Shown piece after piece: positions 1 through 35,196 of a DNA stretch of 35,196 bases. This stretch comes from a virus. Under the pieces are notes generated by a model that worked only from the letters and a program-made list of their open reading frames with translations, was not told where the DNA came from and searched no databases. The DNA lies in IMG/VR virus record IMGVR_UViG_3300027754_000250, positions 1 to 35,196 of that record; one strand, written 5' to 3'. Each line of letters begins with the position of its first letter. Positions within the stretch are counted from its first letter, which is position 1. Both the position numbers and the translations under genes were made by a program.

Positions 1-96
1 ACATGTCGGGATGCTGACATGTCGGGATGCTGACATGTCGGGATGCTGACATGTCGGGATGCTGACATGTCGGGATGCTGACATGTCGGGATGCTG
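1..96. repeat. Six perfect tandem copies of a 16-bp unit
   Basis: The unit ACATGTCGGGATGCTG occurs six times head to tail without a mismatch, and the first three bases of a seventh copy follow before the sequence diverges. Each unit contains the 8-bp palindrome GACATGTC across its junction. Because the array starts at base 1, its true length is unknown. It could be an iteron-like protein-binding array, part of a terminal repeat, or an assembly artefact at a contig edge. A 16-bp period is not a multiple of three, so a coding repeat is unlikely. Confidence 0.95.
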
Positions 97-119
97 ACAG
101 CATGGTCAGACCTCCAGAT

Positions 120-200
120 CTATATGAACGCCAGGGCGATCATCGCCCCTGCTATTGCTAAGCTTACGATGGTCAGGATTGCTTCGATGATCGCGATCAT
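120..200 (-). CDS. Possible 26-residue hydrophobic peptide
   Basis: A short leftward frame starts at an ATG and stops at TAG. It encodes a peptide that is almost wholly hydrophobic (Ile, Ala, Leu, Val, Met) with one Glu at residue 6, enough for a single membrane-spanning helix. It lies downstream of the leftward gene ending at 288 and would be the last gene of that operon. There is no convincing Shine-Dalgarno sequence before the ATG. The composition is unlike a random frame in GC-rich DNA, but a peptide this short cannot be proved from sequence alone. Function unknown; a small membrane peptide is the only inference. Confidence 0.25.
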   Translation of the reverse strand: MIAIIEAILTIVSLAIAGAMIALAFI

Positions 201-287
201 TGGACAGGGTCCGTTGCGGGAGGGGCGGGGTGCGACGCGCTTGGTAGCGCGCCGCGGGGGCGATAGGGCGTATGGGTGTCACGCGCA

Positions 288-527
288 TTAGAAGACGCGG
301 ACGGCGTTGGAAAGCTTCTGGGTCAGACCGTATTCCGTCACGGTTGACACGTCCGTGAAAGGCGCAGTCCAGTCGCGCGGGGTCGGGTTGCGTTCCCATG
401 ACACTTTAGCGTGATAGTCAAGCTGCGCCCACGTTGGACGGCGCTCGCCTGTGTGATAGTTTGGGCAACGGCGGACGTCTTCACTATAGGCAAATTCGCC
501 GGGGGTCGGGTTGTGCGTCATGGTCAT
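288..527 (-). CDS. Hypothetical protein, 79 aa, left accessory operon
   Basis: I do not recognise a family. The product is polar and rich in Thr, Pro, Trp and Arg, with N-terminal MTMTHNPTPGEFAYSEDVRR and a central TWAQLDYHAKVSWERNP segment. It has no signal peptide or membrane helix. Its ATG overlaps the stop of the upstream leftward gene in an ATGA arrangement, so translation is probably coupled to the 524-811 gene, which supports both being real. A second in-frame ATG lies two codons in. It is probably an early or accessory cytoplasmic protein. Confidence 0.6.
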   Translation of the reverse strand: MTMTHNPTPGEFAYSEDVRRCPNYHTGERRPTWAQLDYHAKVSWERNPTPRDWTAPFTDVSTVTEYGLTQKLSNAVRVF

Positions 528-811
528 GCTTCCACTTCGTCGGTTTCAGACGCAAAATCGTCTTCGTAACCTTCGACGATGCTATTCGCGATTTCGCGGA
601 AATTCACGTCCGCCATGAAGGCGATGGCGTAATCGAGCGCCAAGCCAGACGCGCCCATCGTGACGACCTCGGCAGCGTACTCCTGTAGCGTGTCGGCGAG
701 ATCGTACAGATTTAGTTTAAGCCAGCCCATTTCGCGGGGGTCTATGCCGTCAAAGATTTCGAGATTGACGCGCCATGTGGCGTAGTTCGTCCAGCCATTG
801 TAGTTCGTCAT
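524..811 (-). CDS. NGWTNYATW-type small phage protein, 95 aa
   Basis: The N terminus MTNYNGWTNYATWRVNLEIF matches the NGWxNYATWxV motif of a widespread family of small, uncharacterised phage and plasmid proteins (I believe the DUF7249 group). The rest is acidic and probably helical, ending in a Glu/Asp-rich tail (residues about 80-95). No enzyme motif, signal peptide or membrane segment is visible. The start is supported by a GGAGA Shine-Dalgarno within a leader CACGGAGAAC that also precedes the 885-1190 gene. The stop overlaps the next gene by four bases. Molecular function is unknown; in other genomes the family travels with accessory genes. Confidence 0.75.
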   Translation of the reverse strand: MTNYNGWTNYATWRVNLEIFDGIDPREMGWLKLNLYDLADTLQEYAAEVVTMGASGLALDYAIAFMADVNFREIANSIVEGYEDDFASETDEVEA

Positions 812-843
812 GTGCTTGTTCTCCGTGTTGGCGCTCTGATTGG

Positions 844-880
844 CGCTCTATGACGCCGCCCGTGAGCGGCGCTTAGAGCG
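844..880. other. Hairpin between leftward genes
   Basis: CGCTCTA at 844-850 pairs perfectly with TAGAGCG at 874-880. Inside it CGCCGC (854-859) pairs with GCGGCG (866-871), leaving a six-base loop and a small interior bulge. On the leftward transcript it lies just after the 885-1190 gene and before the leader of the 524-811 gene. No U-tract follows, so it is more likely an RNA-processing, stability or attenuation element than a simple intrinsic terminator. Confidence 0.6.
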
Positions 881-884
881 TCGA

Positions 885-1190
885 TTAGGCGGGATACAGT
901 AGCGTATCGTGCGCAGGCAGGCGGGCGACGACATTTGCGAGCCAAGGGTCATGCGGGCGCTTGGAGACGCTAATGCCGCGCGCGCCGTGTTCGGCACTAG
1001 CACATGTGCAACTAGGCTTGCGAAGCTCTTTAGTGGTGTTGTCGATGCGCCATGCGAACCACTCCCATTCGCTGCGCGGCATATCCTGAATGGCGACGCG
1101 CATTTTCGCGCGCAAGTCTTTTAAGCTAGTGGCGGAAAAATACGCCGGGCGATATTGGCCGAGAAAGTAGATGGAGCCTGAGTACTGCAT
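885..1190 (-). CDS. Hypothetical protein, 101 aa, first gene of left operon
   Basis: I do not recognise this protein. The start at 1190 gives MQYSGSIYFLGQYRPAYF and is preceded by CACGGAGAAC at good spacing, the same leader as the 524-811 gene. The open frame continues upstream to 1241, but that extension is Arg/Thr-rich and lacks a ribosome site. The sequence shows a beta-like N terminus, a central SLKDLRAKMRVAIQDMPRSEWEWFAWRID segment split by no gap, and a Cys pair (SCTC) near residue 60. No membrane segment is visible. It is the promoter-proximal gene of the leftward operon facing the non-coding 1.2-1.8 kb region, so expression is probably driven from there. Confidence 0.6.
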   Translation of the reverse strand: MQYSGSIYFLGQYRPAYFSATSLKDLRAKMRVAIQDMPRSEWEWFAWRIDNTTKELRKPSCTCASAEHGARGISVSKRPHDPWLANVVARLPAHDTLLYPA

Positions 1191-1386
1191 TGTGTCCGTT
1201 CTCCGTGTTTGGCGTCTGCGCGCCGTTTCGATACAAACCACTGTAATAGATTTTCGAGCATTAGCAAGCGGAAAATTGCAGGAAGGGCAAAAAAAGTTTT
1301 TGGGCTGATTTTTGGCGGCCTGTTAGGCTAGTGATTAGGCGCGCGCATTGCCTAGGATTGCGGGGCTTTTGGCTATTTAGGCTATT

Positions 1387-1416
1387 TTGATTATATGACT
1401 TAATGAACTTTATAAT
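1387..1416 (+). promoter_or_regulatory. Sigma70-like promoter candidate
   Basis: TTGATT (1387-1392) lies 18 bp upstream of a perfect TATAAT (1411-1416), in the AT-rich core of the non-coding region. A second TATAAT occurs at 1425-1430 without a good partner. It points rightward toward the terminase genes, about 420 bp upstream of the first start codon. AT-rich DNA generates such boxes by chance, so this is a reasonable candidate rather than an established promoter. Confidence 0.45.
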
Positions 1417-1489
1417 TATACATATATAATATGTAGTATAGAATTGTAGGCCGTGACTTGTGCGCGCGTGTGAGCGACTGAAATTGAAA

Positions 1490-1516
1490 TGACTATGTGA
1501 CTATTTGACTATTTGA
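1490..1516. repeat. 8-bp tandem repeat TGACTATK x3
   Basis: TGACTATG, TGACTATT and TGACTATT follow each other directly and end with a further TGA. The array lies between the AT-rich promoter candidate and the GCCTAA inverted repeats. It may be a small binding-site array or simple polymerase slippage. Confidence 0.8.
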
Positions 1517-1558
1517 GCCCCATCACGCCCGCGCACACCGGCGCATGGCATGGGCGCA

Positions 1559-1603
1559 TTAGGCGCATTAGGCTACTGCTCGCCCATAGCCTAAAACGCC
1601 TAA
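1559..1603. repeat. Inverted repeat made of doubled TTAGGC / GCCTAA motifs
   Basis: TTAGGCGCATTAGGC (1559-1573) and GCCTAAAACGCCTAA (1589-1603) are reverse complements at 13 of 15 positions, with a 15-base spacer. A third doubled copy, GCCTAAGACGCCTAA, lies at 1657-1671. Within each arm the hexamer recurs with a 9-bp period. The arrangement fits an operator or initiator site for a dimeric protein; a cruciform or RNA hairpin is also possible. Confidence 0.8.
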
Positions 1604-1835
1604 CACCATGCGAGCGCCAGGCGAGCGAAACGTGCTGACTGACTTGCTTGCTACTAGCCTAAGACGCCTAAGCCCCAGGCTCTATTGCCTAGCTTATGCT
1701 ACAGCTTGACCAGCACAATGGCTATTGCCTAGGTCATGTAGTAATTGCTAAGGTCAAGCAAAGCCCCCGGGCAGGGCCTTGCGCCGCCCGGTCACGGTCA
1801 CGGAGGGATTGCAAACAATTTTTTTTAAATATAAA

Positions 1836-2399
1836 ATGTCTTACATGACATGGCACACGCTCCCACACGACACGCGCAAGCTTCAGGCAACTGAGGCGCG
1901 GCTTGACGCAATCTATTGGGCGGCGCGTAATGGCCTGAAGGGCGACACGTTGGCGTTGGCTGCTGGGATGCGTCCATCTGAGTATCGGCAGCTCTGCGAG
2001 TTCGATCCGCTGACGGAAATGGCGGAACAGAAGGGACGCGCTGACGGCGAGATGGAGATCTCAGGTATACTGCATGACGCGGCGCGGGCGGGCGACGCCA
2101 AGGCGGCGTTGGAGATCTTGAAACACGCGCATGGTTGGACGGCCAAAACGGCGTTGGACATCAACATCGACCAGACCATCTCGGTCAAGCACGCCTTGGA
2201 AATGGCCCAGCAGCGGGTGCTGGAGGGGGCGTTTACTGTTGTGGAACAGCTAGAGGACACAGACCGTGCAAACACCAATCTATTCGGCTCAGGACGAGAT
2301 GGAGGTGATGGCGCGGTTGTGGACGCCCGCGCTGAAGAACGACCCGCTAAAGTTCGTACTGTACGCGTTCCCGTGGGGGCAGAAAGGGACGCCTCTTGA
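1836..2399 (+). CDS. terS: Terminase small subunit (probable)
   Basis: The gene lies immediately before and overlaps the terminase large subunit, the usual place of the DNA-recognition subunit that loads the genome onto the packaging motor. The product (187 aa from this ATG) has a helical N-terminal half with a helix-turn-helix-like stretch at about residues 33-52 (GDTLALAAGMRPSEYRQLCE), followed by a helical segment ending HAHGW. No close family match is recognised, so the call rests on position and fold. The start is uncertain: in-frame TTG codons at 1779 and 1809 lie near GGAGGG (1802-1807), while this ATG has no close ribosome site. The last 45 residues overlap the TerL gene and are Arg/Asp/Gly-rich. 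Confidence 0.7.
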   Translation: MSYMTWHTLPHDTRKLQATEARLDAIYWAARNGLKGDTLALAAGMRPSEYRQLCEFDPLTEMAEQKGRADGEMEISGILHDAARAGDAKAALEILKHAHGWTAKTALDINIDQTISVKHALEMAQQRVLEGAFTVVEQLEDTDRANTNLFGSGRDGGDGAVVDARAEERPAKVRTVRVPVGAERDAS

Positions 2400-3789
2400 G
2401 GATTTTGCTGGCCCGCGCAAATGGCAGCGCGAGGTGCTGCATGAGTTGGCGCAACATATAGAGCAGAACAACGGCAAGATTGACTTTGACACGCTGCGGA
2501 TGGCGACCAGCTCGGGGCGCGGCATCGGCAAGTCGGCGCTGGTGTCTTGGCTGGTGATCTGGATGCTATCGACACGCATTGGGTCCACCACCATTGTGTC
2601 GGCCAACTCGGAAGCGCAGCTCAGGTCGGTGACGTGGGCGGAGATAACCAAGTGGTTGTCCATGAGCTTGAACAGCCACTGGTTCGAGATCAGCGCCACC
2701 CGCGTGGCTCCGGCCAAGTGGCTGACGGAGATCGTGGAAAAGGACCTCAAGATGGGCACGCGCTACTGGGGCGCGGAGGGGCGGCTGTGGAGCGCGGAGA
2801 ATCCCGACGCCTACGCAGGGGTGCACAACTTCCAGGGTGTGATGCTGGTGTTCGACGAGGCCAGCGGCATCGAGGACAGCATCTGGTCGGTGGCGGCGGG
2901 GTTCTTTACTGAAAATACGCCCAACAGGTTCTGGATGGCGTTCAGCAACCCGCGCCGCAACAGCGGGTATTTTTACGAGTGCTTCAACGGCAAACGGGAC
3001 TTCTGGCGCAACAAGATCGTAGACGCCCGGTCGGTCGAGGGGACCGACAAGGCGGTGTACCAGCAGATCATTGACGAGTACGGGGCGGACAGCAACCAGG
3101 CCTACGTCGAGGTCTACGGGCAGTTTCCTAGTGCGTCAGACGACCAGTTCATTGGTAGCCACCTGGTTGACGAGGCGATGGACCGCGTCAAGTGGAAGGA
3201 TCAGTCGGCCCCCATCGTCATCGGCGTAGACCCGGCGCGGTTCGGGGCGGACTCAACGGTCATCGCCGTGCGGCAAGGCCGGGACATCATCGCTATTAAG
3301 AAGTACCGGGGCGACGACACCATGGAGGTAGTCGGGCGGGTGATCGAGGCCATCGAGGAGTACAAGCCCGCGCTGGTCGTGGTAGACGAGGGTGGGCTGG
3401 GGGCGGGCGTTGTGGACCGGCTCAAGGAGCAACGGTACAAGATCAGGGGCGTCAACTTTGGGTCCAAGAGCAAGAACCCGCTCATGTGGGGCAACAAGCG
3501 CGCGGAAATGTGGGGCGAGCTGCGGACGTGGCTCAAGACGGCCAGCCTGCCCAAGGACCGTTACCTCAAAAGCGACCTGATCGGCCCCATGATGAAGCCG
3601 GACAGCAAGGGTACCATCTTCTTGGAAAGCAAGAAGGACATGAAGGCGCGGGGGTTGGCGTCACCCGACGCGGCGGACGCCATCGCTGTCACGTTCGCGT
3701 TTCCGGTGGCGCACCGGGAGTACGTTGACCGTGGGCCTAGAAGAGGGTACTCTGCGGGCGGAATTACAACCTCATGGATGGGATCGTAA
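2266..3789 (+). CDS. terL: Terminase large subunit
   Basis: This is the ATP-driven packaging motor and headful nuclease; it docks on the portal and cuts concatemeric DNA. The 507-aa product has the expected ATPase domain with Walker A SSGRGIGKS at residues 82-90 and Walker B VMLVFDEAS at 192-200 (D197, E198). The C-terminal RNase H-like nuclease domain has acidic residues in VDPARFG (D322), VVVDEGG (D374) and SPDAADA (D468/D471). The length is normal for the family. The start used is GTG at 2266 with AGAGG upstream; ATG at 2299 is the alternative. It overlaps the small-subunit gene by 134 bases in another frame, which is longer than usual. The fold and motifs make the identity secure. Confidence 0.97.
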   Translation: MQTPIYSAQDEMEVMARLWTPALKNDPLKFVLYAFPWGQKGTPLEDFAGPRKWQREVLHELAQHIEQNNGKIDFDTLRMATSSGRGIGKSALVSWLVIWMLSTRIGSTTIVSANSEAQLRSVTWAEITKWLSMSLNSHWFEISATRVAPAKWLTEIVEKDLKMGTRYWGAEGRLWSAENPDAYAGVHNFQGVMLVFDEASGIEDSIWSVAAGFFTENTPNRFWMAFSNPRRNSGYFYECFNGKRDFWRNKIVDARSVEGTDKAVYQQIIDEYGADSNQAYVEVYGQFPSASDDQFIGSHLVDEAMDRVKWKDQSAPIVIGVDPARFGADSTVIAVRQGRDIIAIKKYRGDDTMEVVGRVIEAIEEYKPALVVVDEGGLGAGVVDRLKEQRYKIRGVNFGSKSKNPLMWGNKRAEMWGELRTWLKTASLPKDRYLKSDLIGPMMKPDSKGTIFLESKKDMKARGLASPDAADAIAVTFAFPVAHREYVDRGPRRGYSAGGITTSWMGS

Positions 3790-3791
3790 CC

Positions 3792-4202
3792 ATGACCACC
3801 AGCACCAAACCAATCGGCGTTGCTTTCGAGGATCAGAACATCATCGGTTCTGATTTTGTCTTGGCTGGCGGTCAGCTTGGCTACTCGACCGACGCTCAGG
3901 GAGCGGTCACGCAGCTCACCAGCAAGTCTACTGGCGTGACGCTAGACAAGTCTTGCGGTCAAATTACCTTGAACAACGCCGCGCTGGCGGCTACGACAAA
4001 CGTGACGTTTACGCTGACCAATTCAATAATCGGCGTCAAAGACGTGCTGGTCTTAAATGTGTACGGAGGCACTTCTGGTTCGTACAACGTGTGGGTCAGC
4101 GGTCTGGCTGCGGGATCGGCCACCATCACCGTGCGTAACATCACGGGTGGTTCGCTGTCGGAAGCCATTACCATCAACTTTGCTATCATCCACGGACAGT
4201 AA
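3792..4202 (+). CDS. Beta-rich virion-associated protein, probable decoration protein
   Basis: The product (136 aa) has the pattern TSKSTGVTLDKSCGQITLNN followed by alternating beta strands and the ending GGSLSEAITINFAIIHGQ. This module is common in phage structural genomes, both as a free protein and at the C terminus of fibre proteins. It is Thr/Ser/Gly/Ala-rich with no enzyme motif and is probably an all-beta sandwich. The ATG at 3792 is preferred, two bases after the TerL stop; an upstream ATG at 3774 lies inside TerL. A place between TerL and portal suits a virion protein, but its position in the particle is inferred, not seen. Confidence 0.75.
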   Translation: MTTSTKPIGVAFEDQNIIGSDFVLAGGQLGYSTDAQGAVTQLTSKSTGVTLDKSCGQITLNNAALAATTNVTFTLTNSIIGVKDVLVLNVYGGTSGSYNVWVSGLAAGSATITVRNITGGSLSEAITINFAIIHGQ

Positions 4203-4203
4203 C

Positions 4204-4458
4204 ATGGCAAAGTCTGTCTCTCTGTCAGTCGGGCGCGGCGAGAAATTGTCTACCGCTAAGGGCGCGGGCCTGACTGCTAAAGGGCGTGAAAAGTACAACC
4301 GAGAGACGGGTTCTAACTTAAAAGCGCCCGCTCCAAGCCCCAAGACCGACGCGGACAAGGGCCGCAAAGCTTCGTTCTGTGCAAGGATGGGTGCGGTAGC
4401 CGCCAATGCTAAGGACGGCGACCGCGCCAAAGCGGCGCTCAAACGGTGGAAGTGCTGA
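4204..4458 (+). CDS. Small basic DUF6321-like protein, 84 aa
   Basis: The product begins MAKSVSLSVGRGEKLSTAKG, continues LTAKGREKYNRETGSNLKAP, and ends SFCARMGAVAANAKDGDRAKAALKRWKC. These signatures match a small Lys/Arg-rich family seen in many phages, DUF6321 as far as I recall. There is no membrane segment. The strong positive charge suggests nucleic-acid contact or a packaged protein, but no function has been established. It starts two bases after the preceding stop and is followed closely by another small basic gene, so the three small genes between TerL and portal form a tight cluster. Confidence 0.8.
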   Translation: MAKSVSLSVGRGEKLSTAKGAGLTAKGREKYNRETGSNLKAPAPSPKTDADKGRKASFCARMGAVAANAKDGDRAKAALKRWKC

Positions 4459-4459
4459 C

Positions 4460-4612
4460 ATGGCTATGAAACCTGGGCTGTACGCCAACATCAACGCAAA
4501 GCGCGAGCGCATCAAAGAGGGCTCTGGCGAGAAAATGAAGAAGCCCGGCGCTGCTGGCGCTCCAACTGCCAAGGCCTTCAAAGAATCAGCCAAAACTGCA
4601 AAGAAGAAATAA
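4460..4612 (+). CDS. Small basic protein, 50 aa
   Basis: The product starts MAMKPGLYANINAKRERIKE and ends in a Lys-rich tail. Short proteins of the form MKPGLYANINAKRERIxxGSGEKMRKPG are repeatedly found beside portal genes in environmental phages. No domain name is certain. It is very basic and probably unstructured, so nucleic-acid or scaffold contact is plausible but unproven. It starts within two bases of the upstream stop and ends directly before the portal ATG, suggesting coupled translation. Confidence 0.75.
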   Translation: MAMKPGLYANINAKRERIKEGSGEKMKKPGAAGAPTAKAFKESAKTAKKK

Positions 4613-6832
4613 ATGGATTATTCAGGGGTAGCTGCGGCAGGCCGCGTGTCGAGCGGGGGCGGGTCTCGTAAGAAAGACCCTGCTACCGTTATGGACACCA
4701 TGCGTAGCCGTTTGACGATGGCTATTGCTGCGTATTCCGAAAGCCGTGAAGATGAGTTGGACGACCTTCGGTTCTTCGCCGGGTCGCCTGACAATCAATG
4801 GCAGTGGCCTGCGGATGTGTTGGCTACCCGTGGTTCGGTGCAGGGGCAGACGATTAACGCCCGGCCTTGCCTGACCATCAACAAGTTGCCACAGCACGTC
4901 AGACAAGTAACGAATGATCAGCGACAGAATCGCCCAAGCGGCAAAGTTATCCCTGTCGATGACAAGGCGGACGTGGAAGTTGCTGAGATCTACGATGGTA
5001 TCGTTCGCCATATTGAGTATATGTCGGACGCAGATGTGGCTTACGATACTGCTTGTGAAAATCAAGTAACTTACGGCGAGGGTTACATCCGGTTGCTGAC
5101 GGAGTACACCGGCGATGATACGTTCGATCAGGACATCCGCATCGGGCGCATTCGCAACTCTTTTAGTGTCTATATGGACCCCACCATTCAAGATCCATGC
5201 GGATCTGACGCCAAATGGTGCTTTATCACAGAAGATCTTACGCGTTCTGAGTACGAGCGCCTCTTTCCCGACGCCATGCCAATTTCGTCTATCCAGCAGC
5301 AAGGCGTGGGCGACGAAAACCTGTCCAATTGGCTCAACGAAGATGTAGTTCGCATTGCGGAGTACTTTTACATCGAATACGAGCCCGCCAAGCTCAACTT
5401 GTACCCCGACAACCGCACTGCGTTTGAGGGAAGCCGCGAAGACGCCATGTTCAAGGCGTCTGGATTGGCTCCGCTCAAGAGCCGCCAAGTGGACCGCAAG
5501 CGCGTCAAGTGGTGCAAGACCAACGGCTACGAGATGCTGGAGGAAAATGACTGGGCAGGCCAGTGGATTCCGGTCATTCGCGTCGTTGGCAACGAATTTG
5601 AGGTTGATGGCCGTCTTTTTGTGTCTGGATTGGTGCGAAACGCCAAAGACGCGCAGCGGATGTACAACTATTGGGTATCCGCTGAAACCGAAATGCTGGC
5701 TTTGGCCCCCAAAGCGCCGTTTATCGGCTATGGAGGCCAGTTTGAGGGTTACGAGCAACAATGGAAGACCGCAAACGTCAACAACTGGCCTTATCTTGAG
5801 GTCAATCCTGACGTTACGGACGGCGCAGGCGCTGTTTTGCCGCTTCCGCAGCGTTCGCCGCCTCCTATGGCGCAAGTTGGCCTCATACAGGCTAAGGCGG
5901 GCGCGTCTGACGACATCAAATCGACCACTGGTCAGTACGACAGTAGCCTTGGCGCGACCAGCAACGAACGGTCAGGCCGGGCTATTTTGGCTCGCGAAAA
6001 ACAAGGTGATACAGGCACGTATCACTACGTTGACAACCTTGCCCGCGCCATCCGCTACACGACGCGCCAGATCGTAGACATGATCCCTAAGATCTACGAC
6101 ACCCAACGTATCGCCCGTATCATCGGCATTGACGGCGAGACGGGCATGGCAAAAATTGACCCTACCCAGCAAGAGCCGGTCAAGAAGATCGTCAACCCTG
6201 AAAACCCCAACATTGTAATTGAGAAGATTTACAACCCCGGCGTCGGCAAGTACGATGTGTGCGTCACAACCGGGCCAAGCTACATGACCAAGCGCCAAGA
6301 GGCTCTTGACTCTATGTCGCAGCTTCTTCAGGGCAACCCAGCTCTTTGGGCGGTGGCTGGCGATCTGTTTATCAAAAACATGGATTGGCCTGGCGCGCAG
6401 GAAATGTCCAAGCGGTTTGCCAAGACCATCGACCCCAAGCTTTTGGAAACGGACGACAAGTCGCCCGCGCTTCAGGCTGCTGAACAGCAGATGCAGGCGA
6501 TGGGCCAAGAGATGGAAATGATGCACAAGATGCTTCAGAACGTCCATCAGTCCGTTGAAATGCAGGATCTTGAGCGCAAGAATTTCGAAGCAACTATCAA
6601 GGCGTTTGACGCCGAGACCAAACGCATTTCGGCTGTGCAAGCGTCCATGTCCCCCGAACAGATCCAAGACATCGTCATGGGAACGGTCCACGGCATGATT
6701 ACCAGCGGCGATCTGGCGGGCGAAATGCCCGGTCAAGAATTGATGGGCGAGGGTATGGGGCAAGAAATGCCTATGGAAATGCCACCTGAAATGCCGCCCC
6801 AAGGAATGCCACCGCAGGGAATGCCGCAATGA
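4613..6832 (+). CDS. P22-like portal protein
   Basis: The portal is the dodecameric ring at one capsid vertex through which DNA enters and leaves, and it binds both terminase and the tail. At 739 aa it is close to the 725 aa of P22 gp1. N-terminal features include RLTMAIAAYSESREDELDDLRFFAGSP split over residues about 32-58, then NARPCLTINKLPQHVRQVTNDQRQNRP-type sequence and an acidic wing domain, all typical of the P22_portal family. Residues about 590-680 are helical and Gln/Met-rich, like the C-terminal barrel region. The tail (about 695-739) is a Met/Pro/Gly/Glu repeat and probably disordered. The gene begins directly after the 50-aa gene and its stop overlaps the next ATG. Confidence 0.93.
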   Translation: MDYSGVAAAGRVSSGGGSRKKDPATVMDTMRSRLTMAIAAYSESREDELDDLRFFAGSPDNQWQWPADVLATRGSVQGQTINARPCLTINKLPQHVRQVTNDQRQNRPSGKVIPVDDKADVEVAEIYDGIVRHIEYMSDADVAYDTACENQVTYGEGYIRLLTEYTGDDTFDQDIRIGRIRNSFSVYMDPTIQDPCGSDAKWCFITEDLTRSEYERLFPDAMPISSIQQQGVGDENLSNWLNEDVVRIAEYFYIEYEPAKLNLYPDNRTAFEGSREDAMFKASGLAPLKSRQVDRKRVKWCKTNGYEMLEENDWAGQWIPVIRVVGNEFEVDGRLFVSGLVRNAKDAQRMYNYWVSAETEMLALAPKAPFIGYGGQFEGYEQQWKTANVNNWPYLEVNPDVTDGAGAVLPLPQRSPPPMAQVGLIQAKAGASDDIKSTTGQYDSSLGATSNERSGRAILAREKQGDTGTYHYVDNLARAIRYTTRQIVDMIPKIYDTQRIARIIGIDGETGMAKIDPTQQEPVKKIVNPENPNIVIEKIYNPGVGKYDVCVTTGPSYMTKRQEALDSMSQLLQGNPALWAVAGDLFIKNMDWPGAQEMSKRFAKTIDPKLLETDDKSPALQAAEQQMQAMGQEMEMMHKMLQNVHQSVEMQDLERKNFEATIKAFDAETKRISAVQASMSPEQIQDIVMGTVHGMITSGDLAGEMPGQELMGEGMGQEMPMEMPPEMPPQGMPPQGMPQ

Positions 6833-7194
6833 AGAAAGCTTCTGATTTCGTAGGGTATCTGTTCCTTGCACGGGATGTGGCTCATTCGGTCCATCTCAAC
6901 ACCCGCAGCTTTGCCAAGCACATGGCGTTGCAGGGGTTTTACGACGGTATCGTTGATTTGGCGGATAAATTTGCCGAAGCGTATCAAGGCCGTCATGGTC
7001 TGATCGGCGGCATTAGCCTTCAGACTGCCAAGAAAACAACCAACGTGGTTGAGTTTTTGGAAAACCAGCTTCAAGAAATTGAAGACTGCCGATATGACGT
7101 AGTGGACCAAAAAGACACCGCGCTCCAAAACATCATTGACGAGATCGTAGGGTTGTACCTATCAACCCTGTACAAACTCAAGTTTTTGGCGTGA
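6829..7194 (+). CDS. DUF5856-type helical protein
   Basis: The product (121 aa) begins MKKASDFVGYLFLARDVAHS and contains the highly conserved stretches AYQGRHGLIG and ALQNIIDEIVGLYLSTLYKL. This pattern matches an all-helical phage family that I recall as DUF5856, related in outline to ferritin/Dps-like four-helix bundles with conserved His and Glu/Asp residues. Whether it binds metal or acts in the virion is unknown. Its ATG overlaps the portal stop (ATGA), so it is translationally coupled to a structural gene. It is conserved enough in phages to be considered real with high certainty. Confidence 0.85.
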   Translation: MKKASDFVGYLFLARDVAHSVHLNTRSFAKHMALQGFYDGIVDLADKFAEAYQGRHGLIGGISLQTAKKTTNVVEFLENQLQEIEDCRYDVVDQKDTALQNIIDEIVGLYLSTLYKLKFLA

Positions 7195-7202
7195 GGTAGC
7201 AA

Positions 7203-7619
7203 ATGCCCACCGCATCCTACGTCAAATACACAGCCGCCATTGAACCTCTTTTGGAAGGTATCAACGCTGGCACTGATTCCTGGAAGATTGCGCTGGCGTT
7301 AACCGTCAACGCGGCGGATACCACGTTTACGGCGGGCACCACGGATCTGGCTACGGCTGGAGGGTACACGGCAGGCGGCAACACCGCCAGCATCACATCA
7401 GCTACGCAGACGGCAGGCACTTACAAACTGGTGCTGGCAAGCCCATCCGTATGGACGGGATCTGGCGCTGGATTTACGTTTCGATATGCGATACTTTGGG
7501 ATGCTACGACCAACACCCCGGTAGCGTATTGGGATTACGGGTCCAACGTAACCGTGGCGTCTGGCGACACTGTCACTGTAACCCTCGATGCTACGAATGG
7601 CGTGTTCCAAGCTACCTGA
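7203..7619 (+). CDS. Structural protein with beta-rich fold, fibre cassette
   Basis: The product (138 aa) is Thr/Ala/Gly-rich with regular beta-strand patterning: an N-terminal SYVKYTAAIEPLLEGINAGTD, a central GGYTAGGNTASITSATQTAG, and a C-terminal DYGSNVTVASGDTVTVTLDA. Proteins of this appearance recur in phage genomes immediately before fibre genes, and the context here is the same. No enzymatic motif or transmembrane segment is visible. It could be a fibre base, baseplate-like adaptor or head decoration protein. The gene follows the DUF5856-type gene after a GAGGTAGCAA ribosome site. Confidence 0.7.
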   Translation: MPTASYVKYTAAIEPLLEGINAGTDSWKIALALTVNAADTTFTAGTTDLATAGGYTAGGNTASITSATQTAGTYKLVLASPSVWTGSGAGFTFRYAILWDATTNTPVAYWDYGSNVTVASGDTVTVTLDATNGVFQAT

Positions 7620-7631
7620 TAGGATAGATCT

Positions 7632-8909
7632 ATGGCCTTCATAACCGCAGATCGTGTCAAGGACACATCGACCACGACCGGCACCGGCAACATCACGGTG
7701 TCTGGATCTGCGCCATTTGGCTATCGGACATTCTCAACGGTTATGAGCGTTGCGGACACTTTCTATTACGCCATTCAAGGTCAATCGACTGCCGAATGGG
7801 AAATTGGCGTTGGCACCTATGCCAGTACCAACCAGTTTGCCCGCACGACCGTATTGGCGTCTTCCGCCAGCGGCAGCGCCGTGTCGTTCTCGTCTGGCAC
7901 CAAGAACGTGTTCATCACGTTGGCGGCTGCTAGAACGCTTCAGTTAAAATCTGGCGACACGCCTACGGCAGGGTCTATCCCTTATGGCGATGGCTCTACC
8001 CTTTCATACAGTTCTGTGGGTACGGCAGGGCAAGTGCTTGTATCCGGTGGTTCTGGTTCGCCTACATGGTCATCTGCTGGTACGGGCTCCGTCACTAGTG
8101 TTGCCGTCAGCGGCGGCACAACGGGCCTTACGACCAGTGGCGGACCTGTCACTACATCAGGCACCATAACCATTGCAGGTACGCTTGCTTATGGTAACGG
8201 AGGTACTGGCGGCACGGCTACGCCTACCGCAGGCACCATTCCCTACGGCACAGGCACCGCGCTTGCATATTCGGCTGCGGGCACATCGGGCCAGGTGCTT
8301 ACGTCTGGCGGCGCTGGAGCCCCTACTTGGACCACTGTGACCGGCACCGGCACCGTCACTAGCGTCAATGTTAGCGGCGGCACTACGGGCCTCACGTACA
8401 GCGGCGGGCCTATTACAGGGTCTGGCACCATTACAATGGCGGGCACGTTGGCTGTTGCTAACGGCGGCACAGGAATCACCAGTTTTGGAACCGGCGTTGC
8501 TACCGCGCTTGGGCAAAACGTATCGGGTTCAGGCAGCATTGTTCTTGGCACGTCGCCTACGGTCAACAACCCTACGGTCACCAACTACGTCGAGTCGGTG
8601 GTGGCTATTGGTACGGTAACAACGACCAATACCATCGCCCTGACCAACGGCACGGTTCAAACGGCAACCCTGACGGCTTCCACGGCTTGCACGTTTACAA
8701 TGCCTACGGCAACTGCGGGTAAATCTTTTGTACTGTTGTTGAAGCAGGCTGCAACCACCGGCAACGGCACGGCGACATTTACCAGCGTCAAATGGGGGAC
8801 TGCGGGCGCTCCGACGATCACCGCTACTGCGGGCAAAATGGACATCCTGACTTTTTTTGCTGACGGCACCAACTGGTACGGCAGCATAGCGCAGGGGTAC
8901 ACGCCGTAA
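7632..8909 (+). CDS. Tail fibre-like protein with internal repeats
   Basis: The product (425 aa) has three parts. Residues 1-105 form an N-terminal domain (MAFITADRVKDTSTTTGTGN onward) shared with the gene at 9754. Residues 112-193 and 198-281 are two tandem copies of a Gly/Thr/Ser repeat containing SGQVLTSGG, TVTSVxVSGGTTGL and GTLAxxNGGTG, typical of phage fibre shafts. The C-terminal 110 residues form a beta-rich tip with TATLTASTACTFTMPTA. It probably attaches to the virion by its N terminus and contacts the host surface. The start has only a weak ribosome site. The stop overlaps the next gene as TAATG. Receptor unknown. Confidence 0.8.
   Translation: MAFITADRVKDTSTTTGTGNITVSGSAPFGYRTFSTVMSVADTFYYAIQGQSTAEWEIGVGTYASTNQFARTTVLASSASGSAVSFSSGTKNVFITLAAARTLQLKSGDTPTAGSIPYGDGSTLSYSSVGTAGQVLVSGGSGSPTWSSAGTGSVTSVAVSGGTTGLTTSGGPVTTSGTITIAGTLAYGNGGTGGTATPTAGTIPYGTGTALAYSAAGTSGQVLTSGGAGAPTWTTVTGTGTVTSVNVSGGTTGLTYSGGPITGSGTITMAGTLAVANGGTGITSFGTGVATALGQNVSGSGSIVLGTSPTVNNPTVTNYVESVVAIGTVTTTNTIALTNGTVQTATLTASTACTFTMPTATAGKSFVLLLKQAATTGNGTATFTSVKWGTAGAPTITATAGKMDILTFFADGTNWYGSIAQGYTP
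7965..8474 (+). repeat. Two tandem ~250-bp coding repeats in fibre gene
   Basis: Bases 7965-8210 and 8223-8474 encode two copies of the same shaft module, about 82-84 residues each, recognisable at the DNA level through shared blocks such as AGCGGCGGCAC and CGGGCC. Such in-frame duplications can expand or contract by recombination and alter fibre length. Confidence 0.75.
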
Positions 8910-9754
8910 TGTTCGCCGCAAAAAACTTTTTTCTTGCTGGTGGATACGCAGGACCAACTGCCGTTGATTATCTTGTTGTAGCTGGTGGTGGCGGCGGCGG
9001 CGGGGCAAAATCAAGTGGCCCCGGTGATGGCGGCGGCGGCGGCGGCGCGGGCGGGTATTTAACCGCAACAGGTTATGCGGTAACGCCGGGGTCTTCAATT
9101 ACGATAACTGTTGGCGCTGGCGGCGCAGGCGGCACATCTAGTGCTACGCCAACTTCTGGAACTCAAGGCGGAAATTCGGTTTTTGGCAGCATAACTGCAA
9201 CAGGCGGCGGTTATGGAGGCGGAACATTTCCAACTTCGGCGGCGGGCGGTAATGGCGGTTCAGGTGGCGGCGGGTCGTATAATTTCGGTGGTTCCGGCAC
9301 ATCCGGCCAAGGAAATGATGGCGGTGGTGGCGCGCTTTACCCCGGCGGCGGCGGCGGTGGCGCGTCTTCAGTTGGTTTGTGGACATCTGGTTCTGTAACT
9401 GGCGGTAATGGCGGTAACGGAACGTCATCTTCTATTAGTGGGGCCTCTGTTAGTTACGCAGGCGGCGGCGGCGGCGGCGGCGGTACAACTGGCGGAAGTG
9501 CGTCTAGCGGCGGCGGCGCTGGCGGCGATTACGGGCTAAAAGGAAGTGACGGTACGGCTAACACTGGCGGCGGCGGCGGCGGCGCGGGAGTTAGGTATAC
9601 CTCTACCGCTCCTCAAGGTGGCGCAGGTATTGTAATTATTCGTTACCCCGACACTTATGCAAATGCTGCGTCCACAACTGGATCGCCTACGTTTACCAAC
9701 ACAGGCGGGTACAAAATTTACAAGTTTACCAGTAGTGGGAGCATCACCTTCTAA
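8909..9754 (+). CDS. Glycine-rich adhesin-like protein
   Basis: The product (281 aa) starts MFAAKNFFLAGGYAGPTAVD and is then dominated by glycine runs of up to seven residues with Ser, Thr and Ala, spaced by short strands such as SITITVGAGGAGG. It closes with GAGIVIIRYP and a Thr/Gly/Ser-rich end (GGYKIYKFTSSGSITF). This matches the glycine-rich domain often attached to phage fibres. Packed polyglycine helices form the receptor-binding tip of some T-even-like gp38 adhesins, so a receptor-binding role is an analogy, not demonstrated. The gene overlaps both neighbours (TAATG at its 5' end, its stop overlapping the next ATG), which implies co-translation of the three fibre genes. Confidence 0.75.
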   Translation: MFAAKNFFLAGGYAGPTAVDYLVVAGGGGGGGAKSSGPGDGGGGGGAGGYLTATGYAVTPGSSITITVGAGGAGGTSSATPTSGTQGGNSVFGSITATGGGYGGGTFPTSAAGGNGGSGGGGSYNFGGSGTSGQGNDGGGGALYPGGGGGGASSVGLWTSGSVTGGNGGNGTSSSISGASVSYAGGGGGGGGTTGGSASSGGGAGGDYGLKGSDGTANTGGGGGGAGVRYTSTAPQGGAGIVIIRYPDTYANAASTTGSPTFTNTGGYKIYKFTSSGSITF

Positions 9755-10728
9755 TGGCTTTCATCACCGCAGATCGTGTTCTTGATAGCTCCACGTCCAC
9801 TGGCACGGGAGCTTTTGTTGTGTCTGGTACGCCTGCGGCGGGCTACAGGACATTTTCGGCAGTCATGTCAGTTGGGGATACCTGCTATTATTCAATCCAA
9901 GGTCAAACCACTAGCGAATGGGAAGTGGGCCTAGGCACTTACTCATCAGCCAACACGCTAACCCGCACTACGGTTTACAGCTCATCCAATTCAGGATCTG
10001 CCGTTACGTTTTCGGCAGGCACTAAAAACGTATTCATCACAGTAGCGGCGTCGCGCGCGCCTCAACTAGATCCTTCTGGTAACGTGACGGCTCTCGGCAC
10101 CCCCACCTCGGTAAATCTGACCAACGCAACAAATTTGCCGTTGGCCTCCGGCGTCAGCGGTACTCTTCCGACCGCCAATGGCGGCACTGGTGGGAACATC
10201 TTGCCCACCACTGCTGGAAACGTGCTATTCACCACTGACGGGTCTGTGTGGTCATCGACACAGAAGATTGTGCAGTCAACGGCTGTCACGTTAACTACGC
10301 AAACTGCCGTAGATTTTACCAGCATTCCGTCTTGGGTGAAGCGCATCGTCGTAATGTTTGACGGGGCTAGTTTAAGCGGAACGTCAGATATTTTAGTTCG
10401 CTTGGGAACATCTGGTGGCATAGTATCAACTGGGTATGTTTCTGGTTGCACTGCAACCACCGGGACATCAGGCGCGACATCCACATCTACAACTGGTTTC
10501 GTTATACGACTGGTGGCGAACGCATCGGCCTGTTATGGAATAATGACAATTGCGTTAATAAGCACAAACAAATTTGTTTCCGCAATTTCTGGGCGGCAAG
10601 ACTCAACCGCCAACATGATGGGCGGTGGTTCCGTTGCTCTTGGTGGCACACTTGACCGAGTTCGCATCACCACCGTCAACGGAACTGACACTATGGACGC
10701 CGGTTCCGTCAACATCCTGTATGAATAG
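9754..10728 (+). CDS. Second tail fibre-like protein, shared N-terminal domain
   Basis: Residues 1-105 (MAFITADRVLDSSTSTGTGA onward) closely resemble the N terminus of the 7632-8909 product, including TFSxVMSV, YYxIQGQ, GTKNVFIT and matching spacing. After a short shaft with LPTANGGTGG the remaining ~170 residues differ: a beta-rich globular end with VVMFDGASLSGTSDILVRLG and GGSVALGGTLDRVRITT, resembling C-terminal modules of appendage proteins. The common N terminus is probably the virion-attachment domain. The 324-aa length is short for a fibre, so it may be a stubby spike-like appendage. The start overlaps the Gly-rich gene's stop. Confidence 0.78.
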   Translation: MAFITADRVLDSSTSTGTGAFVVSGTPAAGYRTFSAVMSVGDTCYYSIQGQTTSEWEVGLGTYSSANTLTRTTVYSSSNSGSAVTFSAGTKNVFITVAASRAPQLDPSGNVTALGTPTSVNLTNATNLPLASGVSGTLPTANGGTGGNILPTTAGNVLFTTDGSVWSSTQKIVQSTAVTLTTQTAVDFTSIPSWVKRIVVMFDGASLSGTSDILVRLGTSGGIVSTGYVSGCTATTGTSGATSTSTTGFVIRLVANASACYGIMTIALISTNKFVSAISGRQDSTANMMGGGSVALGGTLDRVRITTVNGTDTMDAGSVNILYE

Positions 10729-10737
10729 GAGGCTTAC

Positions 10738-10944
10738 ATGGAACGCATTGAGGTCAACGTCGAGACTGGTGAAGTCACGGTCATCCAATACACGCCAGAA
10801 GAAGAGGCTGCTGCGCTGGCCTACGCCGCGTCTTTGCCGCCTGAGCCTGAGCCCGCCAAGCCGACACTGGAGGAGCTTCAGGCGCAGCTTGCGGCTATTT
10901 CAGCGCAAATACAATCATTGGCAAGTGGAAGCTACACGGCATGA
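10738..10944 (+). CDS. Small helical protein after fibre gene, 68 aa
   Basis: The product begins MERIEVNVETGEVTVIQYTP, then is Ala/Glu-rich with PEPEPAKPTLEELQAQLAAI and a probable C-terminal coiled coil. Short proteins with the start xxIEVNxETGEVxxxxxTxEE occur after tail-fibre genes in many phages, where they are often called fibre-assembly or tail proteins. A strong AGGAGG site precedes the ATG. Its stop overlaps the next gene's ATGA. A role as a fibre chaperone or small appendage subunit is plausible but only inferred from place. Confidence 0.7.
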   Translation: MERIEVNVETGEVTVIQYTPEEEAAALAYAASLPPEPEPAKPTLEELQAQLAAISAQIQSLASGSYTA

Positions 10945-11312
10945 GCCATTTCGCCAAATGCCTTGACGGCAGAGTCATCCAAGTCATCGTCGCCGGTCCT
11001 GAGTTCTTCGACACGTTCGTGGACTCATCGCCCGGCTCGTGGATTCAGACCAGCTACAACACCCGTGGCGGGATTCACTACGGCGCGGACGGCCAGCCAG
11101 ACGGCGGCGTGGCCCTGCGCGGCAACTACGCCGGGATTGGCTACACATACGATCAGGCCAATGACGTGTTCTACGCGCCGCAGCCGTTTGCGAGTTGGAC
11201 GCTGGATCAAAGCACATGGCTGTGGAGCGCGCCGGCGCCGTACCCCGCTGACGATCAGCGGTACGTCTGGGACGAGGCTACGGTTGGTTGGAAACTTGTG
11301 ACCGAAGGATAG
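10941..11312 (+). CDS. Trp/Tyr-rich tail-associated protein, 123 aa
   Basis: The product starts MSHFAKCLDGRVIQVIVAGP and contains RGNYAGIGYTYDQANDVFYAP, then QPFASWTLDQSTWLWSAP and YPADDQRYVWDEATVGW. This pattern of repeated aromatic segments is common to a family of phage proteins found by cyanophage and other environmental phage tail genes. It is probably a virion or fibre-assembly component; no enzyme motif is seen. It overlaps the preceding gene by four bases and thus belongs to the same translationally coupled fibre block. Confidence 0.75.
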   Translation: MSHFAKCLDGRVIQVIVAGPEFFDTFVDSSPGSWIQTSYNTRGGIHYGADGQPDGGVALRGNYAGIGYTYDQANDVFYAPQPFASWTLDQSTWLWSAPAPYPADDQRYVWDEATVGWKLVTEG

Positions 11313-11321
11313 GTTAATTGA

Positions 11322-11687
11322 ATGGCTTTCGCTTTCACTGGATACGGCATTGCATCGTTACCGATTGCAGCCGCACCGTTGGCGGGAAGCCCCCCGGTTC
11401 TTTCGGTTGCGTATACGCTTGACGCATCTTATGGGTCATACACGCTTACCGGGCAAAGCATAACTTTTAACCGGGGCATTTTGCTTACCGCTTCTAGTGG
11501 GTCATACGCGCTTACCGGGCAAAGCATAACCATCACAAAGGGCTTCTTGCTTTCCGTCCAAAACGGTCTATACTCGTTAACCGGGCAGGCCGTAGACATC
11601 ACGTATACCCCCTTCACCCCGCCGGTTACGGGACCGACGCAGTACTTTATAGAAATCCGGTCCTTCACGGAATCTAGGAGAATATGA
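11322..11687 (+). CDS. Triple-repeat structural protein
   Basis: The product (121 aa) has a short N-terminal segment, then three tandem 22-residue repeats built on SYxLTGQSITxxxGxLL, and a C terminus PPVTGPTQYFIEIRSFTESR. The repeats are near-identical at the DNA level in the first two copies. The repeated SY(T/A)LTGQ unit is often seen in small phage virion proteins with variable copy number. No catalytic residues or membrane segment occur. The position in the fibre block suggests a structural role. The stop overlaps the next gene's ATG. Confidence 0.7.
   Translation: MAFAFTGYGIASLPIAAAPLAGSPPVLSVAYTLDASYGSYTLTGQSITFNRGILLTASSGSYALTGQSITITKGFLLSVQNGLYSLTGQAVDITYTPFTPPVTGPTQYFIEIRSFTESRRI
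11433..11630 (+). repeat. Three 66-bp tandem coding repeats
   Basis: Units start at 11433, 11499 and 11565, exactly 66 bp apart. Units 1 and 2 share GGGTCATAC and CGCTTACCGGGCAAAGCATA almost without change; unit 3 has diverged. The period preserves the frame (22 codons), so copy number can change without breaking the gene. Confidence 0.85.
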
Positions 11688-11992
11688 TGTCGATTAACCT
11701 GAAAGCCATTACGACCAGGTTAGGCTATCAGCAGATTACCTCTCTCAGCTCTTCCACGGCGCTGACGGTGCCCGCCGTAGATCTCAACGGCCTGAACTGC
11801 CGCCCCGTGATCGCGCTCATCACTCCCGAAGGTCAGGCTGTGCGCTGGCGCGACGATAACGTTGCCCCCACTTCGTCTGTTGGGATGCCTCTTCCTGTTG
11901 GCGTGACGCTCCAGTACGATGGCGATCTGACCATGATCCGGTTCATCGAGCAGGTAGCCGGAGCCAAGATCAACATCAGCTATTACGCTTAA
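11687..11992 (+). CDS. Small beta-rich structural protein, 101 aa
   Basis: The product begins MSINLKAITTRLGYQQITSL and has VDLNGLNCRPVIALITPEGQ, an Arg/Asp loop and a final FIEQVAGAKINISYYA. It looks like a compact all-beta domain and similar short proteins occur next to capsid genes of other phages. An ATG one codon upstream (11684) is possible; the chosen start overlaps the previous stop. It lies between the fibre cassette and the scaffold-coat genes, so either a head decoration or fibre base protein would fit. No family name is certain. Confidence 0.65.
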   Translation: MSINLKAITTRLGYQQITSLSSSTALTVPAVDLNGLNCRPVIALITPEGQAVRWRDDNVAPTSSVGMPLPVGVTLQYDGDLTMIRFIEQVAGAKINISYYA

Positions 11993-12002
11993 AGGTGCCC
12001 CC

Positions 12003-12491
12003 ATGAACGTCTCGCAGGATAGCGCCCCAATGGACTACATGGATTACTTCCTCAACCAGCTCCCCAAAAACTTGGCTACGATGGCCGCGTTGCGGGACGA
12101 GTTGGCCGTTCGTCAGGGCGCGCTGTCCGCCGCTCAGGACGCGGTAGCTGACCGGGCCAAGGCAGCGGAAGAGCTTGCCGCTGCCAAGGCCGCTGCCGCC
12201 GAGATGGTTGCGGGGGCCAAGGACGCTAGAGAGGCGTTAAACGCGGATCAGGCGCAACTGACGGCTAACCGCGCTGCGTTTGACGCCGCCAAGGCGGACA
12301 ATGACGCGGCGCTTGCCGCTCGTGCAGATCTTTTGTCTCGTCAGGAAGCGTCTTGCAACGCTAACGAACTTCGTCAGGCTGCTACGGCTGCGTCACTTGA
12401 CGCGCGCGCTGCTGATCTGGCATCCGCTACGCAGGCCCTTGAGGCCCGTGTGAAAGCCTTCCAAGAAAAAGTGGCAGGTCTTTCAGCTTAA
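12003..12491 (+). CDS. Long coiled-coil protein, 162 aa
   Basis: After about 35 residues (MNVSQDSAPMDYMDYFLNQL) the protein is almost entirely alpha-helical, with continuous Ala/Lys/Glu/Asp heptads through residue 155, consistent with one long coiled coil. Alanine is the dominant residue. No signal peptide or enzyme motif appears. It sits one gene before the scaffold-like gene, so a structural or assembly role is possible, such as a rod in the virion or an auxiliary scaffold. The Ala-rich composition makes homology calls unreliable. GGTG lies before the start codon. Confidence 0.65.
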   Translation: MNVSQDSAPMDYMDYFLNQLPKNLATMAALRDELAVRQGALSAAQDAVADRAKAAEELAAAKAAAAEMVAGAKDAREALNADQAQLTANRAAFDAAKADNDAALAARADLLSRQEASCNANELRQAATAASLDARAADLASATQALEARVKAFQEKVAGLSA

Positions 12492-12529
12492 CCGACTGGC
12501 CGGTAGCCAGGCACTCCTCGGAGTAACTC

Positions 12530-13291
12530 ATGAACGACGACATGCTTGCCCCAGTGGACGCCCCGGCGCCCGCGTCAGAATTGGAAGCTACGGCGGCTCC
12601 TATTGCTGAAACTACAAGGCCGGAAGATCAAACGACTGAAACGCCCAAGTCTTTCACACAAGAAGAATTGGACGCCATAGTCGGCAAGCGCCTCGCAAGA
12701 GAGCAGCGTAAATGGGAACGGGAGCAGGCCCAACGGACTGTTCCTACTGCGCCTTCTGAACTACCGCCACCTGATCAGTTTGATTCGGTCGAAACCTATG
12801 CGAAAGCATACGCCGAACAGATGCTACGGGAACGCGAAGTTCAAAAGCAGCGGTCTGAATATGTAGAAGCCTACCACGACCGCGAAGAGGACGCGCGGGG
12901 CAAATACGATGACTTTGAACAGGTCGCGTACAACCCCAACCTCCGCATTACGACCGTGATGGCCGAGACGATCCAGACCTCTGATGTTGGTCCTGACGTA
13001 GCGTACTATCTAGGGTCCAACCCCAAAGAAGCAGACCGCATATCCCGTTTGTCGCCTATCTTGCAGGCCAAGGAGATCGGTAAGATTGAAGCCACGTTGG
13101 TTTCAAATCCGCCGGTCAAGAAATCTTCGAGTGCGCCCACGCCTATTTCGCCTGTCACTGCCCGCAGCAGCGGAACGTCCACATACGACACCACTGACCC
13201 ACGATCTATCAAGTCGATGACCACGTCAGAATGGATCGCCGCTGAACGAGCCCGACAGGTAAAAAAGCTGGAAGCTTCGAAATTCCGTTAA
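12530..13291 (+). CDS. Capsid scaffolding protein (probable)
   Basis: The gene directly precedes the coat gene, the place of the scaffold in P22-like phages, whose product fills the procapsid and leaves on DNA entry. The 253-aa product has the expected layout: an acidic, Pro/Glu/Thr-rich N terminus, a charged helical middle with FTQEELDAIVGKRLAREQRK and EREVQKQRSEYVEAYHDRE, and a basic C terminus (ERARQVKKLEASKFR) that could bind coat protein. The sequence alone is not a specific family match. The CGGAG before the start is a clear ribosome site. Confidence 0.8.
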   Translation: MNDDMLAPVDAPAPASELEATAAPIAETTRPEDQTTETPKSFTQEELDAIVGKRLAREQRKWEREQAQRTVPTAPSELPPPDQFDSVETYAKAYAEQMLREREVQKQRSEYVEAYHDREEDARGKYDDFEQVAYNPNLRITTVMAETIQTSDVGPDVAYYLGSNPKEADRISRLSPILQAKEIGKIEATLVSNPPVKKSSSAPTPISPVTARSSGTSTYDTTDPRSIKSMTTSEWIAAERARQVKKLEASKFR

Positions 13292-13316
13292 CCCTCTACG
13301 CCTGAAAGGCTGACCA

Positions 13317-14531
13317 ATGGCTAATAGCATTCTCACAATCGACATGATCACCAGAAAGGCTCTGGAGATCCTCGAAAACAACCTGGTGCTTTCGCGTAAC
13401 GTGAACCGCCAGTACGATGACAGCTTCGCCGTCGAAGGCGCGAAGATTGGCTCCACGCTGCGTATCCGCCTTCCTGATCGCGCTCTCGTCACCAACGGCG
13501 CTGCGCTTCAGGTTCAGGACGACAATGAGCAGTACACGACCCTGACTGTTTCTACCCAGAAGCACATTGGCGTGAACTTTACCTCTGCCGAACTCACCAT
13601 GCAGTTGGACGACTTTGCAGAACGCGTTCTGAAGCCCCGCGTCAGCCAGTTGGCTGCCAGCGTGGACGCGGACGTGGCAAACGCCTACCAGAACATCTAC
13701 AGTTCGGTTGGCACCCCCGGCACGACCCCTGCCACTTCGCTTGTCCTGCTTCAGGCCCAGCAGAAGCTCAACGAGTACGCTGTCCCTATGGACCAGCGTT
13801 ACGCCACTGTGAACCCCGCTGCCAACGCCGGTCTGGTCGAAGGCATGAAGGGCTTCTTCAACCCCACCAGCACGATCAGCCGTCAGTTCAAGACCGGCAT
13901 GATGGGCGAAGGGGTTCTTGGCTATGACGAAATCAACATGTCTCAGTCCATCGTGCAGCACACGACCGGTTCGCGTTCCACCTCGGACACGATCCTCGTC
14001 AACGGCGCTGTCACGACGCAGGGCGCCTCCACCATTAGCCTCGATGGCGGCACCGGCTCGGCGACCATCAAGGTTGGCGACGTGTTCACCATTGCTGGCG
14101 TGTATGCGGTTAACCCGCAGACCCGTCAGACCACCGGCAGTTTGCAGCAGTTTGTTGCTACCGCCACCGCCACCGCTTCCAGCGGCGCTTGGACCGACGT
14201 GGCGATCTCGCCCCCGATCTACACCGCCTCTCAGGCGCTGGCGACCGTGGACTCGTTCCCGGCGGACAACGCTGCGGTCACCTTCCTTGGCGCGGCCTCG
14301 ACTGCCTACCCGCAGAACCTGATCTACAACAAGAACGCCATCACGCTCGGCACCGCCGATCTGCTCATGCCGCAGGGTGTGGATATGGCGTCTCGTCAGG
14401 TTCATAACGGCATTTCGATGCGTATTGTTCGTCAGTACGACATCAACAATGACCGTATGCCCTGCCGTATCGATGTTCTGTACGGTTTTGCCGTAATCCG
14501 CGCGCCTATGGCCGTGCGTATGTGGGGCTAA
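13317..14531 (+). CDS. P22-type major capsid (coat) protein
   Basis: The 404-aa product has the N terminus MANSILTIDMITRKALEILENN and the segments VGAKIGSTLRIRLP-like, HIGVNFTSAELTMQLDDFAE and RVLKPRVSQLAASVDADVAN that characterise the P22 coat family (P22 gp5 is 430 aa). It should have the HK97 fold with an insertion domain around residues 220-330, where Gly/Thr-rich beta sequence is visible. It forms the icosahedral head. The DNA is more regular in codon use (many GTC, ACC, AAC, CGT) than neighbouring genes, as expected for a highly expressed gene. AAGG lies upstream of the ATG, and a hairpin follows the stop. Confidence 0.93.
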   Translation: MANSILTIDMITRKALEILENNLVLSRNVNRQYDDSFAVEGAKIGSTLRIRLPDRALVTNGAALQVQDDNEQYTTLTVSTQKHIGVNFTSAELTMQLDDFAERVLKPRVSQLAASVDADVANAYQNIYSSVGTPGTTPATSLVLLQAQQKLNEYAVPMDQRYATVNPAANAGLVEGMKGFFNPTSTISRQFKTGMMGEGVLGYDEINMSQSIVQHTTGSRSTSDTILVNGAVTTQGASTISLDGGTGSATIKVGDVFTIAGVYAVNPQTRQTTGSLQQFVATATATASSGAWTDVAISPPIYTASQALATVDSFPADNAAVTFLGAASTAYPQNLIYNKNAITLGTADLLMPQGVDMASRQVHNGISMRIVRQYDINNDRMPCRIDVLYGFAVIRAPMAVRMWG

Positions 14532-14539
14532 CCCCTTCT

Positions 14540-14561
14540 ATCTGGGGCTGCGGCCCCAGAT
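14540..14561 (+). terminator. Strong hairpin after coat gene, partial terminator
   Basis: ATCTGGGGC (14540-14548) pairs perfectly with GCCCCAGAT (14553-14561) around a four-base loop. Only a short T stretch follows. It lies nine bases after the coat stop and before the next ribosome site. It may act as a leaky terminator or 3' mRNA-stability element, giving high coat expression relative to downstream genes. Confidence 0.65.
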
Positions 14562-14590
14562 TTCCCTCATCAACTCTTTAGGAGAATATC

Positions 14591-14983
14591 ATGGCTCTTC
14601 CGAATGGCGCTGGTGGTTACCAGCTCGGCGACGGCAACCTCACTGAAGTCACGCTTGGCGTTCAGTCTACCCCCGTTGCAAAGACCGCTGCGGCTACGCT
14701 TACCGCTGCGGAACTTACTTCTGGTATCATCACGTATACGGGCGCTGCGGTTAACTTGACGCTCCCCACGGTGGCGCTTACCGAGGCTCTGGTCACCAGC
14801 GCCAAGAACGACAGCTGCTTTGACGTTGTGATTATCAACACGGGCGCTACTAATGCGGCAACCGTTGTGGTTGGCACTGGTTGGACCATTGTTGGTGCTG
14901 CCGCCGTGTCTGCGGCTACTTCAGCTCGCTTTCTTGCGCGTAAAGTGGGCGATCTTTCGTGGACGCTGTACCGCATCGCCTAA
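14591..14983 (+). CDS. Head decoration-like protein, 130 aa
   Basis: The product begins MALPNGAGGYQLGDGNLTEV and is Thr/Ala/Val-rich with beta-strand patterning, including ITYTGAAVNLTLPTVAL and DLSWTLYRIA at the end. Similar short proteins starting M-LP-GAGGYQxGDGN occur directly after coat genes in environmental phages and are probably decoration or capsid-cementing proteins. A TAGGAGA site gives a strong start. It is flanked by two hairpins: one before it after coat, and a terminator after it. No enzyme motif. Confidence 0.75.
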   Translation: MALPNGAGGYQLGDGNLTEVTLGVQSTPVAKTAAATLTAAELTSGIITYTGAAVNLTLPTVALTEALVTSAKNDSCFDVVIINTGATNAATVVVGTGWTIVGAAAVSAATSARFLARKVGDLSWTLYRIA

Positions 14984-14989
14984 TCAACC

Positions 14990-15017
14990 AACGCCCCGTC
15001 TACGGGCGGGGCGTTTT
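14990..15017 (+). terminator. Rho-independent terminator after coat/decoration genes
   Basis: ACGCCCC (14991-14997) pairs with GGGGCGT (15008-15014), extended by A14990-T15015, with a 10-base loop and a following TTTT. It begins seven bases after the decoration-gene stop and is the clearest intrinsic terminator in the window. It separates coat expression from the tail machine genes. Confidence 0.85.
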
Positions 15018-15031
15018 CCACAGGTATTTTT

Positions 15032-15250
15032 ATGATCTACATGCGCCACCCGGTCCACGGCACCAAAGTTGCTACTATGGAAGCCGAAGCGATTTATGAT
15101 GAAGAGAGCGGCTGGAAACGCTATACTCCCGGCGAAGCCCCGCCCTCTGACACGTCAGAGCCGGTAAATGAACTTGCACCCCGGCGACGCGGTCGCAGGC
15201 CGCTGAATGAGGGAATAGCCAGCTATGACGACAGCCGGGGATCAAATTAA
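15032..15250 (+). CDS. Small charged protein, 72 aa, before gp4-like gene
   Basis: The product starts MIYMRHPVHGTKVATMEAEA and continues with EESGWKRYTPGEAPP, then a basic RRRGRRP motif (about residue 51-57). It resembles the short 'MRHPxHGxKVA...EAE...GW' proteins found between coat and head-closure genes of phages; function is unestablished. There is no obvious Shine-Dalgarno, only AGG at -12. Its last 26 bases overlap the gp4-like gene. It is likely a virion or assembly factor by location. Confidence 0.7.
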   Translation: MIYMRHPVHGTKVATMEAEAIYDEESGWKRYTPGEAPPSDTSEPVNELAPRRRGRRPLNEGIASYDDSRGSN

Positions 15251-15935
15251 CGGAGCCCTTCGCCTTCTAGGCGTCTTGGCCGAAGGCGAAACGCCATCTG
15301 CGGCTACGTCGCAAGACGCGCTGTTTGCGCTCAATCAAATGATTGATTCTTGGGGCACGGAAAAGCTCTCGACGTTCACAACGCAAGAGCAAGTGTTTTC
15401 GTGGTTGCCAGGGCTCATCAGTCAGACGCTCGGCCCTTCCGGTGATTTCGTTGGCGACCGTCCTGTCCTCATGGACGACGCGACGTATTTCGTGGACGCT
15501 TCAACGGGCATTTCCTACGGCATAAAAATAATCAACCAGCAGCAGTACGACGGCATCGCGGTCAAAACCGTTACCAGTACTTTTCCACAGGTAATGTGGA
15601 TCAACACCAATTACCCCAACATCGACATGCACATCTATCCGGTGCCTACCAAGGTGCTGGAATGGCATTTCATATCGGCGGCGCAACTGACGCAGCCCGC
15701 AACCATCGCAACACCGTTGTACTTTCCGCCGGGCTACCTGCGAGCGTTCCGGTACAATCTGGCTTGCGAGATCGCTCCTGAGTTTGGCGTGGAGCCGTCT
15801 GGTACGGTCAGCCGGATTGCGATGTATTCCAAACGCAATCTTAAACGCATCAACAATCCCGACGACATCATGTCGATCCCCTACGCCATCGTCAGCACCC
15901 GCCAGCGGTTCAACATCTTTGCAGGTAACTTCTGA
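15225..15935 (+). CDS. P22 gp4-like head-to-tail adaptor
   Basis: The product (236 aa) has the N terminus MTTAGDQINGALRLLGVLAE and GETPSAATSQDALFALNQMI that mark the P22 gp4-like tail accessory/adaptor family. The ring this forms extends the portal and closes the head after packaging. P22 gp4 itself is 166 aa, so this one is longer, with a Tyr/Ile/Pro-rich C-terminal half (IDMHIYPVPTKVLEW). GAGGGAA precedes the start. The gene overlaps the preceding small gene by 26 bases and its stop overlaps the gp10-like start (TGATG). Identity is strong by motif and by order. Confidence 0.85.
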   Translation: MTTAGDQINGALRLLGVLAEGETPSAATSQDALFALNQMIDSWGTEKLSTFTTQEQVFSWLPGLISQTLGPSGDFVGDRPVLMDDATYFVDASTGISYGIKIINQQQYDGIAVKTVTSTFPQVMWINTNYPNIDMHIYPVPTKVLEWHFISAAQLTQPATIATPLYFPPGYLRAFRYNLACEIAPEFGVEPSGTVSRIAMYSKRNLKRINNPDDIMSIPYAIVSTRQRFNIFAGNF

Positions 15936-17467
15936 TGAAGAGCCCTATCCTTGGCTCCGCGTATGTAGCCCGCAGCGTCAACGCTGCGGACAACCGCATG
16001 ATCAACATGTTTCCAGAGGTTGTCCCGGAAGCAGGGAAAGAACCCGCGTTCCTTCAACGCGCGCCAGGACTGAATTATCTTGCCACAATGGGCCAAGGCC
16101 CAGTGCGCGGGCTCTGGCAGTTTGGCAATTACGGCTACGCCGTGTCGGGCACATCGCTCTACAAGATCGACAGCAATTTTAACGTTGTGTCCAAAGGCAC
16201 CGTGTCGGGCACCGGTCAAGTGTCGATGGTAGACAACGGTACGCAGTTGTTCATTGCTGCGGGCGCTACCGGCTATATCTACAACGCCAGTACGGACGTG
16301 TTCGCGCAAATCACAGATGTTGATTTTGCAGGCGCGGTAACGGTCGGGTTCATCGACGGATATTTTGTCTACAACCAACCCAACAGCCAAAAATTCTGGG
16401 TTACGTCGTTGTACGATGGCACGTCTGTCGATCCATTGGATTTTGCCAGCGCCGAAGGTTCGCCCGACAATTTGGTGTCTTTGATCGTGGACCACCGCGA
16501 GATCTGGTTGTTTGGGCAGAATTCTACCGAAGTCTGGTATGACGCCGGTCTGCCGGATTTTCCTCTTGCGCGCATCCAAGGCGCGTTCATCGAAATCGGT
16601 TGCGCTGCGCCGTTCTCCGTTGCCAAACTTGACAATGGCGTGTTTTGGCTTAGTTCAGACGCTCGCGGGCGCGGTATGATATACCGTTCCAACGGCTACG
16701 CTGGCGTTCGCATCTCGACGCACTCTGTTGAATGGCAGATCCAGCAGTACGCCGACATTACAGATGCGGTGGCATATACTTACCAGCAGGACGGCCATTC
16801 GTTCTATGTGCTGAACTTTCCCAGCGCCGACATCACTTGGGTTTACGACGTGGCTACCCAAGCTTGGCACCAGCGCGCCGGTTGGCTCAATAACGAGTTT
16901 ACCCGCCATCGCGGCAACTGCCAGATGGCGTTCAACGGCCAGATCGTCATTGGCGACTATCTGACCGGCCAGATCTACGCTTACGACCCCACGGTCTACA
17001 CCGAAGCCGGATCGGTTCAGAAATGGTTGCGCTCGTGGCGGGCGCTGCCTACCGGCACCAACAACCTGAAACGCACCACGCAACACAGTTTGCAATTAGA
17101 TTGTGAGTCGGGCGTGGGTTTGGACGGCGCAACGCCTGCGACCACAACCTATCTCAGCAGCATTTCGTCTGACGCCGCGTCTGCGGGCGCGATCAGCGGC
17201 GAATCGGAAGAGACCACACGCGAAATAATTGTGCAGGGTTCCGATCCGCAGGTCATGTTGCGCTGGTCGGATGATGGCGGGCACACTTGGTCTAATGAAC
17301 AATGGCGGTCAATGGGCAAGCTTGGCGAGACCGGGCGACGTGTCTTGTGGCGCAGGCTTGGCATGACTCTAAAACTCCGTGACCGCGTGTACGAAGTGTC
17401 TGGAACCGATCCGGTTAAGATTGCCATCATGGGCGCGGAATTGATCGTGAGCCCCACCAATGCTTGA
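15935..17467 (+). CDS. P22 gp10-like packaged DNA stabilisation protein
   Basis: The 510-aa product (P22 gp10 is 472 aa) begins MKSPILGSAYVARSVNAADN and contains RMINMFPEVVPEAGKEPAFL, a run of WD/propeller-like beta repeats, and SPDNLVSLIVDHREIWLFGQ, VWYDAG and VAYTYQQDGHSFYVLNFPSA. These match the family that forms the tail hub below gp4 and prevents DNA leakage. The C terminus from residue about 430 has DDGGHTWSNE and ends VKIAIMGAELIVS. No N-terminal signal is needed. Upstream overlap by one base with the gp4-like gene and downstream overlap by eight bases with the next gene are typical of a translation-coupled head-closure operon. Confidence 0.9.
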   Translation: MKSPILGSAYVARSVNAADNRMINMFPEVVPEAGKEPAFLQRAPGLNYLATMGQGPVRGLWQFGNYGYAVSGTSLYKIDSNFNVVSKGTVSGTGQVSMVDNGTQLFIAAGATGYIYNASTDVFAQITDVDFAGAVTVGFIDGYFVYNQPNSQKFWVTSLYDGTSVDPLDFASAEGSPDNLVSLIVDHREIWLFGQNSTEVWYDAGLPDFPLARIQGAFIEIGCAAPFSVAKLDNGVFWLSSDARGRGMIYRSNGYAGVRISTHSVEWQIQQYADITDAVAYTYQQDGHSFYVLNFPSADITWVYDVATQAWHQRAGWLNNEFTRHRGNCQMAFNGQIVIGDYLTGQIYAYDPTVYTEAGSVQKWLRSWRALPTGTNNLKRTTQHSLQLDCESGVGLDGATPATTTYLSSISSDAASAGAISGESEETTREIIVQGSDPQVMLRWSDDGGHTWSNEQWRSMGKLGETGRRVLWRRLGMTLKLRDRVYEVSGTDPVKIAIMGAELIVSPTNA

Positions 17468-18038
17468 TAACATCACGCAGATACCTGCCCCGCGTGTCGC
17501 TATTTGGGACACGATGACAAACTACGTCACGCGCGGGTGGTATCGGTATTTCTACAACCTCTACGCTATCCTTGGCAGCGGATCGCTCCGCAGCGGCGCG
17601 TTCTACGACACCACCACACAAACCGCCGCCGTTATCAATACGGCCTACGCCATCACGCTCAACAACACTAGTTTGACCCAAGGCGTTAGCATAGGAACGC
17701 CGACATCGCGGGTTTATGTGGACCGCACGGGCTCTTACAACATTCAGTTCTCGTTACAACTGACCAGCACCAACGCGGCGGATAAAGACGTGTACATCTG
17801 GGCGGATGTAAACGGAACGTCCGTACCTGAGAGCGCCACCAAGTTGAGTTTGTCTGGCTCTAGTAAATCTTACGTTGCGGCTTGGAATTTTGTTATCCGC
17901 ATGAGCGCAGGTGACTATTTCCGGCTAATGTGGTCTACTACCAACACGAATGTTCAGATAGCCCGCATAGCGGCGTCTGCGCCTGTACCGGCCATCCCAT
18001 CGGTCATCTTGACCGTAGCTGCAAATATAGGTGAATAA
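17460..18038 (+). CDS. Jelly-roll-like virion protein in the gp26 position
   Basis: The product (192 aa) begins MLDNITQIPAPRVAIWDTMT and TRGWYRYFYNLYAILG, then forms a beta-rich domain with AYAITLNNTSLTQGVSI, SYNIQFSLQLTSTNAADKDV and a terminal VILTVAANIGE. The pattern resembles C1q/TNF-like trimeric beta domains. P22 gp26, the tail needle plugging the hub, occupies this position in P22, but the long coiled-coil shaft is missing here. It may thus be a shortened plug or a small receptor-contact protein. It overlaps both neighbours, which supports a functional link with the hub. Confidence 0.7.
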   Translation: MLDNITQIPAPRVAIWDTMTNYVTRGWYRYFYNLYAILGSGSLRSGAFYDTTTQTAAVINTAYAITLNNTSLTQGVSIGTPTSRVYVDRTGSYNIQFSLQLTSTNAADKDVYIWADVNGTSVPESATKLSLSGSSKSYVAAWNFVIRMSAGDYFRLMWSTTNTNVQIARIAASAPVPAIPSVILTVAANIGE

Positions 18039-18940
18039 TGGCTGTTCTCACTCCATCTCCCAAGACAGCTTTTGTTGACGCAGCAGGCGAGCCGCTGGTT
18101 GGCGGGCAGTTGTACACTTACATTGCCGGTACGACGACGTTGCAGGCCACTTACACGGACGCGACGGCGGCGACGGCCAACACCAACCCGATCATCTTGG
18201 ACTCGCGCGGCGAGGCTAGCGTTTGGCTGGGCGGCGCTATTTACAAGTTTGTGCTGAAGGACGCGGATGGCGCTCTAATCTGGACGGTGGATTACATTTC
18301 GGCCCCCACGGCTGCGGTGTCGCCCGTGTTGTCGGGTAACGTCACCATTGACTCCAACACATCCTCGCCTGCATTGACGATCACGCAGACCGGCACGGGC
18401 GCGGCGCTTAGGGTGCAAGACTCCGCTGATCCTGACGTAACGCCATTCATTATCGACGCCACCGGCCAAGTTGGCCTTGGCACGGCTACGCCCGTGTCCG
18501 CCTTGGAGATCGCCAGCCCTGGCGTCTTTACCGGCGCGTGGGCCTACCTGCCTACCGGCACGGCGATGATGTTCGTGCAGACTTCCGCGCCTACCGGCTG
18601 GACCAAGTCCACCACGCACGACAACAAGGCGCTGCGCGTGGTGTCGGGCGCAGCCAGCAGCGGCGGCACAACGGCGTTCACAAGCGTCTTCACATCCCGC
18701 ACGATCACAACCGCCAACATGCCCAGCCACACCCATACGCTGACTGACCCCGGTCATACGCACACCATTGGAACTACTAATTCCGCTGGCGGCGGTGGTG
18801 GTGGGTCTGTTGTTGGTGGCGGAACTAGCTACACTACCAGCACCGCTACCACCGGCATTACAATCGCCAACGCCGGTAGCGGCACGGCGATGGACTTTGC
18901 CGTCCAGTACGTTGATGTCATCATCGCGACCAAGGATTGA
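18038..18940 (+). CDS. Fibre/collar-type protein with His-rich tail
   Basis: The 300-aa product has an N-terminal domain (about 1-90; MAVLTPSPKTAFVDAAGEPL, GGQLYTYIAGT, NPIILDSRGEA) resembling head-binding domains of podovirus spikes. A beta repeat region follows (about 95-165). The C-terminal tail-collar-like region has PTGTAMMFVQTSAPTGWTK and HxH pairs at H231/H233 and H240/H242. Such HxH motifs bind iron or other metals in the T4 long-fibre tip and related fibre proteins; that function is an analogy. A Gly-rich loop (251-256) follows. It is probably the main host-contact appendage attached near the portal. It overlaps the 17460 gene by one base. Confidence 0.8.
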   Translation: MAVLTPSPKTAFVDAAGEPLVGGQLYTYIAGTTTLQATYTDATAATANTNPIILDSRGEASVWLGGAIYKFVLKDADGALIWTVDYISAPTAAVSPVLSGNVTIDSNTSSPALTITQTGTGAALRVQDSADPDVTPFIIDATGQVGLGTATPVSALEIASPGVFTGAWAYLPTGTAMMFVQTSAPTGWTKSTTHDNKALRVVSGAASSGGTTAFTSVFTSRTITTANMPSHTHTLTDPGHTHTIGTTNSAGGGGGGSVVGGGTSYTTSTATTGITIANAGSGTAMDFAVQYVDVIIATKD

Positions 18941-18942
18941 CG

Positions 18943-19212
18943 ATGCAGCTCAAGAACGGATCATTCTGCCCGCTGATCAAGAAGGAGTGCGTCCAGCTCC
19001 AGTGCGCTTGGTTCACGCAGTTGCGTGGAACGCACCCGCAGACGGGCGCGGAGATTGACGAGTGGATGTGCGCCATCTCGGCCATGCCCATGCTACAGAT
19101 CGAGGTTGCCAAGGAGGCGCGGCAGGGCGCTGCGGCGACCGAGAGCTTCCGAAACGAAATGGTGCGGGCGCAGGCCGAGGTGCTGCCGTCATTCATCAAA
19201 CAATTGTCATGA
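18943..19212 (+). CDS. Small Cys-containing phage protein, 89 aa
   Basis: The product starts MQLKNGSFCPLIKKECVQLQ and contains four Cys in the first half (FCPLIKKEC, QLQC, MC), then a helical C terminus. The repeated C-P-x4-C and x3-C layout suggests metal or disulphide chemistry, but the protein is predicted cytoplasmic. Small proteins with this CPxxKxxCxxxxCAWF motif recur in environmental phages, with unknown role. The chosen ATG is three bases after the previous stop. It precedes the cupin gene, and the two are probably co-transcribed. Confidence 0.75.
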   Translation: MQLKNGSFCPLIKKECVQLQCAWFTQLRGTHPQTGAEIDEWMCAISAMPMLQIEVAKEARQGAAATESFRNEMVRAQAEVLPSFIKQLS

Positions 19213-19220
19213 GGTGACGT

Positions 19221-19724
19221 ATGCTGCCTGCTGAAGCCAACACGCTGGACAAGGTTGCGTTTCGGGAGAAGATCCTGAACGCGCAGGACGTGATGATGAC
19301 AAACATCGCGGACGGAAAGCTGTCTGACGCGTTGCCGTCCTGCACCCTGACGCACACCTATACGCCCATCCATGAAGAATATGGCGCGGGCACCTACGCC
19401 AGACAGATGTTCATCCCCAAGGGAACGCTTATCATTGGCAAAATCCACCGGCACCAGCATTTGAACTTCATCATGCAGGGGCGGGTGTCTGTTGCAACCG
19501 AGTTTGGCACCAAGTTTTTGACCGCCCCATGCGTGTTTGTGTCTGAGGTTGGTCTGAAACGGGCCGTCTACGCGGAAGAGAACACCATTTGGGTGACGGT
19601 CCATCAGACCAAATTTACAGGCGAAGAAAACCTTGATAAGATGGAAGACGAATTGATCGCCCCCGACTACAGCGATATGGGTCTGATCGCGTCTGTTGAA
19701 GCCCTACAGAGGATCGCACCATGA
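19221..19724 (+). CDS. Cupin-domain protein
   Basis: The 167-aa product has a double-stranded beta-helix signature: GTLIIGKIHRHQHLNFIMQG at residues 68-87 with possible metal-binding His at 76, 78 and 80, followed by GRVSVATEFG and a second motif with H128. This is the cupin pattern. Substrate or role in the phage is unknown; in phages such proteins lie in structural gene blocks and may be virion proteins or modify a small molecule. GAGGTGA before the ATG makes the start firm. Its stop overlaps the ejection-protein start by ATGA, suggesting coupling. Confidence 0.82.
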   Translation: MLPAEANTLDKVAFREKILNAQDVMMTNIADGKLSDALPSCTLTHTYTPIHEEYGAGTYARQMFIPKGTLIIGKIHRHQHLNFIMQGRVSVATEFGTKFLTAPCVFVSEVGLKRAVYAEENTIWVTVHQTKFTGEENLDKMEDELIAPDYSDMGLIASVEALQRIAP

Positions 19725-20551
19725 CTTTTGGTATTTCCGCGTCCGCCGCGTTTTTAGGTGGTTCGGCCCTTCTTGGAGCCGGGGTATCATACCTTGGGTC
19801 TAGCAACGCCGCCAACGCTCAGCGCGACGCTGCGGCGCAAAGCGCTGCTGTCCAAAAAGAAATGGCGGACCAAAGCATCGCCGCGCAGAAGGAAATGTAC
19901 CAGCAGGGCCGTACAGACCTTGCGCCATACCGCGAAGGCGGCGTTACCGCGCAGAATCAATTGTTTCAAATGTTAGGGCTTGGCGGCGACACCACGGCGG
20001 CAAACTACGGCAAGTACGCCAAAGACTTTGGCATGTCGGACTTTACAACCGATCCAGGCTATCAGTTTCGTCTTGAGCAGGGCATGAAGGCGCTGAACGC
20101 CAGCGCCGCCGCCAAGGGTATGGGTGTGTCCGGTGCAAACATTAAAGGCGCTACCGAATACGGCCAAAATATGGGTTCGCAAGAATACCAGAACGCTTTT
20201 AATCGTTACCAAACCAACCGCAACAACCAGATCTCGCCGCTTATGGATTTTACGCGGTTTGGGCAGGCGGCGGCTGCTGGGTCTGCGGCGGCGGCGGGTA
20301 ATTTGGGGTCAAACCTTGGCACCACCTATTCAAACCTTGGCACCAATCTTGGCACCGCCGCCACTAACGCGGGCGCGGCTACGGCAGGCGGTTACGTTGC
20401 GGGCGGCAACGCAATCAATTCAACGATTGGCAATATCGGCAATCAATACATGAACATGCAGAATCAAGCCAATCAAACGTCGTACCAGAACAGCCTTCTG
20501 GCTGCGCTCAATAACCAGAACATGAGCGCGACCGGCTACACAAAATTTTAA
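19721..20551 (+). CDS. DNA ejection protein, gp7-like
   Basis: The 276-aa product starts with a hydrophobic Gly/Ala/Ser-rich stretch (about 6-27, AAFLGGSALLGAGVSYLGSS). It is followed by a helical Gln/Ala region with AQRDAAAQSAAVQKEMADQS, the conserved DFGMSDFTTDPGYQFRLEQG and KALNASAAAKGMGVSGANIK, and Asn/Gly-rich C-terminal repeats (SNLGTxLGTA). This matches P22 gp7-type ejection proteins in composition and by position as first of three ejection genes. It would be packaged in the head and leave with DNA to form a trans-periplasmic conduit. The N-terminal hydrophobic segment could insert into membrane. No lytic transglycosylase motif is visible. Confidence 0.8.
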   Translation: MTFGISASAAFLGGSALLGAGVSYLGSSNAANAQRDAAAQSAAVQKEMADQSIAAQKEMYQQGRTDLAPYREGGVTAQNQLFQMLGLGGDTTAANYGKYAKDFGMSDFTTDPGYQFRLEQGMKALNASAAAKGMGVSGANIKGATEYGQNMGSQEYQNAFNRYQTNRNNQISPLMDFTRFGQAAAAGSAAAAGNLGSNLGTTYSNLGTNLGTAATNAGAATAGGYVAGGNAINSTIGNIGNQYMNMQNQANQTSYQNSLLAALNNQNMSATGYTKF

Positions 20552-20566
20552 GGGAGCATTAGGCCC

Positions 20567-22063
20567 GTGGATTACAACATAGCCCTCCCGCAGTTTAACG
20601 TAGCCCCGGCGCAGGTCGGCGGCCCCGTAAACATGTTGACGGACGTGATGAAGTTGAAGGGCCTCCAGCAGGATCAGCAGCTCAATCAATTGAAATTCCA
20701 AGAATACCAGCGCGCGCGCGGCGACGCAGCAACAAAGCGCGCGGAAGACGCAAAGACAAAAGCCGAATTGGCACGGATATACGGCGCTGGCGTCAACAAT
20801 CTGGCTCCTGCTGCGCCTAATAACAATCTGGTTGCACCTGCTGAAGCTCCTACGCCCCAGATGGGCTTTGGCGCGGGCGTTGGCGAGTACGCGCCCGCCC
20901 CTGCGCCTGCGGTGGCTCCCGCTGCGGCTGCTGCTCCGACGCCCGGCGTACCTAACTACGCCGGTATCATAACCGAGTTGGTTAGGGGCGGGCATATAGA
21001 AGAGGCCAAAAAGATGGCCGATCTTGCCAAAAGCCATACGGAAACGCGCGGCAAAGAATACGAAAATAGCGTGAAGCAAATTGATGCTGCGTATGCACCT
21101 TTGCAGGCGCTAACCAACCGTGTGCAGAGCCCGGCGGATGTCGCTGCGTACACGCAGATGCTTTACAACGACCCTGTTCTGGGTCCGCAAGCTGCTAAAA
21201 TCAAGCCTCTTGAGCAAGCCATATCCGATAGCCAGCGCGAGTTTGCCGCCGACCCTCGACAGTGGCAATTGGCACATGGTCCTGAAAGAGTAAACGGCAA
21301 AGTGATCTATGACGCCGCAACGGCGGCAATTGCCCCTAGGATTGAAAAAGTAGACAGCGGTGGGTCGTTTGTTTTTATGGACACAAACCCAAAAAGCCCT
21401 ACCTCAGGAAAAACTTTATACGAAATTCAAAAGACGCTTACGCCCGCGCAAGGGGCAAAGGAAATGCCGCCGACTGTTTCTCTTCAAAAAGGCGAAGTAT
21501 GGAACAAAGAAGCGGGGCGCGTTGATGTTGTTCCAGGCACTGCTGCGTTTATTACGCGGTCTCAAAGTCACGCTGAAGACGTAACCGCGTTGAACGGTTT
21601 AAAAGAAAAATCAGATGAAGCAATCGCCAACATTAAGAAAATGTTAAGCGACGAAAATAAAGAAGGATTTCAAGCAAATTTTGGCGGGGCAGGTACTACC
21701 GTACAAAGTCGGATGCCTGGAAAAGCTGCGGATTTCAAAGGTATGTTGAATACGTTTAAATCCAACATGAAGTCGGCGGGGCTTGAAATGATGCGCGCCG
21801 GCGGGTCTATTGGCGCTATGACCGAAAAAGAATGGCCTATCGTAGAAGCTGAAATGGCTTCTTTGGATGGATGGATGACGGAGGAAAACGCCCGAAACGT
21901 TATGAGAAATGTTATTGCACGTTTGGACCGAATTAAGAAAAGTTCGGAAAAAGTGTACGACATGACATGGGGCGAAACACAATTTCACCCAAAAAATAAA
22001 AACGCACCTAGCGAGTCTACAACGCCGGATCGTCCGCCAATTGGTTCTTTTGGGGGGAAATAA
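20567..22063 (+). CDS. DNA ejection protein, gp20-like (by position)
   Basis: The 498-aa product is second in the ejection block. It is long and largely helical, with MDYNIALPQFNVAPAQVGGP at the start, a coiled segment (about 20-70), an Ala/Pro linker (about 80-130), and a C-terminal helical domain with MLNTFKSNMKSAGLEMMRAG and WPIVEAEMASLDGWMTEENA. The size is close to P22 gp20 (471 aa). I see no clear domain match, so function is assigned by synteny and composition. The start is GTG at 20567 with AAGGGAG about ten bases upstream. It ends two bases before the next ATG. Toward its 3' half the DNA becomes AT-richer. Confidence 0.7.
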   Translation: MDYNIALPQFNVAPAQVGGPVNMLTDVMKLKGLQQDQQLNQLKFQEYQRARGDAATKRAEDAKTKAELARIYGAGVNNLAPAAPNNNLVAPAEAPTPQMGFGAGVGEYAPAPAPAVAPAAAAAPTPGVPNYAGIITELVRGGHIEEAKKMADLAKSHTETRGKEYENSVKQIDAAYAPLQALTNRVQSPADVAAYTQMLYNDPVLGPQAAKIKPLEQAISDSQREFAADPRQWQLAHGPERVNGKVIYDAATAAIAPRIEKVDSGGSFVFMDTNPKSPTSGKTLYEIQKTLTPAQGAKEMPPTVSLQKGEVWNKEAGRVDVVPGTAAFITRSQSHAEDVTALNGLKEKSDEAIANIKKMLSDENKEGFQANFGGAGTTVQSRMPGKAADFKGMLNTFKSNMKSAGLEMMRAGGSIGAMTEKEWPIVEAEMASLDGWMTEENARNVMRNVIARLDRIKKSSEKVYDMTWGETQFHPKNKNAPSESTTPDRPPIGSFGGK

Positions 22064-22065
22064 TT

Positions 22066-24819
22066 ATGGGTTTTGATGTAGAAGGCGCGCGCAAAGCCGG
22101 GTACAGCGAACCCGAAATAGTAGACCATCTGGCAAAACAGTCAAACTTTGACGTTGCTGGCGCTAAAAAAGCGGGCTACAGCGACGCCGAAATTTTGCAA
22201 CATTTGTCAACGGTTGCGGCAGCACCTGAACCGCGCGGTGTTGCAGGCGAAGCCGCTGCACCGGAAGCGCCTGCGGCTCGCACGCCCAAACGCGGTGGGT
22301 TTTCCAAGCAAGTTGGCGAGGCGTTGTATACGCCCGCCGAAACGCCGCGCATTCCGACTGCCGAGGAATTGGCGGGTCGGTATAAACAGCTTGGCATTGG
22401 GACGTTAAAAGGCGTTCCTGCTGGCGTTGTTGGCTTGCCTGGCGACATTGAAAGCTTGGTGCATAAAAATACGTTCTTGCCGACTTCGCACGGGGTTGGC
22501 GATTATATATTTGGCCCGGCGGCAACTAAAGACGAACAAACTGGCCGCATGATTGGCACCATGATTTCGGGGCTTGCTGGTCCAGCTGCGGCTACGCGAT
22601 TTATTACGCCGCTTAGGGAAGCCGCCCAAACTGCGGGGCGTGCCAAAACGGCAACCGCGTTGCGGGGCGCTGAATTTGCGTTAGACCCGCTTTCGCCTAT
22701 CGTTAGCGGTGCGGTGACGCTTGGGGCCAAAGGGTACAATGGTCTTCGTAATTTTGCCAATTACACTTTTGCGCCTGAACTTACCGGCGTTAACCGAATG
22801 GTGGACTTGACCGGAAATCTAGAAGGATCGCTTGCCGCCATGCGGCACGCTGAAGGTGTACCAATATCCGGCGGTCAAATGACAGTTGCTGAAGCGTTGG
22901 CGGCGGGCAATGTTGCCGAACCCAAAATTGCCGCCGCGCAAACCGCGTTGGCGGAAGGCGCAACCGCCCCGCAAGCGCAATTTGCACAACAACAACGCGT
23001 GGCGGCTATTCAAGGTAACTTGGGCAACGTTGAAAACCAACTACGGTTGGCAACACGCGAGATAACGCCTGAGATGCGGGGAGACCCTGCTGCGGTGCAA
23101 GCAGGTTTGGAAGCGCAGGTGGCAGCGGAAGAGGCTCGGTTGCAAGCTGCTGGCGGGGGCGTTGCGGGGCAAATTCCCAACCCCAACCAGCAAGTTATTG
23201 GGCAAGCGTTAACGGAAAAAGCAGCGGAAGGCGCGCGCGAAGCGTCAAAAGTTGTTACGCCAGAACTGTACAAACCCGTAATTGAAGCCGCCGGTGACGC
23301 GCAGATTGATTTGGCCGGGGCGTTACAAGCCGCAGAAAAGGTACGCGATTCCGCAGCTGGAACTATGAACGCCAGCACTGTGTCAGAAGGCATCCGCGCG
23401 TTAGAAGAATTTCGTGCACCTTTTTTGCCGGGCAAAACCATACCTTCAATCATACCCGGCTTGCCTGGCAGAACCGGCGCGCCCATACCGCAACCGTCCA
23501 CGGTTACAGCTGAAAAATTTATGCGTATTCGTTCGGCGCTTTCTCAAGATGTAAGAGATGCCGAAGCTGCAAAGAATTTTCCTTCAGCGCGTAATACAAA
23601 AGACGTTATAGCTGAATTGGACGCCGCGTTTAAAAAAGGCGTATCTGAAGAAACTTTTAAAGCATATGAAAATGCAAATAAAAAATTTATTACTGAAGTC
23701 ATTGACCCTTACAGGTCCGGCGTAACGTCGCAAGCGTTAAGCGATACCGCGCACAACGTATCGCAAATATTGCCTGAAAAACTTACGAAAGCGTTTTTTG
23801 AATCTGACACGTCAGCGCATCAATTTGTTACAACTTTTGGCCGCGATCCTGTTGCCGTTGAAAAAATGGGCCAAGGGATTGGCGGGTTGTTTCGCGATGA
23901 AGTTATGGGTGCAGACGGACTTGTAAACGTTGAAAAAGCGTCAGAGTTCTTGCGAAAGAATAGCAGTCAACTTGACATTCTGGAGAAAGGTGGTGTCCGT
24001 ATTAAGGATCAACTTACCGCTATCACTGAGCAAGCATCTACCAACGCGCGTCAGCGTCAAGCGTTTGCGGAAAGTAGCGCGGTATTTAAAAATGCAAAAG
24101 GCGCAGACGCAGTTATAGACACAGCGTTAAGTTCTGCGCCCCAAATGGAATTTTTACTCAAGCAACTGAACGCGGATGAGCGGGCGGGTTTAGTAGCTAT
24201 TGTTAAAAATCGCCCTCTTGACGCAATAAAAGCGGGCGATCCCGACGCAGCCATCAAGTTCTTGACCGAAAATCAAGGCACCATTCGACAAGCCATAGGA
24301 CAGACCGAACATACAAAGTTGCTTAACGCGGCGCAGGTGCAAAAACGGTTAGACGCGCTACAAGGAACTGTGCCCCGTGAAGGATTGTACGATCCCAAGG
24401 TATTGGCAAAACAGTTTTCAGCGCCTCAACTTGCCAATCTAAATGTTGCGGCAAACGACATAGCTCGGCTTCAGCAAGTTGAAAAAACTGCCGCAGAAGG
24501 CGGCGGCGCAAGAGTCGCGGCTAAACCCAGCACTGCAAATTTTGGGGCTCTTTTAACAAGCGTTTCGGGGTTACACCCTTTGTCATGGGCTAAAGTGCTT
24601 GTGGACAAAATCAAGAATGTAACGGAGGCCCGCGTAGCCGCCGAAGCGGTTAACACCATGTACTACAATCCGCAACGGTACGCGGCGGCATTAGAAGCAG
24701 CCATCAAACAGAAAAAAACAATTGAAAGTGTACGCACTGGCGCTAAACAAGTTACTAACGCGCTTGCCCCCGGCATAGTCCGCCTTAATGCTCTCATCGA
24801 CCAACAAGGACGCCGGTGA
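22066..24819 (+). CDS. Large DNA ejection/internal virion protein, gp16-like (by position)
   Basis: The 917-aa product opens with two tandem 25-residue repeats, FDVEGARKAGYSEPEIVDHL and FDVAGAKKAGYSDAEILQHL, a motif found at the N terminus of many phage internal virion proteins. Residues 50-85 are Ala/Pro-rich. A region rich in Gly/Ala (about 112-180) could be membrane-active, and the rest is helical with many charged residues. P22 gp16 is 609 aa, so this protein is longer. No transglycosylase or protease motif is obvious. GGGGGA before the start is a good ribosome site. Its stop overlaps the holin-like gene. Codons are noticeably AT-richer than in neighbouring lysis and replication genes. 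Confidence 0.75.
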   Translation: MGFDVEGARKAGYSEPEIVDHLAKQSNFDVAGAKKAGYSDAEILQHLSTVAAAPEPRGVAGEAAAPEAPAARTPKRGGFSKQVGEALYTPAETPRIPTAEELAGRYKQLGIGTLKGVPAGVVGLPGDIESLVHKNTFLPTSHGVGDYIFGPAATKDEQTGRMIGTMISGLAGPAAATRFITPLREAAQTAGRAKTATALRGAEFALDPLSPIVSGAVTLGAKGYNGLRNFANYTFAPELTGVNRMVDLTGNLEGSLAAMRHAEGVPISGGQMTVAEALAAGNVAEPKIAAAQTALAEGATAPQAQFAQQQRVAAIQGNLGNVENQLRLATREITPEMRGDPAAVQAGLEAQVAAEEARLQAAGGGVAGQIPNPNQQVIGQALTEKAAEGAREASKVVTPELYKPVIEAAGDAQIDLAGALQAAEKVRDSAAGTMNASTVSEGIRALEEFRAPFLPGKTIPSIIPGLPGRTGAPIPQPSTVTAEKFMRIRSALSQDVRDAEAAKNFPSARNTKDVIAELDAAFKKGVSEETFKAYENANKKFITEVIDPYRSGVTSQALSDTAHNVSQILPEKLTKAFFESDTSAHQFVTTFGRDPVAVEKMGQGIGGLFRDEVMGADGLVNVEKASEFLRKNSSQLDILEKGGVRIKDQLTAITEQASTNARQRQAFAESSAVFKNAKGADAVIDTALSSAPQMEFLLKQLNADERAGLVAIVKNRPLDAIKAGDPDAAIKFLTENQGTIRQAIGQTEHTKLLNAAQVQKRLDALQGTVPREGLYDPKVLAKQFSAPQLANLNVAANDIARLQQVEKTAAEGGGARVAAKPSTANFGALLTSVSGLHPLSWAKVLVDKIKNVTEARVAAEAVNTMYYNPQRYAAALEAAIKQKKTIESVRTGAKQVTNALAPGIVRLNALIDQQGRR

Positions 24820-24998
24820 TGCACGATACAAAGCTGGCCGTTGATGGTGCAATCGCTGCGGGGGCGCTGACGCTCCCGTGGTGGGCGATGGAGTTGGGCG
24901 CGTGGGCTGGGCTCGGCGTCACGCTGGCGACACTCGTGCTGCTTATCATACGCATACGCATCGCCGTTCGTGATTGGAAAGCCGGAACTGAAATATGA
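24819..24998 (+). CDS. Holin-like membrane protein, 59 aa
   Basis: The product is short and hydrophobic: residues 6-18 (AVDGAIAAGALTL) and 23-47 (MELGAWAGLGVTLATLVLLII) form one or two membrane helices, followed by a basic, cytoplasm-facing end (RIRIAVRDWKAGTEI). Similar short proteins start DTKLAVDGAIAAG in phage lysis cassettes. The gene stands first in the lysis block, directly before the endolysin region, the usual holin place. Holins form membrane holes that release or activate the endolysin. The ATG overlaps the previous stop; GTG at 24816 is a one-codon upstream alternative. Confidence 0.75.
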   Translation: MHDTKLAVDGAIAAGALTLPWWAMELGAWAGLGVTLATLVLLIIRIRIAVRDWKAGTEI

Positions 24999-25468
24999 GT
25001 ACCACGGAAGAGAAACAGGAAAAGTTTGCCATCGAAATGGCGGCGAGCGCCAGCAAGGGCGCGCTGGTCGAGAAGATCACCTTCGCGGGTATCCCGATCC
25101 TGTTCTCTTGCGTTGTCTATCTCATGAGCGCCCTATCCGGTGCTAACAACGAGATCATTCAACTAAAGTCCAAGGTTGCGGTTGTCGTCAACGCCGACAA
25201 CAAGGCCATCCCGCCCCAAGGCACCACCATCGACATGGCGCAGATCCGCGAGCATTTGAGCGATCAAATCAGCAAGGTGGATCGGGAGAGTGCATTGGCT
25301 CGCGCCGCCATGACGCTCGACCGCGAACGCTCGATGGCGGCTATTGAGAAGAGCCGTATGGACATGGTGGCGGATGCCGCGCAGGCCCGCGCCGCTATTC
25401 GCTTTGATATGGCACAACTAATTGCGGCGCTCGACAAACGCATCACTTTGCTGGAAAAAGGGAAGTAG
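24995..25468 (+). CDS. Membrane-anchored coiled-coil protein of lysis cassette
   Basis: The 157-aa product has a polar N terminus, one transmembrane helix at about residues 27-47 (ITFAGIPILFSCVVYLMSAL), a central linker, and a long charged helical C terminus (about 85-157) suited to a coiled coil. This layout is like some spanins or antiholin/holin partners, but a separate spanin pair lies downstream, so a holin regulator or lysis-timing protein is more likely. It overlaps the holin-like gene by four bases (ATGA) and precedes the endolysin. No family name is certain. Confidence 0.65.
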   Translation: MSTTEEKQEKFAIEMAASASKGALVEKITFAGIPILFSCVVYLMSALSGANNEIIQLKSKVAVVVNADNKAIPPQGTTIDMAQIREHLSDQISKVDRESALARAAMTLDRERSMAAIEKSRMDMVADAAQARAAIRFDMAQLIAALDKRITLLEKGK

Positions 25469-25470
25469 TC

Positions 25471-26199
25471 ATGCACATGAGCCAAGGCGGTCTTGACGCC
25501 CTTCTCAAGAAGTTCGAAGGCTGCAAGCTGAAGGCGTATCTCTGCCCCGCAGGCGTCTGCACCATCGGCTACGGCCACACGTCGGCTGCGGGCGCTCCTA
25601 TGGTCAACGACGGCATGACCATTACGCAGGCGCAGGCCGAAGACATCCTCAAGCGCGACATCGTCAAGTACGAGACCGCCGTGATGGATTTGGTTAAGGT
25701 CAAACTGACCCAGAACCAATTCGATGTTCTCGTGGACTTCGCCTACAATGCAGGCGTCGGAAACCTCAAATCTTCGACAATGCTGAAAAAGATAAACTCG
25801 GGCGATCTGGACGCAGTGCCTGCCGAGTTGATGAAATGGACCAAGGGCGGCGGCAAGGTGCTGCCAGGGCTGGTGCGCCGCCGCCAGGCGGCAGGCGCAT
25901 GGTGGACCGCACAGGATCAGGCGCATGATGAACAAGAGGACCGTGCAGAACCTGATGCTCCTCCGAAAAGAACTATGGCAGACAGCAAGCAAGGTAACGC
26001 GGCGCTACTCACGGCAGGGCTCGGAGGTCTGGGCGCAGCTAAGGAGATCGCTGCACAGGCGAAGGATGCGTCTGACGTGGCGGATCAGTTCATGGGCCTA
26101 CTCAGCAACACAAACTTCGTCATCATGGTGGCGATCATTGGCGCGGGCGCGGCCATCTGGTTCTGGCGCAAGAAGCACATGGATGAACACGGTGTTTAG
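25471..26199 (+). CDS. GH24 endolysin (lysozyme) with C-terminal membrane segment
   Basis: The 242-aa product contains a T4-type lysozyme domain at residues 6-150: catalytic E16 in KKFEGCKLKAY and the TIGYGHT motif (T31). At the position of the usual catalytic Asp (nine residues after Glu) there is C25 (AYLCPAG), a variant known in many phage lysozymes. It cleaves the glycan chain of peptidoglycan. Unlike simple GH24 enzymes it continues through a Pro/Glu-rich linker (about 150-168) to an Ala/Gly region and a single helix FVIMVAIIGAGAAIWFW at 216-232 with RKK after it. This may anchor the enzyme. An internal ATG at 25975 (M169) could make the tail as a separate membrane protein. Confidence 0.9.
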   Translation: MHMSQGGLDALLKKFEGCKLKAYLCPAGVCTIGYGHTSAAGAPMVNDGMTITQAQAEDILKRDIVKYETAVMDLVKVKLTQNQFDVLVDFAYNAGVGNLKSSTMLKKINSGDLDAVPAELMKWTKGGGKVLPGLVRRRQAAGAWWTAQDQAHDEQEDRAEPDAPPKRTMADSKQGNAALLTAGLGGLGAAKEIAAQAKDASDVADQFMGLLSNTNFVIMVAIIGAGAAIWFWRKKHMDEHGV

Positions 26200-26422
26200 T
26201 CTGCTGTTCACGCCGCTGGGGCGTTACGCCGTCATGGGCGTCATTATTGTAATGGCGCTGTCCGGCGTCTACTACAAGATCCGCAGAGACGCAGTGGCCG
26301 AGGTTGAGGCCGCTGCGACGGCAGACGTGCTACGGAGGACGGGCAATGCGATTCGTTTTGGCGATGCTGTTAACACTTCCCCTGACCGGGTGCGTGACCC
26401 TGACCAGCACCGTCGAGACTAA
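26183..26422 (+). CDS. Inner-membrane spanin (Rz-like), 79 aa
   Basis: The product starts MNTVFSLLFTPLGRYAVMGV and has one transmembrane helix (about 14-30) followed by a short, charged, helical periplasmic part. It overlaps the endolysin end by 17 bases and contains the start of the outer-membrane lipoprotein gene in another frame from 26346, the classical nested Rz/Rz1 design. The pair fuses inner and outer membranes after wall degradation. At 79 aa it is shorter than lambda Rz (153 aa). The identification rests on topology and arrangement rather than sequence similarity. Confidence 0.7.
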   Translation: MNTVFSLLFTPLGRYAVMGVIIVMALSGVYYKIRRDAVAEVEAAATADVLRRTGNAIRFGDAVNTSPDRVRDPDQHRRD

Positions 26423-26537
26423 CGGCGCGGTCTGCACGGTCTGGAAGGACGTGTCGTGGTCGTCCAAGGACACCACGGCGACCATCATCGAGGTCAAGCA
26501 GAACAACGCCCGCCGCGAGGGTTGGTGCGCTAAGTGA
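26346..26537 (+). CDS. Outer-membrane lipoprotein spanin (Rz1-like), 63 aa
   Basis: The product starts MRFVLAMLLTLPLTGCVTLT: a basic start, hydrophobic core and an LTGC lipobox with lipidated Cys at residue 16. The mature part is only 48 residues and has two further Cys. Signal peptidase II cleavage and outer-membrane anchoring would be expected. It begins inside the i-spanin gene in a different frame and ends 115 bases beyond it. Rz1 of lambda is Pro-rich; this one is not, so other phage lipoproteins of the lysis region are alternatives. The stop overlaps the end of the opposing leftward gene by eight bases. Confidence 0.75.
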   Translation: MRFVLAMLLTLPLTGCVTLTSTVETNGAVCTVWKDVSWSSKDTTATIIEVKQNNARREGWCAK

Positions 26538-26733
26538 GCGCCATCACACGCGGGAACTCGGCATCGCCAAGGATCTCCATGCGCTCCCGCGCCGCCCGTA
26601 ACATCGTGTAGCGTTGGTGCAGGCGGATCAGCACCGACTGCCGCTGCTCGCCCACGCGCTCCTCGTCCAGCATCTTCTTGATGGTGTCCTCGTCCAGATC
26701 GGGCAACACCTTGTTGATCTCGCGCCAGTTCAT
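26530..26733 (-). CDS. Small helical protein downstream of helicase, 67 aa
   Basis: The product begins MNWREINKVLPDLDEDTIKK and is highly charged and helical, including MLDEERVGEQRQSVLIRLHQ. Its look suggests a small DNA- or protein-binding factor, but no family is recognised. The ATG overlaps the helicase stop (ATGA) and AGGAA precedes it, so it should be translated with the helicase. It may be an accessory subunit or a separate early protein. It runs into the opposing lysis operon with its stop inside the spanin gene's last codons. Confidence 0.65.
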   Translation of the reverse strand: MNWREINKVLPDLDEDTIKKMLDEERVGEQRQSVLIRLHQRYTMLRAARERMEILGDAEFPRVMALT

Positions 26734-28070
26734 GTCTTCAATTCCTCAAGTGCTATGTCTGAGATCGCCCGCTTGTCCTGAAGCGCGCCCCAGATCCGTT
26801 CGTCTATAGTTTTATTACAGATCAGCAGATAACACCAGACATCCCGCGTCTGGCCGCCCCGGTGGATGCGCCCCACCGTCTGTTCGAACAGTTCCAGCGA
26901 CCACGGCAGCGACAGGAAGATCATGTTGCAGCCGCCAAACTGTAGGTTCAGGCCGTGCCCGGCGGACTTGGGATGGATCAGCAGCATCTCGATCTCGCCC
27001 GCGTTCCATCGTTTGATGGCGTTGAAATCGTCAATCGTCCGCGCCAGCGGATACCGGCGCAGCAACTCGGCAAGTTCTTCTTTGTAATTGTAGACGATGA
27101 TCGTGTTGGCGTGTTGGTTCTCGTTCAGGATCTCGTCCAGCAGATCGAACTTGTGCGTTGAAAACCAGATGGCCTTTTGTCTCTGGAGAAATTTGCCGGG
27201 CTCCGGCAGCGCCTCCGTCTTGGTGTCGTAGACGAACCCAGACGCCATCTGCTGGAGCTTGTTCGTCACGGCGGCGGCGTTCGCCGCGATGACCCGATCT
27301 TCGCCATACTCCAGCACGAATTCGCGCTTCATCTTTTCGTAGGGCTTGCGGTCGGCCATGTCGCAACGCATTTCCACAACATTTAACTGCGGCAGTTTGT
27401 CGCTGTACTCGCCGGGCTCCAGCACGAAGGTTGCCGGACGGATGGCGTCCATGACTTGCTCCAGCGCGCCTTTGCGCGGTTGCCAGTCGCCGAAGTCGCG
27501 GTTGACGCATACAAAGTACTTCTGGAGGAACGCGCCCTTGGCCCGGCCCAGCAGCGTCTGGTCGATCACCTTGCATTGGCCGAACACGTCTTCAAGCCCG
27601 TTGGACGTAAATGAGCCGGTCAGACCCCACCGGAACGGGATCTTGTCGAGGTGCGCCAGCAGCGCCTTGAAGCGTTTGCCGCTGGGGTTCTTGAGCCGCG
27701 TCAGCTCGTCAAAAACGATGCCGTCGAAGCCCGACAGATCCGGTAGCGATTGAATGTTGTCGTAGTTGGTCACCACGATAGGCGCGGCGCTGTCAAATGC
27801 CACTTGACGCTGCGCTGGCGTCCCGATGGCGACGGCGATCTCAAAGTCTGGAGCCCACTTGGGTTGCTCGACCGGCCACACGTCCGTGCAGACGCGCTTG
27901 GGGGCCAGCACCAGCCAACGCTTGACGTGCCCCTCCGCGATCAGCTCGGTCATGGCCGTCAGCGTGATGGCCGTCTTGCCTGCGCCCACGGGCGCAAGGA
28001 TCATTGCGCGGTCTCGTTCGAACAGGAAATCGGCGGCTTGTTCTTGGTAAGGTCGTAACGTGAGGCCCAT
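26730..28070 (-). CDS. SNF2-like DEAD-box superfamily 2 helicase
   Basis: The 446-aa product shows superfamily 2 motifs in order: Q-like region LRPYQEQAADF (5-15), Walker A APVGAGKT (26-33), motif II FDEL (120-123, with DELT instead of DEAH), motif III LTGS (150-153), motif V SAGHGLNLQ (369-377) and motif VI EQTVGRIHRGGQ (396-407). This arrangement matches phage SNF2-type helicases, which remodel or unwind DNA using ATP. The protein is small with no extra domains. It overlaps the VRR-NUC gene by 70 bases, and the two probably work together, for example in recombination, repair or host DNA processing. The specific role is not established. Confidence 0.92.
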   Translation of the reverse strand: MGLTLRPYQEQAADFLFERDRAMILAPVGAGKTAITLTAMTELIAEGHVKRWLVLAPKRVCTDVWPVEQPKWAPDFEIAVAIGTPAQRQVAFDSAAPIVVTNYDNIQSLPDLSGFDGIVFDELTRLKNPSGKRFKALLAHLDKIPFRWGLTGSFTSNGLEDVFGQCKVIDQTLLGRAKGAFLQKYFVCVNRDFGDWQPRKGALEQVMDAIRPATFVLEPGEYSDKLPQLNVVEMRCDMADRKPYEKMKREFVLEYGEDRVIAANAAAVTNKLQQMASGFVYDTKTEALPEPGKFLQRQKAIWFSTHKFDLLDEILNENQHANTIIVYNYKEELAELLRRYPLARTIDDFNAIKRWNAGEIEMLLIHPKSAGHGLNLQFGGCNMIFLSLPWSLELFEQTVGRIHRGGQTRDVWCYLLICNKTIDERIWGALQDKRAISDIALEELKT

Positions 28071-28324
28071 TCATCCACCCCTTCTTTGGACCAAAGGCAG
28101 GCGTATCGCTGCTCCAGCCGTCGCATGTCCAGTGCAAACAACTCTTGAAGTGGCGACAGACGCCCACCTTTTGTCTTGAGTTCTACAAACCACGTCTCGC
28201 CGTTCGGCATCCACGCGATCCGATCCGCCACCCCAGCTTGGTTTGGCGATTTGAACTTGTAGGTAAGCCCCTGCCGTAGCATGACCGCCCACACGAAATA
28301 TCGTTCGATCTCGCTTTCTTTCAT
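28001..28324 (-). CDS. VRR-NUC domain nuclease, 107 aa
   Basis: The product contains the VRR-NUC core: GVADRI at residues 31-36 (D34), then FVELKTKGGRLSPLQ at 46-60 (E48, K50, Q60), the PD-(D/E)xK catalytic pattern. VRR-NUC phage proteins are stand-alone structure-selective nucleases that resolve branched DNA such as Holliday junctions. The start ATG at 28324 has no good ribosome site and lies close to the divergent promoter region. The C terminus overlaps the helicase gene by 70 bases, which suggests tight coupling. Length is normal for phage versions. Confidence 0.92.
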   Translation of the reverse strand: MKESEIERYFVWAVMLRQGLTYKFKSPNQAGVADRIAWMPNGETWFVELKTKGGRLSPLQELFALDMRRLEQRYACLWSKEGVDEWASRYDLTKNKPPISCSNETAQ

Positions 28325-28395
28325 AAAAAAATCTATTGCATGTTCGTAAAAGAAAGTCTAGTGTCCGTCAGTCAACAATCCACTGAGGTAATCTA
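28325..28395. promoter_or_regulatory. Divergent promoter region
   Basis: This 71-bp gap separates the leftward VRR-NUC operon from the rightward replication operon. It holds TTGACT on the minus strand (28375-28370) and TTGCAT on the plus strand (28336-28341) with weak downstream -10 boxes. It is the only place where promoters for both operons can sit. A GAGG site precedes the plus ATG. The exact boxes are not certain. Confidence 0.55.
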
Positions 28396-29526
28396 ATGGC
28401 TCAACACTCCAACATTGTCGGCGGGTCCACCGCCAAGCGCGTCATCAACTGCCCTGGCTCCGTGGCGCTCGTCGCCCAGATGCCGCCCAAGCCCTCCAGC
28501 GTTTACGCCGACACCGGCACATTGCTCCACAACGTCATCGCCGACGTGCTGGACGGCAAGGCCACCGCGCAAGATTTCCTTGGCGCTGTCCATGCGGACG
28601 TGACGCTCGATCAGGATCTGATCGACAACAAGTTGCTGCCCGCGCTGGCGGCGCTGAACGAGATCGACCCTGACAGGCAGATGGAGTTTGAGACCGAGGT
28701 GGTCGTCGGGTTCGGCGATCTGCTGCCCGACGTGTTCGGGTCCGCCGACATCGTCGGTCGTATCGGCGACACGGCGTACATCGTGGACTGGAAGTTCGGC
28801 GATGGCGTGGCCGTCGATGTTGAAGAGAATCCCCAGCTTATGTTCTACGCTGCTGCGGCCATGCGGACCCCTGCAGCCCAGTGGGCGTTCGAAGGTGCGA
28901 CCAAAGTCGAGCTGGTCATCGTGCAGCCGCCCTACGTCAAGCGTTGGGAGACGACCCCGCGCCGCATCCAACTGTTTGAGAAGGAGTTGATGCAAGCCGT
29001 CAAGGTTGCCCAGCGTCCTGACGCGCCGCTGGCGCAAGGCGAGTGGTGCCGCTGGTGCGCCGCCAAGGCCGTGTGCCCCATCATGACCGGCGCTGCTGAC
29101 CGGGCGCTGGTCTCCGCGCTGAAGAACGTCGATGTCGCCAGCATGTCGGACCATCTCAAGATGGCGGACCAGTTGGAAGGCTGGATCAAGGAGGTGCGGG
29201 CGCTGGCGATGCAGACGTTGGAGGCTGGCCTGCCGGTGCCCGGCTACAAACTTGTTCCCAAGCGCGCGCTGCGCCAGTGGGTGAATGAAGGAAAGGCTCT
29301 TGACGCCATGTGCGATCTGGGGCTCGATGTAAAGGAATTGACAGAGACGAAGTTGCTGAGTCCTGCACAAGCCGAGAAGGTGTTGAAGAAGCACAAGCTC
29401 GCGCTGCCTGCGGATCACGTCGTCGCTGTTTCATCGGGTAACACGCTGGCGTCAGAGGATGATCCTCGCCCGGCGGTGTTGCAGATCGGCGCACAGTTGT
29501 CCGCCGCTCTTGGTAAACTCGTCTAA
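28396..29526 (+). CDS. DUF2800 / Cas4-like PD-(D/E)xK nuclease
   Basis: The 376-aa product has the RecB-like nuclease core: H45 (DTGTLLHNVIADV), D118 (FGSADIVG), D131-x-K133 (YIVDWKFGDG) and a Gln/Tyr motif near 147-151 (QLMFY). One N-terminal Cys (C19 in INCPGS) and a C-terminal trio C218-x2-C221-x5-C227 (EWCRWCAAKAVCP) fit the four-Cys iron-sulphur cluster of Cas4/AddB nucleases. The family is DUF2800, often beside phage replication genes. It is likely a DNA exonuclease in recombination or replication. It is first in the rightward replication operon. Confidence 0.9.
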   Translation: MAQHSNIVGGSTAKRVINCPGSVALVAQMPPKPSSVYADTGTLLHNVIADVLDGKATAQDFLGAVHADVTLDQDLIDNKLLPALAALNEIDPDRQMEFETEVVVGFGDLLPDVFGSADIVGRIGDTAYIVDWKFGDGVAVDVEENPQLMFYAAAAMRTPAAQWAFEGATKVELVIVQPPYVKRWETTPRRIQLFEKELMQAVKVAQRPDAPLAQGEWCRWCAAKAVCPIMTGAADRALVSALKNVDVASMSDHLKMADQLEGWIKEVRALAMQTLEAGLPVPGYKLVPKRALRQWVNEGKALDAMCDLGLDVKELTETKLLSPAQAEKVLKKHKLALPADHVVAVSSGNTLASEDDPRPAVLQIGAQLSAALGKLV

Positions 29527-29537
29527 GGAGAATGGTA

Positions 29538-30191
29538 ATGTCAAATCTTACAGTATTCGGTGGCGCTAACCTTCCTTCCGTTTCGTCTCTTGCCTCTAGC
29601 TTGCGCTCGATCAGCGCAGGCGTTCCTGACGGCGCGGGTTCTGTCATCATCAAGATGGACAAGACCGGCCATTGGGTGTTCGGCGCAGAGCAGACCGAGA
29701 TCGAAGACGACGCTACATGGGCGATCAATCCTTTCAGTTTTGTCCACGGCTTTATTGCTTGGGGCGAAGGTGAGGTTCTTGGCGAGAAGATGGTGCCGGT
29801 GTCGCAGCCGCTGCCTGAACTCGACGTTGCGCCGCCTGCCGCCAAGCGCGGCTGGGAGGTGCAGGTTGGTCTGTCCCTGAAGTGCATGTCCGGCGAGGAC
29901 AAGGATCTGGAAGGCCGTTACACGGTTACGTCCGTGGGCGGCAAGAAAGCGGTGCAGCAGCTTGCGCTTGCCATTGCCGCTCAGGTCGATAAGGACCAGA
30001 CCAAGCCGGTACCCGTGGTGCGCCTGAAAAAGGAACACTACGTCCACAAGTCCTACGGTCGCATCTATACCCCCGTCTTCGAAGTTATTGAGTGGGTCGG
30101 GATGGACGGTGCGCCTGCGGAAACCGAGGCGGCGGAAGCTGTCACGGACGACACCCCTTCTGAGTCGCGTCGCCGTCGTCGCAGCGCGTAA
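29538..30191 (+). CDS. Possible single-stranded DNA-binding/replication accessory protein
   Basis: The 217-aa product starts MSNLTVFGGANLPSVSSLAS and has a beta-rich core (ASxxRSISAG, SVIIKMDKTGHWVFGAEQTE, WAINPFSFVHGFIAWGEGEV) followed by an acidic C-terminal tail (AETEAAEAVTDDTPSESR) and a short basic end. An acidic C terminus and a place between the DUF2800 and polymerase genes fit a phage ssDNA-binding protein, analogous to DUF2815 elsewhere, but no SSB motif is certain. AAGGAG at 29525-29530 selects the ATG at 29538 over 29532. It could also be another replication accessory factor. Confidence 0.6.
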   Translation: MSNLTVFGGANLPSVSSLASSLRSISAGVPDGAGSVIIKMDKTGHWVFGAEQTEIEDDATWAINPFSFVHGFIAWGEGEVLGEKMVPVSQPLPELDVAPPAAKRGWEVQVGLSLKCMSGEDKDLEGRYTVTSVGGKKAVQQLALAIAAQVDKDQTKPVPVVRLKKEHYVHKSYGRIYTPVFEVIEWVGMDGAPAETEAAEAVTDDTPSESRRRRRSA

Positions 30192-30204
30192 GGAGGAGTG
30201 AAAG

Positions 30205-30238
30205 CGGGCGCCAGTGGTCCTCCCCCCGCTGGCGCCCG
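30205..30238 (+). other. Strong RNA hairpin ahead of DNA polymerase gene
   Basis: CGGGCGCCAG (30205-30214) pairs perfectly with CTGGCGCCCG (30229-30238); three more pairs including a G-T can extend the stem inward to a pyrimidine-rich loop. A strong ribosome site (AAGGAGGA, 30190-30197) lies just upstream and the likely polymerase ATG is 17 bases downstream. No T-run follows, so it is not a typical terminator. It probably modulates polymerase translation or transcription past the upstream gene. Confidence 0.75.
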
Positions 30239-30254
30239 TGAGTATCTACAGCCC

Positions 30255-32225
30255 ATGAAAACTCTCTGGCTTGATTTCGAGACGCGGAGCAAGTGCGACT
30301 TGCCTTCGCGGGGCGTGTACAACTACGCCCAAGACATCAGCACTGAGGTGCTGTGCATGTCCTACGCCTTCGATGACGACGAGGTGGTGACCTGGTTGCC
30401 CGGTCAACCATTCCCCGCCGCTGTCGCAGACCATACCGGCCAGATCCGCGCGCACAACGCTGCGTTCGAGCGCCTGATTTTCTGGTTCGTGCTGTGCCCC
30501 GATCACAAGATCCCTGAGCCCAAGCTGGCGCAGTTCTACTGCACGGCGGCGCAGGCGCGCGCCAACTGCGCGCCCGGCTCGCTGGAAGATGTGGGGCGCT
30601 TTGCTGGCGCATCCATGAAGAAGGACCACCGGGGCTCGCAACTGATTCGGCTGCTGTCCGTGCCACAGGCTGACGGGTTCTTCCGGCAAGACCAAACGCT
30701 GATGGCCGAGATGGTGGCTTATTGCGAACAAGATGTCCGCGCCATGCGTGCGATCAGCGAAGGTATGCGTGACCTGTCCGCTGACGAGCTGGTTGATTAC
30801 CACGTCAACGAGCGCGTCAACGATCGGGGCGTCCGTGTCGATGTCGAGCTATGCAACGCTGCCGTGCGTTACGCCACCGTCGAGCTGGACGAGATTCAGC
30901 AGATCGTGCGCGAGGTGACGGACGGCGCGATCACCAGCGTCCGCAGTCCCAAGATGCGCCAGTGGGTGCTGGACCGTGTCGGGCCGCAGGCGCTGGAGTT
31001 GATGACGGTCTTCAAAGACGGCGAGGCCAAGTATTCTATCGACAAGTCCGTGCGTGGCAACCTTTTAATTCTCGCTGGAGAAAATCCTGATGAAGTGCCG
31101 CCCGATGTCGCTGAGGTCATACAATGTGCGGACGACCTATGGGCTTCGTCGGTCGCGAAGTTCCAACGCGCCGCTAATCTCGCTGATCGAGATGATGGAC
31201 GAGTGCGTGGGGCGTTTGTCTTTTCTGGGGGTTCAGCAACGGGCCGTGCTTCGAGCTTTGGACTGCAAGTCCACAACTTCCCCCGCAAGTGCGCGAAAGA
31301 ACCTGAACTAGTTCGCGCTGCGATGGTGCAGGGCGGCGAGATTGTCCCCCAGTACGGCAAGCGCGTCACTGACGTGCTGAAGCAGATGCTGCGCCCGGCG
31401 CTGCTGGCCGAGCCCGGCAATGCCTTAGTGGTGGCCGACTGGTCGTCCATCGAAGCGCGCGTCAATCCGTGGCTGTCTGGCCGGGGCGACGATAAACTGG
31501 ACATCTTCCGAAATGGCGGCGACGTTTACAAGGTGAACGCATCGGCAACATTCCGTGTGCCTGTCGCCGAGGTGACGGGCGACCAGCGCCAGGTCGGCAA
31601 GGTGCAGGAACTGGCCTGCGGCTTCGCCGGTGGCGTGGGCGCGTTCGCTGCGATGGGCCGGATCTACGGCTTGTTGCTGCCTGAGCCTGAGGCCCGGCGC
31701 ATGGTGGACGGGTGGCGCAGGGCAAACCCGTGGGCCATGCCGTTCTGGGACAGTTTGGAGCGGTGCTACACCGCCGCCATGCGTCACAAGGGCAAGGAGT
31801 TTACCGCCGGGCGCATTACTTACTTGTTCGACGGCGTTCACCTCTGGTACGCTCTGCCGTCTGGGCGCATTCTCTGCTACCCATACGCCAAGCTGGAGGA
31901 AGACGGCGTCACCTACGCCAAGGCGGCATGGAAGCCCGCCGCAGACGCCAAGGAGTGGCCCCGCGCCCGCCTGTGGCGTGGTCTGGCTTGCGAAAACGTT
32001 ACGCAAGCGACGGCCAACGACATCTTGCGCTACGCTCTTCGTTCGCTCGATGCAGAGGGGTTCGAACCCGTCCTGCACGTCCACGACGAGATCGTGCTGG
32101 AGACCGCAGATCCTGTAGCAGCCGAAGAGGCCATGCAGCGCGCGATGTGTACGCCGCCCGCATGGGCCGTAGGTCTGCCGCTGGGGATCGAGACGACGAC
32201 GATGACACGCTATGGGAAGGGGTAG
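30255..32225 (+). CDS. Family A DNA polymerase with 3'-5' exonuclease
   Basis: The 656-aa product begins with the exonuclease domain: Exo I LDFET (D7, E9), Exo II-like AHNAAFE (N68), and Exo III YCEQD (Y156, D160). The polymerase domain follows with the TGR-S motif (about 329-333), motif A VADWSSIEAR (D395), motif B RQVGKVQELACGF (K449) and motif C HVHDEIV (D611). It is a typical phage replicative PolA lacking a 5'-3' nuclease domain. An upstream in-frame GTG at 30198 sits only one base from GGAGG, so the ATG is preferred. The product works with the primase-helicase encoded three bases downstream. Confidence 0.95.
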   Translation: MKTLWLDFETRSKCDLPSRGVYNYAQDISTEVLCMSYAFDDDEVVTWLPGQPFPAAVADHTGQIRAHNAAFERLIFWFVLCPDHKIPEPKLAQFYCTAAQARANCAPGSLEDVGRFAGASMKKDHRGSQLIRLLSVPQADGFFRQDQTLMAEMVAYCEQDVRAMRAISEGMRDLSADELVDYHVNERVNDRGVRVDVELCNAAVRYATVELDEIQQIVREVTDGAITSVRSPKMRQWVLDRVGPQALELMTVFKDGEAKYSIDKSVRGNLLILAGENPDEVPPDVAEVIQCADDLWASSVAKFQRAANLADRDDGRVRGAFVFSGGSATGRASSFGLQVHNFPRKCAKEPELVRAAMVQGGEIVPQYGKRVTDVLKQMLRPALLAEPGNALVVADWSSIEARVNPWLSGRGDDKLDIFRNGGDVYKVNASATFRVPVAEVTGDQRQVGKVQELACGFAGGVGAFAAMGRIYGLLLPEPEARRMVDGWRRANPWAMPFWDSLERCYTAAMRHKGKEFTAGRITYLFDGVHLWYALPSGRILCYPYAKLEEDGVTYAKAAWKPAADAKEWPRARLWRGLACENVTQATANDILRYALRSLDAEGFEPVLHVHDEIVLETADPVAAEEAMQRAMCTPPAWAVGLPLGIETTTMTRYGKG

Positions 32226-32228
32226 GAC

Positions 32229-34571
32229 ATGCTGCAAGAACAACAATTCTACGACTACATCACGGGGCTCGCCCCAGCCGGCGAGACGGCGCTGCTGGTG
32301 CGCCAGAAGCCCGTCATGCGCGACGGTGAGCAGCAGACGTTTCTCGACGGTTCGCTGAAGTACACTTGGCCCGCGTACATGCCCACCAAGCCGCGCAAGG
32401 AAGGCGAGGCATGGTATCTTAACACCGGCTCGTTCATGGCGTCACGGTTCCTTGACGGCAAGCCCAGCGCCAGCGCCGCCAATTGCGACTACGTCCTGTG
32501 CATGATGCTGGACGACATTGGCACCAAGTCCAAAGTGCCGCCGCTGGCTCCGACATGGATCATGGAGACCAGCGAGGGGTCATTCCAGTGGGGCTACGGC
32601 TTCACTGATCAACCATCCAAGGGCGAGTTCAGCGCGGCCATCACCGCCATCGCGGAGGCAGGCTACACAGACCCCGGCGCGACCAACCCTGTACGTAATT
32701 TCCGCGTTCCCGGTTCTGTCAATCTAAAGCCCGGTCGCGATCTCTTCCGTTCACGTTTGGTTGAATTCCACCCTGACCGTGAGTACACGCTGCCGCAGAT
32801 CTGCGAGGCGCTGGGCGTCACGCCAGCGGAGGCCGACACCGCGCGCGTCCTGTCGTTCAAGCTGCGCGACACCGGCAAGGATACTGTGCTGGAATGGCTG
32901 AACGATAAGGGTCTGGTGCTGTCGCACGTTAACCCTGAGGGCTGGATGGGCATCGTGTGCCCCAACAACGTCGAGCACACGGACGGCCAGATCGGAGCCC
33001 GCTACAAGCCTCTGGACCGCTCGTTCTGTTGCTACCACGGTCACTGCGAGGGCTTCAACACGCAGGCGTTTCTGGCGTGGGTCCACGACAACGGTGGCCC
33101 GCGCGTCTCGCCCGGCCTGCGCGACGAGTTGCTGGCGGCGCACATGCAGTCCACTCTGTCCAAGCTGTCGCCCACCGCCGCCTTCCCTGACGAGGCGGCG
33201 CGTGTCATCGCCGAGGTGGAGCGCAAAGAAGTTGGACGCGTTGACAAGGCGAGTTGGTACGAACGGTTTGCTTACGTCATCGAAGACGACGCATACTTTG
33301 ACATGGACGCCCGCACCGAGTTGAGCCGTCACAGCTTCAACGCCATCTTTCGCCATGTGTTCTGCAAATCCATTCACGTCACCGGCAAAACCGCGCGGCG
33401 CATCGAGGCCAGCGTCTGCTACGACGAGAACCGCAGCGCCGCTAACGCGCGCCTGCTGCGCGGGATCACCTACGCTGCGGGTGACGGCGTCCTCGTCTCG
33501 CGTGACGGCGACGTGTACGGCAACCGCTGGCGCGACGCGCGCCCTGACTTGACCGGCGTGGCCGCTGGCGACGTGTCTCGATGGCTGAATCATTGCCGGG
33601 TGCTGGTGCCCGAGGAGGCCGAGTTGAACCATTGCCTCGACGTGATGGCGTTCAAGCTCCAGAACCCCCGCGTCAAGATCAACCACGCCATTTTGCACGG
33701 CGGCGACGAGGGCTCCGGCAAAGATACGATGTGGGCTCCGTTCATCTGGAGCGTCTGCGGCCCAGGTCTCAAGAACAGGGGGCTGGTGGACAACGATGGA
33801 CTCAACTCCCAATGGGGTTACGCGCTGGAGTCGGAGATTTTGATCCTGAACGAACTGAAGGAGCCGGAGGCGTCGCAGCGCCGCGCGCTTGCCAATAAGA
33901 TGAAGCCGATCATCGCCGCCCCGCCGGAGACGCTGCCGATCAACCGCAAGGGGCTGCATCCCTATGATATGGTCAACAGGATGATGGTGCTGGCGTTTAC
34001 GAACGATCCGGTCCCGATCTCGATTTCGTCCGGCGATCGTCGCTGGTTCTGTATCTGGTCCGCTGCGGGCCGTATGGACGCCAGCGCCGCGCGGAGCCTG
34101 TGGACTTGGTACAAGCATGGCGGGTTCGAGACCATCGCCCGGTGGCTGGCTGACCGCGACGTGAGCGCCTTCAATCCGTCTGCGCCGCCCATTTGGACCG
34201 AGTTTAAGGAAAACCTTATTGAGTCAGGCATGAGCATCGCAGAATCGTTTATCTTGGATCAAATCCGCGCCAAGGTCGGCGAGTTTTCGAAGGGCGTTGT
34301 TTCTACGCCGTTCTTCAAGCTGTGCCAGTTCTTAACGGTCAACGCGCCTGGCGGCGTCAAGATTCCGCAGGCAGCGTTGCTGCACGCCCTCAAGGAGGCC
34401 GGATGGGTGGATATGGGGCGCATTGGATCGTTCGAGCATTCCAGCAAGCGCCACATCTACGCCGCGCCTGATCTAGCGCGGACGCAGACCAAAAGCTATC
34501 TGCGAAACTTGCTAGAGCCTGTCGCCAGCGCGGAGAGTAACGTGCGCGATTTCCCCGGCAAGAAGCCCTGA
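32229..34571 (+). CDS. Primase-helicase: RepB-like primase plus DUF5906-type SF3 ATPase
   Basis: The 780-aa product combines modules. Residues about 80-185 resemble an archaeo-eukaryotic-type primase of the RepB_primase family (MMLDDIGTK with D95/D96; APTWIMETSEGSFQ; VRNFRVPGSVN). A zinc-binding segment follows (C244, H250, CCYHGHC at 267-273). The C-terminal part (about 460-640) is a superfamily 3-like helicase of the DUF5906 type: Walker A GGDEGSGKD (491-499), Walker B-like EILILNEL (535-542) and R604/R605 as arginine-finger candidates. It primes and unwinds DNA at the fork. It follows PolA closely in one operon. The fork-loading site is not identified. Confidence 0.9.
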   Translation: MLQEQQFYDYITGLAPAGETALLVRQKPVMRDGEQQTFLDGSLKYTWPAYMPTKPRKEGEAWYLNTGSFMASRFLDGKPSASAANCDYVLCMMLDDIGTKSKVPPLAPTWIMETSEGSFQWGYGFTDQPSKGEFSAAITAIAEAGYTDPGATNPVRNFRVPGSVNLKPGRDLFRSRLVEFHPDREYTLPQICEALGVTPAEADTARVLSFKLRDTGKDTVLEWLNDKGLVLSHVNPEGWMGIVCPNNVEHTDGQIGARYKPLDRSFCCYHGHCEGFNTQAFLAWVHDNGGPRVSPGLRDELLAAHMQSTLSKLSPTAAFPDEAARVIAEVERKEVGRVDKASWYERFAYVIEDDAYFDMDARTELSRHSFNAIFRHVFCKSIHVTGKTARRIEASVCYDENRSAANARLLRGITYAAGDGVLVSRDGDVYGNRWRDARPDLTGVAAGDVSRWLNHCRVLVPEEAELNHCLDVMAFKLQNPRVKINHAILHGGDEGSGKDTMWAPFIWSVCGPGLKNRGLVDNDGLNSQWGYALESEILILNELKEPEASQRRALANKMKPIIAAPPETLPINRKGLHPYDMVNRMMVLAFTNDPVPISISSGDRRWFCIWSAAGRMDASAARSLWTWYKHGGFETIARWLADRDVSAFNPSAPPIWTEFKENLIESGMSIAESFILDQIRAKVGEFSKGVVSTPFFKLCQFLTVNAPGGVKIPQAALLHALKEAGWVDMGRIGSFEHSSKRHIYAAPDLARTQTKSYLRNLLEPVASAESNVRDFPGKKP

Positions 34572-34579
34572 ACGAAAGA

Positions 34580-34605
34580 CCCCCGGTTGCGTGGGCGACC
34601 GGGGG
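34580..34605 (+). terminator. Hairpin terminator candidate after replication operon
   Basis: CCCCCGGT (34580-34587) pairs with ACCGGGGG (34598-34605), with a further T-G, G-C and C-G extending to a GTGG loop. It starts eight bases after the primase-helicase stop. A T-tract is missing, so it would be an imperfect intrinsic or Rho-assisted terminator, separating this operon from the opposing leftward gene. Confidence 0.65.
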
Positions 34606-34660
34606 CAAGTTGCGTTTCGAACAAACACTAGGACTAGGCTACTAGACACCTCACAATCTA

Positions 34661-34700
34661 CGCCGGGGCGAATGCTCCGGCGATCCGGCTCTCACCGGAT
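34661..34700. repeat. Two short inverted repeats between converging genes
   Basis: CGCCGG (34661-34666) pairs with CCGGCG (34677-34682), and ATCCGG (34683-34688) pairs with CCGGAT (34695-34700); the second overlaps the stop of the leftward 34692 gene. The rest of the 34572-34691 gap shows nothing coding. They may be leftward or bidirectional transcription ends; neither has a T-run. Confidence 0.5.
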
Positions 34701-35066
34701 AGGTTTTGCGGCAAGCGCCGCATGTTCGTCGTCGTCGCGCAGGGCGTGGGTCGCGACGGACCATGCGCTCTCAATCTCGCGGGGCGGTGTGTCTTCAATG
34801 ACGCGCAGCGCAGCGCGCAAGTTTTCCACCTGATATTCCAACACCTCAACCTGGTTGCTTAACGCGCGGGCAGTGGAGCGGTCGTCTACGCCCAACAAGC
34901 AAAGCAGTTCTTCGATCTCATGTTCCATCTCTTCATGGAATTGTTGCTTGCGCCGCCCGTCGCAGTAGTAGGCCAGCAACGCCGCCTCATGGATTGCCTT
35001 GCCCGCGATTTGGATCTTCACATACGCGATTGCATCGTGTTCGTTTACGTCGATTTGAAATGCCAT
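34692..35066 (-). CDS. Hypothetical helical protein, 124 aa
   Basis: I do not recognise a family. The product begins MAFQIDVNEHDAIAYVKIQI, contains a Glu/His-rich helix (FHEEMEHEIEELLCLLG), a predicted coiled-coil segment (NQVEVLEYQVENLRAALRVI) and ends with a basic tail. It is probably cytoplasmic and helical. GGGGAGA at good spacing before the ATG at 35066 supports this start over the extended frame beginning at 35102. It belongs to a leftward group at the right edge and converges with the replication operon. Confidence 0.7.
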   Translation of the reverse strand: MAFQIDVNEHDAIAYVKIQIAGKAIHEAALLAYYCDGRRKQQFHEEMEHEIEELLCLLGVDDRSTARALSNQVEVLEYQVENLRAALRVIEDTPPREIESAWSVATHALRDDDEHAALAAKPIR

Positions 35067-35124
35067 TGTAGTCTCCCCTTGGTTGACGGTAAACCATCGC
35101 ACGTCAGCGCGATGGCGTAAAGGA

Positions 35125-35196
35125 TTATTCTGCGGTCAGCTTGCGCCCCATTGTCGGATTGTTGCGCCCGCGCACGTCAGGGTTAGGCCAGACCCA
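35125..35196 (-). CDS. C-terminal fragment of a leftward gene cut by the window edge
   Basis: An open leftward frame enters from the right edge and ends with TAA at 35125-35127. The visible 23 residues, ending TMGRKLTAE, are polar (Pro, Asn, Arg) and lack stop codons, and a 58-base gap follows to the next gene's ATG. It is consistent with the end of a real gene in the same leftward unit as 34692-35066. The family cannot be named from this fragment. Confidence 0.4.
   Translation of the reverse strand, partial: WVWPNPDVRGRNNPTMGRKLTAE

Follow-up and report, generated by a model that had tools for sequence, protein, structure and literature searches.

A lineage-specific array of 9-bp repeats upstream of terS, changing in step with a primase-helicase residue, is the most likely replication origin of a P22-like freshwater phage

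Results

Organization of the region upstream of terS

The window (the whole 35,196-bp stretch of DNA analysed here) is a contig of an uncultured P22-like podovirus, a freshwater bacteriophage whose large terminase subunit (TerL) is 81% identical to that of MW202483 and 69% identical to that of DSL-LC05. As to the host, TerL relatives were found only in metagenome bins (Rhodoferax, Burkholderiales, Methylococcaceae and an actinobacterium), which are too weak a basis for assignment. Contig L152 comes from the metagenome that also gave L004. It matches window positions 25816–35196 at 100% identity, continues about 1.7–1.8 kb beyond them and carries at its end the same 16-bp repeat that begins the window, thereby closing the circle and filling the gap between the contig ends. 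This tandem repeat, ACATGTCGGGATGCTG, is present in six copies (window 1–99 and L152:11108–11218), and the assembly broke there.

A non-coding block (1242–1778) lies between a leftward gene (885–1241) and the rightward terS (Table 1). A sequence-only reading of this DNA had described the block as a cluster of TTAGGC/GCCTAA hexamers separating two divergent transcription units, and both parts of the description were borne out. TTAGGC starts at 1323, 1335 and 1377 and, as a pair with a 9-bp period, at 1559/1568; GCCTAA forms two further such pairs, at 1589/1598 and 1657/1666. Against these nine hexamers, 5000 dinucleotide-preserving shuffles of the block yielded 0.83 on average and never more than 6. 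Only six occur in the other 34.6 kb, so that the hexamer is not equally frequent elsewhere; the count for the whole window is ordinary (15 vs 12.5 expected), and the enrichment is local. The inverted repeat reported at 1559–1603 was likewise present, with arms (1559–1575 and 1587–1603) that are 88% complementary, and is accounted for by the minus-strand and plus-strand pairs being divergent boxes. An RNA element was considered and rejected, since the window contains no Rfam family or tRNA and the inverted repeat is explained in this way.

Table 1. Features of the repeat block, its neighbouring genes and the proposed reader (window coordinates unless a contig is named).
Feature	Position	Strand	Basis or remark
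Left boxes TTAGGC	1323–1328 and 1335–1340	-	Exact hexamers; same place and strand in L005, L006, L007
Box variant ATTGCCTAG	1347–1355	+	Exact sequence
Box TTAGGC adjoining AT core	1377–1382	-	In phase with relatives' box pair left of core
AT-rich core, candidate unwinding element	1386–1445		AT-richest 60 bp of contig
TGACTAT, three copies 8 bp apart (starts 1490, 1498, 1506)	1490–1516	+	Exact sequence
Tandem TTAGGC boxes, 9 bp apart	1559–1573	-	Exact hexamers
Tandem GCCTAA boxes, 9 bp apart, divergent from 1559–1573 pair	1589–1603	+	Exact hexamers
Tandem GCCTAA boxes, 9 bp apart	1657–1671	+	Exact hexamers; five copies in L005
Box variants ATTGCCTAG	1684–1692 and 1724–1732	+	Exact sequence
Small terminase subunit gene terS, right-hand neighbour	1836–2399	+	Upstream of terL; homology to DSL-LC05-type terS
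Large terminase subunit gene terL	2266–3789	+	
Family-A DNA polymerase	30198–32225		Other side of block on circular map
Primase-helicase, proposed origin reader and initiator	32229–34571	+	DUF5906, phrog and PDB matches; co-variation; also other side of block on circular map
Predicted C-terminal winged-helix domain, residues 659–762	34203–34514	+	AlphaFold2, pLDDT mostly 69–90 from residue 671
Wing loop; Gly733 (34425–34427) tracks box, then 735, 738	34425–34448	+	Co-variation and AlphaFold2
DnaA-domain-IV-like protein of the window virus, about 129 aa	L152:9869–10255	-	In gap between window ends; carries GRDHTT

The three copies of ATTGCCTAG, the TGACTAT triplet and the TTGATT-18-TATAAT match (1387–1416) that had been listed as adjoining the hexamers were all located in the block. 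Because ATTGCCTAG contains GCCTAG, it belongs to the same box family and adds three GCCTAG to the nine hexamers. The TTGATT-18-TATAAT match falls inside the AT-rich core, which has 85% A+T and boxes on both sides; four promoter-like matches occur in 1200–1900 vs 1.1 expected, and as evidence of a promoter the match is weak. Directly 5′ of terS, at 1763–1835, a G-rich stretch plus GCAAACAATTTTTTTT is better conserved than the boxes in the alignment of relatives and is possibly a terS promoter or a packaging signal. Microsatellite-like runs (CCCCCTG, CCGGC, CCCTG) are located between the candidate origin and terS in two close relatives (L005:5030–5140 and L007:5400–5475) and are absent from the window. 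Elsewhere in the window, the genes starting at 7632–7927 and 9754–10049 have related beginnings, each matching both close-relative copies at ~66% DNA identity, which is likely to reflect a duplication in the tail region.

Conservation of the array in related phages

In three TerL relatives at 98–99% identity, the box is the same and surrounds a conserved AT core; two of the three have 9-bp arrays that are longer, reaching 17 hexamers. More distant relatives have other boxes (CCTA, CCCAA, CCGAA, TGACYCACA, TTGTCCACA, GT[AT]TACA and others) at the same place upstream of terS. Conservation of the region, which the sequence-only reading had suggested as a check, was thus found for the architecture (spacing, place and AT core), but not for the box sequence, which is lineage-specific and turns over between lineages. 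Among 43 loci, same-strand boxes are spaced by 9 bp in 107 cases, followed by 10 bp in 24, and the layout (- -) core (+ +)(- -)(+ +)(+ +) recurs with different boxes. Direct alignment places the boxes in phase, as in ATAGCCTAA, ATGACCCAA and ATTGTCCAC, and 46 of 59 loci have their AT-richest 60-mer at the array position. L001, L041 and L039 have palindromic boxes, with GTTTACA or GTATACA in facing copies, in place of the 9-bp tandem ones, indicating that the array type itself has changed.

A conserved layout, a regular spacing and an AT-richest segment are features of a replication origin, and, judged from these sequence comparisons, the block is most likely the replication origin of the phage. 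Cumulative GC skew, for which a minimum at the block had been predicted, gave no consistent minimum there, a result that is either negative or uninformative. The sequence-only reading had left the choice between an origin and a master operator, to which a protein repressing or activating the two divergent transcription units would bind. The origin, unlike the operator, gained support, from the layout around the AT-richest segment, the position and the co-variation with the primase described below. An operator would suit a block that separates divergent genes and has promoter-like matches, and HTH proteins are encoded nearby in some relatives; however, an operator would not normally have 10–20 boxes around the AT-richest segment, L013 and L015 encode a nearby HTH protein that is 99% identical between them despite boxes that differ at positions 2–3, and the boxes co-vary with the primase. 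We therefore regard the operator as very improbable. The location of the block directly upstream of terS also brings to mind a packaging (pac) site read by the small terminase subunit. Yet TerS proteins that are 94–100% identical accompany different boxes, and TerS proteins that are only 55–60% identical accompany the same box; since TerS does not track the box, a TerS-read pac site can be given hardly any weight.

Box sequence co-varies with a wing residue of the primase-helicase

Of the proteins compared as candidate readers, the primase-helicase is the one that follows the box. It matches DUF5906 (PF19263) at residues 489–605 (E 1.4e-9), which identifies an SF3/D5-type helicase domain, and it matches phrog DNA primase families and PDB entries 6k9c/6k9e (titled Primase; E 7e-4). 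AlphaFold2 predicted a winged helix at the C-terminus, the helicase part of the model being of low confidence. In a second structural comparison the hits were generic winged helices, among them DNA-bound ArgR and FadR, at Z up to 5.8; this speaks for the fold and for nothing beyond it. A Foldseek search with the model of the whole primase C-terminus found nothing below E 0.001.

In a discovery scan of 36 loci, 628 variable columns (301 from the primase C-terminus, 241 from TerL and 86 from TerS) were scored by the mutual information (MI) between column and box class, the training box classes being partly set by hand. The top column was primase residue 730 (L066 ORF numbering; Gly733 in the window), with a normalised MI of 0.68, followed by 732 (L066 numbering) with 0.52. 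The pairings were Lys-CAC, Ala-CCCAA, Gly-CCTA and Asp-CCGAA; Lys was present at all 13 loci with CAC boxes and at none of the 23 others.

The pairing was then applied to held-out loci, which were fetched by primase queries and from which contigs already used were then removed. Boxes were called by a fixed rule within 1 kb upstream of terS, blind to the residue and first checked on the training loci; the caller was ambiguous on L007 and disagreed with the assigned class on L042 and L047. Two earlier callers had been dropped, the first because it was drawn to AT-rich words and the second, based on word counts, because it missed some classes. The prediction was correct at 88 of 90 callable loci (Lys-CAC 38/38, Ala-CCCAA 41/43, Gly-CCTA 9/9), with seven more unclear. 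As many of these loci are near relatives, independent pairs were counted. On the TerS tree of 124 loci, all 9 supported pairs agreed for Lys-CAC (p 0.004); for Ala-CCCAA about 9 of 11 did so, and no pair was opposed. On this tree the residue requires 33 changes and the box 32. On the TerL tree all five independent pairs agreed (p 0.06, the limit for five pairs), as did all three supported pairs on a tree built from the helicase part. The residue rule is broken by L005 and L006, which have Ala with GCCTAA, and by L061 and L082, which have His and Tyr.

With 126 loci, the top primase columns were 730, 732 and 735 (L066 numbering), and all three of these residues sit in the wing loop of the AlphaFold2 model. 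That the box changes in step with one residue of the primase-helicase across more than 100 related phages suggests that the enzyme locates its origin through the sequence of the repeats. Alternatively, the primase 3′ end and the origin could simply recombine together, with the primase making no contact with the box. The two are within a few kb of each other on the circular map, and further primase sites also group by box: in four closely related phages this grouping is favoured by 35 primase sites, which lie mostly in the C-terminal third, and the two other possible groupings by 5 and 3. Such linkage may contribute to the co-variation. As its explanation we consider linkage unlikely, because residue 730 stands well above the other primase columns (normalised MI of 0.78 vs 0.57 and 0.41 with the 126 loci), residue and box are matched in the same way against different sequence backgrounds, and TerS, on the other side of the origin, has no such link.

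A DnaA-domain-IV-like protein

The window virus also encodes a DnaA-domain-IV-like protein, the gene for which is shared with the close relatives L005, L006 and L007. PF08299 matches the L005 and L006 copies slightly below the curated cut-off (E 2e-6 and 4e-6) and other relatives above it; the fold matches 3pvp and 1j1v, and the RDHT signature is invariant among nine of these proteins. By these sequence and fold matches, the protein is assigned as a real DnaA-domain-IV homologue. The L005 protein has a weak match to phrog_27829 (E 0.002). A second copy is located elsewhere in the genomes of L061 and L082, and two changes on the TerL tree suffice to explain where the gene is present. In L013 (1871–2167) and L022 (1842–2147), the place of the gene is taken, on the minus strand, by a different protein, which is HTH-like and has a zinc-binding C-terminus. 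This protein was rejected as a reader in the L013/L022 group, since L013 and L015 carry nearly the same version of it (99% identity) alongside boxes that are not the same at positions 2–3.

The DnaA-domain-IV protein might itself read the boxes as DnaA-box-like sites, or host DnaA might do so where the boxes are TTATCCACA or TTGTCCACA; the block would still be an origin. Within 1.56 kb, L064/L066 have two TTATCCACA and twelve TTGTCCACA, with none elsewhere in the locus, the boxes align in phase from TTGTCCACA through to the window box, and the gene, with a matching fold, is present in the window virus (on L152) and in relatives. The window box TAGCCTAAA, however, does not fit the DnaA consensus TTWTNCACA, to which only relatives such as L064/L066 come close, and retains only 4 of 9 DnaA-box positions. 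The DnaA-domain-IV protein was demoted as the reader because its gene is absent from 12 of 22 array-bearing genomes that cover primase to TerL, because L041 and L047 have a common HTH region in this protein but different boxes, and because the primase wing tracks the box better. We thus think it improbable that DnaA or its phage homologue is the reader; where the boxes of some relatives look like DnaA boxes, this may be coincidental or may point to a part played by DnaA.

Discussion

Taken with the conserved layout and the predicted fold, the co-variation makes it probable that the block is an origin bound by the phage's own P4-alpha/D5-type primase-helicase through its C-terminal winged helix. 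In the mechanism that we infer, an AT-rich segment where the duplex unwinds would be bordered on both sides by 9-bp boxes that share the core GCCTA[AG] and are arranged as tandem and divergent pairs. The primase-helicase would bind the boxes through the winged helix, the wing reading the variable middle of the box; the SF3-type helicase ring would open the AT-rich core, and the primase part would then start DNA synthesis. More tentatively, a nearly one-residue wing code (Lys-CAC, Ala-CCCAA, Gly-CCTA, Asp-CCGAA) might set origin recognition. The residue and the whole array of 10–20 boxes would then have switched together repeatedly, so that near-identical phages would no longer recognise each other's origins. 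Such a replicon-identity system, perhaps driven by competition in co-infected cells, is a possibility that we would not yet call probable.

In bacterial oriC, clustered 9-mer DnaA boxes adjoin an AT-rich unwinding element. The array resembles oriC in having clustered 9-mer boxes beside an AT-rich segment, with DnaA-box-like boxes in L064/L066, but GCCTAA of the window differs widely from a DnaA box, and a primase-helicase appears to be the reader. The alpha protein of phage P4 is described as an SF3-type primase-helicase that acts in origin opening and priming (Ziegelin et al. 1993, cited in PMC8628076 and PMC9611036). Compared by that description, both systems have a phage SF3-type primase-helicase as the recogniser, here a proposed one, of a repeat-containing origin, and the window system has the P4-alpha-type features of an SF3/D5-type primase-helicase and of repeated short sites with an AT-rich segment. 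Unlike P4, the window phage has 9-bp tandem arrays that flank an AT core upstream of terS, and its lineage-specific boxes follow a wing residue. The window system may be viewed as a P4-type origin/initiator pair with a candidate wing-residue recognition code.

The primase-polymerase-helicase of phage NrS-1 and poxvirus D5 are described as DUF5906 proteins with a common domain layout (PMC9611036), and the window protein is like them in matching DUF5906 and PDB 6k9c/6k9e; we found no origin co-variation described for NrS-1 or D5 in the part of that literature covered. DnaA-like replication initiators are described in phages such as podophage Pony (PMC3853050). The window virus similarly encodes a DnaA-domain-IV-like protein, but one consisting of domain IV only, plus an N-terminal HYKxVRARL segment and a linker. 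A search of the open-access literature by titles and abstracts, with incomplete coverage, returned no description of the system. The finding also raises the question of what role the extra DnaA-domain-IV protein has.

For a large group of uncultured freshwater phages, the results offer a simple rule by which origins can be located and put forward a candidate initiator. Joint change of origins and their readers has usually been inferred from a few model systems. Here, more than 100 related phages show many switches in which an entire origin array and one predicted contact residue change together, so that the evolution of origin specificity becomes directly testable by one-amino-acid, one-box swaps.
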